Shown: piece by piece, positions 1 through 63,135 of the stretch | Position numbering within the stretch: the first letter of the stretch is position 1 | Layout: every line of letters starts with the position of its first letter | Source of the DNA: a virus | Direction: 5' to 3' (one strand) | Length of the DNA stretch: 63,135 nt | IMG/VR virus record: IMGVR_UViG_3300045934_000076 | Coordinates: 1 to 63,135 of that record | The notes under the pieces: model-generated | Told to the model about the DNA's origin: nothing | What the model saw: only the letters and a program-made list of their open reading frames with translations | Databases searched by the model: none | Program-made: the position numbers and the translations under genes

Positions 1-237
1 GAGATGCCGTCCACCGTCAACTACATCGATCAAGCCTGGAATGCTGTCTCCAGCATGGCCATCGCACTGGAGCGCTACGAGGCGCGAGGTCCCATGGAGG
101 CATTCGACGCGACACATCAACTCGAGGCCTTCGAGAAGCGCGTCGGGCTCAAGCTTCATACGTGCGAGGACTGTCGTGGGCAGTTCCTCGAGAGCAAGCT
201 CGCAGGCCATACTTGCCTGCCAAGACTGGGAGAGTAG
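1..237 (+). CDS. 3' part of a small hypothetical gene (duplicate of the window-end gene)
   Basis: The reading frame starts at base 1 without its own start and equals the last 78 codons of the gene at 62815-63132. The one difference changes Ala here to Val there (HQLEAFEK versus HQLEVFEK). A C-x2-C pair (CEDC) followed by H-x-C (GHTC) near the C-terminus could bind zinc. On the circular map this is the same gene, not a second copy. Confidence 0.8.
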   Translation, partial: EMPSTVNYIDQAWNAVSSMAIALERYEARGPMEAFDATHQLEAFEKRVGLKLHTCEDCRGQFLESKLAGHTCLPRLGE

Positions 238-240
238 TCA
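1..240. repeat. Left copy of 240-base terminal direct repeat
   Basis: These bases recur at 62896-63135 with a constant offset of 62895 and one difference (C at 128, T at 63023). The repeat shows that the sequence closes on itself, either as a circularly permuted genome or as a real direct terminal repeat. The mismatch is unexpected for a pure assembly k-mer overlap and suggests read or strain heterogeneity. The repeat lies inside a coding region, not a non-coding packaging site. Confidence 0.95.
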
Positions 241-581
241 TGCTGGATCACATCGAAGGAATTTGGAGCACAGAGGACTGGTACGGCGAGGTGAAACTCA
301 ACGACCAGGTCCTGGACCCTGCTCGCAGCCAGAAGGTGAGGAACCACTCACCCGACGGCTTCTCGTGGGGCTACGCGGGCAGCGGGCCGTCGCAGCTCGC
401 GCTGGCCGTGTTGCTTGCCAAGGGAGTGCCCGAGTACACGGCTGTCCTCGCGCACACCGACTTCTGCCGCGAGGTGATCGCGGCCGTCAACGACGAGCAG
501 CCGCTCAACATCCACATCGACGTGAGGGCCTGGGTCGAAGCGTGGAAGCGCAAGAACGGCCGTCTGCTGGAGGAGGCATAG
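240..581 (+). CDS. DUF6166-like protein
   Basis: A 113-residue protein. The central stretch NHSPDGFSWGYAGSGPSQ, followed by a Leu/Ala-rich helix, resembles the DUF6166 family, whose function is unknown. The ATG at 240 is preceded by the purine-rich GGGAGAG about 5 bases upstream; earlier in-frame ATGs would intrude into the preceding gene. It is the first gene after the circle junction in an operon running from 57.5 kb through the ends to 1.9 kb. The family match is from memory of the motif and is moderately secure. Confidence 0.7.
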   Translation: MLDHIEGIWSTEDWYGEVKLNDQVLDPARSQKVRNHSPDGFSWGYAGSGPSQLALAVLLAKGVPEYTAVLAHTDFCREVIAAVNDEQPLNIHIDVRAWVEAWKRKNGRLLEEA

Positions 582-583
582 TC

Positions 584-1234
584 ATGTGGCACAAGATCAG
601 CGACGGGCACCCCGAACGCGGCGGCGTCTTCGTGGTGCGCCGTGACAGCATCATCTTCACCGCGACGGTATGCTACGGGATGCACGCGCCGTGGTGGGTG
701 CCTCGCGTTCCGTCCGAAGGTCTCGCGAAGGTCCACGAGACCGAGCCCATCAACATGGAGCCCAACGACCTGTGGACCACGCTGCATGAGCTCAACCCGA
801 TGGCGGCACAGCGGGAGATCGGCCGTCACTTCGGGATGCAGGACTTCGCGGATGAGCATTCACCTGCCGAGCTGGCCGCCGAGATCGAGCGTCGTCATCG
901 TGAGAGCGCAGCCGCACTCAACGCCGAGACGCGCGAAGCGAACGTGAGACAAGCCCGCCTCCTCGGGATGGCCACTCGGTTCCAACTCGAGACCACGAAG
1001 TGCAAGCGGCTCGAGCATGCCACCGTCACCATCGAGCTTCGCAGTGTGATCGGTGAGCCACGATGGGCCGTCTGTTGTGAGGGCGGCGTGCTCAACACTC
1101 ACAACGAATGGGAGTACGAGCCGAACCCGTCCAGTCGCAGCGACGCGTTCAAGAAGCGCACGCGATTCGACACTATCGAGGAGGCAGAGGCTGCCTTCCG
1201 GAGGTTCGAAGAGAGATGTCAACCGGAGGAGTAG
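584..1234 (+). CDS. Hypothetical protein with DUF551-like start
   Basis: A 216-residue protein two bases after the previous stop. The N-terminus (WHKISDGHPERGGVFVVRR, then WW at about 39) recalls DUF551-type proteins that begin W-x-x-I-S-D-x-x-P. The middle (about 75-130) is a charged helical region rich in Glu and Arg, and the C-terminus is mixed. No catalytic motif is visible. The longer open frame upstream overlaps the previous two genes and is not a credible N-terminus. Confidence 0.65.
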   Translation: MWHKISDGHPERGGVFVVRRDSIIFTATVCYGMHAPWWVPRVPSEGLAKVHETEPINMEPNDLWTTLHELNPMAAQREIGRHFGMQDFADEHSPAELAAEIERRHRESAAALNAETREANVRQARLLGMATRFQLETTKCKRLEHATVTIELRSVIGEPRWAVCCEGGVLNTHNEWEYEPNPSSRSDAFKKRTRFDTIEEAEAAFRRFEERCQPEE

Positions 1235-1500
1235 TCACAGCTCGCTGTACCGTCCAAGACTGCAAGTCTCGCGAGGTTTACACCTCAAGCCCAATCAGGG
1301 CCGAGCGGCACAGGCTCAACGCCTGGAACAAGGCCGCTCGGCTCGCTCGTTCCCACGCGGTCGAGACGAACCATCGCGTGGACCTCGACGACGGTGACCG
1401 GCACGCCTTCGTCGAGTGTCGTTGTTCCAAGTGCCAGGAACCTACGCCCGGGAACGCCTCGGGCGTCTGTCTCGAATGCCTCAAGAAGGAGATGATGTGA
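1216..1500 (+). CDS. Small zinc-ribbon-like protein
   Basis: A 94-residue protein overlapping the previous gene by 19 bases. Two Cys pairs near the N-terminus and a C-terminal C-x-C-x2-C ... C-x2-C set (CRCSKC, CLEC) suggest a zinc ribbon. The start is uncertain; ATG at 1216 is the last in-frame ATG before the conserved-looking part. No function can be assigned. Confidence 0.6.
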   Translation: MSTGGVVTARCTVQDCKSREVYTSSPIRAERHRLNAWNKAARLARSHAVETNHRVDLDDGDRHAFVECRCSKCQEPTPGNASGVCLECLKKEMM

Positions 1501-1895
1501 TGCGGTTCAAGAGTTTGGTCGCTGCGTTCCTGATCGTACTCGCGGTCGTTCCGCTGGCGTCGGCCGATGTGAAGGCTCATCTCATGAGGGCGCCGGATCC
1601 CTGTGAGGGCGAGGGGCCGTGGCTGCTCGTCTATCGGTATCACTTCGTGAACGATGACGGCGTGACCCAGGTCGAGGAGACGTTCGACGGTCTGCGATTC
1701 GCAACCGAGGAGCTGGCCTTCGCGTGCGCCGCGAAGCTTCGAACGACTGGAGTGCGACTGCCGACGCTGCCTCGCTACGGTCGCGATTCGAACGTGATGC
1801 CCGACTTGATCACGCCCATGCCGTCGCTATGCGCCGTCGAACAGGGCATCAGGCCCACGCGCCAGCCTCGCGGGGCCGCTGACCCCGCGCCATAG
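1500..1895 (+). CDS. Secreted hypothetical protein
   Basis: A 131-residue protein whose ATG overlaps the previous TGA. Residues 1-21 form a clear Sec signal peptide: basic MRFK, a hydrophobic core LVAAFLIVLAVVPLA, and an ASA cleavage site before Asp. The mature part has two Cys in the middle and a Pro/Arg-rich tail. It is likely periplasmic. Being the last gene before a 650-base non-coding region, it ends the operon that began at 57.5 kb. A cell-envelope role such as superinfection immunity is only a guess. Confidence 0.7.
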   Translation: MRFKSLVAAFLIVLAVVPLASADVKAHLMRAPDPCEGEGPWLLVYRYHFVNDDGVTQVEETFDGLRFATEELAFACAAKLRTTGVRLPTLPRYGRDSNVMPDLITPMPSLCAVEQGIRPTRQPRGAADPAP

Positions 1896-1933
1896 GCCCC
1901 GCGCCCGCGTTCGTACCCTGCCCGCCCCTGCTA

Positions 1934-1958
1934 GGGGCCTTGCACCATGCAAGGCCCC
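1934..1958 (+). terminator. Strong hairpin at operon end
   Basis: Perfect 11-bp arms GGGGCCTTGCA and TGCAAGGCCCC enclose the 3-base loop CCA, 39 bases after the stop of the secreted-protein gene. No T-tract follows, so it is not a canonical intrinsic terminator. It may end or protect transcripts, or be a protein-binding dyad. Confidence 0.45.
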
Positions 1959-2071
1959 CGGCAGGGGCCTTTGAACGATTAGGGCCTCACGGACCATCAC
2001 GATTCTGGAGCCTATATGGCTGACGGAATCGTGATGTTCGGCGTTCTCGACCCCAACGAGCCCAAACCGTG

Positions 2072-2104
2072 CCTGTAAGTGCTTACAGGTCAACAACTTA
2101 CAGG
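2072..2104. promoter_or_regulatory. Operator-like dyad with a third half-site
   Basis: CCTGTAAG (2072-2079) and CTTACAGG (2082-2089) form an inverted repeat with a 2-base centre. A further CTTACAGG occurs at 2097-2104, 15 bases downstream in the same orientation. Repeated 8-mer half-sites of this kind suit a dimeric DNA-binding protein. No repressor gene is evident in the window. Confidence 0.5.
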
Positions 2105-2345
2105 CCGGATCGTTTAAAGCCGTTTTAAGGCTCGCAAGGCGGGCGGGTAGGGCAAGGGGCTTAAGGCTCCCGCTTGGTCACTCCCTAGGGCTCCCTGTCA
2201 GCCTAGTTTTAGGCCCCTTCCGGCCCCCTCCTGGCCTAGGAGCGGCTAGCGAGCCCAGGAGAGCCCAATCCGGGGGGATTGGGGCCTGTACCCTGCGGCC
2301 CCTGCGGGCGGCTCGCTGGCGGGCGCGTGGGGCTCAGCCGCCCGT

Positions 2346-2383
2346 GGCACTTGCCACGCGGGCGCGGCACTTGCCATGCGGGC
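2346..2383. repeat. Tandem 18-bp direct repeat, each with a small dyad
   Basis: GGCACTTGCCAYGCGGGC occurs at 2346-2363 and 2366-2383 with one mismatch and a 20-base period. Each unit carries the palindrome GGCA-CT-TGCC. The first is extended to GTGGCA/TGCCAC. An iteron or protein-binding pair is possible. Confidence 0.6.
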
Positions 2384-2467
2384 TCGTGGCGGGACCGGGC
2401 GACGGCAGGCCCCCGGCTCGTGCCGACTGGTCCAGAAGACGCTCGATGAACTTTGTTGTGTGGCCCC

Positions 2468-2495
2468 TTGCGCGCTGGCGCGCTGCGCCTATATT
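2468..2495 (+). promoter_or_regulatory. Predicted sigma70-like promoter
   Basis: A -35 TTGCGC (2468-2473) and -10 TATATT (2490-2495) are separated by 16 bases. They lie 57 bases upstream of the gene at 2552, the only gene before a strong terminator, so a dedicated single-gene unit is likely. Confidence 0.5.
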
Positions 2496-2551
2496 GAAGC
2501 TGCAAGCGCGGCACTCACGCTGCGCCACAGTTCAGAAAGAGAGCAAGCATC

Positions 2552-2917
2552 ATGGCCGAATCCAAGGAGAAGCCGGCGAAGGTCAAGCGGGACCGTCAGG
2601 TCACGCGTCTCACCGACGGCCAGGGCGGGTCGCTCGAGGTGTTCGCCCAGGGCACGAAGGCCGGTCGGTTCGAGAGCTACGCCAAGCACACGGTCCGCGA
2701 CGAGAAGGGCAAGGTCAACAAGGGCGCGTCGAAGGGCTCCGGCATCGCCGGCGACCACGCGACCTTCGACGAGGCCAAGACCGCCGCGAACGGCATCATC
2801 GAGGGCGCGAAGGCCCTCGGCTGGACCGTCAAGTCCAGCGGCGGCGGAGCGGCCGGTCGCAAGGACGCCTTCACGCTCGACAGCCTCCCGAAGCCCGCGA
2901 AGGCCCCCAAGAAGTAG
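2552..2917 (+). CDS. Small basic protein in its own transcription unit
   Basis: A 121-residue, Lys/Gly/Ala-rich, very hydrophilic protein. Lysine-rich termini flank a middle with FESYAKHTVRDEKG and FDEAKTAANGIIEGAKALGW. I do not recognise the family. It has its own promoter and a perfect intrinsic terminator, which suggests strong or differently timed expression. A nucleic-acid-binding role is plausible from charge only. The sequence GAAAGAGAGCAAG precedes the ATG. Confidence 0.75.
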   Translation: MAESKEKPAKVKRDRQVTRLTDGQGGSLEVFAQGTKAGRFESYAKHTVRDEKGKVNKGASKGSGIAGDHATFDEAKTAANGIIEGAKALGWTVKSSGGGAAGRKDAFTLDSLPKPAKAPKK

Positions 2918-2940
2918 GAGCGGCCTCCGTCGCGGTCTCG

Positions 2941-2974
2941 AGCCGCTCCACTCGCACAGTGGAGCGGCTTTTTT
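2941..2974 (+). terminator. Rho-independent terminator
   Basis: A 12-bp perfect stem (AGCCGCTCCACT at 2941-2952 with AGTGGAGCGGCT at 2958-2969) and 5-base loop CGCAC are followed by TTTTTT. It ends the gene at 2552-2917 and sits directly before the next promoter, isolating the two units. Confidence 0.92.
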
Positions 2975-2975
2975 G

Positions 2976-3005
2976 TTGCAATCAGTTGCTAACTTGTGCT
3001 ACAAT
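2976..3005 (+). promoter_or_regulatory. Promoter P1, shared-core family
   Basis: A -35 TTGCAA (2976-2981), 18-base spacer and extended -10 TGC-TACAAT (2997-3005). The spacer and -10 contain GTTGCTAACTTGTGCTA (2985-3001), repeated almost exactly at 15492-15508 and 23610-23626. It starts the long rightward unit of ligase, polymerase and modification genes. Conservation of the spacer suggests a regulator or a dedicated recognition factor acts here. Confidence 0.75.
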
Positions 3006-3019
3006 GCACCTTCACGTCA

Positions 3020-3128
3020 TGCGATCGAAGCCGTCGGGTCACGCGAAAGCGCGGGTGGACTCAAGGCCGGGATACAACTACACTCCCCGGGAGGCTCGAC
3101 GGCTTCGATCGCGCTGCGTGGTGCAGCG
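3020..3128 (+). ncRNA. Structured leader RNA with three-way-junction fold
   Basis: Starting about 10 bases after the expected transcription start, perfect 16-bp arms GCGATCGAAGCCGTCG (3021-3036) and CGACGGCTTCGATCGC (3097-3112) close a 60-base interior. The interior holds a CGC-GAAA-GCG hairpin (3042-3051) and a stem CCGGGA/TCCCCGG (3067-3072, 3084-3090) with an 11-base loop. A further hairpin CGCTGC/GCAGCG (3112-3128) follows, ending 7 bases before the AGGAGGG ribosome site at 3136. The layout is that of a riboswitch-like or protein-binding leader. I could not match it to a known class. Confidence 0.65.
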
Positions 3129-3146
3129 TGTTCAGAGGAGGGCGCG

Positions 3147-3446
3147 ATGTTCTCATGCGAAGCATGCGGAAGGAAGAGCGAGCGCGGCCAGAAGCAGCAT
3201 CGTCGAGTGGTCGAGCAGCGTCGGCGGCAGTACGATCGTGGCCTCGAGATCGTTCGCGAGCTCAAGGTCGGTGAGTGCTGCAAGGACCTACCTCCCGACC
3301 AGCTCCTGACCAAAGCCCACAGTCTGCCGGCGATCACTGGTCGCCTCAGCTGTTCGGGACCCGGTTTCCAGAACGTCAAGCCGCCAAAGCACGTTCAGCA
3401 GCGGCTCGCTGCGTTCCTGCTCGGTGAGGTCGTGAGGAAGTCATGA
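3147..3446 (+). CDS. Zinc-finger-like hypothetical protein, first gene of P1 operon
   Basis: A 99-residue protein with CEAC at 4-7, a very basic segment of many Arg, Lys and Gln (8-32), and Cys-Cys near residue 47. The C-terminal half looks helical. ATG 3147 follows AGGAGGG at 5 bases; longer in-frame extensions run back through the terminator and promoter and are not credible. Its expression would be controlled by the structured leader directly upstream. DNA or RNA binding is likely from composition, but no family is recognised. Confidence 0.7.
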   Translation: MFSCEACGRKSERGQKQHRRVVEQRRRQYDRGLEIVRELKVGECCKDLPPDQLLTKAHSLPAITGRLSCSGPGFQNVKPPKHVQQRLAAFLLGEVVRKS

Positions 3447-3667
3447 CCCTCGTGAAGGAGGTCAAGCTTCTGGACGACGGCGGCAACTCGCTCACGTTCA
3501 CGCTGACCAACGAGGGCCGGCTCTACATCACGTCGGTCGTCTACGTGAACGGCCGCAAGACTGGCACTGGCCTCGCGAAGAAGTTCCTCGAGCAGCGGCA
3601 CGCTGAGACGTCACTCGAGAAGCAGGTCGCTGAGGCCCGCGAGCTGGGATGGGAGCTGCCGTCATGA
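3443..3667 (+). CDS. Hypothetical protein, 74 aa
   Basis: It overlaps the previous gene by ATGA. The sequence predicts a small beta-rich N-terminal half (LTFTLTNEGRLYITSVVYV) and a helical C-terminal half. No motif is recognised. It sits between the zinc-finger gene and DNA ligase and is translationally coupled to both. Confidence 0.65.
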   Translation: MTLVKEVKLLDDGGNSLTFTLTNEGRLYITSVVYVNGRKTGTGLAKKFLEQRHAETSLEKQVAEARELGWELPS

Positions 3668-4584
3668 GGCCCGATCACATGGAACGTGCCATGACTCGGG
3701 GCTTCGTCGAGCCCATGCTGGCATCACCGACGAAGGAGGGCATGCTCCTCCCGTCAGGAGAGTGGATCGCCCAGGAGAAGTACGACGGGCATCGCCTGAT
3801 AGTAGCAGTAGGCAAGGCCAGTGGTCTCTTCGGCGGCGAGCCAAGAGCGTGGAGCCGCGACGCGAAGGACCGCATCCTGCCGGCTCACGTTCGCACAGCG
3901 ATCGGGAAGCTACCGAACGGCATCTACGACGGTGAGCTTCTGGTGCCAGGTGAGCGCTCGTACGGCGTCACCCGACTGGACCTCGCCGACAAGCTCGTGT
4001 TCGTGTGCTTCGACGTCTTGGAGCTCCTCGGAAAGGACCTCACGATCAGAGGCATCGGGGCCAATCAGCAAGATCGCAGAGACTACCTCTTGCAGATCTT
4101 CAATCAGCCCGAGCTGGGAGTGCCAGGGATTCAACTCGCGTGGCAGATGCCAATCAAGACATTCGAGGACGCTAACAGGATAGCCGCCAGGGATGTCTGG
4201 TCGCGCGACGGTGAAGGGCTCATTCTCAAGAGAGTGACGGGGCTCTATCAGCCCGGCAAGCGACCCAAGGACTGGCTCAAGATCAAGATGCTCAGGAGTG
4301 CCTGTCTCACGATCGTTGGCTTCAAGGCAGGCACGATGGGTGACAACTCAGTCGTCATGCTTCGGGACGATGACGGCAACGATACGACGGTCAAGTGGAA
4401 GAATCTCGAGATACTCCATCAGCTTCAGACCGATCCGAAGAGCTTCATCGGGCGCAAGCTCTGGATCGAGTTCCAAGAGAGAACGCCCGACGGCGGCTAT
4501 AGGCATCCTCGGTGGGATCACCTCGACGAGGGTCGCAACGCAGGCAAGCGCGTCCTCAGCGCGCTCAAAGGAGGCACGAAGTGA
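3664..4584 (+). CDS. ATP-dependent DNA ligase
   Basis: A 306-residue protein that seals nicks in duplex DNA. The adenylation motif I is EKYDGHR with the nucleotidyl-accepting Lys at about 39. Later motifs are FVCFDVLELLG (III), EGLILKRV (IV) and WLKIKM (V), in family order. The C-terminal third (after about 215) fits an OB-fold. The length suits a minimal viral ligase. The start overlaps the previous stop (ATGA). It probably acts in lagging-strand joining with the polymerase, exonucleases and primase-helicase downstream. Confidence 0.9.
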   Translation: MRPDHMERAMTRGFVEPMLASPTKEGMLLPSGEWIAQEKYDGHRLIVAVGKASGLFGGEPRAWSRDAKDRILPAHVRTAIGKLPNGIYDGELLVPGERSYGVTRLDLADKLVFVCFDVLELLGKDLTIRGIGANQQDRRDYLLQIFNQPELGVPGIQLAWQMPIKTFEDANRIAARDVWSRDGEGLILKRVTGLYQPGKRPKDWLKIKMLRSACLTIVGFKAGTMGDNSVVMLRDDDGNDTTVKWKNLEILHQLQTDPKSFIGRKLWIEFQERTPDGGYRHPRWDHLDEGRNAGKRVLSALKGGTK

Positions 4585-5009
4585 AGAGCAAGGTCAAGAT
4601 GCCCAAGGACGAGTTCTACAGGATCGTCCACGAGTGCGGTCTCAGCAGCGATCGTCTCACGCAGATCCTCTACGAGACCTGCCCCACTCCTGACATCACC
4701 GAAGACGAACTTCGCAAGTTCATGCATCACAAAGACACCGTCAAGTGCCTCCGCGTCTGCCTGGGGATGCTTCGCGGTGAGAAGTGGGCCTTCGAGGAGG
4801 CTTTCAAGCAGATCGCGAAGTACCTCGAAGAGCACGGCGTGTTCCTCGTGATCCTGGAAATCCGCAGCGACGCTCAGGCCAGCAAGATCCCAAGCGACAC
4901 TCCCGGAGCGCAGGCCGCGGATCCCTTCGGCAAGACCGAGGCTGACGTCATCGACGACATCGCGTCGATGTTCGGCTCGCAGCCAATCGACCCTCGCAAG
5001 GCGAACTGA
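4581..5009 (+). CDS. Hypothetical protein, 142 aa
   Basis: The GTG start overlaps the ligase stop and follows AAAGGAGGC. It is a mostly helical, acidic protein with several Cys in the first 75 residues and an Asp-rich C-terminus. No family is recognised. Coupling to the ligase suggests early expression. Confidence 0.7.
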   Translation: MKSKVKMPKDEFYRIVHECGLSSDRLTQILYETCPTPDITEDELRKFMHHKDTVKCLRVCLGMLRGEKWAFEEAFKQIAKYLEEHGVFLVILEIRSDAQASKIPSDTPGAQAADPFGKTEADVIDDIASMFGSQPIDPRKAN

Positions 5010-5010
5010 G

Positions 5011-5304
5011 GTGCGCCGCTTGGGTCGTTGGTGGATCAAGGTCCACGCACGAAGCTTCTACAAGTTCTGGGGCTTCGACAAGGCAGTCCCGATGGCTCGT
5101 GAAGGAGCCGTCGGCTTCAAGCCGATGCGCTGGTACTGGCGTCGCGTGCTCAAGCAGGTAGAAATCCTGCGGCTCTGCGAGAAGACCGACCGGTTCATGC
5201 GCGTCTACGGCGCGTCTCCGTTGAAGATCGCTGAGATGCAGCCGCTCAACTGGAAACCGTCCGATGCTGCTCAGGCATTCGGAAGATTCAGGAGGGGTCG
5301 ATGA
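5011..5304 (+). CDS. Small basic hypothetical protein
   Basis: A 97-residue protein rich in Arg, Lys and Trp, with a GTG start one base after the previous stop. Aromatic and basic residues dominate (WWIKVHARSFYKFWGF), giving a high pI. No membrane segment is convincing. The function is unknown. Confidence 0.6.
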   Translation: MRRLGRWWIKVHARSFYKFWGFDKAVPMAREGAVGFKPMRWYWRRVLKQVEILRLCEKTDRFMRVYGASPLKIAEMQPLNWKPSDAAQAFGRFRRGR

Positions 5305-5483
5305 GGTTCAAGCTCACGTTCAAGGAGGGGCTCAACGTCGTCGGGACCGTGAGGTCCATCCGGATGCCGAAGCCGGAGAAGCCTGATCAGGAGAAGCTCC
5401 TCGCAGAAGAGATCATCAAGCTGGAACAGCTCACTGAGCGCGTCACCGGTCTCCGGCTGCACATCGAGACCGTCGAACAGTGA
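5301..5483 (+). CDS. Small coiled-coil protein
   Basis: A 60-residue protein starting ATGA over the previous stop, with AGGAGGGG upstream. Residues 30-58 form a heptad-like helix (KLLAEEIIKLEQLTERV). The function is unknown. It may pair with the next gene, which it overlaps by 4 bases. Confidence 0.6.
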   Translation: MRFKLTFKEGLNVVGTVRSIRMPKPEKPDQEKLLAEEIIKLEQLTERVTGLRLHIETVEQ

Positions 5484-6418
5484 GTCTCGTAGACCAGTTC
5501 TGCGAGCGTTCGACGCCATTCAGGATCATGGCCGAGCAGTCGCAGGTCTTCCGCGTGCCATTCGAAGTCACTCCCTTCACTCGAGAGCCTGACGGCAAGT
5601 GGGGCTTCTGGTGGAGGGAGTGGGCTGAGTGGAAGATGAAGTTGATTCCGAAGAAGGGCGATGCGTTCGACTCGTCGTGGTGGCGACCTCCCTTCAAGGA
5701 CATGATCATCATGAGCGAGCGCGACGAGCAGGGTCTCATGATGATCTTGAGCCCTCGCGCTGGATTCAACTTCAGCGACGTCACTCTGCCGGGCCACGGG
5801 CAGGTCAAGCCAGACTGGGGATGCATCGTGGCTCAGCTCGGCCTGGATCCCAGAACTCGAGAGCTGATGGTCTTGATGTCGATGCGGGTGTTCTCCGTGG
5901 ATGGATTGCTCCACCTCACGAAGCTCGAAGAGCAGGCCCGCGACACCGTCTCGCTCCAGAAGATCATCACTCCCTACGCCGACGAAGAGCGGATGTACAA
6001 GCACGCTCTCGAGATCTGGAGAGACAATCCCAAGGATCACGAACGCGACGCAGTCAACTCAGTCGCAACTTTCGCGATCGTCTGTGGGCTCCTGTGCTGC
6101 AAGAACGTGCTCACCGAGGAGCGGGCCGCTACGCGCCAGATCCGGCGTGATAGGGAGCGGCGTGGGCTCTTGCCTCTGGTGCGCTGGCACATACTCAAGG
6201 TTCAGGTGGGCGCGCAGCGCAAGCAGCCTCGCAGCGGGCCATCGCTCGGCGGTCCACACGAGCCACTCGCCAGTCACTTCGTTCGAGGTCACTTCAAGAC
6301 CTTCACGAAGGAGAAGCCGCTCCTCGGGAGGGCCGTCGGCACATTCTGGTGGAGTCAGCACGTCGCTGGCCGCGCCGACCGAGTCGTCCTCAAGGACTAC
6401 GAAATCGAGAAGGAGTAG
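5480..6418 (+). CDS. Hypothetical protein with AcrVA2-like C-terminal motif
   Basis: A 312-residue protein starting GTG over the previous stop. The C-terminal end has the pattern H-x-V-R-G-H-F-K-x-F ... PLLGRAVGTFWWSQHVAGR, a signature of many uncharacterised phage and plasmid proteins. It distantly resembles the C-terminal region of the Cas12a inhibitor AcrVA2. The N-terminal 200 residues are unassigned, and a basic Arg-rich linker follows at about 220. An anti-defence role is only a hypothesis, because most proteins with this motif are untested. Confidence 0.7.
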   Translation: MSLVDQFCERSTPFRIMAEQSQVFRVPFEVTPFTREPDGKWGFWWREWAEWKMKLIPKKGDAFDSSWWRPPFKDMIIMSERDEQGLMMILSPRAGFNFSDVTLPGHGQVKPDWGCIVAQLGLDPRTRELMVLMSMRVFSVDGLLHLTKLEEQARDTVSLQKIITPYADEERMYKHALEIWRDNPKDHERDAVNSVATFAIVCGLLCCKNVLTEERAATRQIRRDRERRGLLPLVRWHILKVQVGAQRKQPRSGPSLGGPHEPLASHFVRGHFKTFTKEKPLLGRAVGTFWWSQHVAGRADRVVLKDYEIEKE

Positions 6419-6421
6419 ATC

Positions 6422-6730
6422 ATGTTCGGCAGGCTATTCAAGAGAACGCCGAAGCCGCAGCGCCGATTCTGGTGTCCAACTTGCAAGGTGATCTTGCTTG
6501 AGAAGACCCACGAGGTCTTCACATTCTGGCTCAAGTTCAGCGAGCAGGCTTTTGGTCACAACGCATGGATCAAGGACGCAGAAGTCAGTCTTGGCGGCGG
6601 GTCATTCGGTCATCAAGTGACTCATGTCGTCATCCTTGAGATTCCCGCGACAGCCACTCCAGTCGCCGACGGTAAGCTCAGCATCGTCACGGAGGCAGGA
6701 GCAGTCAGCTTGGCTGACGATCTTCTGTAG
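6422..6730 (+). CDS. Hypothetical protein, 102 aa
   Basis: It has a basic N-terminus, then CPTC (18-21), a possible half zinc site, and a beta-rich C-terminal half. The ATG lies 3 bases after the previous stop. No family is recognised. Confidence 0.6.
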   Translation: MFGRLFKRTPKPQRRFWCPTCKVILLEKTHEVFTFWLKFSEQAFGHNAWIKDAEVSLGGGSFGHQVTHVVILEIPATATPVADGKLSIVTEAGAVSLADDLL

Positions 6731-6733
6731 AGC

Positions 6734-7453
6734 ATGGGCCGCATCAAGGAGGTTTCGTTCAAGGCCAACGTCGAGACGCGACGCTTCGGGCATGTCCACA
6801 TCGAAGCGAAAGCCGATGTGGATAGAAACGAAGACCCCGGCGATGTGCTCGAGAACGTCAAGAGCTTCGTAGCACAGGAGCTCAAGGTCGCTCGTGATGG
6901 CGTTGGCCCCAACAAGGACGGTCGATTCGAGGACATGATCAAGGGCGAACCCGAAGTGATGGAAGAGGACCTCGCTCATTCGGGCGAGAACCCGCTCAAT
7001 CCCGGACGGATCACATCTTCTCATGTAGGATCTGGCACGCTCAAGCTCGGGACTGGAAAGCTCAAGGAGCTCCTCAACAGCGAGCGTGTCGCGAAGGCTC
7101 TTCGCGACTCCATGGACAAGCAGATGATCGTCGGCATCGCCGGCAAGGATCTCAAGGCCGGCGACATGGTCACAGTCGATGAGCATGGCCGTCTCATTGA
7201 GATCAGAAACGATTGGGTCAACGGCGAGAAGATCGTGAAGCGAGAGACTCAGGATGGGAGGATCACAGTCCAGAAAATCTCCATGAAGGATCCTGGCGGC
7301 AGAAGGCCGGAGGATTTCTTTATCACTATCGACGAAGCTCTTGAAGAGAAACTCAAGATGGGCGCCTTCACCCAAGATCAGCTACGTGATCTGTTCAAGA
7401 AAGAAGTGACAGCTGAACATCGGCGACGTGACAAGGAGGACAAACTCAGATGA
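6734..7453 (+). CDS. Hypothetical protein, 239 aa
   Basis: The N-terminal 55 residues look like a beta-alpha domain (VSFKANVETRRFGHVHIEAK followed by a helix). The middle is charged, and the C-terminal 60 residues are basic and helical. Sequences of this style precede polymerases in many phages, but I do not recognise the family. A replication-accessory role is possible from position only. Confidence 0.65.
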   Translation: MGRIKEVSFKANVETRRFGHVHIEAKADVDRNEDPGDVLENVKSFVAQELKVARDGVGPNKDGRFEDMIKGEPEVMEEDLAHSGENPLNPGRITSSHVGSGTLKLGTGKLKELLNSERVAKALRDSMDKQMIVGIAGKDLKAGDMVTVDEHGRLIEIRNDWVNGEKIVKRETQDGRITVQKISMKDPGGRRPEDFFITIDEALEEKLKMGAFTQDQLRDLFKKEVTAEHRRRDKEDKLR

Positions 7454-7623
7454 TGAACCATCAGCTCTACGTTCGCACTCCACCCTGGACGAAGGAGTAC
7501 TTCATGGTCATTCGCGTCCGTCCTGAAGATCCAACGGAGGAACAGATGCCGATCTCTCGTGAAGGCATCGAGAAGTTCCTGAACGCTGGTGGCAAGGTTC
7601 ACTGGAATCCGGTCTGGAAGTGA
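7450..7623 (+). CDS. Small hypothetical protein, 57 aa
   Basis: A tight 57-residue gene with ATGA overlap upstream and GTGA overlap into the polymerase. The sequence begins MMNHQLYVRTPPWTKEYF and ends HWNPVWK. No motif is recognised, but the double overlap and coding-like composition support it as real. Confidence 0.6.
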   Translation: MMNHQLYVRTPPWTKEYFMVIRVRPEDPTEEQMPISREGIEKFLNAGGKVHWNPVWK

Positions 7624-9545
7624 AGAAGTACGGCATGCCGAACCGCGATCAGGGAAGTCTCATGGGCGTCATGAGACCGGAGAAGAAGCATCACTGGCGA
7701 CCAGGCGAATTCCCGAACCTCGACGGCGTAGACGAACTCGGCGCCGACTTCGAAGCTGATGGGCCTTGTCTCCAAGGGAAGCCCTGCACAGGAGGCCTTC
7801 GATGGTGGGATGATGCGAGGGCCATCGGTCTTTCACTGGCCTGGGGCGAAGGTGCGGACGAACGATCGTTCTACCTCCCGTGGGGCCACGTTGGCGGGAA
7901 CGTCGATCCTGAGAAGGCGAAAGCCTGGATCAGAGATACACTCCGCTACAAGAAGCTCTACTGGATCAACGGCTCGTACGACATCAACCTGGGCCATGCA
8001 TCAGGCATCGACTTCGAAGAGATGGAATGCTGGTCAGCCGACGTCGGCTTCTACGCTGCCCTCCTCGACGACCATCGTATGCGGTTCAACCTCGATTCAA
8101 TCTCTAAGGAATATCTTGGCTACGGCAAGAAGGAGTTGCCACAAGGATCGATCGAGCACATGTCGCAGCTCCATGCAGGTGAAGCCGAGGAGTACGCTCG
8201 CCACGATGCGCTCCTGAACTGGCGGCTCAGGCAGAAGATGTGGCCGATGATCCAGGAGGAAGAGCTCGAGGAGGTGGCTGAGCTCGAAGAGGAGGTCATC
8301 TACGCGACTTGTGCCATGGAGCGTGCTGGAGCACCGATAGACGTTCCCAAGCTCGAGCGATGGTGCAACGAAGTCGAGCAGATCCGTATGCGGCTGCTCA
8401 CTGACATCCAACGTGAGGTCGGGTTCCGCTTCGAGCCAACTCACCGTGACTCGAAGCTGAGACTGTTCAGAGAGCTGGGTCTTGAGAACCCGTTCCGGAC
8501 TGAGAAGAAGCAAGAGGAGAGTTTCACAGCGGACATTCTCTCGAGCTTTGACCATCCGACTGTTCAAAAGTGGTACCTCTACAATCTCTACACGTCCCTC
8601 GACAACAAGTTCCTGACGGGCTATCGCAAGCGTGTGGATCGCAATGGAATCCTTCGTTACTCGCTCCACCAGATGGCTTGTGAGGAAGGAGGCACAGTCT
8701 CAGGCCGGTATTCCAGTTCACGAATGACTGCCAGCGAAGGGATCAACGTCCAACAAGTCACGAAGCCGTCAAAGCAGAAGACGAGCTGGAAGAATCTCGA
8801 GAAGTATGCGAAGCTGGCTCCGTACATCAAGGAGTTCATCGTTCGTGAGCTGTTCATTCCTCAGTCTGGTCATTGGTTCAGCTCTGACGCGCGACAGATT
8901 GAGTATCGGCTCTTCGCCCACTATGCTAACACCGAAAACATCCTCCAGAAATATCGTGAAAACCCACTCACCGATTTCCACGCTGTTGTGATGGAGATGG
9001 TGCAGAAGACAAAGCAGATCAACCGTGATCGCACGAAGGACTTGAACTTCGCAAAGATCTACGGTGCTGGCATCAAGAAGATTGCATGGATGCTCGGGTT
9101 CAGACGTGCGAATGCTCCTGAAAGCAGTGACGAGGGAGTTGCTCAGGCCAAGCCCTTCGTTGAAGCTTACGACAAGGAATTTCCCGAAGCGAAGGCTCTT
9201 CTCTACGAAGCCAGCCAGATCGCCGAGAAGCGTGGCTACGTCAAGACCGTCCTCGGAAGGCGTGCTCGCTTCATTCGAGGAGCGTTCTCACACAAGGCAC
9301 TCAATCGCGTGATTCAGGGTGGCGCAGCGGACATCGCCAAGAAGAAGTCGGCTCGTCTCCATGCAACTCGCAAGGAGACTGGCCTCAAGCTTCGCTTTCC
9401 GATGCACGACGAGTTCTGCGGTGACATTCCCGACAGAGGAGCACTCGAGAAGGTCGCCAAGATCCTAGACGAACAGGACTACGATCTTCGCGTGCCCATC
9501 CTGTGGGACACGCGCATGGGACCGAACTGGAAGGAGGCAGCGTGA
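7620..9545 (+). CDS. Family A DNA polymerase with 3'-5' exonuclease
   Basis: A 641-residue replicative polymerase of the Pol I/T7 type. The N-terminal proofreading exonuclease has D-x-E (ADFEAD), NGSYD and YARHD for Exo I-III. Polymerase motif A is SSDARQIEYRLFA, motif B is RTKDLNFAKIYGAG, and motif C is MHDEF, all intact. The 5' nuclease domain is absent, as in T7. The GTG start overlaps the previous stop. If the phage uses a modified pyrimidine triphosphate, this is the enzyme that would incorporate it. Confidence 0.95.
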   Translation: MKKYGMPNRDQGSLMGVMRPEKKHHWRPGEFPNLDGVDELGADFEADGPCLQGKPCTGGLRWWDDARAIGLSLAWGEGADERSFYLPWGHVGGNVDPEKAKAWIRDTLRYKKLYWINGSYDINLGHASGIDFEEMECWSADVGFYAALLDDHRMRFNLDSISKEYLGYGKKELPQGSIEHMSQLHAGEAEEYARHDALLNWRLRQKMWPMIQEEELEEVAELEEEVIYATCAMERAGAPIDVPKLERWCNEVEQIRMRLLTDIQREVGFRFEPTHRDSKLRLFRELGLENPFRTEKKQEESFTADILSSFDHPTVQKWYLYNLYTSLDNKFLTGYRKRVDRNGILRYSLHQMACEEGGTVSGRYSSSRMTASEGINVQQVTKPSKQKTSWKNLEKYAKLAPYIKEFIVRELFIPQSGHWFSSDARQIEYRLFAHYANTENILQKYRENPLTDFHAVVMEMVQKTKQINRDRTKDLNFAKIYGAGIKKIAWMLGFRRANAPESSDEGVAQAKPFVEAYDKEFPEAKALLYEASQIAEKRGYVKTVLGRRARFIRGAFSHKALNRVIQGGAADIAKKKSARLHATRKETGLKLRFPMHDEFCGDIPDRGALEKVAKILDEQDYDLRVPILWDTRMGPNWKEAA

Positions 9546-9691
9546 AGACGGAGAAGAAGTTGAGCCCGACGAGGCGCATCTATCTGCTCGAGTTGAAGGT
9601 CAAGCAGCTCGAGAAGCTCTTGAAGGACCTCCAAGACAGGCTCACGTTCCATTCGCATCACATCAGTGAGCTCAACCATCACGACTTCTGA
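9542..9691 (+). CDS. Small coiled-coil protein
   Basis: A 49-residue protein starting GTG over the polymerase stop. Residues 12-36 form a Leu-rich helix (YLLELKVKQLEKLLKDL) suited to a coiled coil, followed by a His-rich end. A polymerase accessory peptide is conceivable, but no family is known to me. Confidence 0.6.
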   Translation: MKTEKKLSPTRRIYLLELKVKQLEKLLKDLQDRLTFHSHHISELNHHDF

Positions 9692-9897
9692 TGAAGTGGC
9701 TGGCCTCGCTCGGCGATAATTCGTCTCTATCGGGGGAGAAGCGACTTGGAATCATCGAAGCTGATTCCATCCTGGATGCATCGTTCATCGCGAGTTTCAA
9801 GTTCCAGATTCTTCCAGAGTACATCAAGATCGAGTTCATCGAGGCCAGCGGCACGGAGCACGCGAACGTCTTGCTGAAGAAGCTTTCAAGGAGATAG
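9691..9897 (+). CDS. Small hypothetical protein, 68 aa
   Basis: The ATG shares one base with the previous stop. It is a short mixed alpha/beta protein with hydrophobic segment SFKFQILPEYIKIEFIEA and a basic C-terminus. No motif is recognised. Confidence 0.6.
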   Translation: MKWLASLGDNSSLSGEKRLGIIEADSILDASFIASFKFQILPEYIKIEFIEASGTEHANVLLKKLSRR

Positions 9898-9900
9898 ATC

Positions 9901-10749
9901 ATGGACTTGACTGTGTTCATTCCGACTCGAGGGCGAATCGGGCTCAACAAGCAGATCACGCTGAGGGAGTTCCGTGATAAGCTCCCGAGCGTGAGGCCCA
10001 TCATCGTGTGTCCCGCGTACGAGGCACCCGAGCACTCGAAGTACTACGACTACGTCTGGCCGTGCCCTGTCGAAGGGATCGGGCCGACGCGGCAGTGGAT
10101 CATCGAGCAGTCGAAGACGAACGGAGTGCTGATGCTCGACGACGATCTGTACTTCAGCATGAGGGAGAACCCGTTCGAGCCGAGGCCTCTCATCCAATGC
10201 CACGATCTGGGGCCGCTGATGCAGTGGGTCAGCGATCAGCTGGATCGTGGCTACGTCCACGGAGGCATCAGCGCACGTCAGGGGAATCAGAACATTCTGT
10301 TCCCTTGGACCGACTGTCTCCGGGTCAACAACGCGCATCTGTTCAACCGCGACGTCTATCTTCGCGAGGGGATACGCTTCGACAGGCTCCCTGTGATGGA
10401 GGACTTCGACGTGACCCTGGGCCTCCTCGTGAGGGGCTACCCGAACCGCGTGGCGTACCACTACTGCTGGAGCCAGCGCGGCAGCGGGCTCTCAGGAGGC
10501 TGTTCGTCGTATCGCACGCCCGAAGTACAGGCCGAGGCGGCCGAGAAGCTGCATCAGCTCTACCCGCGCTTCGTTAAGATCGTGGAGAAGACCGCCATCA
10601 GTGGCGGCTCCGTCTTCGCGGGCAAGCCTCGCACCGACGTCAACATCTATTGGGTGAAGGCTTGGGAAGCCCGGACTCCACGCGACGGCCAGCCCGAGCC
10701 CTTCATCGGTCGGCAAGTTCCGATGAAGTTCCCTGACGAGGTGGAGTGA
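9901..10749 (+). CDS. TAGT-like GT-A glycosyltransferase
   Basis: A 282-residue protein with a GT-A-type nucleotide-sugar fold. IPTRGR occurs at 7-12, GPTRQW at about 61, LDDD (metal-binding DxD-like) at about 79-82, and MEDFDV at about 166. The IPTRGR plus LDDD pattern is like TET/JBP-associated glycosyltransferases (TAGT), which are proposed to glycosylate hydroxymethylated pyrimidines in phage DNA. It is immediately followed by a radical SAM gene and two further glycosyltransferases, favouring DNA-base decoration over cell-wall chemistry. Sugar and acceptor are unknown. Confidence 0.8.
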   Translation: MDLTVFIPTRGRIGLNKQITLREFRDKLPSVRPIIVCPAYEAPEHSKYYDYVWPCPVEGIGPTRQWIIEQSKTNGVLMLDDDLYFSMRENPFEPRPLIQCHDLGPLMQWVSDQLDRGYVHGGISARQGNQNILFPWTDCLRVNNAHLFNRDVYLREGIRFDRLPVMEDFDVTLGLLVRGYPNRVAYHYCWSQRGSGLSGGCSSYRTPEVQAEAAEKLHQLYPRFVKIVEKTAISGGSVFAGKPRTDVNIYWVKAWEARTPRDGQPEPFIGRQVPMKFPDEVE

Positions 10750-11003
10750 TGGCCATCGAAGCGATCACCCACTACGAAGTGACCTGCGACGAGTGCCAGG
10801 ATGTGCTCGTCGATGACGACGGCAGCATCCAGCTCTTCGAGAGCGAAGAAGAGGCCATTGTCGGCATGACCGACTACTCATGGATCCGTGAGAACGAAGG
10901 CACGGACCAAGAGCGCGTGATCTGCGACGGCTGTGCGGAGAACGCGGAAGAGGAGCACGAAGCTTCGAAGCTCGATGACGAAGAGGAGGACGACGATGAG
11001 TGA
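10749..11003 (+). CDS. Acidic zinc-ribbon protein
   Basis: An 84-residue protein with CDEC (14-17) and CDGC (59-62) spaced as a zinc ribbon, and a C-terminal tail of almost only Asp and Glu. TGATG coupling to the glycosyltransferase and overlap with the radical SAM gene place it in the modification cassette. DNA mimicry or protein interaction through the acidic tail is possible. Confidence 0.65.
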   Translation: MAIEAITHYEVTCDECQDVLVDDDGSIQLFESEEEAIVGMTDYSWIRENEGTDQERVICDGCAENAEEEHEASKLDDEEEDDDE

Positions 11004-12027
11004 CTATCGCCAAGATCCTCCGTACTCGCTTCAAGTCGAGCTCGTCGAGGGTTGTACTCTCGCGTGTGACTTCTGTGGCATCAACGGCATCCGCGAGAAG
11101 CCGGGCCTCTTCAAGTTCATGAAGCTCGACACGGCAATCCAGATCGCTTCGCAGGTGAAAGCGCTGGACTGGAATCCACGGATCGAATTCGCTATGCACG
11201 GGGAGCCGTCGCTTCACCCACAGCTCCTCATGATCGTCGACTCGTTCCGCACAATCCTGGGGCCTCACGCGTCGATCGTGATGTTCAGCAATGGCTCCGG
11301 CTTCCTGCCACGACCCGAGCTCATCGATGAGCTCCTCGACGCCGGCCTCAACACTCTGGGCCTCGACGCCTACGAGCACGTCAACATCGTGCCTCGTGTC
11401 ATGCGAGCCTATTCCGAACTGCCGGGCAAGAACCCGGTCTACTTCTATCCCGAGGACAAGACGCAGAACATGCACTCGGGACGTCGTGTCGGCCACAAGG
11501 ACGTAGTCGTGATCCAAGACATCTTGTCTGCCGAGGAGGGCAATCACGCCACACTCAACACTCACTGCGGCGGCGGGATGAAGCCCCCCGATGGGCTTCC
11601 TCTCAAGCGACGTTGTGCGAAGCCATTCAGGGAGCTGGCGATCCGGTGGGACGGCAACGTCGCGCTCTGCTGCAATGACTTTCGTGGCGAGTTCAAGGTC
11701 GGCAACATCATGGAGATCGGCATCGACGCCGTCTGGCAACATCCCCGTATGATGGCGGCCAGGGTCAAGCTGATGCAGAGCGATCGTGGCTTCAAACCGT
11801 GTGACAAATGCACGGCGCTGAGCATGCGAGTTGGTCTCCTTCCCGACTCGAAGGGCAAGCTCGTGCTCAACGATCCCACTCAAGAAGAGGAGATGCTTCT
11901 GCAAGAAGCCGTCGCCGGGCAGCCGTACACTCCCGTCGTTCTTCGGATGTGGGAGGTCGGGAGTGGGCCGCACAACCTCATCCCTGATCGCAAGAAGGCG
12001 CTCATGGACGCCATGAAGAGGAAGTGA
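10996..12027 (+). CDS. Radical SAM enzyme with SPASM/twitch-like C-terminus
   Basis: A 343-residue protein. The 4Fe-4S-binding C-x3-C-x2-C is at Cys20, 24 and 27 (GCTLACDFCG), followed by a TIM-barrel-like region with HGEPSLHP. The C-terminal part has RRCAKPF, ALCCND and CDKC, as in SPASM/twitch auxiliary cluster domains. ATG 10996 follows AGAGGAGGA. Radical SAM enzymes occur in thymidine hypermodification clusters such as that of Pseudomonas phage M6. The setting between glycosyltransferases and a MazG-like gene fits such a role, but the substrate cannot be read. Confidence 0.88.
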   Translation: MSDYRQDPPYSLQVELVEGCTLACDFCGINGIREKPGLFKFMKLDTAIQIASQVKALDWNPRIEFAMHGEPSLHPQLLMIVDSFRTILGPHASIVMFSNGSGFLPRPELIDELLDAGLNTLGLDAYEHVNIVPRVMRAYSELPGKNPVYFYPEDKTQNMHSGRRVGHKDVVVIQDILSAEEGNHATLNTHCGGGMKPPDGLPLKRRCAKPFRELAIRWDGNVALCCNDFRGEFKVGNIMEIGIDAVWQHPRMMAARVKLMQSDRGFKPCDKCTALSMRVGLLPDSKGKLVLNDPTQEEEMLLQEAVAGQPYTPVVLRMWEVGSGPHNLIPDRKKALMDAMKRK

Positions 12028-12491
12028 TGCCGAAGGACTACGCTTACGTCAGCAAGACCGACAAGGCTCGAGACGACGTTCTCGAGGAGTACCTCACCTG
12101 GGCACTCGAGACCTTCCCCGACGAGACCCTGATCCAGCAGGCGATCCATCTCGTGAAGGAGACTAAGGAGCTCGACGAGCTGGAGTCAAATGCTCCGGTG
12201 AAGGATCGTCACCGGCTCCTTGAAGAGCGCGCCGACGTGGCCTTCATCGCGGTCCTCATCGCGTGCCGCATCATCGAGCGGTGCCATGAAGAAGGGCTGG
12301 ACTGGGGCCTCATCCAAGCGATGGTGACCAAGCTGGATCGCAATCGTCGCCGTCGGTGGGCTCGCACTCCTGACGGCGACTATCAGCACGTATGCCAAGC
12401 CTGCGGCATCGCGCGCAAGGAGCACACGGGCATCGTACATCACTTCGTCGAGTTCAAGGAAGAACTCGGCCCCGTAGGAGGTGGAGCTTGA
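12027..12491 (+). CDS. MazG-like nucleotide pyrophosphohydrolase
   Basis: A 154-residue all-helical protein. The acidic motifs KETKELDEL and EERADVAFI match the E-x2-E ... E-x2-D metal site of MazG/dUTPase-2-type enzymes, which hydrolyse (d)NTPs to monophosphates. A C-terminal CQACG with following His could form an added zinc knuckle. TGATG coupling joins it to the radical SAM gene. It may remove an unwanted canonical dNTP so that a modified one is incorporated; the specificity is inferred only. Confidence 0.75.
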   Translation: MPKDYAYVSKTDKARDDVLEEYLTWALETFPDETLIQQAIHLVKETKELDELESNAPVKDRHRLLEERADVAFIAVLIACRIIERCHEEGLDWGLIQAMVTKLDRNRRRRWARTPDGDYQHVCQACGIARKEHTGIVHHFVEFKEELGPVGGGA

Positions 12492-13324
12492 GGGTGATCA
12501 TACCAACGCGAGGGCATCTACCTCGCATGAGGGCGCACAAGCTCTTCAAGCCGGGCGAGGTCTGCTTCGTGGTCGACGATGAAGCAACTCGTGAAAGACT
12601 GGCCCACGATGAGGAGTTCCAGAACGAGATCTACGTGAGTGGCATCCTGCGCAAGGACCACGGCCTCAGCACCATCGCCAAGATCCGAGACTTCATCAGC
12701 CAGGAGATTCTTGCTGATGGCGAGTGGGCGCTGCTCGTGGACGACAACATCGGTGAACTCACGCGTGTCAGCGACGAGTACTACCAGATGGAGATGATCC
12801 AGCATCTCCTTCCGGACCGTCCATCGCGCGAGTGGCGCCAGATCTTCGCCACTCCAGCAGATCCGTGGGAACTGGCGGCAGAGCTGAAGGCCAAGTGCGA
12901 AGAACTCGGCACGATCATGGGCGGACTGGCCGCCGAGCCGAACTACTTCTATCGCACGACGAAGTGGAGCATCGGGTCGTACACGAAGGCCAAGTTTGCT
13001 GTGTACCGCAACGACCGATCGCTCCCGTGGTACGCATTCAAGGACTGCATGTTCGAAGACTTCGTCATGACCGCCCAGGTCATCGCGAAGTATGGATGTG
13101 TCGCGAACAACCGCTTCGCTCGCATGGACAATCCCTACTTCGAACCGGGAGGGATCGGTTCGTACGCCGACCGTCATGACGCGATGATGCACGACTGCAA
13201 GTGGCTCGTCGAGCATTATCCGGGCCTCGTGAAGTACTACAAGGACAAGAAGTGCGCCGTGACGTTCAAGCTCCACACTCAGAAGTCAATCAACGCGTGG
13301 CGCATCTCGAACGGCTACGCCTGA
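12488..13324 (+). CDS. GT-A glycosyltransferase, TAGT-like paralogue 2
   Basis: A 278-residue protein beginning MRVIIPTRG from TTG 12488 (4-base overlap, preceded by GGAGGTGG); GTG 12494 is an alternative start. LLVDDN at about 82-87 is the likely metal/nucleotide-sugar motif, and CMFEDF occurs at about 187. The C-terminus ends in a basic, aromatic segment. It shares many blocks with the next gene (NYFxRTxKW, MFEDF, NRF, GGIG), so the two are tandem paralogues. A DNA-base acceptor is inferred from the cassette context. Confidence 0.72.
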   Translation: MRVIIPTRGHLPRMRAHKLFKPGEVCFVVDDEATRERLAHDEEFQNEIYVSGILRKDHGLSTIAKIRDFISQEILADGEWALLVDDNIGELTRVSDEYYQMEMIQHLLPDRPSREWRQIFATPADPWELAAELKAKCEELGTIMGGLAAEPNYFYRTTKWSIGSYTKAKFAVYRNDRSLPWYAFKDCMFEDFVMTAQVIAKYGCVANNRFARMDNPYFEPGGIGSYADRHDAMMHDCKWLVEHYPGLVKYYKDKKCAVTFKLHTQKSINAWRISNGYA

Positions 13325-13331
13325 GGTGATC

Positions 13332-14225
13332 ATGCTGACAGACGAACTTCGCGCACTCGCCCCGACGGTGATCATTGTGAGCCGTGCCCACGCTCCTCGG
13401 ATGCATGCTCACAACATCCTACTGGAGCAGGACTATCCGCGGTGGTTCATCGTCGTTGATGACAACGAGCAAGCTCATCGGTGTTCCGAGATGGGCATTC
13501 CCGATGCTCGCATCAAGGTCTGCTTCGTACAGAAGGCTGAGGTCCCGCCGATGGATCGACCTGCCTTTGCGAGGGAGTGGGCAGAGAAGAATCTAATCAA
13601 GAAGAGTGAGTGGTACGTCAGCCTCGATGACAACGTCCGCGGCTGGACGTGGCTGCCGGAACCGTACTACTCAATGGACTCCGTCAACACAGAGTTCACG
13701 CCAGAAGGATTCGGCACGAGGACATGGCGCGAGCTCTATGAGACCCCATGTCCATTCGAGCGCGTCGTCAAAGCCTGGATCGAGATGATCCATGAGTGCA
13801 TGGAATACGGGACCTGGGCGGGCGGACTCTCGATCGAGAACAATTACTTCTTCCGAACGAAGAAGTGGCAGCGACTCGGCTACGTCCGGGCACAGAACGC
13901 CATCTGGCTGAACACTGGCCTACCCTTCTACTACTGGAAGGGGAATATGTTCGAGGACTTCACGAGGAGCGTCGACGTCGTGGCGCGGACCGGTGGAGTC
14001 CTGATCAATCGCTTCCTCAAGCCGATCAAGACGGCGTTCGAGGAGGGCGGCATCGGTCACTTCGTTCAGCGAAAGCCGGAGCTGACAGCGGTCTGCGCTC
14101 GGCTCATGGAGATGTATCCCGGTCTCCTGACCCCGGTCAAGGGACGCGACTACTCGCTGTCTTTCGCCATGCACAGCGACAAGTCGGTGCGAGCATGGCG
14201 GGAGAAGCACGGGTATCTGTCATGA
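13332..14225 (+). CDS. GT-A glycosyltransferase, TAGT-like paralogue 3
   Basis: A 297-residue protein. SLDDN at about 97 replaces the LVDDN of its neighbour. Shared blocks are ENNYFFRTKKW, NMFEDF (about 205), NRF and EEGGIGHF. The N-terminal strand is VIIVSRAHAPRM instead of the IPTRGR type. ATG 13332 is chosen over GTG 13326 because GAGGTG lies just upstream; both are possible. Two successive paralogues could add two sugars or serve different acceptors. Confidence 0.7.
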   Translation: MLTDELRALAPTVIIVSRAHAPRMHAHNILLEQDYPRWFIVVDDNEQAHRCSEMGIPDARIKVCFVQKAEVPPMDRPAFAREWAEKNLIKKSEWYVSLDDNVRGWTWLPEPYYSMDSVNTEFTPEGFGTRTWRELYETPCPFERVVKAWIEMIHECMEYGTWAGGLSIENNYFFRTKKWQRLGYVRAQNAIWLNTGLPFYYWKGNMFEDFTRSVDVVARTGGVLINRFLKPIKTAFEEGGIGHFVQRKPELTAVCARLMEMYPGLLTPVKGRDYSLSFAMHSDKSVRAWREKHGYLS

Positions 14226-14353
14226 GTGAACCCCTCACGTGGCTCGGGGTTCTGGTCTTGGCCATGACCTTCGTGAACTTCATGATACTCGGTTTCAATC
14301 TCAAGCTCTACACCGAGATCATGAAGGAGAAGTCTCATCGGGACAGGAGATAG
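14222..14353 (+). CDS. Single-span membrane peptide
   Basis: A 43-residue protein starting ATGA over the previous stop. Residues 7-30 form a hydrophobic span (LGVLVLAMTFVNFMILGFNL), followed by a basic tail ending KSHRDRR, giving an N-out, C-in prediction. The function is unknown. Confidence 0.6.
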   Translation: MSEPLTWLGVLVLAMTFVNFMILGFNLKLYTEIMKEKSHRDRR

Positions 14354-14355
14354 AC

Positions 14356-14931
14356 ATGATTCTCACGCCTCGCGTCCACGGCAACGGTTTCGTTCAGCTT
14401 GATCTCACCGACAAGTTCCGGCTCAACATCTGGGGCCACTGTGACATCCCTCGGCAGAAGATCGGCACGCAGATTCACGACCATCGCTTCGCCTTCCGCA
14501 GTCGGGTACTTCTCGGCCAGCTCGGCAATCTGCGATGGAGGTACACGCAGACCAGCCGATTCGGGAGCCACGAGATCTATCACGCACGACCTCGCGTCGG
14601 CGAAGACACCGAGCTGATACCGACCGGCGACTGTGTCGATCTGTTCAACGATGGCAAGCCCGAGGTCTACGGTCCCGGCGATACGTACTTCATGAACATC
14701 GCCGAGCTCCATGAGAGTGTCGTCATGGGACTGGCTGTCACTCTCATCGAGAAGATCAACGTGGCTCCGCAGCACGAACCTCGTATCTTCGTCGAACGTG
14801 GCAAGCAGCCGGATAACGACTTCGTCCGTCATGAGGCTCTGCCCGAAGACAAGCTCTGGCAGATCGTCATCGACGTGCTCAAGAACGCAGACATCCGGGG
14901 ATCGATCATCTCGAGAATCGATGGCATCTAG
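14356..14931 (+). CDS. Cupin-fold protein
   Basis: A 191-residue protein. GTQIHDHRFAFRS (about 40-52) matches cupin motif 1 with H-x-H. YGPGDTYFMNIAELHES (about 98-114) matches motif 2 with P-G and His. Cupins bind a metal and include dioxygenases, isomerases and decarboxylases. It lies between the glycosyltransferases and the base-hypermodification gene, so it may act on the modified nucleotide or sugar. An RmlC-like epimerase role is equally possible. Confidence 0.65.
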   Translation: MILTPRVHGNGFVQLDLTDKFRLNIWGHCDIPRQKIGTQIHDHRFAFRSRVLLGQLGNLRWRYTQTSRFGSHEIYHARPRVGEDTELIPTGDCVDLFNDGKPEVYGPGDTYFMNIAELHESVVMGLAVTLIEKINVAPQHEPRIFVERGKQPDNDFVRHEALPEDKLWQIVIDVLKNADIRGSIISRIDGI

Positions 14932-15017
14932 CTGCTGTCTCATGTGCCGAGGCGACTGTCGCCCCGGTAACGAATGTCGCTGTCATTGGTACGAAGACCC
15001 ACTCTATGGAGGGAAGC

Positions 15018-15482
15018 ATGAGTATCTTGTTGTCTCTGGTCCTAGCTTCAAACTTGCAGAGCCTCGAGCCGCCGAAACAGGAGATCTGTCAACCGAAAAC
15101 CCCGAAAGCCCACGTCGGCTCGATCGTGATCTTCGTGCAGTACATCGCTCCGTACAAGGGCCAGAAGTGGGCAGCTCTGATGATCGAAGACCCGAGGGAG
15201 TGCCCACCGAACTCCCCGGAGTGGTGGAAGGACTGTGCCAACCTCAAGATCTGGAAGCGCGAACTCAGCCAGAGCGAGAACCCGACGGTCGTCCTCGGTC
15301 CCGATGAACAGCCGCGTAACTGCGAGATCATCGATGGCCAGAGCAAGTGCGATCACGTCTACACCGGCGATGACAACAAGATCGGCGTGCCTCACGATCC
15401 AACTGGCACCGAGGGACGCTCTTGGCACATTTGGGGCGAAGCTCCCGACGAGCAAGATCCACAAGTCACGCCGCAGAATTAG
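15018..15482 (+). CDS. Hypothetical protein, possibly secreted
   Basis: A 154-residue protein. ATG 15018 follows GGAGG at 5 bases. The first 14 residues are hydrophobic (MSILLSLVLASNLQ) but lack the usual basic start, so export is uncertain. Four Cys and many Pro, Trp and Asp lie in the mature part. Between 14932 and 15017 a Cys-rich frame (ATG 14921, CCLMCRGDC) is open but would overlap this gene heavily, so I do not call it. It is the last gene before promoter P2. Confidence 0.6.
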   Translation: MSILLSLVLASNLQSLEPPKQEICQPKTPKAHVGSIVIFVQYIAPYKGQKWAALMIEDPRECPPNSPEWWKDCANLKIWKRELSQSENPTVVLGPDEQPRNCEIIDGQSKCDHVYTGDDNKIGVPHDPTGTEGRSWHIWGEAPDEQDPQVTPQN

Positions 15483-15483
15483 C

Positions 15484-15512
15484 TTGCTTTAGTTGCTAAC
15501 TTATGGTATAAG
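15484..15512 (+). promoter_or_regulatory. Promoter P2, shared-core family
   Basis: A -35 TTGCTT (15484-15489), 17-base spacer and extended -10 TGG-TATAAG (15504-15512). The 17-base core GTTGCTAACTTATGGTA is shared with P1 and P3. The predicted start is only about 6 bases before GTG 15525, so the transcript of the hypermodification gene would be nearly leaderless. The AAGGAG at 15510 overlaps the -10 and would serve as a ribosome site only on read-through transcripts. Confidence 0.72.
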
Positions 15513-15524
15513 GAGCTTCCCACC

Positions 15525-16385
15525 GTGCAACTCATCAATCAGTTCTTCGCAACGGCTCGTGAGCGATTCAACATCATGATCAACAAAGACGCTGGCCGTC
15601 CGCGTGAAGAATGGACGAACGATCCCGTCTTCAAGAAGTGGCGCTTCTGCAACGTCCATCGTGAGCACGACAAGACCACTCAGTGGTTCCGTGAGAACGT
15701 CCGCAATCATGTCGGCGGATGGGGCGCGGTGCAAGCAACGATCGCCTTTCGCTGGTTCAATCGCATCGAGACCGCAGAGAAGATCGTGCATCTGCTGACT
15801 GATGGATGGGACTCCGAGGAGGCCCGTGAGCTCCTCGAAGGAACTCGCCCTGTCGTGAACGGAGCCTACATCATTCTCGGCCAACAGGGATACGACAAGC
15901 TGGAGGGCGTGATTCGTTGCATCGACATGGCCTTGGAGAGACTCCATCGTAAGATGGACGACGAGGCTCATGAGATGTGGGAACTGTGGGGCGAATCGCT
16001 TCAGGGATGTTGGAGCGATCTACGTGAGCTGCCCTATGTGGGCCGCTTCATGGCCTACGAGTTCGTCACCGACTTGCGCCACACCGATGTGTTGAACAGG
16101 GCCAACGACATCATGACTTGGGCTTCGGCTGGCCCCGGCTGCGCACGAGGCCTTGGCTGGGTCATGAACGACAATCCGACGACCTTCAACTACGGCTCGC
16201 AGACCGATCAAGCCGAGATGACGGAAATCATGCGCGAGATCCTGCTCCTGTCAGAAGAAGATCACTTCTGGCCTCTCGACTGGAAGCCCAGATGGGAGAT
16301 GCGCGAGGTCGAGCATTGGGCCTGCGAGTTCGACAAGTACAAGCGAGCCGAGCGCGGTGATCGCATGAAGAGGAGCTACAAGTGA
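15525..16385 (+). CDS. DNA base hypermodification protein, HMUDK_hel/aGPT-PPlase-like
   Basis: A 286-residue protein. The N-terminal block ARERFNIMINKDAG (11-24), W-T-N-D-P (30-34) and RFCNVHRE (40-47) is characteristic of the 5-hmdU DNA kinase helical-domain family (earlier aGPT-PPlase clade 1). Those proteins occur with thymidine hypermodification systems. The family is known to accompany conversion of 5-hydroxymethyl-dU in phage DNA. No P-loop kinase domain is fused here and none is seen elsewhere, so this helical module stands alone. It has its own promoter and lies 0.6 kb before a thymidylate-synthase-like gene. Confidence 0.8.
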   Translation: MQLINQFFATARERFNIMINKDAGRPREEWTNDPVFKKWRFCNVHREHDKTTQWFRENVRNHVGGWGAVQATIAFRWFNRIETAEKIVHLLTDGWDSEEARELLEGTRPVVNGAYIILGQQGYDKLEGVIRCIDMALERLHRKMDDEAHEMWELWGESLQGCWSDLRELPYVGRFMAYEFVTDLRHTDVLNRANDIMTWASAGPGCARGLGWVMNDNPTTFNYGSQTDQAEMTEIMREILLLSEEDHFWPLDWKPRWEMREVEHWACEFDKYKRAERGDRMKRSYK

Positions 16386-16504
16386 CCGTCATCAGCCCCA
16401 AGTGCGGCGAGTGCGGGAACAAGGAGTCCTTCATCTGCGGCTTCTGCCTCAAGTACTTCTGCAAGGAGTGCAAGGCGAAGCACGTCTGCGGTGGGATCAA
16501 GTGA
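16382..16504 (+). CDS. 40-residue zinc-finger protein
   Basis: A GTG start overlaps the previous stop. CGEC, CGFC, CKEC and HVC give four metal-ligand pairs in 30 residues, resembling a cross-brace or AN1-like double zinc knuckle. It is very small, but overlaps at both ends and the ordered Cys spacing make it convincing. Confidence 0.65.
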   Translation: MTVISPKCGECGNKESFICGFCLKYFCKECKAKHVCGGIK

Positions 16505-16578
16505 CGCCGAAGGAGCGCGTCGGCTGCTTGATCATGCTGAGTATCCTCTTCCTGGCCTGTTGGAGGGCTTGCGTATGA
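16501..16578 (+). CDS. 25-residue membrane peptide
   Basis: A GTG start overlaps the preceding stop region, and the stop overlaps the next ATG (ATGA). MTPKERVG leads into a hydrophobic span LIMLSILFLACW. Such micro-membrane proteins are common in phages; the function is unknown. Confidence 0.45.
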   Translation: MTPKERVGCLIMLSILFLACWRACV

Positions 16579-16790
16579 CCGGCAGTCGGTGGTTTCCAAC
16601 TCCTGAAGAGATCGCACGTGATCGGGAGCGGAGCCGTCGACTTCGAGAGGCCCTCAAGCCGGTTCTTCTTAGCATTCAAGCTCGTCGAGTTCTCGACGTT
16701 CTATCCGGACGTCAACTGCCTCGTGGCGGGACTGGTAGTACGCGCGGGTCGTCGCCATCATCTGGCAATGGTGGGGAAGGCGGCTCGTAG
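16575..16790 (+). CDS. Small Arg-rich protein
   Basis: A 71-residue protein with ATGA coupling. The N-terminal half is a basic amphipathic helix (EEIARDRERSRRLREALK). The C-terminus is a low-complexity Gly/Ser tail. Its stop codon lies inside the tRNA-like element that follows. No family is recognised. Confidence 0.55.
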   Translation: MTGSRWFPTPEEIARDRERSRRLREALKPVLLSIQARRVLDVLSGRQLPRGGTGSTRGSSPSSGNGGEGGS

Positions 16791-16856
16791 ATCAATGGGA
16801 CGCCGTGTGCCAGCGCGGTCCAGCGATCTTGCAGGTTCGAATCCTGCCGAGGCAAC
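16779..16856 (+). pseudogene. tRNA-like element, probably degenerate
   Basis: The 3' half is textbook: T-stem GCAGG/CCTGC around the loop TTCGAAT (16829-16845), a 7-base acceptor strand, discriminator A and encoded CCA at 16854-16856. The 5' half keeps T8-A9 and a D-loop AATGGGA with A14, GG and A21. The D-stem pairs only 2 of 4, the acceptor 5 of 7 and the anticodon stem 4 of 5, and position 33 is A instead of T. I read it as a decayed tRNA or an attP-like remnant. The stop codon of the upstream gene overlaps its 5' end. Confidence 0.45.
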
Positions 16857-16881
16857 CATCTGTCAAGAACCGAATCATGAA

Positions 16882-17040
16882 GTGAGCCGACGTGCTCTCA
16901 AGAAGCTTCAAGAGGCTCTCGATAAGCATCATTTCAAGATCAACGACGTGAAAGTCGCCCTGCGCGGTCCACTCACTCGAATGAAGAACAGCCCCGGCAT
17001 TTGTCCCTTCTGCAACAGGAGCTATGATGCGCGTCCTTGA
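16882..17040 (+). CDS. Small CPFC-ending protein
   Basis: A 52-residue protein starting at GTG 16882. The N-terminal half is a basic helix, then CPFC near residue 43. It overlaps the next gene by 14 to 17 bases, depending on that gene's start. The function is unknown. A start further upstream would enter the tRNA-like element. Confidence 0.5.
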   Translation: MSRRALKKLQEALDKHHFKINDVKVALRGPLTRMKNSPGICPFCNRSYDARP

Positions 17041-18085
17041 AGTCTACAACGTTCACGCGGCTTTGCCGAGAGGTCTAAGGCTCCTCGAAGAGGAAGGCTA
17101 CGACGCTCCCTCACGCGTCGGCGATGTGCGAGTAGCTCCCTTCGCCGTCTGCACCTCGTATCTCCGTCCCTCACAGAAGGTGGTCCTGTGGCCGCAGCGG
17201 GACTACAATGTCGCCTTCGCCCTCTACGAAGCGCTGTGGATGCTGGCAGGGCGTCGCGACACGAAGCCGCTTGACCGCTACGTCCACGATTACACGTCAC
17301 GGTTCAGCGACGACGGCAAGAATCAACATGGAGCATACGGTCATCGATGGAGGTACTACGCTCTCGATCAGCTCGAGATGATCGCTGATCAGCTCAAGAA
17401 GAATCCGCAAGACAGGCGCTGCGTCCTCCAGATGTGGGACGTAGTCGCCGACCTCGGCTTCACAGGCAAGGACGTCCCGTGCAACACGATCGCCACCTTC
17501 CAACGAGGCAAGGACAGCGAGCTCAACCTGCACGTCTTCTGTCGCAGCAACGACATCATCTACGGAGCCTACTACGCGAACGCTTTCCACTTCGCGACCC
17601 TCCTCGAGTACATGGCGTCATGGATCGGATGTCCGGTCGGACGCTACGAACAGATCAGCGTCAACTATCACGCTTACAAGGACGTGATGGCGAAGATGAG
17701 CAAGCTCCCGAGGAGCGGTGGCGACTATCTCTCCAGCGATCCGTATTACGTCGGTGAAGTGTTGCCGACTCCACTCCCCTCTTATCACTCGTGGTGCGAC
17801 GTCATGATCCATGAGCTGCTCGGGCTGGCCGACGAGGGATTCGAGCGAGGCCGGCGTGGCGGTAGCAGTGATCTGTTCTTCGCGACAGCCGAGCGTGTCC
17901 TCTACGCCCATCACCTCTGGCGTACTCTCGAGGCTCCATCCAAGTACATCGAAGCCATCAGGGTCCTTGACGAAGTTCCTGCTCTTCAGCATCAGGACCT
18001 GACGGTCTCGATGCGTGAGTGGATCGTTCGTCGCAAGGATGCGTATCTCGCGAAGCTCGTCGTTGATCACAACGAGGGGGAGTGA
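17027..18085 (+). CDS. Thymidylate synthase-superfamily enzyme (possible dUMP hydroxymethylase)
   Basis: A 352-residue protein. The nucleophilic Cys is in DVPCNTIATF (about 152). RSNDIIYGAY-x-ANAFHF carries the Asn that contacts the uracil base in ThyA, whereas dCMP hydroxymethylases carry Asp there, so dUMP is the likelier substrate. ISVNYHAY is the C-terminal dUMP-binding block. The sequence is divergent from cellular ThyA and of the type found in phages with hypermodified thymine. In this context, 5-hydroxymethyl-dUMP synthesis is attractive, but plain dTMP synthesis cannot be excluded. AGGAG precedes ATG 17027 at 5 bases. Confidence 0.82.
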   Translation: MRVLEVYNVHAALPRGLRLLEEEGYDAPSRVGDVRVAPFAVCTSYLRPSQKVVLWPQRDYNVAFALYEALWMLAGRRDTKPLDRYVHDYTSRFSDDGKNQHGAYGHRWRYYALDQLEMIADQLKKNPQDRRCVLQMWDVVADLGFTGKDVPCNTIATFQRGKDSELNLHVFCRSNDIIYGAYYANAFHFATLLEYMASWIGCPVGRYEQISVNYHAYKDVMAKMSKLPRSGGDYLSSDPYYVGEVLPTPLPSYHSWCDVMIHELLGLADEGFERGRRGGSSDLFFATAERVLYAHHLWRTLEAPSKYIEAIRVLDEVPALQHQDLTVSMREWIVRRKDAYLAKLVVDHNEGE

Positions 18086-18543
18086 TGAAGGAATCCGCTT
18101 TGCCATGTTATCGCTGCAAGCACGACACTGAGAACTGTATCTGTGAGGACATGTGTGCTTGTGGTCACGTTCGACGTCATCATCGTTCCAATGGCAAATG
18201 CGCGACGAACGACTACAAAACACAGCGAGCTCACTGTCAGCAGTTCGTTCCGATCTGTTCACGATGCAAGAAGGTCCTTGAGGACTGTGGCTGCGACGGT
18301 CTTCAGCCGGTTCTAAAGGAGGCGGTGGACCATCCCTCGCACTACGGCGGCGACGTCGTTCACGAGCACATCAAGTGCATCACGGCATGGGGAATCGACA
18401 ACGACTATCGCCTGGGCCAAGCTACAAAGTACATCTGCAGAGCCGGCAAGAAGCCGGGAGCCGATGCTCTGGAGGATCTGAAGAAGGCCCTCTGGTATCT
18501 CCAGAGCAAGATCGAGAAGCTCGAGAAGGAAAGAACCTCATGA
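18085..18543 (+). CDS. DUF3310 protein with N-terminal zinc fingers
   Basis: A 152-residue protein. The C-terminal 65 residues contain VDHPSHYG, then KCITAWGID and QATKYICRAGKK, the nucleotide kinase-like signature of DUF3310, common in phages. The N-terminal 70 residues hold many Cys and His (CYRC, CICEDMCACGH, CSRC, CGC) suggesting two or three zinc sites, an unusual extension. TGATG coupling links it to the thymidylate-synthase-like gene, consistent with nucleotide metabolism. Confidence 0.78.
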   Translation: MKESALPCYRCKHDTENCICEDMCACGHVRRHHRSNGKCATNDYKTQRAHCQQFVPICSRCKKVLEDCGCDGLQPVLKEAVDHPSHYGGDVVHEHIKCITAWGIDNDYRLGQATKYICRAGKKPGADALEDLKKALWYLQSKIEKLEKERTS

Positions 18544-18743
18544 TCACCACGAACCGCAATCGCGACTATCACGGTCACACGACGCCCGATGTCAAGAAGG
18601 CCCTTCGTGAGGAGATGGACAAGGTGAACGTCTCCGAGTCGCGATTGATCCACGACTTGATGGTCGAGGGTCTCAAGAGACGTGGCTATGACGTGAGCGG
18701 CTACGAGTACAAGGTCGTCAACAAGAAGGCGAGGCGACGATGA
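18540..18743 (+). CDS. Small basic protein, possibly ribbon-helix-helix
   Basis: A 67-residue protein coupled by ATGA. The middle KKALREEMDKVNVSESRLIH resembles the helix-turn-helix part of ribbon-helix-helix proteins, with a basic C-terminus. Evidence for DNA binding is weak. It overlaps the nuclease gene by 4 bases. Confidence 0.5.
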   Translation: MITTNRNRDYHGHTTPDVKKALREEMDKVNVSESRLIHDLMVEGLKRRGYDVSGYEYKVVNKKARRR

Positions 18744-19174
18744 GCAAGGAAACCTCCATCACGACCAAGCTCGCCATGCTGGCCGAGCAGAAGCTGCGAG
18801 GCTCCGTGATCCAGAAGCACAGCGATGCTCTGACAACCGGAGTCCCTGACATGACCTGGACCTGGGCCACCATGACGACCTGGGTAGAAGCCAAGAGGGT
18901 CCGTGTGTGCCCTGGGCCTGTTTTGAAGATGCTTCACCCCAGAGCCGTACAGCGGTTCACGATGCAGCGGCTCGAGAAGGCCGGCTCTGCAATCTACGTC
19001 CTCTACGAGGAGAAGGGCAAGGCCACGTGGATCGCGAGGCCTCAGGATGTTCAGCCGAATAATACGATCGACATGAGCAAGCTCTTGATGCATTCGACCG
19101 GCATCGACCACGACGCCGTCATCGAGTTCGTGCGAGGCATCCACCTCAAGCTGAAGATCAAGTGCTCAATCTAG
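18740..19174 (+). CDS. VRR-NUC-like PD-(D/E)xK nuclease
   Basis: A 144-residue protein. The N-terminal helix (TTKLAMLAEQKLRG) is followed by TGVPDM and TWVEAKRV, which supply the Asp and the E-x-K of the PD-(D/E)xK fold in the spacing of phage VRR-NUC proteins. Such nucleases resolve junctions or act in recombination and repair. It lies directly before the DnaQ-like exonuclease. Confidence 0.75.
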   Translation: MSKETSITTKLAMLAEQKLRGSVIQKHSDALTTGVPDMTWTWATMTTWVEAKRVRVCPGPVLKMLHPRAVQRFTMQRLEKAGSAIYVLYEEKGKATWIARPQDVQPNNTIDMSKLLMHSTGIDHDAVIEFVRGIHLKLKIKCSI

Positions 19175-19950
19175 AACGTCCTCTCGTCAGCATCGACCTC
19201 GAAACTACAGGCGAACATCCGGAGAAAGACCGGATCGTTCAGCTCGGTCTCGTGAAGCTCTATCCAGGTGGCAGAGAGACCGAGTACATGACCCTCGTGA
19301 ACCCAGGCATGTCAATCGCGCCTGAGATCAGCGAGATCCACGGCATCACAGACGAAGACGTCAAAGACGCTCCCTTCTTTGATTCAACTTACGTGGCGGG
19401 CTACCTCCAAGTCGGCCTTGTCGGTTGCGACGTGCTCGGCTACAACCTGAAGCGATTCGACCTTCGCATCATCAAGGAGGAGTTCCGTCGCTGTCGCAAG
19501 ATCTGCCCCGAGTGGATGGAGGTCATCGACGCTGGCCGGATCTTCCACATCAAGGATCCGCGTACACTCATCGCAGCGGCCAAGAAGTACCTGAACCGCG
19601 ACGTGGAGGAAGAAGCTCACGACGCGCTGTTTGATGCGAGGCTCACGAAGGATGTGCTCCTCGGTCAACTGGAGTTCTATCCTGAACTTCCGAGGAGCGT
19701 GCCTGAACTCGCTCGCTTCTGCGACGAGGGTAGGCCAGGAGGAAATTCCCTCGACCCTGAGGGCAAGTTCGCGTGGCGACACAATCGCTGCATCGTGAAC
19801 TTCGGGAACAAGCATCTGCTCGTTCCTCTTGAAGAAGTGGCACAGCGTGATCCTGGCTATCTCAAGTGGATGCTCAACGGCGACTTTAGTGACCAGGTGA
19901 AGGCCATCTGCACGCTGGCACTGAAAGGCGAGTTCCCGACCCGTGGCTAG
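19162..19950 (+). CDS. DnaQ-like 3'-5' exonuclease
   Basis: A 262-residue protein starting GTG inside the end of the nuclease gene. Exo I SIDLETTG, Exo II GYNLKRFDLR and Exo III with HDALFDAR are intact, giving the DEDD metal ligands (HxAxxD, DEDDh type). IHGITDEDV is the usual DnaQ segment. The C-terminal 85 residues are an unassigned extension. With polymerase proofreading already present, its role may be repair, RNA primer removal or host DNA breakdown. Confidence 0.87.
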   Translation: MLNLERPLVSIDLETTGEHPEKDRIVQLGLVKLYPGGRETEYMTLVNPGMSIAPEISEIHGITDEDVKDAPFFDSTYVAGYLQVGLVGCDVLGYNLKRFDLRIIKEEFRRCRKICPEWMEVIDAGRIFHIKDPRTLIAAAKKYLNRDVEEEAHDALFDARLTKDVLLGQLEFYPELPRSVPELARFCDEGRPGGNSLDPEGKFAWRHNRCIVNFGNKHLLVPLEEVAQRDPGYLKWMLNGDFSDQVKAICTLALKGEFPTRG

Positions 19951-20191
19951 CTTCACGAAGGACGATCAAGTCGCTGTGCTCTTCGCTAACGGCAGAGAGA
20001 TCGTGCTTCAAGTGCGCGAGGTCACCGTCGAGTGTCACGAGTACGACTATCAAACGATCGAGCTCAGCGGCTTTATCGTCGCAGAGCATGTGAAGGCTGG
20101 CGCACCGGAGCTTGATCACAAGCGAACGATCTCGTCACAAGACTTTGTGAACGCGGCAAAGCGAGTCCTTCAGGATCTGAAGAATGGCTAG
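19943..20191 (+). CDS. Small paralogous protein A
   Basis: An 82-residue protein starting GTG over the previous stop. It shares MAS-x-x-x-DD, a central G(R/K)I-x-V segment, VE near 30, and the ending DFVNAAKRVLQDLK with the next gene, so the two are tandem duplicates. It is beta-rich followed by a C-terminal helix. The function is unknown. Confidence 0.65.
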   Translation: MASFTKDDQVAVLFANGREIVLQVREVTVECHEYDYQTIELSGFIVAEHVKAGAPELDHKRTISSQDFVNAAKRVLQDLKNG

Positions 20192-20489
20192 TTATCGCCG
20201 CGACGATCGGTATCCATTCGCTGTGATCTTTCTTGACGGAAAGATCATGGTTGTTCGAGTCGGTGACCTCAGTGTCGAAGATCGTTCTCACGATCACGAA
20301 TACGTCACTTATGATTCTCCGTATCCCATCGTCGTTCGTGGGATCAGAGATCATCGAGTGAATCTGTCGGGCCGCATCGTGGAGTACATCGACGATAGCG
20401 GAAGTCCTTTCTTGAAGAACGAGGGCCTCACTGAGAAGGACTTCGTAGACGCGGCGAAGAGAGTTCTGGAAGAGATCAAGAAGAAGTGA
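20184..20489 (+). CDS. Small paralogous protein B
   Basis: A 101-residue protein with an 8-base overlap with its paralogue. The shared ending is DFVDAAKRVLEEIKK. Relative to A it has about 19 extra residues in the middle. Divergence after tandem duplication suggests separate targets, or subunits of a heteromer. Confidence 0.65.
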   Translation: MASYRRDDRYPFAVIFLDGKIMVVRVGDLSVEDRSHDHEYVTYDSPYPIVVRGIRDHRVNLSGRIVEYIDDSGSPFLKNEGLTEKDFVDAAKRVLEEIKKK

Positions 20490-20809
20490 GCTCTCCTGTA
20501 GACAAGTTCGGCTTCATTTGCAACGACGCAAGAATTGAAATCATCAAGCGACCCGATCTCGATGTCGTCGTGCTCCTCGATAGGCCCACTAACTTTCAGA
20601 TGAGCTACGATCGACGTAGATGGGATCTCAACGCAGAGGAGTGTGTCGAGGAGTTTCGACATCACGTTCAACGCAATTTCAACAATCGCTATCTGGACTT
20701 CAAAGAGCGATACGTCGACTTCAAGCCCAAGCCGAAACCTGATCCAGCCCCGATCAATCCGCGCCAAGCGGGGCTGCGCGTGCTGTCGGCGCTGAGGAGA
20801 AAGTCATGA
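20486..20809 (+). CDS. Hypothetical protein, 107 aa
   Basis: It has a GTG start and 4-base overlaps on both sides. The Lys/Pro-rich linker FKPKPKPDPAP separates an N-terminal alpha/beta part from a short C-terminal AGLRVLSALRRKS, which resembles the AGLKVLEGLGKPR segment in the gene at 29228. No family is recognised. Confidence 0.6.
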   Translation: MSSPVDKFGFICNDARIEIIKRPDLDVVVLLDRPTNFQMSYDRRRWDLNAEECVEEFRHHVQRNFNNRYLDFKERYVDFKPKPKPDPAPINPRQAGLRVLSALRRKS

Positions 20810-20988
20810 ACTCGAAGATGGCAAAGGCATTCAACGAGTGGATGCGTCTGTTCACCCAAGAGCCTGAGAAGTTTCAGCACGAGTGGCAGACGGTTCAGGA
20901 GTTCCTTGCCGATCTCAACGGCGGTCGCGAGCCGAGTTACGGTGAGACCGCCGCGCAGTTCCTCTCTGAGTTGATGTCTAAGTGCTAG
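20806..20988 (+). CDS. Small helical protein
   Basis: A 60-residue protein coupled by ATGA. It is predicted all-helical, with Trp and Phe in amphipathic positions and a C-terminal Cys. The function is unknown. Confidence 0.55.
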   Translation: MNSKMAKAFNEWMRLFTQEPEKFQHEWQTVQEFLADLNGGREPSYGETAAQFLSELMSKC

Positions 20989-21191
20989 CGTGGCTCCGCT
21001 GCATCATCCGACGGCGTCACAACCCTGTGAGACATCCGCTCGGCGGGTTCCGTTGCGCAGACTGTGGCATCGCAGGAGCTGACTTCGAAGAGATGGGCTT
21101 CGATCATGGCTATGTGATGCCGATCAGGAAGACGTTCTCACGGGATGGTGCCCCCATCTTCACCTACGACTCTTACGGGCAATGGCGATAG
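20982..21191 (+). CDS. Small CxxC protein
   Basis: A 69-residue protein with a GTG start inside the previous gene. It has a basic N-terminus and CADC at about 25, a half zinc ribbon. It overlaps the helicase by 10 bases. The function is unknown. Confidence 0.55.
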   Translation: MLAWLRCIIRRRHNPVRHPLGGFRCADCGIAGADFEEMGFDHGYVMPIRKTFSRDGAPIFTYDSYGQWR

Positions 21192-22852
21192 AGCTTCCGC
21201 AGATCGGCAAGCCGCGCTGGGAGCATCAGGTCGTTGGGATCAAGAAGGTCGTCGAGACTGTCGAACCGGAGATCGGTCGCATCTATCCAGGGTGTGTTGC
21301 AATCTGGGACGAGGCAGGAGCTGGCAAGACTCGTCAAGCGATAGACGGGGCACAGGCTCTATTTCTCGCTGGCGAGATCACTCACGTGATCGTAGTGGCT
21401 CCAGCGGCTGTTCCGCCTCACTGGTGCGATCCTGATCCGCTGTTCGGTGAGATCGCGCAGTATCGGTGGCCCCAGGTCTCGATGAACGTCGCTCACTTCC
21501 ACGGCAAGACACGCATCTGGGAGATCGGTGACGACGTGGAGCATCGGCTCACGTGGCTTGTCACGAACTACGAGTACATTCGAAGCGGTGACTTCAAGAA
21601 TCCGAAGAGCAATCTCGGAATACTCATGAAGTTCACAGGCCCTCGTACACTCCTGATCGTTGACGAGAGTCATCACTGCGGCAACCCACGCGCGAAGCAG
21701 ACCCGGGCAGTCATGCGTCTGCGTCGAGCCTGTGGCCGTGTCATCGAGATGACCGGCACACCCGAAGCGTCGGGAACAGGAGCCAACGAGCCCGGCGAAG
21801 ATGACGAAGTTCGTTCGAAGGGCTCCATCGGCACCCTCTATTCACAGGCCGCGATCTTGGACCCTCGCATCCTTGCCTGCAAGACCTGGACCGACTATCG
21901 CGCGAAGTACGCGATCATCGGTGGATGGCGAGGCAAGGAGATTGTTGGCTGGCACAAGGACGGTGTCGAAGACGTGCAACGTCGGCTTGCTCCGTACGTT
22001 CTGCGACGTGAGAAGAAGGACTGCATGGATCTGCCGCAGGCTCTGCCTCCGGTGACCATCACAGTCCCTCTCAGCGAGAAGACGTGGAGGTTCTATCGCG
22101 AGATGCGTGACGATGCGATGGCATGGCTCAGCGAGCAGAAGACCTCGTTCACTCGCCAAGCTGGAGTCCGTGTCATGCGTCTGTCGCAGATCACATCCGG
22201 CTTCGTAGGCGGGCTCCGCAACGCGACGGCCTGTCCCGACTGTCAAGGAGATGATCCCGAGTGTGAGGACTGCGGAGGGTCCGGCATCTCGTACGAAAGC
22301 ATCCCTCCTGAGTTCTGTGGCGACGAGAAGCTCCGAGTGACCATCGACCAGATCAAGTCCATCTTGGAAGAGAAGAAGGACGCCAAGATCGTGATCTGGT
22401 GCAGGTTCGTGATGGAGCTCCAGCGCCTCCTTGAATCCATCAAGCATCACTTCCCAGATGTTAGTGCAGACGCTATCGTGGGCGGGCAGCGCAGGCAAGT
22501 ACGTATGGAGGCTCTGCGGCTCTTGAAGCCCACCACTGCGCCGCCCGGTCCAGTGGCCGTTACGTGTACGCCCGGCAGCGGCTCCACAGGCCTCGATTTC
22601 GCGGCGGGCAGCCACGTCATTTGGCAGAGCCGTGGCACATCCCTCCGTCAGTGGATCCAAGCCAGCGAGCGAGTTCACCGAGGAGGGCAGGTCAATCGCG
22701 TGTGGAGCGCTGACGTTGTTGCGACCGGCCCGAAGGGACAGAAGACCATCGATCACACGCTCATCAGGTCCATGCGTAGGAAGGACGACGCTGCGGCGTG
22801 GACCTGTGCGGCCTGGGTCACGGCGATCAAGAAGGAGCAGGAGGAGGAATGA
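21182..22852 (+). CDS. SNF2-like superfamily 2 helicase with zinc insertion
   Basis: A 556-residue ATP-dependent DNA translocase. Walker A is GAGKT at about 46, the DExH box is DESHH at about 160, motif III-like EMTGTPEASG follows, and motif VI is ERVHRGGQ at about 497. A CPDC ... CEDCGG zinc ribbon is inserted at about 350 between the two RecA lobes. Small SNF2-type helicases are common in phages, acting in replication restart or recombination. It follows a run of tiny genes. Confidence 0.87.
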   Translation: MAIELPQIGKPRWEHQVVGIKKVVETVEPEIGRIYPGCVAIWDEAGAGKTRQAIDGAQALFLAGEITHVIVVAPAAVPPHWCDPDPLFGEIAQYRWPQVSMNVAHFHGKTRIWEIGDDVEHRLTWLVTNYEYIRSGDFKNPKSNLGILMKFTGPRTLLIVDESHHCGNPRAKQTRAVMRLRRACGRVIEMTGTPEASGTGANEPGEDDEVRSKGSIGTLYSQAAILDPRILACKTWTDYRAKYAIIGGWRGKEIVGWHKDGVEDVQRRLAPYVLRREKKDCMDLPQALPPVTITVPLSEKTWRFYREMRDDAMAWLSEQKTSFTRQAGVRVMRLSQITSGFVGGLRNATACPDCQGDDPECEDCGGSGISYESIPPEFCGDEKLRVTIDQIKSILEEKKDAKIVIWCRFVMELQRLLESIKHHFPDVSADAIVGGQRRQVRMEALRLLKPTTAPPGPVAVTCTPGSGSTGLDFAAGSHVIWQSRGTSLRQWIQASERVHRGGQVNRVWSADVVATGPKGQKTIDHTLIRSMRRKDDAAAWTCAAWVTAIKKEQEEE

Positions 22853-23007
22853 AGCCGAGACGCTTGAAGTTTTGTGGGATCTGTGACGAGGCCATCAATC
22901 ATGGATGTTGGTGCGTGAACTGCACACTTCACATGCTCGCATCCAACTTCGCTGGAGCGCTCTGGGGATCCCTCCTGGCCTGGGCGCTCTCGGCTTGGGT
23001 GAAGTGA
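22849..23007 (+). CDS. Small membrane protein with Cys-rich start
   Basis: A 52-residue protein coupled by ATGA. CGIC and CWCVNC occur in the first 25 residues, followed by a hydrophobic C-terminal span (ALWGSLLAWALSAWV). It could be a zinc-anchored membrane peptide. The function is unknown. Confidence 0.6.
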   Translation: MKPRRLKFCGICDEAINHGCWCVNCTLHMLASNFAGALWGSLLAWALSAWVK

Positions 23008-23008
23008 C

Positions 23009-23593
23009 ATGGGAAAGCATGACGAGATCCTCAAGCTCCTGACCCGTGCTCCTCTCACACGGGAGGAGAGCGAGTACGACATCCAGGTCAAGAAGGCCAT
23101 CGCGCATCTCAGGAAGGTCAGCGAGATGCCGAACAGCCTCCCCGATGAGGAGCACAGGCGAGAAGACACGTGGCCTGTGATTCCCGGGGTCAAGCCTTTC
23201 ACTGTCAGAACCGAGGATCACAAGTCCTTGGCCTGCCTCGTTCGCGAGTGGCATCGTCTGCGCGCGCACAAGGACCTCTTCGAAGACGTCGAGAAGCTCC
23301 TGAACCTCCAACTGCGAGCGATCTCCGACATGATCCAGGCCCTCCTTGACAGCGAAGGTCAGAGCAGCATCAAGCTCGAGGAGGGCATCGGCGTTCGTTC
23401 GCAACCGGATGTGATCGGGCTCGTGGAGGACCCGCAGAAGTTCTACGACTGGGTCCATCAGCAGAAGTTGGACTCACTCTTGAGCATGCATCACGGCAGG
23501 CTCGCGACGATTGTCAAGGAGCGACTGCACGGCAATCTGGCTTTGCCAGACGGAGTGAAGGCTCACTTCCGTCCCAAGCTCGTGAAGACGTAG
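23009..23593 (+). CDS. Hypothetical protein, 194 aa
   Basis: A helical N-terminal two-thirds is followed by the segment KLEEGIGVRSQPDVIG and a basic C-terminal end. Proteins ending like this often sit beside phage single-strand-binding or recombination proteins, as here with the gene at 23962. No catalytic motif is seen. It is the last gene before promoter P3. Confidence 0.65.
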   Translation: MGKHDEILKLLTRAPLTREESEYDIQVKKAIAHLRKVSEMPNSLPDEEHRREDTWPVIPGVKPFTVRTEDHKSLACLVREWHRLRAHKDLFEDVEKLLNLQLRAISDMIQALLDSEGQSSIKLEEGIGVRSQPDVIGLVEDPQKFYDWVHQQKLDSLLSMHHGRLATIVKERLHGNLALPDGVKAHFRPKLVKT

Positions 23594-23601
23594 TCAGAGG
23601 A

Positions 23602-23630
23602 TTGCTCGCGTTGCTAACTTGTGCTATGCT
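23602..23630 (+). promoter_or_regulatory. Promoter P3, shared-core family
   Basis: A -35 TTGCTC (23602-23607), 17-base spacer and extended -10 TGC-TATGCT (23622-23630), with core GTTGCTAACTTGTGCTA identical to P1. A small hairpin GCCGC/GCGGC (23632-23647) lies in the leader. It starts the zinc ribbon, candidate single-strand-binding, NDP kinase and primase-helicase unit. Confidence 0.72.
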
Positions 23631-23666
23631 AGCCGCCCTCAAGCGGCGAGCGAGGTGAATCGCATC

Positions 23667-23894
23667 ATGTTCCAACGACAGATGTGGATGTGCACTCAGT
23701 GCCACACGAAGCGACAGTGGGGATACGGGGCAGCGAGCGATTCCAGCTACGAGCCTCTGCTCCTCTGTGAGGGAACTTGTGGCAAGGAAGTCGCCGGCCG
23801 CAAGCTCCCGATCGAGACTCGACATCGGTATGCCGGGGTCTCGGCCGAGTTCTCTTCCTCCTCAACCAAACGCGGCGAGTTGATCACCGCGTGA
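23667..23894 (+). CDS. Small zinc-ribbon protein
   Basis: A 75-residue protein with CTQC (8-11) and CEGTC near 37 that form a plausible zinc ribbon. ATG 23667 follows GAGGTG; the longer TTG start would lie inside promoter P3. It is the first gene of the P3 unit. Confidence 0.62.
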   Translation: MFQRQMWMCTQCHTKRQWGYGAASDSSYEPLLLCEGTCGKEVAGRKLPIETRHRYAGVSAEFSSSSTKRGELITA

Positions 23895-23961
23895 TACGTG
23901 CTCGATTCGAACAGGGCGGTCGAGCTACGGTGACGTTCATTCCCTGACAGAAAGCAAAGTC

Positions 23962-24795
23962 ATGGCCAAGAAAGACGAGAAGATCGTACCGACCAAGGAC
24001 GAACCCAAGGAACTCGCCATCCCCGAAGACCTCAAGGCGCACGCCGGAGCGGGGACCGAGGGCATCACCTCGAAGGACGTCAGGCCTCCCAGGATGATCC
24101 TGGCGCAGGCCATGTCGCCTCAGGTCAAGCGCAGCGACCCGAAGTACATCATGGACCTGGGAGAAGGCGATCTGTTCAACGACCTGAGTCAGGCCATCTA
24201 CGGAGAGGGACCGATCGACTTCTGCGTCATCGCCTTCCTGGGCAGCCGCTTCGTCGAGTTCGACGAGACCGGCAAGGTCCGAGACGGCAACGTCCAGTCC
24301 GACGACAAGCGCACGGAGTGGACTCTGCGTTGCAAGTCCTGCGACGTCAAGTTCACCGGCGATCGGCGCATCTGCCCGAAGTGCAACAAGGGAGCCGACG
24401 TCGAGGGCGTCAAGCCCGTCGCATCCCGCTTCTACGACTATCTCCTGTGGCTCCCCGAGTCCCAGGAGGTCGTGACCTTCAGCATGAAGAACAAGCAGGC
24501 CGGCACGGTCGGGATCAACCTCAACTCGATGCTCAAGCTGCCGCTCAACGTCGGCGGCGCTCTCCTCACGAACCCGCCTGCCTGCGCCCGTCTCTTCCAG
24601 ATCAGCACCTCGATGGACAAGAACGAGAAGGGGAGCTGGGCCGTCGTTTCCATGGCGCCGAAGGGGATCACCGACGAGAAGGACCGCCTCATCTGCTACG
24701 AGCTGATGAACAGCTTCAAGGGCAAGAACGTCGTCATCGAACACGACGAGGGCGACGCGGACGAGGCGACCGGCGAGTTCGCACGCGACATGTAG
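23962..24795 (+). CDS. Zinc-ribbon protein, candidate ssDNA-binding or recombination accessory
   Basis: A 277-residue protein with a charged N-terminus, then VRPPRMILAQAMSPQVKR (a block seen in conserved phage replication-accessory proteins), a C-x2-C ... C-x2-C zinc ribbon at about 117-135 (CKSC, CPKC), and an acidic C-terminal tail. Acidic tails are typical of single-strand-binding proteins. Position between replication genes supports such a role. I would not name the family with certainty. Confidence 0.6.
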   Translation: MAKKDEKIVPTKDEPKELAIPEDLKAHAGAGTEGITSKDVRPPRMILAQAMSPQVKRSDPKYIMDLGEGDLFNDLSQAIYGEGPIDFCVIAFLGSRFVEFDETGKVRDGNVQSDDKRTEWTLRCKSCDVKFTGDRRICPKCNKGADVEGVKPVASRFYDYLLWLPESQEVVTFSMKNKQAGTVGINLNSMLKLPLNVGGALLTNPPACARLFQISTSMDKNEKGSWAVVSMAPKGITDEKDRLICYELMNSFKGKNVVIEHDEGDADEATGEFARDM

Positions 24796-25016
24796 ACACA
24801 TCGGGAGAGGGAGTGGATACACAGGACTTCACATGTCGCGGCCCCCCGCTTTATCGGAAAGCGAGGGATCGTGTACTTGTGAGCCTTACGCTGCGCGCAA
24901 CCGTCAGCGCGACTATCGGTTGCCCCTAGTCATGCTCGGGGTCACGTACCAGCCCGCATGAGGCCACGCTGGTCCCGTCGTGGTGCAGAAACGGGACTTA
25001 GTCCTTGGAGTAACTC
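24796..25016 (+). other. Structured intergenic region
   Basis: 221 bases with no convincing gene. At least three good hairpins occur: CGCTTT/AAAGCG (24847-24863), GCAACCG/CGGTTGC (24897-24923) and GTCCCGT/ACGGGAC (24972-24997). A short frame from GTG 24813 (38 codons, preceded by GGGAGAGGG) and another from ATG 24833 are open but overlap the hairpins. A leader RNA controlling NDP kinase or a small RNA is plausible. Confidence 0.5.
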
Positions 25017-25451
25017 ATGAACAACGAATGCACTCTTGCTCTCATCAAGCCCGACGCCCTCCGTCGTGGGCTCCTCGGAAGGATCATCGAGGTTATCGAG
25101 AGCAACGACTTCACCATCGTTCACATGCAGAGCCTTCACATGACCCTCGTTCAGGCTCAGCTGTTCTACGGACGTCAGCATCAAGGCCGTCCGTATTTCG
25201 AAGAGCTCACCGAGTTCATGTCCTCTGGGATGTGCGTCGGCTTGATCTTGGCGCACGCTGAGACAGAACCGATCTCCGCCTGGAGGCAGTTGATGGGAGC
25301 GGCTCAGCCTGAGAAACGCCTGCCGAGCGAGATCCGCCATCGCTTCGGTTTCAACGGTGCCAGGATGTGCGAGAACCTCGTTCACGGCAGCGACTCCATC
25401 GAGAGCTTCGAGCATGAGATCGAGGCACTCGGCTGGCGCAATCGTCGGTGA
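25017..25451 (+). CDS. ndk: Nucleoside diphosphate kinase
   Basis: A 144-residue protein that converts NDPs to NTPs. LALIKPDAL at the start holds the conserved Lys, and NLVHGSDS carries the phosphate-accepting His at about 123. The length and order match cellular Ndk. In a genome with a possible hydroxymethyl-dUMP pathway it would help deliver the modified triphosphate, although it is generic. It follows the structured region at 24796. Confidence 0.95.
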   Translation: MNNECTLALIKPDALRRGLLGRIIEVIESNDFTIVHMQSLHMTLVQAQLFYGRQHQGRPYFEELTEFMSSGMCVGLILAHAETEPISAWRQLMGAAQPEKRLPSEIRHRFGFNGARMCENLVHGSDSIESFEHEIEALGWRNRR

Positions 25452-25654
25452 AGCAGCGAAAGGTCGTCGGCAACACTCGCCTTGACCGCATGAAGTGCGA
25501 GTGCAGCCATTCCCGAGGAGCCCACCTCTGTAAGGAGGGCGAGGCTCCTGGGAAGTGCGTCGCCGGCGACTGCCAGTGCAAGCAGTTCAAGATCAAGTAC
25601 GACATCCCGCTCCCAGGAGCTGGAGTCAACTACGACGATGACGTTCCCTTCTAG
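25448..25654 (+). CDS. Small Cys-rich protein
   Basis: A 68-residue protein starting GTG over the ndk stop. CECSHSRGAHLC and CVAGDCQCKQF give six Cys and two His suitable for one or two zinc sites, followed by an acidic end (DDDVPF). The function is unknown. Confidence 0.65.
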   Translation: MKQRKVVGNTRLDRMKCECSHSRGAHLCKEGEAPGKCVAGDCQCKQFKIKYDIPLPGAGVNYDDDVPF

Positions 25655-25665
25655 GAGGCCGTCAA

Positions 25666-25935
25666 ATGAACATCGAGCCTGGAGTCTATCGCCATTACAA
25701 GGGCGAGCTCTACGTCGTGCTTGGAGTCGCACGTCATCACGAGACGGGGATCCAGTACGTCGTCTATCACCCCATCAAGCCTCATGGTGAGGAGAAGCGT
25801 CTTCGGGTCAACATCCGTCCCGTCACGCCTCAGCCAAACGACCCCGACTCTTGGACGACCGAGATTCCTCCTGGCCCCATGACACGCGACAAGAAGCCCC
25901 GTCAGCGATTCACGTTTCTGTATCCGCTCGGGTAG
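25666..25935 (+). CDS. DUF1653 protein
   Basis: An 89-residue protein. EPGVYRHYKGELYVVLGVARHHETG-x-x-YVVY matches the small beta-rich DUF1653 family, found in bacteria and phages, with unknown function. AGGAGG precedes the ATG at 25666. The C-terminal half extends beyond the core domain. Confidence 0.8.
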   Translation: MNIEPGVYRHYKGELYVVLGVARHHETGIQYVVYHPIKPHGEEKRLRVNIRPVTPQPNDPDSWTTEIPPGPMTRDKKPRQRFTFLYPLG

Positions 25936-25949
25936 AACAGGAGGATCTC

Positions 25950-26198
25950 TTGGCGACACCTGATCAGAAGTGCAATCACGTCGTGTTCGACGCGGCAGGC
26001 GACAGAGTGGTCGGCGTCTTCAGCTCGCGTGAGCGCCTTGAAGAGGACCTCAAGGAGAAGGGATACGAGCAACGCGGGACTGAGCCCTATGAGTGGTGGT
26101 CGCGTGCTCTTGAGGAGCCGTGGTGGTCGCGTGCTCCTGAGGAGCCGAGCACTCTCATCGTAACCGGCTTTCTCGACAACATCCTGTTCTTGTCGTAG
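25950..26198 (+). CDS. Hypothetical protein with tandem WWSRA repeat
   Basis: An 82-residue protein. TTG 25950 is preceded by ACAGGAGGATC. Two perfect-length 27-base units (26094-26147, one base different) encode WWSRALEEP and WWSRAPEEP. The C-terminus is hydrophobic (LIVTGFLDNILFLS). No family is recognised. Confidence 0.6.
   Translation: MATPDQKCNHVVFDAAGDRVVGVFSSRERLEEDLKEKGYEQRGTEPYEWWSRALEEPWWSRAPEEPSTLIVTGFLDNILFLS
26094..26147 (+). repeat. In-frame 27-bp tandem duplication
   Basis: Units 26094-26120 and 26121-26147 differ at one base (T/C), giving Leu or Pro. The young appearance suggests a recent slippage duplication within the gene. Confidence 0.9.
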
Positions 26199-26211
26199 CT
26201 AGAGCTCGAGC

Positions 26212-28257
26212 ATGGGCCTCGAGTTCAAGGACGCGAAGGAGGCGGCATCGTTCTATGTCGGCCTCGGCTGGTATCCCATCCCCCTCACTCCAAAGACGAA
26301 GGAGTGCCGGGATGCGGATTGGCGCACACGGGTCTACACTCCCGACGAATTCGATGCCGACGGCAACATAGGCATCCGCCTCGTCAAGGAAAGCGACGTT
26401 CGTCAGAAGAAGCTCGTTGGGATAGACCTCGACTGTCAAGAAGCAGTTGACGTCGCCCTGGCGTTCCTTCCTGAGAGCGACGCAGTCTGGGGACGTGAGA
26501 CCAAGGAGCTGTCGCAGATCCTTTATCTCAGCCCCTTCGAGAGACCTGTCACGTACAAGGAGATGACCAGGAACAAGGAGGGGAACATCGTTCCTGGCCA
26601 GACCCTCGTAGAGATTCGCGTCGATCATCAGAGCATGGCCCCTCCGTCGATCCATCCCAACGGCGAGAAGCTGTCGTGGAAGAAGGATCGCATAGAGCCT
26701 AGTGCAGTAGAGCACAAGGTTCTCTTGCGGGCGGCTCAGATGGTGGCTACAGCGGCTCTCACAGCTCGCTTCTACCCGGCAGCGGGCAGCCGCCACGACT
26801 GGTGCCTTGCGCTCGCTGGAGCTTTTAAGCTGTTCGGTTTGACCGAAGACGAGGCCGTCGCTCTTGTGACTGCGGCCATGAAGGTCGCGGGCGACACGAA
26901 GACCAAGGATCGCAAGCTCGAGATCAGAACGACTTACGCCCGGAGCGACGACGAGCCAACGGCAGGCCTCAACAAGCTCGTCGAGTCGATGGGCGAGGAG
27001 AAGGGCAAGCTCTTCGTCGAGAGCCTGCGCAAGATCTGGGCCGAGAAGAGCCCCTTCAGGACTGACGATCGTGGCAAGAAGGTCATCGCCAATGATCAGG
27101 CCAACGTGAGGCGAGCCCTCAACAAGATGGAGGTCAAGGTCTACAAGGACGAGTTCAGCTATCGGCTCTTGGTTCGCCGAGGGGCCGATCCACCTGAGTA
27201 CTACACCGATGACGTTCGCAATCGCCTCTGGCTGGAGCTTGATTCAAGATTCCACTTCCGCCCATCACTCGAGTTCTTCGAGATCGTCTTGAAGAATTCC
27301 GCCGAAGGCAACTCGGTCCATCCCGTTCGTGAGTATCTCGAGTCGCTCAAGTGGGACGAGACTCCTCGGATAGACGGATGGCTCTCAGCGTATGGCGGAG
27401 CCAAGACCAACGACTACGTCAAAGCAGTAGGAACCATCATTCTCATCGCAGCCGTCAAGAGAGTGATGGAACCTGGCTGCAAGTTCGACGAGCTGCTCGT
27501 TCTCGAGAGCCCACAGGGCCACAACAAATCTACGATGCTCAGGACCCTCTGCCCCCACGAGAATTGGTTCAGCGACGATCTGCCACTTGGAGTGGACTCG
27601 AAGCTCGTGATCGAGAGGACTGCCGGCAAGTGGATCGTTGAGGCCCAAGAACTCATGAACATGAGGCGCACTCAAGTTGAGCACCTCAAGTCCTTCCTGA
27701 GCCGACAGACCGACGGTCCCGTGAGACTGGCCTACGAGCGTAACTCACGTGAGCTCCAGCGTCAGTTCATCATCATCGGAACGACGAACGCGAGTACTTA
27801 CTTGAAGGACCAGACTGGCAACCGTCGCTTCTGGCCTGTGCGAGTGAAGCTGTTCCAGGTCGGTAAGATCGCGCAAGACAGAGACCAGCTCTGGGCCGAG
27901 GCGTTCAAGCGATACAAGGATGGCGAGAGCATCAGGCTCAAGACCTCGCTGTGGGCCGAAGCTGGCAAGCTCCAGGAGTCTCGTCGAACCATTGATCCTT
28001 GGGAGGACAAGATCGACGCTCTGGTGGCAGGTCTCCCGAGCGACAGCGATAAGCAACGAGTGGATCCCGAGGAGGTGTGGTCGTCGCTCGGTATCAGCCT
28101 AGATAGACGAAGCACTCAAGACGGCGAGCGGATCGCAGCCCTCCTCGAGAGGCACGGGTTCCGTCGCATGAGCGTGCGAGGGAAAGACGGGAAGGTCATG
28201 AAGGGATGGGGCAGGGATCTCGTAGACGGGATCTGGAAGCCGGGAGGTTGGGAATGA
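26212..28257 (+). CDS. Primase-helicase (bifunctional prim-pol N-terminus, VapE-type helicase)
   Basis: A 681-residue protein. The N-terminal prim-pol domain has GWYPIPL, a metal-binding VGIDLDCQ, and PPSIHPNGEKLSW. The C-terminal domain is of the VapE/virulence-associated E family: WDETPRID, P-loop SPQGHNKST at about 435, WIVEAQEL and FIIIGTTN. Together they would prime and unwind at the fork. ATG 26212 has only a weak ribosome site. The likely origin at 30.7 kb lies 2.5 kb downstream. Confidence 0.88.
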   Translation: MGLEFKDAKEAASFYVGLGWYPIPLTPKTKECRDADWRTRVYTPDEFDADGNIGIRLVKESDVRQKKLVGIDLDCQEAVDVALAFLPESDAVWGRETKELSQILYLSPFERPVTYKEMTRNKEGNIVPGQTLVEIRVDHQSMAPPSIHPNGEKLSWKKDRIEPSAVEHKVLLRAAQMVATAALTARFYPAAGSRHDWCLALAGAFKLFGLTEDEAVALVTAAMKVAGDTKTKDRKLEIRTTYARSDDEPTAGLNKLVESMGEEKGKLFVESLRKIWAEKSPFRTDDRGKKVIANDQANVRRALNKMEVKVYKDEFSYRLLVRRGADPPEYYTDDVRNRLWLELDSRFHFRPSLEFFEIVLKNSAEGNSVHPVREYLESLKWDETPRIDGWLSAYGGAKTNDYVKAVGTIILIAAVKRVMEPGCKFDELLVLESPQGHNKSTMLRTLCPHENWFSDDLPLGVDSKLVIERTAGKWIVEAQELMNMRRTQVEHLKSFLSRQTDGPVRLAYERNSRELQRQFIIIGTTNASTYLKDQTGNRRFWPVRVKLFQVGKIAQDRDQLWAEAFKRYKDGESIRLKTSLWAEAGKLQESRRTIDPWEDKIDALVAGLPSDSDKQRVDPEEVWSSLGISLDRRSTQDGERIAALLERHGFRRMSVRGKDGKVMKGWGRDLVDGIWKPGGWE

Positions 28258-28454
28258 TCAAAGTGTTCAAGGCCCAAGACTGGAACGCGTCGTTCGCCTA
28301 TGCTCCTCCACTTGTGGACAAAGCCGTGAATCTTGACGAGGTGAGCACAGCGCAGGTCTGCGATTCGCGAGGCGAAGGTCCGTGGATGAACGTTCGCATG
28401 CGAAACGGGGAGTCGTTCATCGCTCAAGGTCGACCTCAGGATCTGGTGCAATGA
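28254..28454 (+). CDS. Small hypothetical protein, 66 aa
   Basis: It is coupled by ATGA to the primase-helicase, with GGAGG upstream. It is mixed alpha/beta with one Cys, and no motif is recognised. It is the first of a chain of tiny overlapping genes up to 29.2 kb. Confidence 0.6.
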   Translation: MIKVFKAQDWNASFAYAPPLVDKAVNLDEVSTAQVCDSRGEGPWMNVRMRNGESFIAQGRPQDLVQ

Positions 28455-28639
28455 TCGGACATCGTGTTCGTATCCTCACGAAGACCTTCGTTCACAAGGA
28501 CATGAACTTCTGGTTCGTGCGATGGACGGAGTCCAGCCCGATCACCTGCACGCGGAGCACATCGCGATATCGTTTCTTCGAGACTTGGGATCAGGCGATT
28601 CGGTTGGCACTCTCGCTCAAGTTCTTCGGTGGACTGTGA
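28451..28639 (+). CDS. Small basic protein, 62 aa
   Basis: ATGA overlap on the left, GTGA on the right. It has a basic, aromatic sequence with FWFVRW and a hydrophobic end LALSLKFFGGL. The function is unknown. Confidence 0.55.
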   Translation: MIGHRVRILTKTFVHKDMNFWFVRWTESSPITCTRSTSRYRFFETWDQAIRLALSLKFFGGL

Positions 28640-28722
28640 TCGAGTTCGGCTTCTCGGACAAGGTCCATCACTCGCGTGTGACTTACGAGATCCTTCCTGG
28701 TCTTGTTGACCTTCATCGATGA
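28636..28722 (+). CDS. 28-residue micro-protein
   Basis: The frame begins MIEFGFSDKVHH and is held between GTGA and ATGA overlaps. The tight packing is the main evidence; nothing about function can be said. Confidence 0.4.
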   Translation: MIEFGFSDKVHHSRVTYEILPGLVDLHR

Positions 28723-28958
28723 GACCTGCTGCCATCCTCTCAAGGGAGGGTCGGCTCTCGGTGATGGACCCGACAGGCCGTGTCGTCCTTGCTCCGATGA
28801 CTATTGCTCCAGCAAGGAGCCAGTCACTCCACGTCCACTGGATCGCTCTCTTCCCTTTGACACAAGGCTCAAGTCGGGATTCTGGAGAATGGCATGAGGG
28901 TCAGTCTCAAGTTCGTTCCGCAGGACGTGTGGATCGGCGTCTTCTGGCGCAAGACTGA
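28719..28958 (+). CDS. Uncertain small gene, two competing frames
   Basis: From ATG 28719 (ATGA overlap) a 79-codon frame runs to 28958 but overlaps the clear gene at 28894 by 65 bases. A second frame ending at 28897 with ATGA overlap to the next gene encodes a Cys-rich sequence (CRPCSDDYC) but has only a TTG 28703 start without ribosome site. One of the two is probably real, and I slightly prefer the ATG frame. Confidence 0.35.
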   Translation: MRPAAILSREGRLSVMDPTGRVVLAPMTIAPARSQSLHVHWIALFPLTQGSSRDSGEWHEGQSQVRSAGRVDRRLLAQD

Positions 28959-29058
28959 GCTGGAGTACATCCTTGGAGGAGTGCTCTACGAGATGTTCAT
29001 CTGTGTGTTGCCGTGCTTCCCCATCCATCTGTCATGGACAAGGAGTGTGCTCTCATGA
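28894..29058 (+). CDS. Small hydrophobic protein, 54 aa
   Basis: It begins MRVSLKFVPQDVWIG and has a hydrophobic middle and end (ILGGVLYEMFICVLPCF) that could insert in a membrane. TGGAGA lies upstream of ATG 28894. The stop overlaps the next ATG. Confidence 0.55.
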   Translation: MRVSLKFVPQDVWIGVFWRKTELEYILGGVLYEMFICVLPCFPIHLSWTRSVLS

Positions 29059-29231
29059 ACGCGGAGCAAGAGCTCAACCATGCCCTGTTTGCCCTCGTAA
29101 ATCGTGACACTCCCTGGCGCTTTGTCCAAGAGAAGGGAATGGAGCGATTCATGAAGGCCCTCGAGAAGTACGTTGACGAGCGTGTAAAGAACGCTCTCGA
29201 GGACCTGTCACCGACGCTGTTGGGACTGTGA
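29055..29231 (+). CDS. Small helical protein, 58 aa
   Basis: ATG 29055 overlaps the previous stop. It is predicted wholly helical, with charged heptads (MKALEKYVDERVKNALEDL). The function is unknown. Confidence 0.55.
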   Translation: MNAEQELNHALFALVNRDTPWRFVQEKGMERFMKALEKYVDERVKNALEDLSPTLLGL

Positions 29232-30094
29232 GCGAGCACCCTCCAGACTGCGCTTGCCCCGACTGCGACTGGACCGATGTGAGTAAGGATCTTGGGATCG
29301 GGATCACTCCTGTCATCACGATCGACTCGGCTCCCTTCATGAATCAGCTCAAGCTGATCGCGAAGGAGTTCGATGGATGGAGGTTACTTGGTTTTGACCA
29401 TCCGTGCTCTGACCCTCCATCTCATCCTAACTGCCGATGTGTTCTAGTTCCTGTCGCCGATCCTCCAAAGCCGAATGAAGGACGCGAAGCTGGCCTGAAA
29501 GTCTTGGAGGGACTCGGCAAGCCCAGGACCGAGCCGATCAAGCTTCCAAGGATAGAGGCCGAGCTGAGCTGGCTCGTGAGCGACTATCCCTTCGATGACA
29601 TCTACATCCCCGATCCCGAGTTCTTCGTTCCTCAGATCCCTCCGCCTCCAATGGTTCGCCGATGCAAGCACTGCGGACAAGAACCAGGAACTGATCGCCA
29701 TCCCGACTGTCGCTCTAACCCTGATCGCGGAGCGGATGGAGCGAATCACGAGGATGTTGTCTCAGTGGACGCTGCCTCCATCATCGGCATGGATGTTGGA
29801 GAAGAGTCGAGCTTCTCCATCGGCATCAAGATCCCTCCTGGCATGGCTGAAGCTTTCAAGAAGATGGCTGACGTCGGCAAGGATCTTGGAGCCTCGTTTG
29901 ATGCGATGGCCGACGTCGGCAAGGATCTTGGAGCCTCGTTTGATGCGATGGCTGTCAAGATTGGAGAGATGGTGAGCGCACTCACAGGAAAGAACGCTCC
30001 GAAGACCTGGCCTCAAGTCTACAAGGAGCACAAGTACCTCAAGCGGATGGCGAGCAGACGCAAGCATCACGCTCACAGGAGACGCAAGCGATGA
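29228..30094 (+). CDS. Hypothetical protein with Cys motifs and 14-residue tandem repeat
   Basis: A 288-residue protein with a GTG start. CACPDC (8-13), SHPNCRC at about 65 and CKHCG with HPDC at about 145-160 suggest zinc sites. SHPNCRC resembles the end of the Mu F-like domain of the portal fusion in this genome (AHPNCRC). A 42-base tandem repeat encodes MADVGKDLGASFDA twice. The C-terminus is very basic (RRKHHAHRRRKR). It is perhaps nucleic-acid-binding; no family is recognised. Confidence 0.62.
   Translation: MSEHPPDCACPDCDWTDVSKDLGIGITPVITIDSAPFMNQLKLIAKEFDGWRLLGFDHPCSDPPSHPNCRCVLVPVADPPKPNEGREAGLKVLEGLGKPRTEPIKLPRIEAELSWLVSDYPFDDIYIPDPEFFVPQIPPPPMVRRCKHCGQEPGTDRHPDCRSNPDRGADGANHEDVVSVDAASIIGMDVGEESSFSIGIKIPPGMAEAFKKMADVGKDLGASFDAMADVGKDLGASFDAMAVKIGEMVSALTGKNAPKTWPQVYKEHKYLKRMASRRKHHAHRRRKR
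29864..29947 (+). repeat. In-frame 42-bp tandem repeat
   Basis: Units 29864-29905 and 29906-29947 are nearly identical (one silent difference near the start), and a third partial unit starts at 29948. They extend a predicted amphipathic helix by 14 residues. Confidence 0.9.
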
Positions 30095-30504
30095 AGATTC
30101 ACGAGGAGTTCGGTTGCTCCGGCTACTATGGCTTCGGCAACGGAATCGACATGGGCCGAAAGTTGAAAGCCGAAGCGAACATCGTGGGAGACGAAGGATA
30201 CTGCGGAAAGTGTCCCATCAAGGACTCCTGCTGGATCAAGCATCGTGAGCGAGCCAGACGAGTGTTCCCGGACCTGATGCAGCTCGTCGATGAGATCGTT
30301 GCGACTGGCCTCCTCGGGCCTGCCGTGATACGCGAGTACAATCGCAAGCTCGACGAGCTTGAGCCATCCCATGCTCCTCATCACTTTCCAACTCCTGACA
30401 TCTCCATCATGATGGGCAATCACGAAGACGCGATGATGATCGTTGCCGGAGGCAGGCCGAAGGATCGTGGAGCGTCTACCATCAAGTATCCGTTCGGGGA
30501 CTAA
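30091..30504 (+). CDS. Cys-rich hypothetical protein
   Basis: A 137-residue protein coupled by ATGA. CSGYYGFG, then YCGKCPIKDSCW, provides four Cys in a C ... C-x2-C-x5-C pattern that can bind an iron-sulfur cluster or zinc. The remainder is helical. The pattern recurs in many unannotated phage proteins. The function is unknown. Confidence 0.62.
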   Translation: MKIHEEFGCSGYYGFGNGIDMGRKLKAEANIVGDEGYCGKCPIKDSCWIKHRERARRVFPDLMQLVDEIVATGLLGPAVIREYNRKLDELEPSHAPHHFPTPDISIMMGNHEDAMMIVAGGRPKDRGASTIKYPFGD

Positions 30505-30505
30505 C

Positions 30506-30691
30506 ATGATCCGTCAGCTCTTGTGTGGATGCGCATGGATGCAGTATCCTGAAGGAGACTCCGTCCAGGTATCAATCTGCCCTGACGGGATGCTCTATCC
30601 CGCGCCATGCCTGATTGATCCAGAAAACAAGATGCGTCGTACGGAGTACGTCGCGGAAATGAAGCCATCGCTCTCGGAGTTCTACGATTGA
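30506..30691 (+). CDS. Small Cys-containing protein, 61 aa
   Basis: It begins MIRQLLCGCAWMQYPEGD, has a further two Cys in the middle, and an acidic end. It is the last gene of the replication-side block, directly before the repeat-rich gap. No family is recognised. Confidence 0.55.
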   Translation: MIRQLLCGCAWMQYPEGDSVQVSICPDGMLYPAPCLIDPENKMRRTEYVAEMKPSLSEFYD

Positions 30692-31025
30692 GCCTTCGAG
30701 GAGCGTCTTGTAACCGGATGTAACCGGATCTGTAACGCCGTAACTGCTTGACCTGCTTCATTGTAACCGTGTAACCGTTGTAATCCCGTTTCCGTAAAGT
30801 ACTTGACGTCACTCCGCGGTCACTCGAGGAGGGTACCCTCGACCCTGCGGTTACAGCGACTACACGGTTACTTTCCTTTGTTTACTTACACTTAAGAAGT
30901 TACAGAAGGGGAGTTACAGACGGTTACATCCGTCCACCTTATTAGTGTGGACAATCTAGTTGCTAACACCGCGACTAGGCTTGCGCCACCTCCTCGAGGC
31001 GTGCTACCACGCGCGCAGGCCAGTC
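30692..31025. other. Candidate replication origin: opposed GTAAC repeat arrays
   Basis: 334 bases without a gene. Six GTAAC copies point right (starting 30710, 30720, 30732, 30740, 30763, 30771). Five inverted copies GTTAC follow (30850, 30867, 30899, 30914, 30924). Between them is a palindrome cluster: TGACGTCA (30804), CCGCGG (30814), CTCGAG (30823) and GAGGGTACCCTC (30829-30840). The right arm is AT-rich for this genome (TTTCCTTTGTTTACTTACAC). Iteron arrays around an AT-rich stretch beside a replication module fit an origin. A regulatory switch for late genes is the alternative. Confidence 0.6.
30949..30982 (+). promoter_or_regulatory. Degenerate copy of the shared promoter core
   Basis: AGTTGCTAAC (30959-30968) matches the left half of the P1-P3 core and TAGGCT (30977-30982) could be a -10, but the spacing is 2 bases longer and the right half of the core is lost. 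It precedes the terminase genes and may be a weaker or differently regulated late promoter. Confidence 0.3.
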
Positions 31026-31349
31026 ATGCCACGCACTCCACGCGAGTTCCGCGCAAAGGTCATCGAGCTTCTCAACGACGAGACCTATCTCACGAACCTG
31101 AGCATCCGTCTTCGCGAGGGGACCTGTGCGCCTGGAATCGAGAGGCTCTTCTGGGAAGTAGCCGCGAACATCGTCCAGAAGGTCGAAATCACTGATCGTA
31201 CAAAGCGCCCGATCACCGGCGACGTGCAGGATCCGGTCGAGCGCGCCAAGCTTCTCTTCCAGAAGGCCGCATCACTCAGCAGTGGCATCGACGCTCAAGC
31301 GTCGGCAGCCGATCTCCTCAAGTCAATCTCCGAGAAGAAAGTCCACTGA
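31026..31349 (+). CDS. Terminase small subunit-like protein
   Basis: A 107-residue, mostly helical protein immediately upstream of the large terminase, the usual place of TerS. It has no strong helix-turn-helix signature that I can point to; assignment rests on size, composition and position. ATG 31026 was chosen because the upstream extension runs into the repeat region. Confidence 0.6.
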   Translation: MPRTPREFRAKVIELLNDETYLTNLSIRLREGTCAPGIERLFWEVAANIVQKVEITDRTKRPITGDVQDPVERAKLLFQKAASLSSGIDAQASAADLLKSISEKKVH

Positions 31350-32674
31350 GCGAAGAGCTCGAACTCGTAGAGCAGGAACTGGATCAGCTGGAGGAGTCCC
31401 TCTACATCGAGGAGCTCCAGCTCAAGTGGGAGCGTGGCCTCCCGAAGATCCTGCGTCCACTCCTCGAGCCCTCTCGGTACAAGGCCCTCCATGGCGGTCG
31501 TGGAGGGATGAAGTCCCACTTCTTCGCCGAGCTGATGATCCGTCGTGCGCGACGTCAGCCCGGCTTCAGAGGAGTGTGCATCCGCGAGGTGCAGAACTCT
31601 CTCGCAGAGTCTGTCAAGCGCCTCCTCGAGGACAAGATCAAGGAGTTCGGCCTCGGCAGTGAGTTCCGAATCCTGCAGAGCCACATCGAAACACTCAACG
31701 ACGGGATCATCATCTTCCGCGGAATGAAGGAGCAGACTGCGGAGAGCATCAAGTCGTTGGAGGGCTACGACGTGGCCTGGGTTGAAGAGGCTCAGACGTT
31801 CAGCGAGCGCTCTCTCACTCTGCTGCGGCCCACCATCCGTAAGGATGACAGTGAGCTCTGGTTCTCGTGGAACCCCAACGAGTCAACCGACCCTGTCGAC
31901 AAGTTCTTCCGTGAGGCGAATCCTCCCGACTGCATCATCATCGAGACGAGCTATCTCGACAACCCTCGGCTCCCTCAGGTCATGCTGCGTGAGGCCGAGT
32001 GGGATCGTCAGCGTGACGCCGATAAGTACGCGCATGTCTGGCTCGGCAAGTACAAGAAGATCAGTGAGCTGCGCGTCTTCCGAAACTGGAAGGTCGAAGC
32101 GATCGAGGCACCCATCGACATCCCTCGGTTGTTCGGTGGCGACTGGGGATTCAGCATCGATCCCACGGTTCTCATCTCAGGGTACATGCATCCTGAGCTG
32201 AAGCGCACGCTCGTCATCGACCATGAAGTCTACGAGGTCGGGTGTGAGATCGAAGACACTCCCGATCTGTGGGACGCGCTCTTCTGTGACGGCCTGTGCC
32301 CTGCGAAGAGGAGCGAGTGTGAGCGTCCCTCGCATGGCGCAGCGCGGCGATGGCCCATCATCGGTGACTCCGCGAGACCCGAGACCATCTCTCACATGCA
32401 ACGTCACGGGTACAAGAAGCTGGAGCCGTCGAAGAAGGGACCGAACTCCGTGGAGGAAGGAGTCATCTTCCTTCAGGGTCTCAACATCATCGTGCATCCG
32501 CGGTGCAGGCACGCGATCAACGAGCTTCAGTTCTACTCGTACAAGGCCGACCCTCTCACGGGCCGACCGACGGCGATACTCGCCGACAAGAAGAACCACG
32601 TCATCGACTCAGCGCGGTACATGCTCGAGCCGCTTCGCGCTGAAGTCAAGGCGAGCGGAGGTCTGCTTTGGTAG
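31346..32674 (+). CDS. terL: Terminase large subunit
   Basis: The packaging ATPase-nuclease, 442 residues if started at CTG 31346. Walker A is HGGRGGMKSH (about 49-58), Walker B VAWVEEAQT, and the coupling motif SWNPNES follows. The nuclease acidic residues lie in GGDWGFSIDP, GDSARPET and IDSARYML (Terminase_3-like). The first ATG at 31508 would remove Walker A. No ATG, GTG or TTG occurs in frame upstream before a stop, so a CTG start in the usual 4-base overlap (CTGA) is the simplest reading. Confidence 0.92.
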   Translation: MSEELELVEQELDQLEESLYIEELQLKWERGLPKILRPLLEPSRYKALHGGRGGMKSHFFAELMIRRARRQPGFRGVCIREVQNSLAESVKRLLEDKIKEFGLGSEFRILQSHIETLNDGIIIFRGMKEQTAESIKSLEGYDVAWVEEAQTFSERSLTLLRPTIRKDDSELWFSWNPNESTDPVDKFFREANPPDCIIIETSYLDNPRLPQVMLREAEWDRQRDADKYAHVWLGKYKKISELRVFRNWKVEAIEAPIDIPRLFGGDWGFSIDPTVLISGYMHPELKRTLVIDHEVYEVGCEIEDTPDLWDALFCDGLCPAKRSECERPSHGAARRWPIIGDSARPETISHMQRHGYKKLEPSKKGPNSVEEGVIFLQGLNIIVHPRCRHAINELQFYSYKADPLTGRPTAILADKKNHVIDSARYMLEPLRAEVKASGGLLW

Positions 32675-35037
32675 CAGTCGTCCGTCAGTTGAGCGACTTC
32701 GTTCAGCGTGCAGGCCTCGCCCTCAAGGCGGGCATGACGTTCGGTGGGAAGCGGGATCTCTTCGCTGTGCTTGGGTACAAGCGCGAGCTGACTCCCGACG
32801 ACTATCGTGCACGATACGAGAGGAACGGAATCGCTGCTCGTGTAGTCGAGTCGCTCCCTCAGGCCACATGGAGGGGAGGTGCCGAGCTCATCGAGGATGA
32901 GGACCCGGACGTCAGCACCGACTTCGAACAGATCTGGGAGGACTTGGACAAGAGGCTCGGCATCTGGTCCACGTTCTCGAAGGCCGATGTCCTCGCTGGC
33001 CTCGGTCAGTTCTCCATCATCCTGATCGGTGCGCCGGGCAAGCTCGAGACTCCTCTGCCGTCAAGCATGACCGCAGAGCAGCTCATCTATCTCACGCCGT
33101 TCGCACAGGACGACGTCGACATCGTGTCTTACGTTGAGGACGAAGCCGACCCTCGCTTCGGTCTGCCCGCTGCATACATGATCAAGCGGCTCACGTCAGC
33201 AAAGGGTTCGGTTCGTGCGAAGAAGGTCGATGCGTCACGTGTGCTCCACATCGCCGACGGCGTTCTCGACGATCGCGTGTTCGGCACTCCTCGGCTCTCT
33301 CGCGTCTGGAACTGGCTCGACGACTTGGAGAAAGTGACTGGCGCAGGGAGCGAGTCGTTCTGGCTGCGAGCGCATCAGGGCTTCCACTTCGACCTCGATA
33401 AGGACCTGGTCATGTCCGAGCCGGACGTGAAGAAGGTCCAGGATGCAGCAGAGGAGTTCGCGCATCAGCTGCGAAGGACCATCGCCACTCGTGGCATGAA
33501 GATGGAGGCCTTCGGCAGCGACGTTGCGAACTTCAACAATCAGGTCGACGCCATCATCACGCTGATCGCAGGGGCCACGGGGATTCCGAAGCGCATCCTG
33601 GTCGGGAGTGAGCGGGGCGAGCTCGCCTCCACGCAGGACAAGACGAACTGGGATGAGAGGGTCAGCGATCGACGGCAGGACTTCGCGGAGCCGAGCATCG
33701 TTCGGCCCTTCGTCGAGATGCTCCAGTCGGTGGGTGTCCTTCCCGAGGTTGAGGAGTGGAATGTCCGCTGGCCCGAGATGATTCAGATGGACGAGGCTCA
33801 GCGCGCGGACATCGCGACGAAGTGGGCCGACCTCAACGCGAAGGCCGGTGAGCTGGTCGTTAAGGGATCCGAGATTCGTGACCACGTTCTGGGTCTTGAG
33901 CCGCTCACCAATGAGGACTTGGCTGAGTTTGAGGCCGACCATCAGCCCGTCGACGAGGTTCCTCCCGATCAGCCTCCTGCTGACGAGACTCAGGTTGACG
34001 TCGTTGACCCCGACGCTGAGGACCCCGAGACTCAGCCTGCCGCAGCCGCGCGACGTGTGCTCGCGTCCATCAGCAAGGGACGTACGGCCATCAAGCCGAG
34101 TCCCGAGCGTCGCATCCAGAAGGTCGCCGACGATGCGCGTGGGCGGTTCGCGGCGATCATCGAGAAGGCAACTCGCAAGGCCGGCGAGATCCTGTCCACG
34201 AGCGCTCTCACGAACGGCCTCGAGAGCAGGACGGAGAGCGAGGTTCTCAAGATCGCCGACCGTGCCATGGAGCAGTTCGAGCACGTCTTGCGTGAGCAGC
34301 TCATGGAGTCGTTGCTCGACATCGTGGACTCGTCAGGCACGTCACTCTCCAAGATCGGCATTCGCGTTGCTCAGGGCAAGATTCGCACAGCGAAGGACAC
34401 CGTCAGGACGTCCTTCAAGAAGAGCAACCCTCGCGCGCGGCAGTGGGCTGCGCAGCGAAGCTCGCGTCTGGTCACCGATGTCACCAAGACCACGCGTGAG
34501 GCGATCAGGAAAGTCATCGCTCGCTCCTTCGAGAAGCAGTTCACAGTCGGTGAGTCAGCTCGCTTGATTCGCAACGTCGTGGGCCTCACCGAGCGCGACG
34601 CTCAGGCTGTGCTGCGTCTGCGTGAGACCCTCGCCGAATCGCCGGGCCAGCTCGTTCGCGCAGGCAACACTCGCATCAGAGTCCCGGAGGATCCGTCGCA
34701 GGACTTCCTCGAGTCCAAGACGGAAGCTTACGCCGACAGGCTCCTTCGTGCTCGTTCCGAGACCATCGCGAGAACCGAGACGATGGCCGCGTCGAACGAG
34801 GGTCAGCGTGAGCTCTGGCTCCAGGCTCAAGACGAGGGACTGCTTCCGCGCAACATCGTTCGCAAGTGGATCATCACCGACGACGACAGGCTCGATGAGG
34901 CCATCTGTGCTGAGATGGAGGGCGAGACCGCCGAGCTCGACGAGCCCTTCGTGCTCCCCGATGGCACCGAGGTGATGGGTCCACCTGCCCATCCCAATTG
35001 CCGATGCACACAGGGCCTCGCGCAGGGGAGGGACTGA
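32668..35037 (+). CDS. Portal protein fused to Mu F-like head morphogenesis domain
   Basis: A 789-residue protein starting TTG 32668 in a 7-base overlap. Residues 1 to about 420 match DUF1073-type portals (RNGIAARVVESLPQATWRGG). A Pro/Asp-rich linker lies at about 425-455, then helices. Residues 680-789 form a Mu gpF/SPP1 gp7-like domain (ARTETMAASNEGQ, ending PPAHPNCRC). These are usually separate genes. The fused domain probably brings the minor head protein to the portal vertex at fixed stoichiometry. Confidence 0.88.
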   Translation: MVAVVRQLSDFVQRAGLALKAGMTFGGKRDLFAVLGYKRELTPDDYRARYERNGIAARVVESLPQATWRGGAELIEDEDPDVSTDFEQIWEDLDKRLGIWSTFSKADVLAGLGQFSIILIGAPGKLETPLPSSMTAEQLIYLTPFAQDDVDIVSYVEDEADPRFGLPAAYMIKRLTSAKGSVRAKKVDASRVLHIADGVLDDRVFGTPRLSRVWNWLDDLEKVTGAGSESFWLRAHQGFHFDLDKDLVMSEPDVKKVQDAAEEFAHQLRRTIATRGMKMEAFGSDVANFNNQVDAIITLIAGATGIPKRILVGSERGELASTQDKTNWDERVSDRRQDFAEPSIVRPFVEMLQSVGVLPEVEEWNVRWPEMIQMDEAQRADIATKWADLNAKAGELVVKGSEIRDHVLGLEPLTNEDLAEFEADHQPVDEVPPDQPPADETQVDVVDPDAEDPETQPAAAARRVLASISKGRTAIKPSPERRIQKVADDARGRFAAIIEKATRKAGEILSTSALTNGLESRTESEVLKIADRAMEQFEHVLREQLMESLLDIVDSSGTSLSKIGIRVAQGKIRTAKDTVRTSFKKSNPRARQWAAQRSSRLVTDVTKTTREAIRKVIARSFEKQFTVGESARLIRNVVGLTERDAQAVLRLRETLAESPGQLVRAGNTRIRVPEDPSQDFLESKTEAYADRLLRARSETIARTETMAASNEGQRELWLQAQDEGLLPRNIVRKWIITDDDRLDEAICAEMEGETAELDEPFVLPDGTEVMGPPAHPNCRCTQGLAQGRD

Positions 35038-36566
35038 TGGGTCAGCTGGCTCGGCACGTTCACCTCATGGCCGCGACGGGCACGATCCGCACAGCCGTCT
35101 TCGAGGAGCGTGAGCACATCGTCATCCCCGTGGTCGCGCTTGTCGAGGGCGTGATTTGGCCCATCAACGCGGAGACGCCGGAACTCGTGCTCGCGGAAGA
35201 GCTCGCGAAGGCTCCCGCTGGATGGGATGGCCGGCCCGTGATGCTGGATCATCCCTCGTTCGGGGACACGAGGGTGAGCGCCAATCACCCCGACGTTCTC
35301 GAGAGTGGCATGATGGGTCGGTTGTTCAACACCCACATGGAGCACAAGAAGCTGGTGACGGAAGCCTGGATCGATCCGCTGCGCTCCAAGAAGGTGGGAG
35401 CTGAGCAGATGGTCGAGGACATCCGCAACAGCCAAGAGATGATCGAGGTCAGCGTCGGCGCCTTCATCATCCCGGAGAAGAAGTCGGGCATCCACTTGGG
35501 CCAGCGATTCGACTCGATCTGGAGGGAGATCGTTCCGGACCATCTGGCCTTCCTTCCCAAGGGGAAGATCGGCGCGTGCTCGAACGAGATGGGATGTGGA
35601 GCTCCTCGAGCAGCGACGGTGCACGTCTTCATCGGTGGCAAGTATCTCACCCTCAGCGGTTCGGAGGAGAAGATGTCGAAGGACACAAAGCGTCCGTGGC
35701 GTGAGAAGTTCGCGGCGCTGTTCTCGTCGTTCCGTGGAGCGGAAGACGAGGGGCTCGGGGACATGGACCTGCGGGCCAAGCTCGAGGAGTCTCTGCGAGC
35801 CACCGAGCCCGGCTTTCTCGGTGTCGACATGGTGTTCCCCGAGGCGTCGAACGTCATCTACGCGGTCGCGCCCAAGGACACCGTTCAGCTGTTCCAGCGC
35901 TCGTTCTCGGTGAACAGCGAGGGAGTCGTGAGCCTCGGCGAGGAGAAGGTCGAGGTCAAGCCCGTCACTCGGTTCGAGCCGGTCACGGCAGCCGAGGAAG
36001 ATCCGTGCAAGTGCAAGAAGGAGGAAGAGGAAGCGATGGCGACCAAGAAGGAGTGGGTCCAGAAGATCCTGGCCCGAAAGAACCCGCGGTTCGCGGCGTC
36101 GGACGCTTCGATCCTCGAGCAGCTCTCCGACGAGCGCCTGAAGGCCCTCGCCGAGGAGCCCGAGCCCGAGGAGAAGAAGGAGCCCCCGACTCCGCCTCCG
36201 CCGCCCGAGGACAAGGTGAAGGACCCTCTCGAGGGCATCACCGAGGAGCAGGTCCTCGCCAAGTTCCCCGGCCTGAAGAAGGTCGTGGAAGACGAGCAGA
36301 AGCGCGCGGCCGAGCGTCGCAAGACCCTGGTCGCCGCGATGGCCAAGCAGAAGGTCTACACCGAGGACGAGCTCAAGGCCATGCCTCTCGAGCAGCTCGA
36401 GAAGGTCGTGCAGTTCGCGTCGGCGAGCGGCGCGGCCGAGTCGGTCGACGAGTCCGGTCGCGGCCTGCCGCGCTCGGCGGCGGCGAAGGAGGGCGAGGTG
36501 CCCGAGCCGCCGAACATGCACAAGGTCATCCGGGACTCGCGTCTCGGGGCCGGCAAGACGGCCTGA
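35037..36566 (+). CDS. DUF2213-type prohead protease with C-terminal scaffold region
   Basis: A 509-residue protein. The N-terminal 200 residues match DUF2213 proteins (IPVVALVEGVIWP, AGWDGRPVMLDHP), regarded as capsid maturation proteases. Residues from about 330 are Lys/Glu/Pro-rich and helical, as in scaffolds. An internal ATG at 36036 preceded by AAGGAGGAAGAGG could make the scaffold alone, as in lambda C/Nu3. TGATG coupling with GGGGAGGG upstream joins it to the portal gene. Confidence 0.78.
   Translation: MGQLARHVHLMAATGTIRTAVFEEREHIVIPVVALVEGVIWPINAETPELVLAEELAKAPAGWDGRPVMLDHPSFGDTRVSANHPDVLESGMMGRLFNTHMEHKKLVTEAWIDPLRSKKVGAEQMVEDIRNSQEMIEVSVGAFIIPEKKSGIHLGQRFDSIWREIVPDHLAFLPKGKIGACSNEMGCGAPRAATVHVFIGGKYLTLSGSEEKMSKDTKRPWREKFAALFSSFRGAEDEGLGDMDLRAKLEESLRATEPGFLGVDMVFPEASNVIYAVAPKDTVQLFQRSFSVNSEGVVSLGEEKVEVKPVTRFEPVTAAEEDPCKCKKEEEEAMATKKEWVQKILARKNPRFAASDASILEQLSDERLKALAEEPEPEEKKEPPTPPPPPEDKVKDPLEGITEEQVLAKFPGLKKVVEDEQKRAAERRKTLVAAMAKQKVYTEDELKAMPLEQLEKVVQFASASGAAESVDESGRGLPRSAAAKEGEVPEPPNMHKVIRDSRLGAGKTA
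36036..36566 (+). CDS. Nested scaffold protein (internal start)
   Basis: In the same frame as the protease, ATG 36036 (MATKKEWVQK) is preceded by AGAGG at 5 bases and AAGGAGG further upstream, a stronger site than most true starts here. It would yield 176 residues: charged, helical, with a Pro run at about 50 and a C-terminal coiled region. Expression is inferred from the ribosome site and the lambda precedent. Confidence 0.45.
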   Translation: MATKKEWVQKILARKNPRFAASDASILEQLSDERLKALAEEPEPEEKKEPPTPPPPPEDKVKDPLEGITEEQVLAKFPGLKKVVEDEQKRAAERRKTLVAAMAKQKVYTEDELKAMPLEQLEKVVQFASASGAAESVDESGRGLPRSAAAKEGEVPEPPNMHKVIRDSRLGAGKTA

Positions 36567-36610
36567 TCCGCCGATCGGGTCACTGAAGCAGACACAGGAG
36601 GAAGACAGAG

Positions 36611-37036
36611 ATGGCGAAGAGAGTCATCGTGCTCCGGGGCGACCCGATCGTCAACGAGGAAGAGCCGGCCACCGAAGCGATCACCCCGGGACACTTCATC
36701 GAGCTCACCTCCACGGGGTGGAGGAAGAACACGGCGAACGCCGCCAACATCGCGCCGATCGTCGCGCTGGAGCGCGAGGAGTTCGGCAAGGAGATCGGCG
36801 ACGCCTACGCGACCAACGACTACGTCAAGGCCGCGGCACTCGCTCCCGGGATGCGCGTCTACGCGTTCATCCCGTCGGGTCAGAACATCGCGAAGGGAGC
36901 CTATCTGACCGGCGACGCGGCGGGTCGGCTCAGCTCGTCGGGCGTCGCGGCGGGCATCCGCACGGCGCAGGCCCTGGAGGCCGTCAACAACAGCGCGGGT
37001 CCCGGCGACGCGCGCATCCGCGTCCAGATCGTCTGA
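36611..37036 (+). CDS. Capsid decoration protein
   Basis: A 141-residue protein. The small beta-rich sequence (VLRGDPIVNEE, TPGHFIELTSTGW, RVYAFIPSGQNI, KGAYLTGDAAG) fits DUF2190/gpD-like decoration proteins encoded just before the major capsid gene. AGGAGG lies upstream. It would bind at threefold or local threefold sites and stabilise the expanded head. Confidence 0.72.
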   Translation: MAKRVIVLRGDPIVNEEEPATEAITPGHFIELTSTGWRKNTANAANIAPIVALEREEFGKEIGDAYATNDYVKAAALAPGMRVYAFIPSGQNIAKGAYLTGDAAGRLSSSGVAAGIRTAQALEAVNNSAGPGDARIRVQIV

Positions 37037-37078
37037 GCGCGAGCTGACGCAAGACTCACTCAGAGGAGGAATCGAGAC

Positions 37079-38089
37079 ATGAGCAGAGCAGAAGGCGCGT
37101 CGCTCGACACGGGCAAGTCGATCCTGAGCACGGGTCGCTGGGCCGGCGAGCGGCTGCTGGCGGCGCTGAAGGAGGGACGCAAGATCTCTCCGAAGGAGCT
37201 GAGGACCGCGGACACTCTCCAGAAGGACGAGTGGATCGCGCTCGACACCGCCCTCATCGAAGAGGGCAAGATCCGTCTGCGCGGGATCGCCGACCTCATC
37301 GCGGCCGGGCTCACCATCCCGGTCACGAACGCGATGGGCAAGACGATCTTCCAGTGGGAGCGCGTCACCGACATGGATCCGGCCGACGTCAGCATGAGCG
37401 GCCGGTCGAGGTCGGAGGACGACCGGGTCGAGTACGACCTGGGCAGCCTCCCTCTCCCGATCACGCACAAGGACTTCAACCTGGATCTGCGCACTCTGTC
37501 CGCGTCGCGTGAGCGGGGCGAGTCGCTCGACGACACGCAGGCCCGCATCGCGGGTCGCCTCGTGTCCGAGAAGCTCGAGGAGATGCTGTTCAAGGGAGGC
37601 AAGACCTTCCTGGGCTCCACGATCTACGGGCTCACGAACCATCCCAACCGGAACACCGCTTCCTACGGCACGGGCGGCGCGTGGACCGGCTCGAAGACCG
37701 GCGACCAGATCATCGCCGACGTGCTCACCATGAAGGCCGGCCTGGAGGGCGACCGGATGTTCGGTCCCTACTGGCTCTACGTCAGCGCGAACTCCAGCAC
37801 GAAGGTCGAGGAGGACCTCAAGGCCGCGTCCGACAAGAGCATCCGTCAGCGCATCCTGGAGGTCGACGGCATCCAGGCCGTGCGCGTGGTCGACCAGATG
37901 CCCGCGAGCACCGTCGTCATGGTGCAGGCCACCCGCGACGTCGTCGCGCTGGTCGACGGCGAGCCGCTGCAGACCGTCCAGTGGGACGTCGAGGGTGGCT
38001 TCTTCGTGAAGTTCAAGGCGTTCACGATCCAGGTGCCGCTCATCCGCGCGGACGCCCAGGGTCGCTCGGGCGTCTTCCACATGAGCTAG
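37079..38089 (+). CDS. Major capsid protein (HK97 fold, encapsulin-like type)
   Basis: A 336-residue protein in the canonical position after decoration and before connectors, with CAGAGGAGG upstream. Blocks such as GIADLIAAGLTIPV, LPLPITHKDF and GLTNHPNRN, and the C-terminal FKAFTIQVPLIRAD, are typical of the DUF6260/encapsulin-like group of HK97-fold capsids. High GC at third positions suggests strong expression. Confidence 0.85.
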   Translation: MSRAEGASLDTGKSILSTGRWAGERLLAALKEGRKISPKELRTADTLQKDEWIALDTALIEEGKIRLRGIADLIAAGLTIPVTNAMGKTIFQWERVTDMDPADVSMSGRSRSEDDRVEYDLGSLPLPITHKDFNLDLRTLSASRERGESLDDTQARIAGRLVSEKLEEMLFKGGKTFLGSTIYGLTNHPNRNTASYGTGGAWTGSKTGDQIIADVLTMKAGLEGDRMFGPYWLYVSANSSTKVEEDLKAASDKSIRQRILEVDGIQAVRVVDQMPASTVVMVQATRDVVALVDGEPLQTVQWDVEGGFFVKFKAFTIQVPLIRADAQGRSGVFHMS

Positions 38090-38144
38090 ACCTTCGGGCC
38101 TGCTCTAGACAAGGGACCGCGTTCAACTTCTGAGAGGTGTCGTG

Positions 38145-38531
38145 ATGGCGGAAGACAAGGAAGAGACGCCGAAGGAGCCGACGAAGGCGTATCGTTTCAA
38201 GAGCGACGTCGGCAAGCACTTCGTGGACGGCGAGCCGGTCGAGCCGGGCACGGTCGTGCAGCTCAACCGTCGGCAGTCGGTGCAGTTCAAGGACAAGTTC
38301 GTGCCCGAAGACGGTGTCGGCTGGGGAGCGGGCGAGCCCTCGGGCTCCTCGAAGGGCCAGTCGGTCACCGCCGAGGTGCTCACCGGGACGGTCAACGACG
38401 TGAGGGCCGAGATCGAGAAGATCGAGGACGTCGACACACTCAAGAAGCTGCGCTCCGAGGAGAAGGACGGCAAGCAGCGTCAGGGCGTGCTCAACGCGAT
38501 CGAAGCTCGGCTCGAGGAGCTGGCGAAGTAA
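38145..38531 (+). CDS. Head-associated protein with C-terminal helical repeat domain
   Basis: A 128-residue protein with a charged N-terminus, central YRFKSDVGKHFVDGEPV (beta-rich), and a C-terminal KIEDVDTLKKLRSEEKDGKQ helix pair often found in phage head proteins near connectors. ATG 38145 is preferred over GTG 38142 because of GAGAGGTG spacing. Its exact role is unknown. Confidence 0.62.
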   Translation: MAEDKEETPKEPTKAYRFKSDVGKHFVDGEPVEPGTVVQLNRRQSVQFKDKFVPEDGVGWGAGEPSGSSKGQSVTAEVLTGTVNDVRAEIEKIEDVDTLKKLRSEEKDGKQRQGVLNAIEARLEELAK

Positions 38532-38543
38532 GCCAGACCTGCC

Positions 38544-38876
38544 ATGTCTGCCACGTACCACATCGTACTCGACAGGGATCTGGACTGGGTCAGGTTCCTG
38601 ACGGGTGATACCGATGTAACCTCCGCGAGTGTGACCGATGAGGAGATCACCGCGATCCTCGCGGAGGAGCCGAACAAGTATCTTGCCGCCGCTCGCGTCG
38701 CCATGCGCATCTCGGTCATGGGCGGCGACATCGTGTCCAAGTCGGTGGGTGCCCTGTCGATCACATACGGTGGGAGTTCGGAAGAAGCGTACGCGAAGGT
38801 GATCCAAGACCTTCGTGAGAAGGGCGCGGAAGTCGAGCTGAAGAAGAGCGGCTCGCACGTGTTCAGAGTGCTGTGA
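38544..38876 (+). CDS. Head-tail connector (gp6-like)
   Basis: A 110-residue helical protein with ARVAMRISVMGGD and YAKVIQDLREKG, a pattern of adaptor proteins that bind under the portal. The position after the capsid gene agrees. The assignment is from architecture, not a specific motif. Confidence 0.6.
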   Translation: MSATYHIVLDRDLDWVRFLTGDTDVTSASVTDEEITAILAEEPNKYLAAARVAMRISVMGGDIVSKSVGALSITYGGSSEEAYAKVIQDLREKGAEVELKKSGSHVFRVL

Positions 38877-38879
38877 GTC

Positions 38880-39212
38880 ATGGCCGACCCGATCGTTCCG
38901 GACCTGCTCGACCTGTTTCCATTCACCGTTACGGTGATCCCCGTGACACGCGATGGCTTCGGGAAGAAGACGCTCGGGACTCCGTTCACCGTTCCGGCCA
39001 TGATCAACGGGAAGACACAGCAGGTCCAGACCACAAAGGGACTCCTCACAAGCGACCTTGAGGTGATCGTCGGCGGCGACTTCCAGTTGACCGCCGACAA
39101 TCACGTCTACACTCTCCCCACACGGTTCAAGCCGGGGGTCGAAGCGACTGCGATGCACGTTCACACCGAGTCGGACGAAAACAACGTGCATCATCAGGTC
39201 GTCTTCTTCTGA
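38880..39212 (+). CDS. Head completion/stopper-like protein
   Basis: A 110-residue beta-rich protein (FPFTVTVIPVTRDGFGKKT, LEVIVGGDFQLTADNHVY) of the size and place of stopper proteins that close the filled head. Its C-terminus is His-rich. Three bases later the aminotransferase gene begins, so the structural run is interrupted here. Confidence 0.6.
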   Translation: MADPIVPDLLDLFPFTVTVIPVTRDGFGKKTLGTPFTVPAMINGKTQQVQTTKGLLTSDLEVIVGGDFQLTADNHVYTLPTRFKPGVEATAMHVHTESDENNVHHQVVFF

Positions 39213-39214
39213 TC

Positions 39215-40291
39215 ATGTATCACGTCAGCAAACCTTCGCTCACGGTCTATGAGGAGGAGGCCGTCCTCTCTGTCATCCGACGGCGATGGATCACTCACGG
39301 CCCGGAGGTTGAAGCTTTCGAGAAGGAACTCGCGTCACGTCTCGGGACGCGATACGTGGTCGCGTGTTCCTCGGGGACTTCAGCGCTGCATCTCGCACTC
39401 GCGGCTGCAAAGATCGGTGATGGTGACGAGGTGCTCGTTCCTGACATCACCTATGTCGCATCGGCGAACGCGGTCAGGTACGTCGGCGGTGAGGTGGTTC
39501 TTGTTGATGTGGACCCCATCACTTGGACTATCGACCTCGAGGATGCAAAACGCAAGCTCAGTGAGAACACTCGGGCGATCATGCCGGTTCACATCTACGG
39601 TGTGCCGTGCAACATGACCGAGATCACGCAGTTCGCGCTGGCGCACAGGCTCGACATCGTCGAAGACGCTGCCGAGGCCGTTGGCGCATCGTGGCGAGGT
39701 CGTGCTTGCGGCACCATCGGCGACTTCGGTTGCTTCAGCTTCTACGGCAACAAGGTCATCACGACCGGCGAAGGTGGAGCAGTGATCTGCCGTTCGAAGA
39801 CTGACTACGATCGTGCTCGGCTCCTTCGTGGTCAGGCCCAGGGCAAGCGTCGGTTCTATCATGAGGAAGTCGGGTTCAACTATCGCTTGACGGATCTGCA
39901 GGCAGCCGTCGGTCGCGCTCAGCTTCGGCGGGTCGACGACTTCCTGCAGAGGCGTCGAGCAGTCTGCGAGTTCTATCGTGGGAGCACAGGCAAACTCCTT
40001 GAAGCGCCGACTCAGGGACCAGATGGCGTGATCGCGCCATGGATGTTCACGGGCGTGTTGCCACCGGGAGTCAAGCGCGATCTCGTCATGCGTCAGCTTC
40101 GAGACCGAGGGGTCGAGACGAGGCCGACGTTTGTACCACTTCACAGACTGCCGATGTATCGTGAGAACGACTCGGAGTTTCCAGTCGCTTGCGTCATCGG
40201 TGATTCGGGCATCAGTCTTCCAACGTATCCAGACATGACCGCCAAGGACGCGGAGAACGTGGTCAAGCTGCTCGAGGAGTGCATCTCATGA
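39215..40291 (+). CDS. DegT/DnrJ/EryC1 PLP-dependent sugar aminotransferase
   Basis: A 358-residue protein. SSGTSALHLAL is the phosphate loop, DAAEAVGA is the cofactor-binding Asp block, and FYGNKVITTGEGG has the PLP-binding Lys. Such enzymes aminate keto-sugar nucleotides, for example dTDP-3-keto-6-deoxyhexose. The overlapping acyltransferase downstream is the usual partner for making N-acylated amino sugars. Sugar epimerase or dehydratase genes are absent, so the keto sugar must come from the host. Confidence 0.9.
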   Translation: MYHVSKPSLTVYEEEAVLSVIRRRWITHGPEVEAFEKELASRLGTRYVVACSSGTSALHLALAAAKIGDGDEVLVPDITYVASANAVRYVGGEVVLVDVDPITWTIDLEDAKRKLSENTRAIMPVHIYGVPCNMTEITQFALAHRLDIVEDAAEAVGASWRGRACGTIGDFGCFSFYGNKVITTGEGGAVICRSKTDYDRARLLRGQAQGKRRFYHEEVGFNYRLTDLQAAVGRAQLRRVDDFLQRRRAVCEFYRGSTGKLLEAPTQGPDGVIAPWMFTGVLPPGVKRDLVMRQLRDRGVETRPTFVPLHRLPMYRENDSEFPVACVIGDSGISLPTYPDMTAKDAENVVKLLEECIS

Positions 40292-40836
40292 GCGCAGAAC
40301 AACAGGAAAGATGCCGGCAGTTCCTGGAGGATCAGATGAACCTCGATGAGCTGCTGTCTCCGGGGCCAGCCATCTTCTACGAACCGATCGTGAAGACCGG
40401 TGATCTGTCGCGGCTGTTCGTAGGTGATGGCTCACGCATCGACACATGGGTCAAGCTCGAGATCGGTCTCGGGTTGCACATCGGGAAGTACGTCCACATC
40501 GCGAGCTTCGCACATCTCGGCATCGGCGGAGGGATGACCGTGATCGAAGACTACGCGGCCGTCGCGAGTGGCGGCAAGATCATCTCCGGAAGCAACGCCG
40601 TCTACGCAGTCACGATGAGCGCGTGTGCCCCGAAGGACATGCAACGCGTCGAGAAGACCCTTACGACTCTGAAGAAGTACGCGACGGTCCTCACGAACGC
40701 TGTCGTACTGCCCGGAGTCACGCTCGGCGAGGGAGCTGTGCTCGCTGCTGGCGGCGTCGCAACGAAGGACATCCCCGCGTGGGAGATCTGGGGCGGAGTG
40801 CCTGCCAAGTTCCTGGCGAAGAGGATCATCGGGTGA
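40288..40836 (+). CDS. Left-handed beta-helix (hexapeptide) acyltransferase
   Basis: A 182-residue protein coupled by ATGA. Hexad-like repeats (IGKYVHIASFAHLGIGG, TVLTNAVVLPGVTLGEGAVL) and a final WGGVPAKFLAKR are typical of trimeric sugar N- or O-acetyltransferases; HIASFAH may provide the catalytic His. With the aminotransferase it resembles the QdtB/QdtC type of pair. Confidence 0.85.
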   Translation: MSAEQQERCRQFLEDQMNLDELLSPGPAIFYEPIVKTGDLSRLFVGDGSRIDTWVKLEIGLGLHIGKYVHIASFAHLGIGGGMTVIEDYAAVASGGKIISGSNAVYAVTMSACAPKDMQRVEKTLTTLKKYATVLTNAVVLPGVTLGEGAVLAAGGVATKDIPAWEIWGGVPAKFLAKRIIG

Positions 40837-41516
40837 ACGTAGTCGTTGGATCGGCGTTCAGGAACAGCGAGTGGGTGATCTCGTCCTACTTCGACAGAGT
40901 CGCCCGCCTTCAGAGCCTCCTCGGATGTAACATCCGTGTGATCGCAGCCGAGGGCGATTCAACGGACGATACTCGCCAGAAGATCATCAACATGCGGAGT
41001 CACGGCTTCACGATCGAACTGCCAGACTGTTCACACGGTCAGCGATGGTTCGGTTCGACCGAGGAGCCTGATCGCATGAAGGCTCTGTCTCGTGTTGGCA
41101 ATGCGATCTTCGAGTCGGTCACACCCGACGACGACTACTTGGTCTATGTCGAGAGTGATCTCTACTGGCACGCCAACGTGATCGCGGCTCTGGTCGAGAA
41201 CGCGGTGCAACGAACGGAGGGCTTCGACGTCTTCTCTCCACTCGTCATGGCCGGTGATGCGTTCTACGACATCTGGGGATTTCGCAAGAACGGTCAGCGA
41301 TTTGGGCCGTTCCCTCCGTATCATCCGAGCCTGTGCTTCACATCGGGACGTGTCACTGAAGTGGACAGCGTCGGTTCTTGCTTGGTGATGCGCAGTGAAG
41401 TCGCCAGACGGGCACGCATTCGCAACGACTACTGTCTGGTGGGATGGTGCGAAGACGCGAGGAGACAGGGATACAGGATCGGAGTCAGGACGGACATCTC
41501 GGTGAGGCAAGCGTGA
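40833..41516 (+). CDS. Glycosyltransferase, GT-A type
   Basis: A 227-residue protein, GTGA coupled. The N-terminal VNVVVGSAFRNSEWV, the AEGDSTDDTR block, and VYVESDLYWHAN (DxD-like) are typical of GT2/Anp1-like GT-A enzymes; CEDARRQGYRIG lies near the end. It would transfer a sugar made by the adjacent genes. The target could be virion protein, host surface or DNA. Confidence 0.75.
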   Translation: MNVVVGSAFRNSEWVISSYFDRVARLQSLLGCNIRVIAAEGDSTDDTRQKIINMRSHGFTIELPDCSHGQRWFGSTEEPDRMKALSRVGNAIFESVTPDDDYLVYVESDLYWHANVIAALVENAVQRTEGFDVFSPLVMAGDAFYDIWGFRKNGQRFGPFPPYHPSLCFTSGRVTEVDSVGSCLVMRSEVARRARIRNDYCLVGWCEDARRQGYRIGVRTDISVRQA

Positions 41517-42373
41517 GAGTTCTGGTCGATCCACTTCGTGCGATGTCGGCGGCCATGGATCGGGTCGCACTCGCTCTCAAGAAGAACGCTCCTGCCGACG
41601 TGACGTTCACGAAGGACTTGCGCGATGCTGAGCTGGCGGTCCTTCACGTGATCGGAACGGATGCAGTCGAGTTCGCGAGCAAGCTCACCATCCCTTATGC
41701 TGTGATCCAGTACTGTTGCCAGCCTCGGACGACCGAAGCATGGCATCACCTGTGGTATGACTCGGTCCTCACGTGGAGCTACTATGACCTGTCGAAGATC
41801 ATGCCTGTCGGTGCTTCGTACATGCACGCTCCTCTCGGCTGCGATCCGTTGACGTTCGGGCTCGGTCGCAATGGCCGGTTCATCGGAGCTGTCACGTCCG
41901 GATACGTCGCAGGTCCTGGTGCCGAGGCCATCGAGGAGATGGCCGAAGCCTGTCAGCGACTCGGCATGGATGTGATTCACGTCGGGCCGATGTTCATCGA
42001 GGGCATGAGAACGCGACGAGAACCGACGTGGTGCTCCCGACAGGGGATCTCCGACCCCGAGCTATCGAGCATCTATCGCAGCTCGAAGTGGGTGTCGGGC
42101 CTCAGGTTCGGCGAGGGCTTCGAGCTGCCGGCTCTCGAAGGCTTGCTCAGCGGATGTCGTCCCATCCTGTTCGACAGGGACGACGCTCGAGAGTGGTACA
42201 ACGGTCATGCGGTCTTCGTTCGGGAGTGTTCTGGTGAGCCTCTCATCGAGCAGCTCATGCAAGTGATGGCTCAGCCTCCGGAGCCTGTGACCGAAGAGGA
42301 ACGCTCGGTGATCGCCGAGAGGTTCTCCTGGCCTCGCATCGCGGGTGAGTTCTGGGGGAAGGTGCTGTCGTGA
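41513..42373 (+). CDS. Glycosyltransferase, GT-B (GT4-like)
   Basis: A 286-residue protein starting GTG in a 4-base overlap. The C-terminal half has YRSSKWVSGLRFGEGFELPALEGLLSG in family terms: GEGFELPALE corresponds to the nucleotide-sugar E-x7-E motif of GT4. The N-terminal lobe is short (about 110 residues). It is coupled to the lysin gene downstream, showing the block belongs to the late operon. Confidence 0.78.
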   Translation: MRVLVDPLRAMSAAMDRVALALKKNAPADVTFTKDLRDAELAVLHVIGTDAVEFASKLTIPYAVIQYCCQPRTTEAWHHLWYDSVLTWSYYDLSKIMPVGASYMHAPLGCDPLTFGLGRNGRFIGAVTSGYVAGPGAEAIEEMAEACQRLGMDVIHVGPMFIEGMRTRREPTWCSRQGISDPELSSIYRSSKWVSGLRFGEGFELPALEGLLSGCRPILFDRDDAREWYNGHAVFVRECSGEPLIEQLMQVMAQPPEPVTEEERSVIAERFSWPRIAGEFWGKVLS

Positions 42374-42963
42374 AGCAAGACTATCCGTCGGATGCAAGCT
42401 TCGCCGCAGCCGCTTGGATGTTGAGCTGCGAAGTGGCCTCAATCAAAGCTGTGACTCGCGTCGAGTCGGGACCACTCGGTGGCTTCCTCGATGACGACAC
42501 TCCAGTCATTCTGTTCGAGCGTCACTTGTTCCATCGTTTGACCGGTGGGAAGTACGATGCGGTCAAGCTTTCGACCACGAAACCGGAGCACTCGTTCCTT
42601 TCGATGGTCACGCCGGGAGGGTATGGCCCATCGTCGCTTCAGCACGCGAAGCTGGCAGCGGCTGCACTCTTGGATCGGGATGCTGCTTTGAAGTCCTGTT
42701 CGTGGGGTCTGTTCCAGATCTTGGGCTTGAACTTCGAACGTGCCGGATTCCAGAGACTTCAGCGGTTCATCAACGCGATGTACCGCAGCGTCGACGATCA
42801 CCTGCGCGCGTTCGTGAACTTCGTGCAGAGCGACGAGTCGTTGGCCGATGCGATTCGCACAAAGAACTGGCCATCGTTCGCGCGTCAGTACAACGGTCCG
42901 GCTTACGCGAAGAACAAGTACGACGAGAAGCTCGCCGAAGCCTACTTGAAGGAGCAGCCATGA
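42370..42963 (+). CDS. N-acetylmuramidase-type endolysin (DUF3380-like)
   Basis: A 197-residue protein that hydrolyses peptidoglycan glycan strands. AVTRVESGP holds the likely catalytic Glu, followed by ILFERHLFHRLT and SWGLFQILGLN, all typical of the muramidase family. No signal peptide or separate binding domain is present, so a holin is needed. The membrane proteins at 44769 and 45239 are candidates. Confidence 0.87.
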   Translation: MKQDYPSDASFAAAAWMLSCEVASIKAVTRVESGPLGGFLDDDTPVILFERHLFHRLTGGKYDAVKLSTTKPEHSFLSMVTPGGYGPSSLQHAKLAAAALLDRDAALKSCSWGLFQILGLNFERAGFQRLQRFINAMYRSVDDHLRAFVNFVQSDESLADAIRTKNWPSFARQYNGPAYAKNKYDEKLAEAYLKEQP

Positions 42964-43469
42964 AGACCCTCGCGATCATCTGTCTTGCCTTGTTGACACT
43001 CGCGGCCACGTGTCGCATCGAGCCAGCACCGACCCCGACCCCGACGCCGACACCCTCCTCGGGGCCTTCGCCGACGCCGGTTCCGACGATCGTTCCTGGC
43101 TGTGGCCTGCCTCGAGGAAACGGTGATTCAAGCGGATGTCGCAAGCTCAACGCGACATTGCGCTACGCGATCGACGGTGCGCTCAACGAGATTGGTGCGA
43201 CCATGCCCGCTCTCGTGGACGTCAATGACGTACGACCCGGAGGTTCGGAGACCGATTGGCGGATCCGTCCGGGTAAGTCAGCTGCGTATCACAGCATGGT
43301 CGTGGCTCTTCTCAGAATCCACGGCTTCTGCGCAGACTTCGATGGCGAGGAGATCGCCGTCAAGAGCACGAACGACTACAGTGAGCAGTTCGACGTTGAG
43401 ACGGCCTCGGGGTACAGCATCCGTCTCTACACTGCGACTTGTCGCCCGGCTCTCCAGAGCATCCCTTAA
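42960..43469 (+). CDS. Secreted Pro/Thr-linker protein
   Basis: A 169-residue protein coupled by ATGA to the lysin. A signal sequence (MKTLAIICLALLTLAAT) ends at Cys18 in a weak lipobox (AATC), followed by a PTPTPTPTP linker and a mature domain with several Cys. A lipoprotein or periplasmic role in lysis (spanin-like) or superinfection exclusion is possible. I do not recognise the mature domain, which has GKSAAYHSMVVALLRIHGF. Confidence 0.65.
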   Translation: MKTLAIICLALLTLAATCRIEPAPTPTPTPTPSSGPSPTPVPTIVPGCGLPRGNGDSSGCRKLNATLRYAIDGALNEIGATMPALVDVNDVRPGGSETDWRIRPGKSAAYHSMVVALLRIHGFCADFDGEEIAVKSTNDYSEQFDVETASGYSIRLYTATCRPALQSIP

Positions 43470-43478
43470 GGAGGGAAC

Positions 43479-44057
43479 ATGAAGAAGTACCTGCCGCATC
43501 TCGCAATCGCGCTGGCAGCTCTGTCACTGGCGTCGTGCAACACGCCTCTGCCGACCAACGAGGACAACGACATCACCATCATCATCGGGAACCAGCCGAG
43601 CCCTTCGCCGTCCGGTTCGCCGTCGCCTTCGCCCGGCTGCAAGGCGGTCGCTCGCGTGACCGTCGGCTTCTCGGGAGCAGGAGGTCGGACGACCACGCGC
43701 GTCGGAGTCGGTGAGGTGCTCGACGTCACCCCACGAGCCTCCGACGGCAGCGAGGTTTCGGCGGAGTGCCACGGCAGCACCGTGAACTGGACCATCAACG
43801 GCGTCTCTTCGGGCAGTCTTCGCATGATGGGCGATCCGTGGACGGATCCGGATACGAACCCGCCTCCGCGTCTGGTTCCCGAGGACTTCGACCCGGTCGC
43901 CACGGCCTTGAGCGTTCCGGCAACGTGCGAGTTGACCGGTGATCTACACGGGTTCAACCCTCACGTGACGTGTTCTTCGCCGGGATCCATGGAGGCCTGT
44001 GCCGAAGTGAGTTCGCCCGGCGGCAGGAGCTGCACGACCTTCACCGTGAACCCGTAG
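43479..44057 (+). CDS. Lipoprotein with Ser/Pro linker
   Basis: A 192-residue protein. MKKYLPHLAIALAALSLASC is a classical type II signal peptide with Cys20. A PSPSPSGSPSPSPG linker leads to an Ig-like beta-rich domain (VTVGFSGAGG, TVNWTINGVSS) with further Cys. It is anchored in the membrane of the infected cell or, less likely, part of the virion. It follows the similarly built gene at 42960. Confidence 0.75.
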   Translation: MKKYLPHLAIALAALSLASCNTPLPTNEDNDITIIIGNQPSPSPSGSPSPSPGCKAVARVTVGFSGAGGRTTTRVGVGEVLDVTPRASDGSEVSAECHGSTVNWTINGVSSGSLRMMGDPWTDPDTNPPPRLVPEDFDPVATALSVPATCELTGDLHGFNPHVTCSSPGSMEACAEVSSPGGRSCTTFTVNP

Positions 44058-44065
44058 GAGGGGCC

Positions 44066-44767
44066 ATGCGCTTCGCGACAGCAGCGATCGCCGTTCTGCT
44101 GGCCGTACCGGTCGCGGCTCAGCCGACCGACCCGTGTCCCAAGGACCAGAACTGTTCCGTCTACGTCGGCCTCTTGGCTGGAGGAAGTGTCACGATGGCC
44201 TCGGGAGCAACCGGGGCCACGCCGTTCTTCCGTGTCAATGTCGAATTGCCGTTGTGGCAGCGTACGATGGCGACACGGCTCCTGTTCAAGATCGACGTGC
44301 TCGGCACTCCAGGCGTGTCACTCACCGAACTGGATCCGACGACGTTCACAACGATCGAACCGGCAATCGGGCTTTGCCAGCGTTTCGCTTCGGTGTTGAA
44401 CTTCTCCGCATGTATCCATGCGGGATTCGGGACTCGCCTCGGCACCGATCCAACTCCGTTCGTGAAGACCGTACGATACGGCAAGCTCGCGCTGCGATTC
44501 GGCGGCTATCAGGAGGGATACTTGGAGGTGTCCCTCAACGCCGATCAGCGTCACACTTTGGATGGCTCCTACGGCCTCGCGGCGGGACTGGAGGGAGCTA
44601 TCAAGCTTCACGAACAACAGCCTGGTCAGCCTCTCGAGGGAGCAAACGTCCAGCTCCTCGGGGCCGCAGTCCTCGGCATCCAACAGCGATACAGAAACGT
44701 GAGCGGTCGACCAGTCGCTGAGCCTCAAGGGAACTACGTCGTTCTCTCGGTGGCGGTGGGGAAGTAG
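44066..44767 (+). CDS. Secreted, predicted outer-membrane-type beta protein
   Basis: A 233-residue protein. A signal peptide (MRFATAAIAVLLAVPVAA, cleaved before QP) is followed by alternating beta-strand patterns with Gly and aromatic residues (GLLAGGSVTMASG, LALRFGGYQEGYLEVSL) ending NYVVLSVAVGK. This recalls small outer-membrane barrels. Such a protein could alter a receptor. GTAGGAGGGG precedes ATG 44066. Confidence 0.6.
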   Translation: MRFATAAIAVLLAVPVAAQPTDPCPKDQNCSVYVGLLAGGSVTMASGATGATPFFRVNVELPLWQRTMATRLLFKIDVLGTPGVSLTELDPTTFTTIEPAIGLCQRFASVLNFSACIHAGFGTRLGTDPTPFVKTVRYGKLALRFGGYQEGYLEVSLNADQRHTLDGSYGLAAGLEGAIKLHEQQPGQPLEGANVQLLGAAVLGIQQRYRNVSGRPVAEPQGNYVVLSVAVGK

Positions 44768-44768
44768 C

Positions 44769-45242
44769 ATGACCCAATCGGCTCGGGAGAAGATCGGCGG
44801 CTACTCCAACATGGTGGTCGGAGCGACCATCGGGTTGGGTCTGCTGTACTTCATCTGGCACATCTTCGACTGGCGTTTCGCTGTTGCACTCGGTGTCTAC
44901 CTCTTGTACGAGGGGTGGACCCTGATCAACCGCTTTCCCGAGGACACTCTCAGCGAAAGCGTGTGGCGGCTCGCGGCTCGTCCGATGGTGCCGTACCTCT
45001 TCGGGATGGCGATGGGCGCATGGGCCTGCTGGATCTGCGTTCGGCCCATGCTCGGTAGGCCGATCACTCCCGAATCGGTTCTTCAGTTCGGTGGAACGAT
45101 GTTCCTCATGGGCCACTTCTTCTTTCAGGCTCAGCGAGAGAACAAGAAGCTGGTCGTGCAGGACGCTGCTGACGTAGTCGAAGAGACAGTCGGTCGTGAG
45201 GCGGCCGAAAGAGTCAAGACTGCGGCGGCGGTGCAGAAGTGA
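44769..45242 (+). CDS. Multi-span membrane protein, holin candidate
   Basis: A 157-residue protein. Four hydrophobic spans are likely, at about 15-31, 37-48, 71-88 and 105-119, with a charged C-terminal tail rich in Glu, Val and Ala. Position two to three genes after the endolysin makes it a holin candidate, but no holin family signature is recognised. Confidence 0.6.
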   Translation: MTQSAREKIGGYSNMVVGATIGLGLLYFIWHIFDWRFAVALGVYLLYEGWTLINRFPEDTLSESVWRLAARPMVPYLFGMAMGAWACWICVRPMLGRPITPESVLQFGGTMFLMGHFFFQAQRENKKLVVQDAADVVEETVGREAAERVKTAAAVQK

Positions 45243-45742
45243 TTCGAGAAGTCGCCGAATGGGCCGCGTCACTCACTGCCGTCGGTATCGGGATTCGGAT
45301 TACTCCGATGATCTGGCGCAACCGAAAGCGGATCGCCGGTGCAATTCGTGGATGGCTGCGCGAAGGAGAACGCTCGGATCCACGGCAGGGCAACGGTTCG
45401 ATTCACGACGGGCTCGAGGAGCTTAAGGGTATCGTGATTCGTCATCACACGACTACGAGTCAGGTGTTGGCCGATCATGGCGCTCGAATCACTTCGGGTG
45501 GAAACCAGATCGACGCTCTTCGTGAGACCGTCGAAGACAATACGAAGAAGCTCGATGCGCTTCACACTCGTGTCGACGTCATGGCAGCAGCCTTCGCGGA
45601 TCACATCCGTGAAGAGGAGCCTCTGAAGGAGAAGTTCGAGAAGATCCTCACCGAGCGCGACGTCGAAGGCGACGGAACTCTCCGAGGACTCGGTCGTCTC
45701 GTGCCTCGTGAGGCAACCATCCAACCGGAAAACAAGGAGTGA
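45239..45742 (+). CDS. Membrane-anchored coiled-coil protein
   Basis: A 167-residue protein with a GTG start. One N-terminal hydrophobic span (AASLTAVGIGIRITPMIW), basic residues after it, then a long helix with heptads (IDALRETVEDNTKKLDALHTR). A topology with one span and a long coiled coil is like i-spanins. The Pro-rich lipoprotein candidates upstream could be its outer-membrane partner, but this is inference. Confidence 0.6.
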   Translation: MIREVAEWAASLTAVGIGIRITPMIWRNRKRIAGAIRGWLREGERSDPRQGNGSIHDGLEELKGIVIRHHTTTSQVLADHGARITSGGNQIDALRETVEDNTKKLDALHTRVDVMAAAFADHIREEEPLKEKFEKILTERDVEGDGTLRGLGRLVPREATIQPENKE

Positions 45743-45746
45743 CTTC

Positions 45747-46904
45747 ATGAATCGCAAGCTTCTCTGGATCGGTGACGCGGACGTCGCGTCCGGTTTCGCG
45801 CGTTGCACTCACAAGGTCCTGGACGTCTTGAGGGAGACCTGGGAAGTTCACGTGCTCGGGCTCAACTACGGTGGTGATCCACACGACTGGCCCTATCCCA
45901 TCTATCCGTGTATGCCCGGCGGCGATGGGTTCGGAGTCGGTCGCACGGCCTCGCTGGTCAACGGGTTGAAGCCCGACGTGGTGATCGTTCAGAACGATCC
46001 GTGGAACGTCCCGATGTACCTCAAGAAGATCGGGAACGTACCCTCCATCGCATCAATGCCCGTCGACGGGAAGAACTGCCGTGGGAACTGGCTCAACGGC
46101 CTGACTCACGCGATCTTCTGGACCGAGTTCGGTCGCAAGGAAGCTCAGCTCGGAGGATACTCCGGAGACTCCTCGGTGGTCCCACTCGGTGTCGACTTGG
46201 AGGTCTATCGTCGGCAGTATGATCCACTCGAGGCTCGGAAGATGGGTCGTCTGCCGGAGTACACCCACGAAGCGTACATCGTTGGGAACGTCAACCGCAA
46301 TCAGCCGCGGAAGCGACTCGACTTGACGGTTGCGTACTTCGCCGAGTGGGTGAAGGCCTTCGACGTGAGGGATGCGTTCTTGTTCCTTCACGTGGCCCCG
46401 ACCGGCGATCAGGGCTACGATGTGTCACAGCTCATGAAGTACTATGGGCTCTCGAACAGGCTCATCCTCGCGGAACCGGAGATCGGCCTGGGGATCAGCG
46501 AGAGCGGTCTCAACATGACCTACTCGTGCTTCGATGTGCAGATCAGCACGACCCAGGGCGAGGGATGGGGTTTGACCCACATGGAGGGGATGGCCTGCCG
46601 TGTGCCGCAGATCGTGCCCGACTGGGCTGCTCTCGGTGAATGGCCCGGTGACACCGTCGTGAAGGTGCCGTGTTCGGAGATCTGTGTGACTCCGAACCAC
46701 ATCAACGCGATCGGTGGCATCGCTGATCGCGGTGAGTTCATCAAGGCTCTCGATCTGGTCTATCGTGACCAGAACCTTCGTCGGTCTTTGGCCGCGAGAG
46801 GACGTGAGCTGGTCGTTCAGCCGCAGTTCCGGTGGCGCGCTATCGGGGAGCGCTTCCGAGAGGTTATCGACGAGGCTCTGTCTCCTGCGAGGATCGCTTG
46901 CTGA
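45747..46904 (+). CDS. Glycosyltransferase, GT-B (GT4-like)
   Basis: A 385-residue protein. The N-terminal lobe has LLWIGDADVASGFARCTH. The C-terminal lobe has GNVNRNQPRKRLD (donor-binding strand and helix) and TTQGEGWGLTHMEGMAC, the E-x7-E-like motif. It is a full-length GT4 enzyme, longer than the neighbour at 41513. It is separated from the other sugar genes by the lysis block, yet reads in the same late transcript. Confidence 0.85.
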   Translation: MNRKLLWIGDADVASGFARCTHKVLDVLRETWEVHVLGLNYGGDPHDWPYPIYPCMPGGDGFGVGRTASLVNGLKPDVVIVQNDPWNVPMYLKKIGNVPSIASMPVDGKNCRGNWLNGLTHAIFWTEFGRKEAQLGGYSGDSSVVPLGVDLEVYRRQYDPLEARKMGRLPEYTHEAYIVGNVNRNQPRKRLDLTVAYFAEWVKAFDVRDAFLFLHVAPTGDQGYDVSQLMKYYGLSNRLILAEPEIGLGISESGLNMTYSCFDVQISTTQGEGWGLTHMEGMACRVPQIVPDWAALGEWPGDTVVKVPCSEICVTPNHINAIGGIADRGEFIKALDLVYRDQNLRRSLAARGRELVVQPQFRWRAIGERFREVIDEALSPARIAC

Positions 46905-47266
46905 AGGTGACCTTCAAGGGCCAGAAGGAGATGTCCGACAAGATCAAGAAGATCGCTCGCGACTATCCCCTCAAGGTCAAGGCTGTTCTGGTCTTGAAGG
47001 CCGAGCTCAAGATGACCGTCATCAAGGACGACTACGTTCCAGTGAGGGATGGTATCCTTCGTGGAACCGGGATGGTCACTCCCATCCCTGGTCGTGTTGC
47101 CGTCATGATGTCTTTCGGAGGCTCGGCTGCACTCTACGCTGAGGACCAGCACGAGAATACGACCTATCACCACACTCATGGCGGGCCGTTCTACCTCAAG
47201 CGCGGAATCGAAGAGATGGCTGCGACGCTGCTGTCCGACATCGCCCGTGAAGCGAGGCTTGAGTAA
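46898..47266 (+). CDS. Tail completion protein (HK97 gp10-like)
   Basis: A 122-residue protein. The helical N-terminus (SDKIKKIARDYPLKVKAVL) followed by beta segments and YHHTHGGPFYLKRGIEEMA matches minor tail/neck proteins of the gp10 type. Possible starts are TTG 46898, CTG 46901 (in a CTGA overlap) and GTG 46907; I chose TTG because GAGGA lies at suitable spacing. Confidence 0.62.
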   Translation: MLKVTFKGQKEMSDKIKKIARDYPLKVKAVLVLKAELKMTVIKDDYVPVRDGILRGTGMVTPIPGRVAVMMSFGGSAALYAEDQHENTTYHHTHGGPFYLKRGIEEMAATLLSDIAREARLE

Positions 47267-47670
47267 TGGCGACTTGGTACAGAGAGCTCTCGCCGATTCA
47301 GCCCCCGATCGGCATCGCGTCGGACGAGAACAATCGGGCACAGATCGTGTTCAATGTGCAAGCCGTCAAGGAGCCTTCACTCACGTTTCTCGAGGAACTC
47401 GTCAAGCTCCTCGTGACCGCAGCCGTCGGAGTCTTCAACACGAACATCTTCGCCGGAACGATGGCTCAAATCCCAGCCGAAGGAGGGCCGTATCTTCAGC
47501 TCATCGAGAACGGAGGAGGTCCACCTCTTCGCATTCAGAATGATCTGTCAGGATACGATCGTCCTACTGCTCAGGTCAGAGTCGTAGCGCCGAACTACGT
47601 TGATGCTCGGTTGATGGCACGAAATGCCTACGTTGCGTTGAACATCCGGAACCAGTCGGTCACGCCGTAA
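47266..47670 (+). CDS. Tail terminator-like protein
   Basis: A 134-residue protein. The order (gp10-like, then this, then tube) and alpha/beta pattern (PYLQLIENGGGPPL, AQVRVVAPNYVDARLMARNA) suit tail terminators that stop tube growth and join the head. The ATG shares a base with the previous stop. Confidence 0.62.
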   Translation: MATWYRELSPIQPPIGIASDENNRAQIVFNVQAVKEPSLTFLEELVKLLVTAAVGVFNTNIFAGTMAQIPAEGGPYLQLIENGGGPPLRIQNDLSGYDRPTAQVRVVAPNYVDARLMARNAYVALNIRNQSVTP

Positions 47671-47687
47671 GAAGAGGAGGAGAATAG

Positions 47688-48110
47688 ATGGGCAATCAGG
47701 CAATCTCGGCGCACGGGACGTTGCTCGCTCGCGCGCCCGCCGCAACTCCGACCACGTTCTCGACGATCGGGGAGCTGCGTGATCTCACGCCGTCGCCGCT
47801 GACGCGCAACGCGATCGAGACGACCGCTCAGGACGACGACTACGACACGTTCGTGGTCGGCATCAAGCGTCGCGGTGAGTACACGTTCACGATCGGCTTC
47901 AAGCCCACGTTGGGCACGCACGATCACCTCACCGGTCTCACGAAGGCGTGGATCGACGGGACCAAGGACGGATACCGCACCACGTTCCCGGACGGGTCGC
48001 AGTGGCTCATGAGCGGGTACGTGATCAACATCGGTCCGTCGGCTCCGGTCGACGACGGTCTGGTGGCCGACGTCACGATCCGACCGACGGGGCCGCAGTA
48101 CTTCAGCTGA
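47688..48110 (+). CDS. Major tail tube protein
   Basis: A 140-residue protein. Beta-rich sequence with a typical tube pattern (IGELRDLTPSPLTRNAIETT, YTFTIGFKP, GYRTTFPDGSQW, ADVTIRPTGPQYFS). The AAGAGGAGGAG ribosome site and codon choice suggest high expression. A perfect hairpin directly follows the stop. Confidence 0.82.
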   Translation: MGNQAISAHGTLLARAPAATPTTFSTIGELRDLTPSPLTRNAIETTAQDDDYDTFVVGIKRRGEYTFTIGFKPTLGTHDHLTGLTKAWIDGTKDGYRTTFPDGSQWLMSGYVINIGPSAPVDDGLVADVTIRPTGPQYFS

Positions 48111-48124
48111 TCAACCTGATCAGC
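48106..48124 (+). promoter_or_regulatory. Hairpin after tail-tube gene
   Basis: GCTGATCA and TGATCAGC form an 8-bp perfect stem with loop ACC, overlapping the stop codon. No T-tract follows. It may protect the abundant tube mRNA or attenuate the downstream chaperone genes. Confidence 0.45.
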
Positions 48125-48140
48125 AGCTAGGAGATGGGTC

Positions 48141-48497
48141 ATGGCGAAGAACGAGCAGACCAAGAAGCTGCTCAGCGCGGCGGAGTTCCTCGACACGAAG
48201 GACGACGAGTTCGAGGACGTCTACCTCCCCGCGTTCAAGGGATGCGTGCGCATCCGCAGCATCTCCGGACTGGAGGCGGCGAACTTCATCGACGCCGACA
48301 CCAAGAAGCGCTCGGAATCGATCGCTCGTGCCGTCGTGATGTCGGCGATCGACGAGAAGGGTGAGCCGATCTTCACCCTCGAGGACATCGAGCGTATCAA
48401 GCGCAAGAGCTACAAGACCCTCATGATCCTCCAGGACGCCGTGATCCGTGTGAACGGTCTCACGAAGGAGTCGCGCGAGGCGTCAAAAAACGACTGA
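48141..48497 (+). CDS. Tail assembly chaperone, short form (gpG-like)
   Basis: A 118-residue protein. EFLDTKDDEFEDVYLPAFKG is typical of gpG-type chaperones that coat the tape measure during tail assembly. Near its end the frame reads TCA AAA AAC, so A-AAA-AAC forms a canonical -1 slippery heptamer six codon-bases before the stop. The long form continues in the -1 frame to 48856. Confidence 0.8.
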   Translation: MAKNEQTKKLLSAAEFLDTKDDEFEDVYLPAFKGCVRIRSISGLEAANFIDADTKKRSESIARAVVMSAIDEKGEPIFTLEDIERIKRKSYKTLMILQDAVIRVNGLTKESREASKND

Positions 48498-48532
48498 GGC
48501 GGGGCAGCGCGTTTCGATTCGCGCATCGCCTC
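48485..48532 (+). promoter_or_regulatory. Programmed -1 ribosomal frameshift site
   Basis: The slippery heptamer A-AAA-AAC occupies 48485-48491 in the zero frame. Four bases later a two-part stem begins: outer GAGGCG (48496-48501)/CGCCTC (48527-48532) and inner GCGCG (48507-48511)/CGCGC (48520-48524). Slippage links the short chaperone to the overlapping -1 frame, as in lambda G/GT and many siphoviruses. Confidence 0.85.
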
Positions 48533-48856
48533 GCCTTGAATCTTGGGGTTCCGGATGTCGACGGGATGCTGCGGTCGATGAGACCGCAGCAGCTCATCGA
48601 TTGGATGGTGTTCGAGGAGCTTGAGCCATTCGGGGACCAAAAGATGGCGGACATGTTCGGGTCGGTCGTGCAAGTAATCGCGAACGTCAACCGTGACAAG
48701 AAGAAGCGGCCGCAGATCTATGAGCTCGAGGACTGCAAGCTCTACTTCGGAGATGCGGAGAAGCCCAAGCCAAAGGTCATGCCGTGGCAGCAGATGAAGG
48801 CTTACGCTCAAGCCATCGCCGAGTCGCATAACGCGAGAATCAGAGGAGCTGCCTAG
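48491..48856 (+). CDS. Tail assembly chaperone -1 frame extension (gpT-like)
   Basis: In the -1 frame from the slip site, about 121 codons are open: RLRRGSAFRFAHRL, then NLGVPDVDGML and WMVFEELEPFGDQKMADM, ending AESHNARIRGAA. The WMVFEELEPFG block is typical of T-type domains. No ribosome site precedes ATG 48536, so translation by frameshift is more likely than independent initiation. The last residue is 3 bases before the tape measure start. Confidence 0.8.
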   Translation, partial: RLRRGSAFRFAHRLALNLGVPDVDGMLRSMRPQQLIDWMVFEELEPFGDQKMADMFGSVVQVIANVNRDKKKRPQIYELEDCKLYFGDAEKPKPKVMPWQQMKAYAQAIAESHNARIRGAA

Positions 48857-51601
48857 ATGCCTTTGAACGTCGGTTCTGTTCAAGGCGAGATCGATCTCCA
48901 GGATTCGTTCTCCGGGAAGATGAACCAGATCGGCAGCAGTCTGCAAGCCGGGATTGGCATTGCCCTCGGCGAACGGATTGTCAACATGGCCGAGGCCGCT
49001 GGCGCGGCCATCTTGGGCTTCGCAGACAACCTCATGAACATGGCCGATGAGGTCACGAACACCTCAGCGGCCTTCGGCGCGAGCACAGAAGCTCTGCAGG
49101 AGTTCGGCGTTGCTGGAGCTGCCGTCGGTGTCAGTGGTGAGCAGATCGCCACAGGTCTTCGAAAGCTCCAGACGGGTCTGTCCGACGGAAACAAGGAGGT
49201 CGAGAACGCGGTCAAGTTCCTTGGGCTGAGCACTCAACAGCTCAAGGACATGAAGCCTGAAGAGCAACTCCAGACCATCCTTGAAGCGACTTCGAAGATC
49301 CCTAACGAGATGGACCGAACTGCCGTTGCCACCGAGCTCCTCGGCAGAGCAGGAGCCAAGCTCGTTCCTCTCGGCGCAAATCTGCAAGAGACAATGGACC
49401 GGGCGAAGGAGCTCGGCATCGTCATGTCCGCCGACACCATCAAAGCCGCCGATGACCTCGGTGATGAGATGGGTCTGCTCGGCATGACGTTCGGTGGCCT
49501 CAAGAACAACATCGCCTCTGTGATCGTGGAGTCTGAACCACTCCACGTTCTCATCGAGGGACTCACCGACATCTTCGGTGAGTTGTCCGTCTGGGTGCAG
49601 GAGAACAAGGAACAGCTTCAGACTCTCGTTGATGCTGGAATCGTGTTCTTCGCTAATGCCCTGGTGAACGCCATCGATGTTGTCGAAGTGGGGATGGCTA
49701 TCTTCAAGGCCCTCGCGGACATCTGGACGACTCTCACCACGGGAGCGAAGATTCTCGGCAACATCATCGCGTCACTGTTCGAAGCTTTCGCTCATCCGGG
49801 TGACATCTTCAACATCTGGGACCGGCTCAAGCAGTCAACAACGGATGCCATCAATGAGGCCAGCGACGCGTTCCGTGAGCATCAGGAGGTGCTCGACAAG
49901 GGAGTTGGCATCGCTGAGACCGTCAAGGGCAAGTTCGAGAATCTGTCCAAGGAGGTTGAGAACTCCGTCGGTAAGCACCATGCTGCCGCCGAAGCGGGCA
50001 AGAAGCACAGCGACTCTCTGTTCAAGAGCGCTGCCGCTGCTGACGCGTTCAAGAAGTCTGCAGAGGAAGCTTTCAAGAAGAGCACTGAAGAGCTGAGTGC
50101 TTTCAACCAAGAGCTCGACGAGTTCCATCATCTCCTTGGACCGACGGTCCTGGATGCGAACGCCAAGCTCGGTCAATTGGTCGCTGTCACTGGTGAGCTC
50201 GGTGGTGTCACGAAGCTCTCGACGAATCAACTCGAGACTTTGCGAGACGAACTCATCAAGCAGATCCAACTCGGCGGAGAAAGCAAGGATGCATACATGC
50301 TCCTTGCGAAAGCTCTGTCGGAGCTCGGTGTTCGTGCGATCTCTGCGACCGGTGAACTTGCGAAGCTCCCGCACGCGATGGGCACCACGTTCGGGAAGAT
50401 GTTCAACGACGACATCTCGAAGGCCTTCAAGGGTCTTCCCGATGTCATCCTCCAAACCATCCAAGGCGGCGGCAACATCTTCGACGCAGTTGGAAGCGCG
50501 ATCGGCAAGGAAATCTTCGGACCAGACGCTGCCCTGTGGGGCGAAATCACGACGTTCTTCGGGGATCACTTCGGGGTCGCAGTCGCGGAGGCTGTCGGGA
50601 GTGTTCTGCCGGGAATCGGCGCCCTCCTCGGACCCGCCCTCAAGGGCCTGGGCTCTCTGATCGGTGGCCTCTTCCACGACGAAGAGGAGGACGTCAACGA
50701 TCTCCGTGACGCGTTCCTGGACACGTTTGGTGGATGGGAAAACCTCCATCAATCGCTGGCCCAAGCGGGTCACGAAGAGCTCATGAAGAAGATCTTCGAC
50801 GCGGACACTGTCCAAGAGTGGCAGGCCGCAGTCGAGGAGGTGAACAGCATCTTCGACACGCAGAAGCAGGCTCAAGAGGCTCTCAACGCTGCGGTCGAGA
50901 AGTACGGATTCACCATCGAGGAGCTCGGTCCGAAGTTCCAACAGCAACAGCTTCTTGAGCAGGCTCAACAGCTCTTCTCTGAATTCCAGCTCCTGACCGC
51001 ATCCGGCATCGATGTCAACACTGTCATCGAGCGGATGGGTCCGGCGATGAATGACTTCCTCCATCAGGCGATGGCGACTGGGCAGGCTCTGCCCGAAGCC
51101 ATGCGTCCGATGGTGGATCAGTTCATCGAGTCGGGTCAGCTCATCGATGAGAACGGCGACGCGTTCAAGTCAGCAGAGGATGCTGGCATCACGTTCAGTG
51201 AGACGCTCGATCAACAGTTCGCCAAGCTCATCGATCGTCTGAACGAGTTCATCGATGCGCTGATGGGAGTCGGCAGCGCACACATCCCGCCGATCAACGT
51301 TCCTATCCAGTTCAACGGTGAAGGCGAGTTCGAGACGGGGCACGGCATCCGCTTCGAGCCGTTCGCAAAGGGCGGAGTCGTTACGCGACCCACGCTTGGC
51401 CTCGTTGGCGAGAGGGGTCCTGAGGTCATCCAGCCTCTCGACGAAGTGCGCAAGGATCGACAGCGGACCATCGCTGAGATGCGGGCACTCATGAAGGAAG
51501 TCCGCAATGCTGGCACGGGTGGACCCGTCAGCGTGTTCATCGGAGGAGAGAAGCTCGACGGCGTGCTCAATCGGCGCAAGCGCGCTGGGATGCTGGAGTA
51601 G
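48857..51601 (+). CDS. Tail tape measure protein
   Basis: A 914-residue protein with long helical segments, hydrophobic stretches at about 270-330 (VFFANALVNAIDVVEVGMAI) and at about 560-605 (GVAVAEAVGSVLPGIGALLG), and the typical C-terminal FAKGGVVTRPTLGLVGERGP. The length predicts a tail of roughly 130-140 nm by the usual 0.15 nm per residue rule. It follows the frameshifted chaperones as expected. Confidence 0.92.
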   Translation: MPLNVGSVQGEIDLQDSFSGKMNQIGSSLQAGIGIALGERIVNMAEAAGAAILGFADNLMNMADEVTNTSAAFGASTEALQEFGVAGAAVGVSGEQIATGLRKLQTGLSDGNKEVENAVKFLGLSTQQLKDMKPEEQLQTILEATSKIPNEMDRTAVATELLGRAGAKLVPLGANLQETMDRAKELGIVMSADTIKAADDLGDEMGLLGMTFGGLKNNIASVIVESEPLHVLIEGLTDIFGELSVWVQENKEQLQTLVDAGIVFFANALVNAIDVVEVGMAIFKALADIWTTLTTGAKILGNIIASLFEAFAHPGDIFNIWDRLKQSTTDAINEASDAFREHQEVLDKGVGIAETVKGKFENLSKEVENSVGKHHAAAEAGKKHSDSLFKSAAAADAFKKSAEEAFKKSTEELSAFNQELDEFHHLLGPTVLDANAKLGQLVAVTGELGGVTKLSTNQLETLRDELIKQIQLGGESKDAYMLLAKALSELGVRAISATGELAKLPHAMGTTFGKMFNDDISKAFKGLPDVILQTIQGGGNIFDAVGSAIGKEIFGPDAALWGEITTFFGDHFGVAVAEAVGSVLPGIGALLGPALKGLGSLIGGLFHDEEEDVNDLRDAFLDTFGGWENLHQSLAQAGHEELMKKIFDADTVQEWQAAVEEVNSIFDTQKQAQEALNAAVEKYGFTIEELGPKFQQQQLLEQAQQLFSEFQLLTASGIDVNTVIERMGPAMNDFLHQAMATGQALPEAMRPMVDQFIESGQLIDENGDAFKSAEDAGITFSETLDQQFAKLIDRLNEFIDALMGVGSAHIPPINVPIQFNGEGEFETGHGIRFEPFAKGGVVTRPTLGLVGERGPEVIQPLDEVRKDRQRTIAEMRALMKEVRNAGTGGPVSVFIGGEKLDGVLNRRKRAGMLE

Positions 51602-51604
51602 ATC

Positions 51605-53281
51605 ATGGCTCTGCCGAAGATCTTCCGTACGAATCTGGTGACGGTGGCAGGAGCTCTGCTCACTCCGTCATCGGAAGAACCGGGCATGACCAGAGAGGCT
51701 CTCTTCCGGATCGGTGTGACCGACGCCATCCAGTGGCTCTTCGGATACGATGTTCGCACAGGAGAGAACGACCGAATCGACTTCAATCGTGGCGGCGTCA
51801 AGGTCGCTACGATCGCTCAAGCTCACTATGCGACGTTCTCGGCCTACGCCACGGCTGTCGTAGCAGCGATGAATGCTGCCGATGCTCAGGCGTGGAGCGT
51901 GACCAGGAGTGTTACGACAGGCATCGTGAGCTTCAGCGCAGGAGTATCGTTCAGTCTCCTGTTCAACACGGGAGCGAACTTCGCCAGATCGGCTCACAGG
52001 GACCTCGGGTTCTTGGACATCGATCGGGCCTCTTCTGCGCTTCACGTCAGCAACAAAGCTTCGTGGCAGAGCCGTCGTTCAATCAACCTTGACGCTGGCC
52101 TCACGGCGACACTCGACGAGTTCGTGATCACTTCCGGCTTCAACGACAAGCTGGACGTTGGAAGCTATCGAGCCGGCATCACGTCGTCTTCGGTTGCAAA
52201 TCCAACAACCATCACGACTTCGTCTCCACATAACCTGACGAACGGTGATCGGGTCAGGATCAGTGATCACACGGGCAGCACTCCCGATATCAACGGTTCG
52301 TGGATCGCTACGGTGACAGGGGCCAGCACATTCACCATCCCCGTCAACGTCACCGTGGGTGGATCGAACGGAGCAGTCTACAAGCACATCTCGATCACGA
52401 TCCCTGCCGATACTTACTCCGGGTCAACGCTCGCTGCGAAAGCGGCAGAACTGCTGGCGACTGCTGATCCAACGATGGGCTGGATGGTCGAGTTCGGTAG
52501 CAACATCTTCGGATTCGCGACTCCTGGCCTGACTCCTCATGTGCTGTTGACTGGCACGGGTGTGAACGTAGCGACGTCAACATGGGGTACGATGGGCTTC
52601 TTCACAGGTTCGGATTCAACTGCGTTCACCTCACACAGCTCCGACTTCGAGGTCTCAGGATCAGCTCTGCCAAATGCGAATTTCGGGTACATTCTCGGGC
52701 ATGATCTGTCCGAGCAGGGGACTGCGAAGCTTCAGGGGAGTGCTTCCACTTTGGTCGGCGTAGGTCTGCTCGCAACGACTCCTTCGCTCAACGTCACGCT
52801 TGACCCGGATCCTAGCGAGAGATCCGATATCCGTCTCAAGGAGTTCAACCAAGTAGGATTTAGATTCTGGCGTTTGATCTTGGAAGACGTCCAGAACGAC
52901 GCAGGATTTCTGTCACTCGGGAAGTGGTTCGTTGGCAATGGTCAGTTCCTCACGGGTATCGCGATGGGTGTATCCGATACCCGCGATGAGTTGACCACCA
53001 TCGCGTATGCTGTGGAAGGAGCCCATTCGGCTGTCGATCGTGAGACGCGTCGAGTACTGAGCGTGACCATCCATCGCATCACAGATGCTGACAAGCTCGT
53101 GCTCGAGAGCTTCGCCAAGGAAGTCAAGATCGGTGGGCCGTTCCTGTTCGTTCAGGATTCCAACGACATCTACTCCGGGCGATACGTCTTCATGAACGAG
53201 GGGTTCAGCTTCGAGACTGTCGAGGACTCAAGACCCGTCCTCTGGGAAGCCAGCGTCTCTCTTCTTGAGGTGATCGGCTGA
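51605..53281 (+). CDS. Distal tail protein with Ig-like insert
   Basis: A 558-residue protein after the tape measure. The start (LPKIFRTNLVTVAGALL) and end (FVQDSNDIYSGRYVFMNEGF) fit a distal tail or baseplate hub component. At about 195-260 lies a beta-module (NPTTITTSSPHNLTNGDRVRI then TFTIPVNVTVGG) also found in the next gene. Such modules often mediate surface or carbohydrate contacts. It overlaps the next gene by one base. Confidence 0.72.
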   Translation: MALPKIFRTNLVTVAGALLTPSSEEPGMTREALFRIGVTDAIQWLFGYDVRTGENDRIDFNRGGVKVATIAQAHYATFSAYATAVVAAMNAADAQAWSVTRSVTTGIVSFSAGVSFSLLFNTGANFARSAHRDLGFLDIDRASSALHVSNKASWQSRRSINLDAGLTATLDEFVITSGFNDKLDVGSYRAGITSSSVANPTTITTSSPHNLTNGDRVRISDHTGSTPDINGSWIATVTGASTFTIPVNVTVGGSNGAVYKHISITIPADTYSGSTLAAKAAELLATADPTMGWMVEFGSNIFGFATPGLTPHVLLTGTGVNVATSTWGTMGFFTGSDSTAFTSHSSDFEVSGSALPNANFGYILGHDLSEQGTAKLQGSASTLVGVGLLATTPSLNVTLDPDPSERSDIRLKEFNQVGFRFWRLILEDVQNDAGFLSLGKWFVGNGQFLTGIAMGVSDTRDELTTIAYAVEGAHSAVDRETRRVLSVTIHRITDADKLVLESFAKEVKIGGPFLFVQDSNDIYSGRYVFMNEGFSFETVEDSRPVLWEASVSLLEVIG

Positions 53282-56200
53282 TGCCGTCGGCTTCCGACAA
53301 CAAGATCGGCTTCGGCCGCACAGGCCTCCTCGGAAACCTCCGTACTCATGGGGATTTCCAGCGTGACAATCGTGCTCGACGTCAGGGATACGTTGATCTC
53401 GTGCTTGGGAAGGCCATCACCAAGACTGGGACTTACTTGGGATCAATCAGGTACACAGACCTCAGTGTTGATTCTGCGTTGACCTGGGCGGGCGCAATAC
53501 GACCGATCGTTGGCATGGAGGCGATGAGGACACCGCGAGCGTTGTCTTTTGCGGAGAGTCTTGCCTCCATGGCGGCTGGAACATTCTTCTACGATGAGAC
53601 CCAGATGGTCAAGGGCGGGACTTTGACCGTCTATTGGTGGCTTCCTGACAGTTCCAATCCTTCAACGTCCGAGGAGTTCGTCATCCACTTGATGTTCAAC
53701 ATTGGCACTCGTGGTGAGCGGCATCCTCTGTTTCTCCCCGAGCGCTTCGTCGATGGAGGGTTCGCCTACTGGACAAGCCCCACGGTCCCGAAGTTCTGGA
53801 CTCCTTCCGGAGTGGCCGCATCGGGAGTCAGGCTTGATCAGGATACCGATGCTGCCCCGTCATCCAAGGATCCCTACTCGCTCAAGATTTCACCGGGAGC
53901 AAGTGGACTTCCCAACGCCTCTGACGGTGGAGTACTCATCGATGGTGCTACGTCACCTCCGGGATTCAACAACGGAAATCTCGGAGCTGGTCGTGAGACG
54001 TGGTACACGTTCTACTACAAGACTGATCCGGACATGCCAGTCGGTGTCTTCCCAGCGATTCGTGTAAGAGCCGGATCTGGTCAGTTCATGAACGCGGACG
54101 GAGAGTCGTTTTCTGTGCCTCCGAACAACGTCCCACTTCCACTCACGAATGGACAGTGGCGGCGTTGCATCTTTGTATTCCGGAATCCGTCTGACACGAC
54201 GAGCTTGTCGATTCATCTTCGGCTCAGGAACGACAGTGGAGGGACGGTCACCACGGGATGGGTGAAGTACGACGGGGCCAGTCTGAGAACAGTTCTGCGA
54301 CGAGTGTACTACCAGCCAGGATTGGAGATCGATTCGTTGCCAGTCCTTGAGCTCAAGTCTCAGTCGGTCGCGTTCGGTGCTAAGACCATCGGCCAGGGCA
54401 AGGTCTCCATTCTCGATGGCAATCGTGCTCTGACAAAAGCGTTCGCGAGTTTGCTGCCTCTTCGAAAGCCTGTTAAGATCTCAGTCGGAGGAGCATTCTC
54501 TAACAAAGAGTTCCTTCGCCGCGACGATTGGCGAACAGCGTTCTTGGGCTTGTCACAGACGCCGCTCTTCAAGACCCAGGAAGGCCGCATCGTGATCGAC
54601 CTTGAGGACTCCAGGACCATCACGAGATCGCGTGTCTTGGAGAAGGCCTATCGCATTGCGGACTTGTCCGGACTTGATCGGGAGGCTGAGGGCACTCCGA
54701 AGAACTATGTCTTTGGCGACACGATCGAGCAGGCTTTCAAGTACACGCGCGTCGGGGTGAACTCGAACGGTTATGGTCTGTACGAGGCTCTCGATCCTGC
54801 CGTGCCTGTGGCTGACAATGTCAACGTTGGACTTCCGACAGGATACTCCGCCATCATCTTCCCTAACGAAGAGATGGCCGACAAGAACGTCAACGGCTAC
54901 GACCTGTCCAACACGATCACTGGCAACACGGCTGCCAATCCCACTGCTGTCACGACGTCGAAGCGGCATGGCCTCGCGACGAATGACTTCGTCACCATCT
55001 CTGGGAGCAACTCTACACCGAACATCAACGGTCGTCGGCAGGTCACAGTCACGAGTGACTTCACGTTCACGGTCGCTGTCAATGTGTCTGTCGCCGGAAC
55101 TACAGGCAAAGTAGTCTCACACGCCGACTACGACTACTCGTTGAACAACACGCGATGGGAGATCAAGCGGGATTTGCACAACATGGCCTTCGACAAGCAA
55201 GGCCAGGAGATTGGTCTCGGGTGTCGTTTCTACTACATGAACGAGACTTACCTAAACCCGACCTTCGTCGATCTGGATTTGTCGGGTCCACCGTGGAAGG
55301 TCGCTCTCGATCTTCAAGCTGCCATCCGTGCCAACGACGCAGACAACAACACGAGCGTAGTCTACGCTGAGAACACTCACAAGATCACGGTGTCCAGGAC
55401 CGGTGGCAAGGGAGTCTTCATCGACCTCTACTCGGTCTCATCCGTCGCACTTCCAAACATCGACAGCGTGAGCATGCGGAGCTGGGAGCTCCTCGGGTAT
55501 GACGTCAGGGGAGATCACGGCGGTGGAGCGACTACGTCGTGGACCGCTGAGAAGCCTCTGTTCACCGATGTTGACAAGGACCACATCATTCGGTGGTTCG
55601 TTGGCGGATACTACGATGATTCGTTGGGAAGCATCTGTGGCGTCGCAAACGCGGCCATCGACAATCCTCCAGCGATCTACTCGTGGCTCTGGCAGAAGCA
55701 TCTGCGGCAGTCGCCTTCGACCATCAATGTGAACTCCTTCGCTGACGCCAGGAACCTCAGCTTCAGCGGTGACTTCGTCCAGATGCTCATGGTCTTGTTG
55801 AACCAAGACGACGATGTGTTCAAGGCTTTCGGGCTGCTCGACCAGATGGGTCTGATGGACACGGTCTTGGATGGCGACGGCGTGCTCCAGTGCCGGAAGC
55901 ACAGCGACTCTGCGCCAGTCGTCCGGGTCCTGCGTGATCGGGACTATCAGTCCTTCGAGATGCGCTATGACCCCAAGATCCTGTTCAGGGAAGTCCGTGT
56001 CTGGGGCAGCTATCGCCAATCGCTGCAGAAGTTCGAGACCTATCTTGACTCACCAGCTTTCACCGATGCGGCTGCGCCGATCAAGACCGGGGCCACGGAC
56101 ATCTTCAATCTGTACGGATACCTCTCGCGAGCCTCCATCACAGGAGGCCTGTGCCTGCTCCCGAACTACTACGCTCGGCTCTTCAAGAAGGTCCCGAGGA

Positions 56201-56394
56201 TCGTTCAACTGTCAACAGTAGGACAGCTCATCGACACGTTCATCGGCGACAAGATCAGCCTCTACGCGAGCAAGGCTCTGTCACCGACGGGCACGCTCAG
56301 CGGTGAGGTGTTCAGGATCTTCAACCTCACTCACGACTACCTCACAGGCATGACGACCTGCGAGGCGGTCGAGAACGTTCAAATCCTGACATGA
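53281..56394 (+). CDS. Large tail-tip/host-interaction protein
   Basis: A 1037-residue protein, the largest gene. It has a beta-rich N-terminal half with a carbohydrate-binding-like region (about 155-345: jelly-roll pattern with WYTFYYKTDPDMPVGVFPAI). The module seen also in the preceding gene occurs at about 555-605 (NPTAVTTSKRHGLATNDFVTI, FTVAVNVSVAGTTG), followed by mixed domains. As the last tail gene it probably contains receptor-binding functions. Its exact correspondence to J-like hub proteins is uncertain. Confidence 0.72.
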   Translation: MPSASDNKIGFGRTGLLGNLRTHGDFQRDNRARRQGYVDLVLGKAITKTGTYLGSIRYTDLSVDSALTWAGAIRPIVGMEAMRTPRALSFAESLASMAAGTFFYDETQMVKGGTLTVYWWLPDSSNPSTSEEFVIHLMFNIGTRGERHPLFLPERFVDGGFAYWTSPTVPKFWTPSGVAASGVRLDQDTDAAPSSKDPYSLKISPGASGLPNASDGGVLIDGATSPPGFNNGNLGAGRETWYTFYYKTDPDMPVGVFPAIRVRAGSGQFMNADGESFSVPPNNVPLPLTNGQWRRCIFVFRNPSDTTSLSIHLRLRNDSGGTVTTGWVKYDGASLRTVLRRVYYQPGLEIDSLPVLELKSQSVAFGAKTIGQGKVSILDGNRALTKAFASLLPLRKPVKISVGGAFSNKEFLRRDDWRTAFLGLSQTPLFKTQEGRIVIDLEDSRTITRSRVLEKAYRIADLSGLDREAEGTPKNYVFGDTIEQAFKYTRVGVNSNGYGLYEALDPAVPVADNVNVGLPTGYSAIIFPNEEMADKNVNGYDLSNTITGNTAANPTAVTTSKRHGLATNDFVTISGSNSTPNINGRRQVTVTSDFTFTVAVNVSVAGTTGKVVSHADYDYSLNNTRWEIKRDLHNMAFDKQGQEIGLGCRFYYMNETYLNPTFVDLDLSGPPWKVALDLQAAIRANDADNNTSVVYAENTHKITVSRTGGKGVFIDLYSVSSVALPNIDSVSMRSWELLGYDVRGDHGGGATTSWTAEKPLFTDVDKDHIIRWFVGGYYDDSLGSICGVANAAIDNPPAIYSWLWQKHLRQSPSTINVNSFADARNLSFSGDFVQMLMVLLNQDDDVFKAFGLLDQMGLMDTVLDGDGVLQCRKHSDSAPVVRVLRDRDYQSFEMRYDPKILFREVRVWGSYRQSLQKFETYLDSPAFTDAAAPIKTGATDIFNLYGYLSRASITGGLCLLPNYYARLFKKVPRIVQLSTVGQLIDTFIGDKISLYASKALSPTGTLSGEVFRIFNLTHDYLTGMTTCEAVENVQILT

Positions 56395-56705
56395 ACTGTG
56401 ACGCGTGCCGAGGAGCGTGTTGCGAAACGCTCCACGTCCTTGGCGATGCGATCGCAAGACAGAGCCCGACCTCCTCGGAGTTCATCCGCGTGTTTGCCGG
56501 AGCGGAGGATGGTCACGGTGACATCGAGCTGAAAGTTCGCTGCTCGAAGCTCACGAGTGAGGGCTTGTGCAGCATCTACGAGCGGCGACCACTCATCTGC
56601 CGACTGTTCAAGCCCGGGAGCCCCGACTGCATCGCGGCCGTCAAGGCTCGTAGGTCGCCAGCACAGCGCGCCAGCATTCGTGAGGCTGGAGACCCCTCGC
56701 TGTGA
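56391..56705 (+). CDS. YkgJ/UPF0153-like Cys-cluster protein
   Basis: A 104-residue protein coupled by ATGA to the tail protein. CDACRGACC (3-11), then CSKL ... GLCSIYERRPLICRLFKPGSPDC, reproduces the Cys spacing of YkgJ (UPF0153) proteins, which bind a metal or iron-sulfur centre. Its role in a phage late operon is unknown. It ends the structural transcript. Confidence 0.75.
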   Translation: MNCDACRGACCETLHVLGDAIARQSPTSSEFIRVFAGAEDGHGDIELKVRCSKLTSEGLCSIYERRPLICRLFKPGSPDCIAAVKARRSPAQRASIREAGDPSL

Positions 56706-56945
56706 TCCCCTGCTCCGCCTGAACTTCGGCCCTTCGCTGCCCTGGTAGCAGGGGCGGGCAGGCCCCCGCAACCGTGACCCTGGAGCGGCCCCGCTAGGTC
56801 CGGCTGCGCGCACGGGTTCGCTCGTGGCCCCGTGGCCCCCAATCGCGACTTGCGAGGCCCTAGGAGCCTGCAAATAGTTGACTTCTACAATCCGCCGGAT
56901 TTGAGCGAACCCGAACTATATCACCCTTGATTTTCAACAACTTAC

Positions 56946-56966
56946 GTGAGTATTCAAAATACTCAC
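56946..56966. promoter_or_regulatory. Operator-like dyad abutting a promoter
   Basis: GTGAGTATT (56946-56954) and AATACTCAC (56958-56966) form a perfect 9-bp inverted repeat with centre CAA. The dyad ends one base before the -35 at 56967, a typical activator or repressor position. Confidence 0.6.
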
Positions 56967-56995
56967 TTGCGCGAACGGGGCCTTCCACCTACTAT
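56967..56995 (+). promoter_or_regulatory. Predicted promoter of the 57.5 kb operon
   Basis: A -35 TTGCGC (56967-56972) and -10 TACTAT (56990-56995) have ideal 17-base spacing. The -35 equals that of the promoter at 2468. The transcript would begin near 57002 and carry a leader of about 480 bases. Confidence 0.55.
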
Positions 56996-57401
56996 ATGTT
57001 CACAACACGAGCGCAGCGGGCAGGCAAGGCAGGCCACCTAAGCAAGCGCGGCAAGGCAAGGGAAGCCCCGGCGCACCTCGGAAGCGACCGGCCCCCAAGC
57101 CCCAAGGTAGCACCCGCGCCCGGTGAGGGGTCAACGCGCGGTGCCAGTCGCTACTCCACAAGGCAAGCAACACGCGCAGCCGCTAGGCGCGACGGGCCGT
57201 CACGGCCGGTTGCTCACCCCGAGGAGCGCGGCGCATCCGGGCCGGTTGCACCATGTTGTTCGCTGTGATGGCGATGGGGTGACCGGGGGTGAGTCGAACA
57301 CCCGCAAGCGAGGAAGGGGCCGCCGCCAAAGATGCTTTCAAGTGCGGTCACCGGGCACAGCCGCCAAAGCGCTCAAGCGCTGATGCCACTCGCAACGTAC
57401 A

Positions 57402-57473
57402 CAAGGCGGGCTATCGCAGCTCGCCCTTACGTTAGAGCCGTCGAGCTTGTTCGACGGCTCCACCGTGAGGAGG
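57402..57473 (+). ncRNA. Two-hairpin leader element, copy 1
   Basis: Hairpin A GGCGGGC/GCTCGCC (one G-U) with loop TATCGCA, spacer CTTACGTTA, and hairpin B GAGCCGTCGA/TCGACGGCTC with a 6-base loop, then CACCGTGAGGAGG as ribosome site 6 bases before ATG 57480. Copy 2 at 57782 has the same layout with compensatory changes in the stems. Both hairpins immediately precede the ribosome site, so control of translation is likely. Confidence 0.7.
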
Positions 57474-57479
57474 TTTTAC

Positions 57480-57779
57480 ATGGCAAAGCGTATCAAGGCT
57501 CGTCGTGCTTACCAGCTCGAGTTCACGCGCAGTGGCGATGGTCACACCGTCAAGTACGGTGAGCCGGTCACTTCGCTGGCCGCTTGTGCGGCCCTGCTCG
57601 ACAAGGCCGAAGTCGAGTGGCAGGAGTGGTTCGACAAGTACTCCGACAACGACTACGAGCCGCTCGAAGGGCAGGCCGAGTGGCTTGACCACTACGAGGG
57701 CTGCGACGTCTACGCCCGCTGCACCGACGGTCGGCTCTACGCCTTCAACGATGAGGACGGTTGGGACCTCATCTCGTAA
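57480..57779 (+). CDS. Acidic hypothetical protein, first gene of the operon
   Basis: A 99-residue protein with a basic N-terminus, then EFTRSGDGHTVKYGEPVTS and an acidic C-terminal half rich in Trp, Tyr and Asp (WQEWFDKYSDNDYEPLEG). GAGGAGG precedes ATG 57480. It has its own two-hairpin leader on both sides. No family is recognised. Confidence 0.65.
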   Translation: MAKRIKARRAYQLEFTRSGDGHTVKYGEPVTSLAACAALLDKAEVEWQEWFDKYSDNDYEPLEGQAEWLDHYEGCDVYARCTDGRLYAFNDEDGWDLIS

Positions 57780-57781
57780 CG

Positions 57782-57850
57782 CAAGGCGGGCTTCGGCCCG
57801 CCCTTACGTTAGAGCCGCCGAAATTCTTCGGCGGCTCCACCGTGAGGAGG
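57782..57850 (+). ncRNA. Two-hairpin leader element, copy 2
   Basis: Hairpin A GGCGGGC-TTCG-GCCCGCC, spacer CTTACGTTA, and hairpin B GAGCCGCCGAA/TTCGGCGGCTC with loop ATTC, followed by CACCGTGAGGAGG. Compared with copy 1, a C-G pair in stem B is replaced by U-A, keeping pairing. Spacer and ribosome site are identical. It directly follows the stop of the gene at 57480 and precedes the SWIM gene. Confidence 0.75.
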
Positions 57851-57855
57851 TTGTG

Positions 57856-58044
57856 ATGGCTATCAACAAGTTCGCGTTCGTGACCAAGTTCAAGTCGTCT
57901 TCGTCGGACCGTTACTACAAGGTGAAGGTCAACGTGGTGACCGGCGACCTGTCGTGCGACTGCCCTGGCTGGACCTTCAAGCGCGAAGGCAAGGCGCGGG
58001 ACTGCAAGCACCTCCGCCGTCTGCGCACCGGAGTGGCGGCGTGA
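57856..58044 (+). CDS. SWIM zinc-finger protein
   Basis: A 62-residue protein. CDCPGWTF followed by CKHLRRL gives the C-x-C-x(n)-C-x-H zinc site of SWIM domains, usually involved in DNA or protein binding. It is nearly only the finger, with a basic N-terminus. It is controlled by the second two-hairpin leader. Confidence 0.75.
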   Translation: MAINKFAFVTKFKSSSSDRYYKVKVNVVTGDLSCDCPGWTFKREGKARDCKHLRRLRTGVAA

Positions 58045-58172
58045 CCGCCCGCACTCCTCGTAAGCCGCGTCGCATCAAGCGCGGTCTCGAGCTCAAGGTT
58101 CTGAAGAGCTGGCTTCGTTCAACCGACTACACCGAGCAGGAGCTGCGCGCTCTGCTCACGAAAGGCAAGTGA
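58041..58172 (+). CDS. Small basic protein, 43 aa
   Basis: A GTG start overlaps the previous stop. A very basic N-terminus (RTPRKPRRIKRG) and a helical C-terminus suggest nucleic-acid contact. The function is unknown. Confidence 0.55.
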   Translation: MTARTPRKPRRIKRGLELKVLKSWLRSTDYTEQELRALLTKGK

Positions 58173-58175
58173 GTC

Positions 58176-58454
58176 ATGAGGAATATCCGCCTGGTCGCTT
58201 TCGAGGAGTTCACTGTCGAGGACAACGGCAACATCGTCATCGAGGCCTCGCAGTACTCGCCCGTCCCCATGCGCTTCGATGAGCTCGAGGAGGGCGATGC
58301 TCCTCGGCAGGGCATCTTCGTTCAGCTGGAGCCCGGTCGCGTTCAGCGCTACGCCGTCACCAAGGCCCGTCGCAATGGCGACGACGAGATCCTGGCCTGG
58401 GAGTTGCGCGCCATCGACGGCGCTGGCCCGCTCATGGTCGTCATCAACGACTGA
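58176..58454 (+). CDS. Hypothetical protein, 92 aa
   Basis: A beta-rich small protein (RLVAFEEFTVEDNGNIVIEA, GIFVQLEPGRVQRYAV) ending in a hydrophobic strand LMVVIND. No family is recognised. The following 72-base gap has a hairpin TGCGCT/AGCGCA (58477-58495). Confidence 0.6.
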   Translation: MRNIRLVAFEEFTVEDNGNIVIEASQYSPVPMRFDELEEGDAPRQGIFVQLEPGRVQRYAVTKARRNGDDEILAWELRAIDGAGPLMVVIND

Positions 58455-58526
58455 GCATCAACATCAACCTTCGCCCTGCGCTGCAAGCCAGCGCACACGG
58501 CTCAACCTTAAGTAAGGAGAACTCAC

Positions 58527-59768
58527 ATGGTGGTAGGCAAGCAGCATGAGATCGGTTCTTGCGACGCTGACAAGAAGACCCGGCATCTCATCACGTGCAA
58601 GCGTTGCGGTACGCAGTCGCTGATGTGGCATCACTGCAACGTCAACGGCGATGCGAACGCGCTCTACGTCGCCACGAAGACCGGGTACAAGCAGTGGGAT
58701 GCGGACACCATGAACCCTCACCGCTGCACGGGTCGCATGCAAACGATCCCCGAGCCCCTGGCCCCGGTCACGGACGAGTCGAAGCTTCGTGAGCTGGCCG
58801 AGGAGGTGGCGGGCAGCGTCGCCCGCAAGGCTCTCGAGGGCGCGCACAAGGAGCTCGGTAGTAAGTTCGACGAGTTCGTCCTGACGGTCACGAGCGGCCT
58901 CAACGATGCGCTGATGTCGCGCCTCGAGGAGCTGGCGCTCCCCGCCAAGACCCTGACCATCGAGCTGCTCGGCGACGACGGCGAGATCCGCCGCGTCGAG
59001 GGCGCGCACGCTCAAATGCCCGAGCTGCTGTATTGGGCCAACTCGAAGGACATGCACGGCTATCGCTGGCCGGTGATGCTCTTCGGCAAGCCGGGCGTCA
59101 GCAAGTCTTTCTCCACGAAGCAGGCCGCCGACGCGATGGGCCTCAGCTTCGGGCTCATCTCGCTCAACCCGCAGACCCCCGAGTCGCGGCTCTTCGGGTT
59201 CATCGATGCTGGCGGCAAGTATCACCGCACGCTCTTCCGTGAAGCGTTCGAGAACGGTGGCGTCTTCCTCATCGATGAGATCGACAACGCCAACGACGCG
59301 CTGCTGACCTCGCTCAACTCGTGCCTCGCCAACGGTCATGGCGCGTTTCCCGATGGGCGCATCGAGCGTCACGCCGACTTCGTCTGCGTCGCTACCGCTA
59401 ATACGCCAGGGCGGGGCGGCGATGCCAATCACAGCGGTCGTCGGCAGCTCGACGCCGCCACCATCAACCGGTTCGCGGTCATCGAGTGGAAGAATGACGA
59501 CGAACTGGAGATGCGCATCGCGACTGCCATCAACGAGAAGGCCGGTCGTCTGTGGCTCGAGTGGATCCGGAAGGTGCGGGTCTACTGCGAGGCCCATCAC
59601 CCGCGCGTCATCGTGTCGCCGCGCTCCACCTACATGGGCGCGAAGGCGCTGCTCGATTCGCCGTTCACCATCGAACAGATCGCCGACATGACCCTGTTCA
59701 AGGGGCTCGACAAGGATACCAAAGCTAAGATCCTGTCGGCCTGCCCGTTCCCCGCCGTCTCGAAGTAG
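58527..59768 (+). CDS. MoxR/CobS-type AAA+ ATPase with N-terminal zinc finger
   Basis: A 413-residue protein. The N-terminal 45 residues hold CKRCG and His/Cys that may bind zinc, as in CobS-like proteins. A helical linker follows, then the AAA+ core: Walker A GKPGVSKS at about 190, Walker B VFLIDEIDNAND at about 246, sensor ATANTPG, and an arginine region RRQLDAATINRF. Such ATPases usually work with a VWA-domain partner to insert metals or remodel complexes. The next gene fits that partner. Confidence 0.82.
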   Translation: MVVGKQHEIGSCDADKKTRHLITCKRCGTQSLMWHHCNVNGDANALYVATKTGYKQWDADTMNPHRCTGRMQTIPEPLAPVTDESKLRELAEEVAGSVARKALEGAHKELGSKFDEFVLTVTSGLNDALMSRLEELALPAKTLTIELLGDDGEIRRVEGAHAQMPELLYWANSKDMHGYRWPVMLFGKPGVSKSFSTKQAADAMGLSFGLISLNPQTPESRLFGFIDAGGKYHRTLFREAFENGGVFLIDEIDNANDALLTSLNSCLANGHGAFPDGRIERHADFVCVATANTPGRGGDANHSGRRQLDAATINRFAVIEWKNDDELEMRIATAINEKAGRLWLEWIRKVRVYCEAHHPRVIVSPRSTYMGAKALLDSPFTIEQIADMTLFKGLDKDTKAKILSACPFPAVSK

Positions 59769-59776
59769 AGGAAGCC

Positions 59777-60658
59777 ATGCTCGAAGAGCGCAAGACCGTC
59801 GGCAACACGAAGTTCTACTCGGCCCGCTTCACGTGGGGCGAGTGGATCGCCCGTGCCACCTCGGCACCCATGCCCGGCAGGATGGGCGCCGCTTCCGCTG
59901 ACGCGAACCATCCACCGTCGAGCCACTGGGATTTGGGCCACGGCTTCGGCGGCACAGTCCAGCGGGCGCTGCACGGATGGGACGAGGGCGAGCGCGCAGT
60001 CAAGACCATCAGCAAGGCCCTCTTCGACAAGATCGCGCTTCACGTTGAGCGCGAGTACCCCGTCATGGACGTCGAGGGCGCCGAGATCGACATCGCGCTG
60101 TTCCTCGATGGCGAACCGGAGTGCTGGCGGCGCATGGAGTCGGTCACCCAGGAGAACGCTGGCCGCCGCATCATCAAGCTCGTACTCAACATGAGCACGT
60201 CGGCTGGCGTCAGCTCGGCCAGCATGATGGCGAAGGGCGCGGCCGTGACTGCCCTCGCCGAGCTCCTCGAGTTCGCCGGCCACGGCGTCGAGATCGTGGT
60301 CACTGACGGCATGAGTGGATGGGGCGACGGGGCTTTCCAAGCGTTCAACTTCATCACCATCAAGCATGCCGATCAGCCCATGGACGTCAACCGGATGGCC
60401 GTTGCACTGGCTCACCCGGGGATGCTGCGCCGCTTGGGCTTCTCCGTTATGGAGCACTGGCCGCTCGATGTGCAACGCGCGATCGGCGTCGGTGGCGGGT
60501 ACGGGATGCCCACCGACGTGGAGAAAGAGGAGCAGGGCGACGTCTACGTTGGCCGCTCGTTCTACGGCGAGCGCCAGTGGGAGTCAGTGCCTGAGACCAT
60601 CAAGTGGGTCCTGGCACAGCTCAAGGCTCAGGGCGTCGTCATCAACGCGGAGGTGTGA
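59777..60658 (+). CDS. VWA-like partner of the AAA+ ATPase (DUF7192-like)
   Basis: A 293-residue protein. The core IIKLVLNMSTSAGVSSASM at about 133-151 and VEIVVTDGM look like a von Willebrand A Rossmann fold, with the MIDAS D-x-S-x-S changed to N-M-S-T-S. An N-terminal helical domain precedes it. It lies 8 bases after the AAA+ gene, the usual MoxR-VWA arrangement. The substrate is unknown; capsid, host complex or defence system are open options. Confidence 0.68.
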   Translation: MLEERKTVGNTKFYSARFTWGEWIARATSAPMPGRMGAASADANHPPSSHWDLGHGFGGTVQRALHGWDEGERAVKTISKALFDKIALHVEREYPVMDVEGAEIDIALFLDGEPECWRRMESVTQENAGRRIIKLVLNMSTSAGVSSASMMAKGAAVTALAELLEFAGHGVEIVVTDGMSGWGDGAFQAFNFITIKHADQPMDVNRMAVALAHPGMLRRLGFSVMEHWPLDVQRAIGVGGGYGMPTDVEKEEQGDVYVGRSFYGERQWESVPETIKWVLAQLKAQGVVINAEV

Positions 60659-60659
60659 A

Positions 60660-60950
60660 GTGCGCCGACTGCGAAACTTCTTCTACGACCTGGGGATGGC
60701 CATCGGCATCGTGGCCATCCTCGTATTCGAAAGTCTTGAACGGCTGTTCGGCTTCAACGATGACGAACCGGAGGGCCTGGGCTTGGGTGACCAAGTCCAG
60801 GTCTTCCCCATCAACGATGACGACGTAGCCGACGGCCTCCTCGGGGTGATCGTTGGCCGCGATGGCGACAAGTTCGAGGTCAAGCTCGATGACGGCCGGA
60901 AGGTTCTGCTCGAGGAGTACGAACTCGAGAAGAGGATGGTGAGGTCATGA
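60660..60950 (+). CDS. Membrane-anchored small beta protein
   Basis: A 96-residue protein from GTG 60660 (GGAGGTG upstream). A basic start and one hydrophobic span (LGMAIGIVAILVFESL) are followed by an SH3-like beta pattern (LGDQVQVF, GVIVGRDGDKFEVKLDDGRKV). It may tether a process to the membrane. Confidence 0.62.
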   Translation: MRRLRNFFYDLGMAIGIVAILVFESLERLFGFNDDEPEGLGLGDQVQVFPINDDDVADGLLGVIVGRDGDKFEVKLDDGRKVLLEEYELEKRMVRS

Positions 60951-61414
60951 CGCATCAGCCACGACGGTTCAACCTTGATCGGCTCGACCGGGCCATGTCC
61001 GCAATGGCCCGGTCACTCAACTCGCCGGTCCCGAAGGAGTGCTTCCTGAACGCGTTCCGTGCGTTCCCGCTGATGCTGCACCACGGGGCCACCCTCTATG
61101 TCGAGGGCTATGCGGCGCTCGAACAGGCTCCCATCATGACACCTCACGGATGGCTCGAGGCGTCTGGTGGCCGCATCATCGAGTGCACCGTCGAGCACTA
61201 TCAAGCGTACTATCCGGTTCAGACCTACTCGTTCAAGGAAATGATGCGCGAAGCGGAGGAGACGATGGCTCTGCCGCTACTCGACTTCGAGTTCGGCATC
61301 GGACGGCACGGGCAGCAGCTTCGCTTCACCTACAACGATGCGATGAAGCAGGAGTACGGCGTCGACTTCGACCTCCTGAAATCCTACATCAAGGAGGTGG
61401 ATCGTGGCCGCTAA
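60947..61414 (+). CDS. Hypothetical protein, 155 aa
   Basis: It is coupled by ATGA. Mixed sequence with HGATLYVEGYAALEQ and HGWLEA in the middle; the overall pattern resembles small phage proteins of unknown function. No catalytic motif can be proposed. Confidence 0.62.
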   Translation: MTHQPRRFNLDRLDRAMSAMARSLNSPVPKECFLNAFRAFPLMLHHGATLYVEGYAALEQAPIMTPHGWLEASGGRIIECTVEHYQAYYPVQTYSFKEMMREAEETMALPLLDFEFGIGRHGQQLRFTYNDAMKQEYGVDFDLLKSYIKEVDRGR

Positions 61415-61727
61415 GCTCAGTCGCAATCAGCTGGTGGATGCCTTCAACGACTACCTCGACGATCAGGCGGGGCTGACCTGCCAGGGGCGCGGCTCGGCGA
61501 CGTTCATGCTGCGCCGCGCCCATCTCATCTTCGGCCTCGTGAAGGGCAGCACTGGCCCCGGGGTCTACTTCAAGCTCACGAAGGGCGAAGTCGCGGCTCT
61601 CATCCGCGGCTTGCTCTGGGGTGAGCAGGGATGGCACATCATCGAGAAGCCCGAGCTCGGCAAGCGCGTGATGGTGCTTGAGCCGTGCTCCGATCACACG
61701 AAGTGCAAGCCGGAGGTGAAGCCATGA
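61404..61727 (+). CDS. Hypothetical protein, 107 aa
   Basis: A GTG start lies within the end of the previous gene, preceded by AAGGAGG. An N-terminal helix precedes a mixed fold with GVYFKLTKGEVAALIRGLLWG. No family is recognised. Confidence 0.6.
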   Translation: MAAKLSRNQLVDAFNDYLDDQAGLTCQGRGSATFMLRRAHLIFGLVKGSTGPGVYFKLTKGEVAALIRGLLWGEQGWHIIEKPELGKRVMVLEPCSDHTKCKPEVKP

Positions 61728-61891
61728 ACTGCATCCACGGACCTGTGCCGGGATGTGCATTCGGCTGCGAGTCGTCGCTCGTTGCACTCTTCCGGCAGGT
61801 TCAGGAGTGGGCCAGCATTCGCCCGTGGGACTGGGACGAGCTGGCTCACCTGATGTTGCTCCAGTCAGTTCTCAACAGCGGAGGCATGTGA
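61724..61891 (+). CDS. Small Cys-containing protein, 55 aa
   Basis: It is coupled by ATGA with GGAGG upstream. Three Cys in MNCIHGPVPGCAFGCE, then a Trp-rich helix. Zinc binding is possible but incomplete. The function is unknown. Confidence 0.55.
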   Translation: MNCIHGPVPGCAFGCESSLVALFRQVQEWASIRPWDWDELAHLMLLQSVLNSGGM

Positions 61892-62217
61892 TGGCGATCA
61901 AGGTCAACAAGCCCGAAGTAGGCACGCTCGTGTATCTGCCGTTCAGCCCCGTCACGATCGGGGTCATCACCGAGCTGCGCGAGGTCGCGAACCCGCTGCC
62001 TCGCAACCCCGATCACAAGGACACCGAAGCCTGGGTCACGTGGCTCAACGGCAAGCTCAAGGGCGGAGTGTGGCACGGCTTCTCGTGGAGGCTCTCCGAC
62101 TTCGACGCGCTCATCGCCGATCACGAGAAGAAGCTGGCTACTCACCGGGCCAATCGCCTGAAGGCCCTCGCCGAAGCACACACGCGCGGGCTCTGCCCGC
62201 ATCAGAAGGAGCTGTGA
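61891..62217 (+). CDS. Hypothetical protein, 108 aa
   Basis: The ATG shares a base with the previous stop. The first half is beta-rich (VGTLVYLPFSPVTIGVITEL, WVTWLNGKLKGG) and the second half a charged helix. No family is recognised. Confidence 0.6.
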   Translation: MAIKVNKPEVGTLVYLPFSPVTIGVITELREVANPLPRNPDHKDTEAWVTWLNGKLKGGVWHGFSWRLSDFDALIADHEKKLATHRANRLKALAEAHTRGLCPHQKEL

Positions 62218-62218
62218 C

Positions 62219-62815
62219 ATGGGCGGCGTCATTGGCGTGACGATCCGTTACTCCGACTCCTCGGAGTGGCGCGGGTCGTGCTGGACCAACGTTCTGCCGG
62301 TCGGTCTGTTCGGGGCCGACTTCTACGATGAGGCCACTTCCGAGGAGCACGTCAAGTCCTGGCAGACGAACCTTGTCAAGCACCGCAAGGCCGACAAGAG
62401 CGGTGACCTCGAGAAGCTCTGGGGAGGGCATCACATGCTGGCTCCTCTGGAGTACGGCATCATCGTGATCGACTTCAGGACCAAGCAAGTCATCTCAGCT
62501 CAGGGCTACTCGGCTGTTCAGTTCCGTCTCCCGAGTGACATCATGGACCCCGAGTACGCCTATCAGTTCCGCAAGGATCTCAAGCTGCCGTTCGACAGGT
62601 CGAAGCTGAACCCCGACTGGCAGCGGTTCGACGCGTGGACTCAACACGGGCACGGAGCCTGGGCCACGTTCGGGCCTCACACCTTCTGGCGCTTCGACGA
62701 GACGCTGGAGTATCCAACGGAGTTCACGAAGGCCAAGATCATGGGCCTCGGCTTCGAGTTGAGCGTCGCCGAGAAGAGAGCCTGGGCCAAGTTCATTCGA
62801 GAGAGGAGCCAGTGA
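62219..62815 (+). CDS. Hypothetical protein, 198 aa
   Basis: It begins MGGVIGVTIRYSDSSEWRGS. A mixed sequence with GIIVIDFRTKQVISAQGYS and an aromatic C-terminal half. No metal or nucleotide motif is evident. It shares its last base with the next gene's ATG. Confidence 0.62.
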   Translation: MGGVIGVTIRYSDSSEWRGSCWTNVLPVGLFGADFYDEATSEEHVKSWQTNLVKHRKADKSGDLEKLWGGHHMLAPLEYGIIVIDFRTKQVISAQGYSAVQFRLPSDIMDPEYAYQFRKDLKLPFDRSKLNPDWQRFDAWTQHGHGAWATFGPHTFWRFDETLEYPTEFTKAKIMGLGFELSVAEKRAWAKFIRERSQ

Positions 62816-63132
62816 TGTCACGTCAACTTCGTGCTCTGCAGGTCGCCGAGAAGCAGCTCGACGGTGTGATGGGCATCCTGCGCGAGTTCACCTCGGAGAT
62901 GCCGTCCACCGTCAACTACATCGATCAAGCCTGGAATGCTGTCTCCAGCATGGCCATCGCACTGGAGCGCTACGAGGCGCGAGGTCCCATGGAGGCATTC
63001 GACGCGACACATCAACTCGAGGTCTTCGAGAAGCGCGTCGGGCTCAAGCTTCATACGTGCGAGGACTGTCGTGGGCAGTTCCTCGAGAGCAAGCTCGCAG
63101 GCCATACTTGCCTGCCAAGACTGGGAGAGTAG
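62815..63132 (+). CDS. Small hypothetical protein with C-terminal Cys/His motif (junction gene)
   Basis: A 105-residue protein from ATG 62815 (GAGAGGAG upstream). It is helical for 75 residues, then CEDC and HTC near the end as a possible zinc site. Its last 78 codons are repeated at the window start. On the circle it continues directly into the gene at 240. Confidence 0.72.
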   Translation: MSRQLRALQVAEKQLDGVMGILREFTSEMPSTVNYIDQAWNAVSSMAIALERYEARGPMEAFDATHQLEVFEKRVGLKLHTCEDCRGQFLESKLAGHTCLPRLGE

Positions 63133-63135
63133 TCA
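62896..63135. repeat. Right copy of 240-base terminal direct repeat
   Basis: Identical to bases 1-240 except T at 63023 versus C at 128. It joins the two ends into a circle of 62,895 unique bases. Confidence 0.95.

Follow-up and report, generated by a model that had tools for sequence, protein, structure and literature searches.

A predicted kinase-free thymidine hypermodification cassette combining TAGT-family glycosyltransferases with a BtrN-like radical SAM enzyme in uncultivated phages

Organization of the cassette

The uncultivated phage record IMGVR_UViG_3300045934_000076 (63,135 nt, analysed over its whole length and hereinafter designated the window) carries a cluster of predicted thymidine hypermodification genes adjoined by polA (Table 1). 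The genes listed in an earlier note on this DNA are all present on the plus strand at the same or very near coordinates, and polA, the DUF3310 protein (found in 33 surveyed loci) and the nucleoside diphosphate kinase (NDK) are likely further members beyond that list. Two of the listed genes, read in the note as a MazG-like enzyme and a cupin, are in place, but neither is conserved in related loci, leaving their proposed roles unsupported and removing them from the core set; the MazG match lies under the Pfam cut-off and the second protein matches phrog_4784 alone.

Table 1 Genes of the predicted cassette and its neighbourhood in the window
Feature	Position	Strand	Evidence	Predicted role or remark
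DNA polymerase A (polA)	7620..9545	+	PF00476 E 1.6e-39	predicted hmdUTP incorporation
TAGT-family glycosyltransferase 1	9901..10749	+	PF20691; DDD motif D80-D82	predicted hmdU glycosyltransferase
BtrN-like twitch radical SAM enzyme	10975..12027	+	profile vs PDB	predicted oxidation/epimerisation of DNA-linked sugar
Possible MazG-like nucleotide pyrophosphohydrolase (weak)	12024..12491	+	PF04447 E 0.009, under cut-off
gtA, TAGT-like glycosyltransferase	12488..13324	+	gtB paralogue; gtA/gtB profile matches TAGT profile
gtB, TAGT-like glycosyltransferase	13326..14225	+	hhalign to TAGT; AF2 model vs BFVD
Protein of unknown function ("cupin" of the earlier note)	14356..14931	+	phrog_4784 8.7e-21, Pfam none
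HMUDK_hel (aG/PT-PPlase clade-1-type) helical protein	15525..16385	+	PF18723 2e-35	predicted DNA/base-flipping partner
dUMP-type thymidylate synthase homologue	17024..18085	+	Pfam; phrog_5131	predicted dUMP hydroxymethyltransferase
DUF3310 protein	18082..18543	+	PF11753 5e-11	frequent neighbour of such cassettes
Nucleoside diphosphate kinase (NDK)	25017..25451	+	PF00334 1.9e-36	possible hmdUDP -> hmdUTP step

The thymidylate synthase homologue and HMUDK_hel

The thymidylate synthase (TS) homologue matches the Pfam thymidylate synthase family above cut-off (E 2e-22) and phrog_5131 (6e-85), and is 42% identical to M6 gp58 and 38% identical to PaMx11 gp51. C153 and N186 are conserved in TS homologues, and the dUMP-type Asn noticed earlier, N186, is identical in all 91 gap-free TS rows (91/91) of the alignment of the TAGT/radical SAM group, which argues that the cassette is uracil-specific. 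That the protein is an ordinary thymidylate synthase, leaving the DNA unmodified or altered on another base, is very unlikely: it shares its family with ThyA (PF00303), but cellular ThyA matches only distantly, the protein groups with the M6/PaMx11 synthases in phrog_5131 (38-43% identity), and it sits with HMUDK_hel (hereinafter designated hel), a family known from hypermodification.

The hel protein falls within the HMUDK_hel family above the Pfam cut-off, as had been proposed. When its AF2 model (pLDDT 95) was searched against the PDB, the top matches were all DNA glycosylases, with probabilities up to 0.98 but E > 0.1; hel is a predicted DNA/base-flipping partner, possibly with a DNA-glycosylase-like (HhH-GPD) fold. 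As a single-protein query it retrieved no relatives in the viral scan. The polA gene adjoins the operon in 39/55 related lineages.

Three TAGT-like glycosyltransferases

The first glycosyltransferase (9901) scores 41.2 bits against PF20691 (TAGT), compared with a curated cut-off of 27.5 (E 2e-10), and matches phrog_842 (beta-glucosyl-HMC-alpha-glucosyltransferase) at 2e-38; in its DDD motif D81 and D82 are invariant and D80 nearly so among 16 homologues. The products of gtA and gtB have no Pfam matches. They are paralogues of 34% identity whose joint profile aligns with the TAGT profile (hhalign 98.3%, E 2e-14), and a search of BFVD, a viral structure library, with the AF2 model of gtB (pLDDT 78) matched TAGT-domain proteins and not enzymes of the cell envelope. 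PDB sequence and fold searches with gtB and TAGT returned nothing significant, and gtB as a single-protein query found no relatives in the viral scan. The gtA/gtB paralogy, the match to the TAGT profile and the fold match of gtB favour reading all three enzymes as TAGT-like. Eight minimal contigs of 50-69 kb each encode one TAGT and give no match to GT1 or GT2 families, so that TAGT is the sole recognisable transferase there.

Where assayed, TAGT is a family of DNA glycosyltransferases, and its T2/T6 member, the beta-glucosyl-HMC-alpha-glucosyltransferase (PF20691), glucosylates glucosyl-hmC linked to DNA (PMC13216743). The window enzymes resemble that member in family and in DNA as the predicted substrate; the T2/T6 enzyme differs in acting on hydroxymethylcytosine that is already glucosylated, adding a second sugar and not the first. 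We know of no radical SAM partner of the T2/T6 enzyme.

A BtrN-like twitch radical SAM enzyme

The radical SAM gene (10975/10996) matches the Pfam radical SAM and SPASM families above cut-off (E 1e-10 and 2e-12), in line with its earlier annotation. Searched against the PDB, its profile finds BtrN best at 1.4e-23, the runner-up being at 3e-5. Eight cysteines are invariant (57/57): a CX3CX2C motif, a four-Cys auxiliary (twitch) cluster and one extra residue, Cys233. The twitch architecture, with CX3CX2C and four auxiliary cysteines, is shared with BtrN of butirosin biosynthesis and with the twitch epimerases NeoN and HygY. The phage family differs from these enzymes, which act on aminoglycosides or their precursors, and its Cys233 lies beside an auxiliary ligand at a position where BtrN has Phe. 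BtrN oxidises the cyclitol DOIA (PMC9012708), and the sequence kinship suggests sugar or cyclitol chemistry; the gene is linked to the glycosyltransferase rather than to amino-acid tailoring. The kinship fixes neither reaction nor substrate, twitch/SPASM enzymes being diverse.

The gene occurs in 0 of 50,697 phage records, and no cassette members were found in culture. One pattern-based scan of ~85,000 genomes, a limited test, yielded no cellular relative of the protein.

Recurrence of the gene set across viral sequences

A minimal set of hel, TAGT, radical SAM and TS genes, with or without polA, is found again in dozens of viral sequences in IMG/VR, where 55 non-redundant radical SAM lineages were counted. 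Within 3 kb of the radical SAM gene lies a TAGT-like glycosyltransferase in 45/55 lineages (TAGT or fam10 in 49/55), with TS in 48/55, hel in 44/55 and a kinase in 2/55. A second, profile-based scan agrees: its 48 new loci include hel in 43, TS in 46, TAGT in 43 and a kinase in 1. Some records with TAGT and the radical SAM gene are without TS. The enzyme mix that the earlier note called new does differ from known systems, but it is no one-off: the same compact operon is found repeatedly across IMG/VR. Fam10, considered as a GT4 enzyme from its place beside the radical SAM gene where TAGT is missing, has no significant match in Pfam, PHROG or the PDB and is kept as a candidate only.

TAGT occurs without the radical SAM gene in 7 loci, and the radical SAM gene is nearly always beside a glycosyltransferase, suggesting that the radical enzyme acts after the transferase. 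Alternatively, TAGT and the radical SAM enzyme might serve nucleotide-sugar synthesis or the decoration of glycans on virions or cell surfaces, with the thymidine genes yielding hmdU DNA only. We regard this as quite unlikely: although glycosyltransferases and DegT among the structural genes point to sugar handling outside the cassette, TAGT and the radical SAM gene lie repeatedly inside the hel-TS-polA operon, tested members of the TAGT family are DNA glycosyltransferases (PMC13216743), the best viral structure matches of gtB are TAGT-domain proteins, and DegT shows no enrichment alongside the module (2/28 versus 2/18 whole records).

Absence of the kinase and amino-acid branch

M6/ViI-type thymidine hypermodification proceeds via a phosphorylated base and amino acids. 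The window contains no 5-hmdU DNA kinase, aGPT-PPlase2 (amino-acid:DNA transferase), FAD lyase, PLP enzyme or M6-type radical SAM enzyme, and searching the whole record confirmed the earlier reading that a P-loop 5-hmdU kinase and a TET/JBP dioxygenase are absent. The activation step on DNA proposed at that time is not supported, the kinase being missing from the record and from all but two of the 55 related lineages. In whole-record searches the kinase was found in 0/37 TAGT/radical SAM contigs versus 13/13 kinase contigs, which served as positive control. Three exceptions were observed: locus L174 combines kinase, TAGT and radical SAM genes, L012 has kinase and radical SAM genes without TAGT, and the L014 contig carries a kinase with three sub-threshold TAGT-like matches.

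The arrangement in L012, where a radical SAM enzyme of the cassette type is paired with a kinase, favours a reading in which this enzyme, like the M6 radical SAM isomerase, modifies the base itself or an amino acid attached to it, and the glycosyltransferases act separately. Lee et al. 2022 reportedly describe thymidine hypermodification in which a radical SAM enzyme takes an amino-acid-substituted base as its substrate, which counts for the same reading. We nevertheless consider it unlikely, since none of 100 radical SAM loci contains an amino-acid:DNA transferase or FAD/PLP tailoring enzymes, the M6 gp53 profile has no match in the window, TAGT or fam10 lies close by in most lineages as counted above, and the nearest solved relative, BtrN, works on a cyclitol.

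Cassettes of the window type and of the kinase type replace each other repeatedly on the tree of hel proteins, also inside the six-member clade of the window. In a phylogeny-controlled sign test the direction was always the same; with four supported pairs, 0.05 is out of reach. Gene content, homology, linkage and repeated exchange are direct observations.

Comparison with known systems

A close likeness in the front end is to the thymidine hypermodification cassette gp46-gp51 of PaMx11/Ab18 (Abidjanvirus), to which the window hel is 44-46% and TS 38% identical, with the same polA neighbourhood. PaMx11 has in addition a kinase (gp49), an amino-acid transferase (gp46), a FAD enzyme (gp47) and an acetyltransferase (gp48); in their place the window encodes TAGTs and the BtrN-like radical SAM enzyme, and the kinase, gp46 and gp47 profiles find no match in it. 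Pseudomonas phage M6 and Salmonella phage ViI (5-NedU, 5-NeOmdU), which modify hmdU post-replicatively (PMC6449724), likewise share a dUMP-type TS and hel with the window, whereas M6 encodes a kinase (gp54), aGPT-PPlase2 (gp51), a PLP enzyme (gp52) and a different radical SAM enzyme (gp53) and gives no TAGT match. Pelagiphages of the HTVC023P type have TS, a clade-1 hel (aG/PT-PPlase1) and a TAGT-like (beta-glucosyl-HMC-alpha-GT-like) glycosyltransferase gene near polA, in common with the window, but a radical SAM gene is not reported in them (PMC9599517).

Proposed pathway

The earlier proposal of a pyrimidine hypermodification cassette is therefore upheld as one of thymidine type, uracil-specific and with an enzyme set unlike the M6, ViI or TET systems. 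From these comparisons we infer the substrates and chemistry of the cassette, and consider it probable that hypermodification is kinase-free, with hydroxymethyluracil (as hmdU) incorporated in place of thymine, glycosylated on DNA by TAGT and its sugar reworked by the radical SAM enzyme. The TS homologue, judging from its M6/PaMx11 homology and dUMP-type Asn, would convert dUMP to 5-hydroxymethyl-dUMP, which NDK or host kinases would phosphorylate for incorporation by polA. The DNA-glycosylase-like hel may then present hmdU on DNA to the transferase, the weakest step of the scheme, and TAGT would glycosylate the hydroxymethyl group itself without any phosphorylation beforehand, as the observed absence of the kinase suggests. 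The BtrN-like twitch enzyme would abstract a hydrogen from the DNA-linked sugar, leading to oxidation, or to epimerisation if Cys233 gives hydrogen back; this sugar step is suggested by the enzyme family, the tight glycosyltransferase linkage and the cysteines. In the window phage, gtA and gtB might, speculatively, add further sugars. The product would shield phage DNA from host nucleases, as in other systems of this kind.

At about even odds, the cassette represents a widespread, undescribed class of hypermodification in which the hmdU-attached sugar is remodelled in place on DNA by radical SAM dehydrogenation or epimerisation, with second glycosyltransferases, an FkbM methyltransferase and possibly sulfation as lineage add-ons, and with hel as a general hmdU-presenting subunit serving kinases or glycosyltransferases in turn. 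The cassette retains the TS and hel front end of M6/ViI-type systems but has a glycosyltransferase plus a radical enzyme predicted to act on sugars in place of the entire phosphorylated-base and amino-acid branch, a replacement that occurred several times. If true, the model would bring radical carbohydrate chemistry on DNA into biology, make HMUDK_hel more than a kinase accessory and define four genes as a minimal set open to testing. The gene set points to a putative chemistry for disguising phage DNA, and host enzymes directed against modified DNA are predicted to have new substrates in its products.

Additional candidate genes and sugar-related genes

Three further assignments were set aside. 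By-eye readings of fam33 as a sulfotransferase and of L091:9175-9837 as an LmbE-like deacetylase receive no support from the databases, and DegT (39215), considered for an aminotransferase role alongside the BtrN-like enzyme, shows the lack of enrichment given above. Sugar handling by the window phage extends beyond the cassette, with other glycosyltransferases and the DegT aminotransferase (LegC/PseC-like) located among the structural genes at 39215-46904.

Gene content of the cassette

The window comprises an entire 63,135-bp IMG/VR virus record which, being of class linear, may be a fragment. Terminase, portal and capsid genes are present. Comparison with 50,697 phage records reveals no close relative for the first 25 kb of the window. 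The two glycosyltransferases (GTs) lacking a Pfam match are paralogues of each other and match TAGT-domain models in BFVD.

Genes of the cassette (7.6-18.5 kb), with window start positions and profile support
Gene	Position	Strand	Support
polA	7620	+	
TAGT	9901	+	Pfam, above curated cut-off
Radical SAM	10975	+	Pfam, above curated cut-off
MazG-like	between 10975 and 12488	+	weak
GT (gtA)	12488	+	TAGT profile match 98.3%; no Pfam match
GT (gtB)	13326	+	TAGT profile match 98.3%; no Pfam match
Unknown protein	14356	+	
HMUDK_hel (hel)	15525	+	Pfam, above curated cut-off
Thymidylate synthase (TS) homologue	17024	+	Pfam, above curated cut-off
DUF3310	18082	+	

Elsewhere in the window, a DegT/LegC-like aminotransferase (39215-40291), a weak GT2-like protein (40833-41516) and a GT4-like glycosyltransferase (45747-46904) lie among head and tail genes with no link to the cassette, and near the record end (58527-60658) a phrog_249 protein ('porphyrin biosynthesis', ATPase-like) adjoins a phrog_1909 protein.

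Relation to the known pathway

The window has no match to profiles, built from PaMx11, Ab18, M6, Sonora and ViI, for the 5-hmdU kinase, the amino-acid:DNA transferase, the FAD lyase, the PLP enzyme or the M6-type radical SAM protein; TET/JBP and HMUD2 are absent from it as well. Its closest relatives among cultured phages have hel flanked by the kinase on one side and TS on the other. The window therefore retains the front end of a known pathway without its middle. In those cultured phages the kinase bears the label 'terminase small subunit' or 'nucleotide kinase'; RefSeq gives the former label to the putative 5-hmdU DNA kinases PaMx11 gp49, Ab18 gp12, M6 gp54 and ViI Vi01_061c.

Recurrence and exchange of cassette types

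IMG/VR scans with the hel alignment and with the radical SAM protein yielded 130 loci together, and a third, profile-based scan added 48 that agree with the first two. Of 87 dereplicated hel contigs, 35 carry the kinase, and TAGT occurs on none of these (Fisher p 5e-10). The hel scan, which did not select for radical SAM, shows the exclusion by itself (p 0.0015). On whole records, the kinase is present in 0/37 TAGT/radical SAM contigs versus 13/13 kinase contigs. Across all scans, 45 of 55 non-redundant radical SAM lineages have a TAGT-like GT within 3 kb (49 with TAGT or the candidate GT family fam10), and TS, hel and kinase accompany 48, 44 and 2, respectively; the most frequent gene order is hel-TAGT-radical SAM-TS-polA. 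We describe the two cassette types as 'nearly exclusive' because of three exceptions: L174, a possible intermediate or dual system with hel, kinase, TAGT, radical SAM and TS on one contig (6369-13057); L012, with kinase and radical SAM; and L014, with kinase and three sub-threshold TAGT-like matches.

A tree of 81 hel proteins requires no fewer than six changes of the TAGT/radical SAM state along branches with good support. Both L009 and the window, each with TAGT and radical SAM, fall inside a supported six-member clade whose other members are three contigs with the kinase and one with TAGT. As read from this phylogeny, kinase-type and TAGT/radical SAM-type cassettes are exchanged repeatedly. 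In a phylogeny-controlled pair test, kinase and TAGT differ oppositely in every pair, and significance is unreachable with only four supported pairs.

We found no account of TAGT paired with a BtrN-like radical SAM enzyme in the literature searched, a set without the key primary papers, and a search of the phage collection at E <= 1e-4 detects the radical SAM protein in none of its records. We regard the cassette as a genuine, recurring form of phage thymidine hypermodification that has apparently gone undescribed, all of whose chemistry we infer; its interest lies in the radical sugar chemistry on DNA predicted from a minimal set of four genes.

Predicted chemistry

TS residues including N186 (the dUMP-type Asn) and the catalytic C153 are identical in both cassette types, so that uracil is the expected base for both. 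Near TAGT and radical SAM, L117 (10983-14351) encodes DNA polymerase III alpha and a uracil-DNA glycosylase domain in one protein, with family members in L115, L118, L120, L122, L129 and L130; several of these records lack TS.

The sole characterised TAGT, from T2/T6, adds a second sugar onto glucosyl-hmC (PMC13216743). Eight minimal-operon contigs (50-69 kb) carry one TAGT apiece and nothing that matches the GT1 or GT2 families; as the only recognisable transferase there, TAGT most likely glycosylates hmdU directly. In L160 and L179, which lack TAGT, a different GT-like gene (weak PF00534) adjoins the radical SAM gene.

The radical SAM profile finds its best solved match in BtrN (1.4e-23; next solved structure, 3e-5), which belongs to the twitch enzymes and catalyses oxidation of the cyclitol amine DOIA (PMC9012708). 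The 57 sequences compared all share eight cysteines: C27, C31 and C34 serve the radical cluster, C214, C232, C276 and C279 are positioned as expected of four auxiliary-cluster ligands, and C233, invariant in the phage family, aligns with a BtrN phenylalanine. By analogy with the related epimerase HygY, in which a one-cysteine mutation exposes latent dehydrogenase activity (according to a title cited in PMC10991966), C233 could be the hydrogen donor if the phage enzyme is an epimerase. The enzyme would act after glycosylation, since its gene almost always adjoins a GT while TAGT is also found without it.

The hel protein and other partners

The predicted hel model (pLDDT 95) has HhH-GPD DNA glycosylases or their homologues as all of its best 20 PDB matches (probability <=0.98, E > 0.1), offering a glycosylase-like base-flipping protein as a lead rather than a result. 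Because hel accompanies kinases, GTs or, in marine phages, another gene immediately upstream, it may be a partner protein with a role independent of the kinase. The marine contigs L047 and L065 have hel and TS with neither kinase nor TAGT; the upstream gene (L047, 9153-9998; L065, 8979-9947), a SAM-dependent methyltransferase by Pfam in L047, is possibly a third kind of tailoring partner.

L115 has an APS kinase (PF01583 1.7e-57) beside TAGT and radical SAM. A sulfotransferase-looking protein, with no database support, occurs there and in L092 (8202-9014), the two L115 genes lying at 10975-11586 and 9237-10019, and the DNA sugar is possibly sulfated in such loci. In L096, an FkbM-type methyltransferase (6219-6950; PF05050 9e-8) lies in the operon, with TAGT on one side and gtA/gtB homologues on the other.

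Follow-up and report, generated by a model that had tools for sequence, protein, structure and literature searches.

Two adjacent genes of an uncultured phage are each preceded by a copy of the same structured leader, in which a short hairpin (stem A) is followed by a longer, rod-shaped hairpin whose 3′ arm runs into the Shine–Dalgarno (SD) sequence. Both the repeat and its fold exceed what is expected by chance. The reading that we tentatively favour, at a probability of about 0.42, is that of a cis-acting mRNA element present in two diverged copies, which would control processing or stability, or else initiation, of two cistrons.

The duplicated leader and its genomic setting

The window, by which we mean the whole stretch of 63,135 bases analysed (virus record IMGVR_UViG_3300045934_000076), carries a 240 bp terminal direct repeat (1–240 = 62896–63135) and for this reason looks like a complete genome; amongst the tailed-phage genes encoded are those for a terminase, portal, tail tape measure, primase-helicase and DNA polymerase. 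A non-coding stretch of 775 nt follows the gene at 56391–56705, with leader copy 1 (57400–57482, + strand) at its end, forming a structured unit that extends to the ATG of gene 1. This gene (57480–57779, + strand) specifies an acidic protein of 99 aa (pI 4.5) that falls into no family. Leader copy 2 (57780–57858, + strand) begins directly after the stop codon of gene 1 (57777–57779), and downstream of it lies gene 2 (57856–58044, + strand), which specifies a basic, SWIM-like zinc finger of 62 aa (CxC-x13-CxH, pI 10.0) whose match to the Pfam SWIM family (E-value 0.0012, 18.7 bits) is slightly below the cut-off of 19.6. The description of the controlled genes as encoding an acidic protein and a SWIM finger, given in an earlier note on this DNA, is thus supported. 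The two genes are non-homologous, and a codon-usage score confirmed both in their expected frames whilst scoring the leaders as non-coding. No sigma-70 promoters or intrinsic terminators were found (0 terminator-like sites in 56700–58600); a reading of the leader itself as an intrinsic terminator is disfavoured, since it has no U tract and its stem is followed by CACCG. Within the non-coding stretch upstream of leader 1 we also observed a perfect, operator-like 9 bp palindrome at 56946–56966 (GTGAGTATT-CAA-AATACTCAC).

Alignment of the two leaders, which lie 377 nt apart and each directly upstream of a start codon, gave 79 letter-to-letter columns with 11 substitutions and two indels, of 3 nt and 1 nt; repeat D2 comprises 57 nt at 89 % identity. 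The 60 nt flanks outside the leaders are unrelated (23–27 % identical), such that the borders of the repeat are those of the leader. These edges, together with the folds, support the earlier description of a duplicated structured leader preceding two genes. Unfiltered searches of the window with models R1 and R2 recovered only the two leader copies (109 and 101.6 bits, respectively, with R2). The next match after these was at 1925–1967 (E-value 0.019), and a candidate third leader at 58455–58526, before the AAA ATPase gene, was rejected as weak (7.8 bits with R1).

In copy 1, stem A (57405–57425, + strand; GGCGGGC / GCTCGCC) has 7 bp, including one G-U, and a loop of 7 (or 8 bp and a loop of 5), whilst in copy 2 (57785–57802, + strand; GGCGGGC-TTCG-GCCCGCC) it has 7 bp and a cUUCGg tetraloop. 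The rod that follows (57426–57469 and 57803–57846, + strand), detected both by a repeat finder and by folding, has 21 nt arms in each copy. Its outer stem of 6–7 bp pairs CTTACG (57426–57431 and 57803–57808) with CGTGAG (57464–57469 and 57841–57846); a 3×3 internal loop, TTA/CAC, could form a central U-A pair; and stem B, of 10–11 bp, reads GAGCCGTCGA(G)/(T)TCGACGGCTC in copy 1 and, as 11 bp, GAGCCGCCGAA/TTCGGCGGCTC in copy 2, the 11th pair being G-U in the former and A-U in the latter. The outer stem had been missed by the earlier note: the spacer CTTACGTTA (57426–57434 and 57803–57811) and the ribosome site CACCGTGAGGAGG (57461–57473 and 57838–57850), both of them exactly where it had placed them, are the two arms of one hairpin. 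Compared with 200 shuffled sequences, the folds reached z-scores of − 4.93 (copy 1) and − 6.00 (copy 2), with 0 of 200 as good in either case. Furthermore, when the 85 nt upstream regions of the 83 SD-led starts on the + strand were compared, the two leaders were the most stable.

In both copies the SD sequence is AGGAGG (57468–57473 for gene 1 and 57845–57850 for the SWIM gene, + strand), situated 5–6 nt from the ATG; the 3′ arm of the outer stem forms the first half of CGTGAGGAGG, so that the first SD bases lie inside the stem. Against a textbook anti-SD sequence, the calculated SD duplexes are very strong (− 13.4 and − 13.8 kcal/mol). Modelling at 37 °C gave the first SD bases an unpaired probability of ≤ 0.02 in both copies, and that of the GAG in the SD region remained at ≤ 0.06 from 10 to 55 °C, for which reason an RNA thermometer is disfavoured. 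SD accessibility of the leaders is not exceptional relative to the other starts of the phage. When flanking sequence was added to the fold, the outer stem had a predicted probability of ∼1.0 in copy 2 and 0.45 in copy 1, where the spacer can pair instead with an AACGUA further upstream; as the alternative fold also pairs GUGAG, the first SD bases of copy 1 would be paired either way.

Among the best rods of the genome, three are intergenic with 21 nt arms, namely the two leader rods and one at 1924–1968. The latter, with a loop of 3, is the strongest rod hairpin of the genome and follows the gene ending at 1895; its size equals that of the leader rods, although no SD follows it. Several other repeats were observed. 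Perfect 17 nt inverted copies, CCTGCCCGCCCCTGCTA and TAGCAGGGGCGGGCAGG, occur at 1917–1933 and 56746–56762, each directly following the gene that closes a block. The sequence GTTGCTAACTTGTGCTA, a possible phage promoter motif, is found at 2985, 15492 and 23610 (two of them exact, the third with 2 mismatches), apparently between genes, and just before one of these motifs is a good candidate for an intrinsic terminator (2940–2970), consisting of a 13 bp GC hairpin followed by TTTTTG. Lastly, a 42 nt tandem duplication (98 % identical) lies at 29863–29946, within the predicted gene 29228–30094.

Selection on pairing and the search for relatives

Standard pairing holds for each of the 24 pairs in either copy; only 3 of the 11 substitutions fall in the 46 paired columns, and none of them breaks a pair. 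In 300,000 simulations in which the 11 substitutions were placed at random, all pairs were kept in 1.0 % of trials (p 0.010) and three or fewer stem changes were seen in 2.8 % (p 0.028); at least one compensatory pair arose by chance in 21 % of trials, whilst the retention of all pairs jointly with a compensatory change had a p of 0.005. The exchange of U-A in copy 1 for C-G in copy 2 within stem B, reported in the earlier note, is real in the alignment, and stem A does keep its pairing through a G-U whilst its loop changes, as had also been reported. The conclusion drawn there, that covariation shows the fold to be under selection, is too strong, as there is a single double-sided change, of a kind that is not unusual by chance. 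Every wobble pair, of which copy 1 has three and copy 2 one, is a G-U when read on the sense strand, and A-C does not occur; this is a mild argument for RNA as the level at which pairing matters. Taken from sequence comparison, the evidence for selection on leader pairing is moderate, two close copies in one genome amounting to a single comparison; a DNA palindrome or hairpin-templated mutation could also yield paired changes.

IMG/VR was scanned with four kinds of DNA pattern and GTDB genomes with one. In IMG/VR, an exact 14-mer gave 52 matches, none with the leader layout, and gapped patterns gave 2, 0 and 25 matches, all attributed to chance on the basis of layout and fold; the 37 pattern matches in GTDB genomes were all judged to be chance or a REP array. 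Neither blastn against GenBank phages and plasmids (no match with E < 0.2) nor Rfam (no family at gathering threshold in the window, and, near the leaders, sub-threshold matches only) identified a relative, and no match in the collections searched keeps the leader layout before a start codon. Nor did synteny reveal such a leader at the loci of SWIM relatives (L055–L059), at that of a gene 1 relative (L060) or in Tunturiibacter phage Tunturi_4. Gene 1 and the SWIM protein had no match among GenBank phages, and the terminase, AAA ATPase and DUF7192 proteins matched distant phages only (at most about 52 % identity); the orphan status of the leader is therefore in keeping with that of the encoded proteins, which have no or distant phage relatives. 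Further covarying homologues, proposed in the earlier note as a check, were found in none of the collections searched; since the phage stands there as a singleton, the covariation claim is not thereby refuted. In Tunturi_4 (L100) the homologous AAA ATPase gene is preceded, at a distance of 43 nt, by an unrelated rod with 21 nt arms (5813–5859), which itself follows an unannotated gap of ∼2.4 kb.

The best outside model match was a REP array in an Opitutia MAG (L082), found because the pattern had selected it. This REP-like hairpin array (2310–3260) surrounds a small ORF resembling a REP-associated transposase (2526–3044), identified by eye. By virtue of that selection its hairpins resemble those of the leaders (CTTACG..CGTGAGG arms); the array, however, is multi-copy and away from start codons, whereas the leaders have two copies, both at start codons, and no transposase. 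On these grounds a mobile repeat of the REP/MITE type is disfavoured.

Possible functions of the leaders

With one copy in the 5′ UTR of gene 1 and the other at the junction of genes 1 and 2, the rod would act on the mRNA, most plausibly, by analogy with T7, as an RNase III-type site of processing or stability that gives each cistron a defined 5′ end. We place processing or stability first because the rod matches a T7 RNase III substrate in size and is situated between the cistrons in a polycistronic region. T7 R1.1 is an RNase III substrate of ∼60 nt that is cut once (PMC8708148, PMC4858673). Like such hairpins, the leader rods are intergenic and of similar size, their helix is interrupted, and each precedes the following cistron of a polycistronic RNA. 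RNase III sites in phage polycistronic RNA have some two turns of helix, in which an internal loop may or may not occur, and the leader counterpart is 21 nt arms with a 3×3 loop. The match to T7 sites is one of size and placement only. The rod may in addition damp initiation, as the first SD bases would be tied up until the outer stem was opened or cut, and use of the same element twice would place two adjacent cistrons under the same control. This unmasking step is weak: modelled removal of the 5′ arm in copy 1 moved mean SD accessibility only from 0.30 to 0.33, leaving the SD unexposed, whilst in copy 2 it rose from 0.17 to 0.44–0.48, a partial exposure. Modelling thus lends little support to SD release after cutting. 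Two further points weigh against the mechanism, namely an upstream pairing that rivals the outer stem of copy 1 and an SD accessibility that is ordinary for this phage.

That the same element overlaps the SD before two adjacent genes would also suit a translational operator, whereby a phage or host protein binds the rod or hairpin A of both leaders, blocks the ribosome and co-represses both genes, in the manner of classical phage RNA operators. The spacer and internal loop are conserved in sequence as well as structure, and the product of gene 2, being a small, basic zinc finger, is a candidate for the binding protein. SWIM fingers are, however, not specific for RNA, and there are no relatives in which protein and site could be seen to co-vary; we regard this reading as possible, if on balance unlikely.

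The presence of just two copies, 377 nt apart, would equally be expected if a strong ribosome-binding site with a stabilizing 5′ hairpin had recently been duplicated locally and retained for mRNA stability or initiation strength. Quasi-palindromes self-correct, and the paired changes could then be hairpin-templated and free of selection, one compensatory pair being in any case not unusual (0.21 by chance). The retention of all pairs (p 0.01) and the depletion of stem changes (p 0.028) speak against such a passive repeat, as does the maintenance of the UUCG loop and the whole leader whilst the unrelated flanks diverged, and we consider it unlikely.

Rather less probable is action at the level of DNA, with a DNA-binding protein recognizing the inverted repeats as operator- or promoter-type sites. 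Such a role has been proposed for the extended start-associated sequences (ESAS) of cluster K mycobacteriophages, which are likewise located at gene starts (PMC3203893). The near-palindromic 21 nt arms do pair on the other strand too, with model R2 also matching the minus strand at 30–32 bits. The loop of stem A, however, differs by 3 nt, which shifts the spacing of half-sites, the G-U pairs fit the sense RNA strand only, the end of the repeat coincides exactly with the ribosome-binding site, and all leader pairs are kept whereas the arms of ESAS show no compensation.

A more elaborate version of RNA-level control, in which hairpin A and the SD-masking rod form a bipartite switch, the CTTACGTTA spacer alternatively pairing with an upstream YAACG, and which coordinates the two cistrons, possibly via the SWIM product, would constitute a novel class of translational control element in phages; we hold it to be improbable. 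A conserved peptide encoded by the leaders is nearly excluded: the frame RPYVRA(V/A)E(L/I)(V/L)RRLHREEV is open in both copies, with a 3 nt indel in loop A and five changes in the stem B region that are synonymous (2) or conservative (3), but its codon score is − 0.11/− 0.18 against + 0.15 to + 0.34 for phage genes, in one copy it overruns gene 1 whilst in the other it is out of frame with gene 1, and it has no Pfam or PDB match.

Relation to known systems

The nearest described case is that of the SAS and ESAS elements of cluster K mycobacteriophages, where non-structural genes carry a repeated element with inverted repeats directly on their ribosome-binding sites (PMC3203893). The 13 bp consensus of SAS (start-associated sequences), GGGATAGGAGCCC, lies only a few bases from the start codon and is present in 11–19 copies per genome, whilst ESAS consists of 17 bp imperfect inverted repeats that, with arms lacking compensation, were judged unlikely to be RNA hairpins (PMC3203893). 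The leaders share with these the principle of a repeated inverted-repeat element at phage gene starts, but are not members: there are 2 copies, the sequence is another one (CACCGTGAGGAGG at the SD) and all pairs are kept, such that consensus, copy number and pairing behaviour all differ.

Leader hairpins that sequester the SD are known in phages and bacteria as translational operators and RNA thermometers. As in these, the 3′ arm of the leader hairpin overlaps the SD; the difference is that only the first 2–3 SD bases are held in the stem, with no melting predicted up to 55 °C. The leader pair is thus an orphan within a known kind, that of structured phage 5′ leaders. Generalization should await the discovery of relatives. 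Beyond T7, T4 and lambda, the catalogue of phage leader RNAs controlling translation or processing is poor, and this pair provides a compact, testable case, with an internal replicate, in an uncultured singleton phage.
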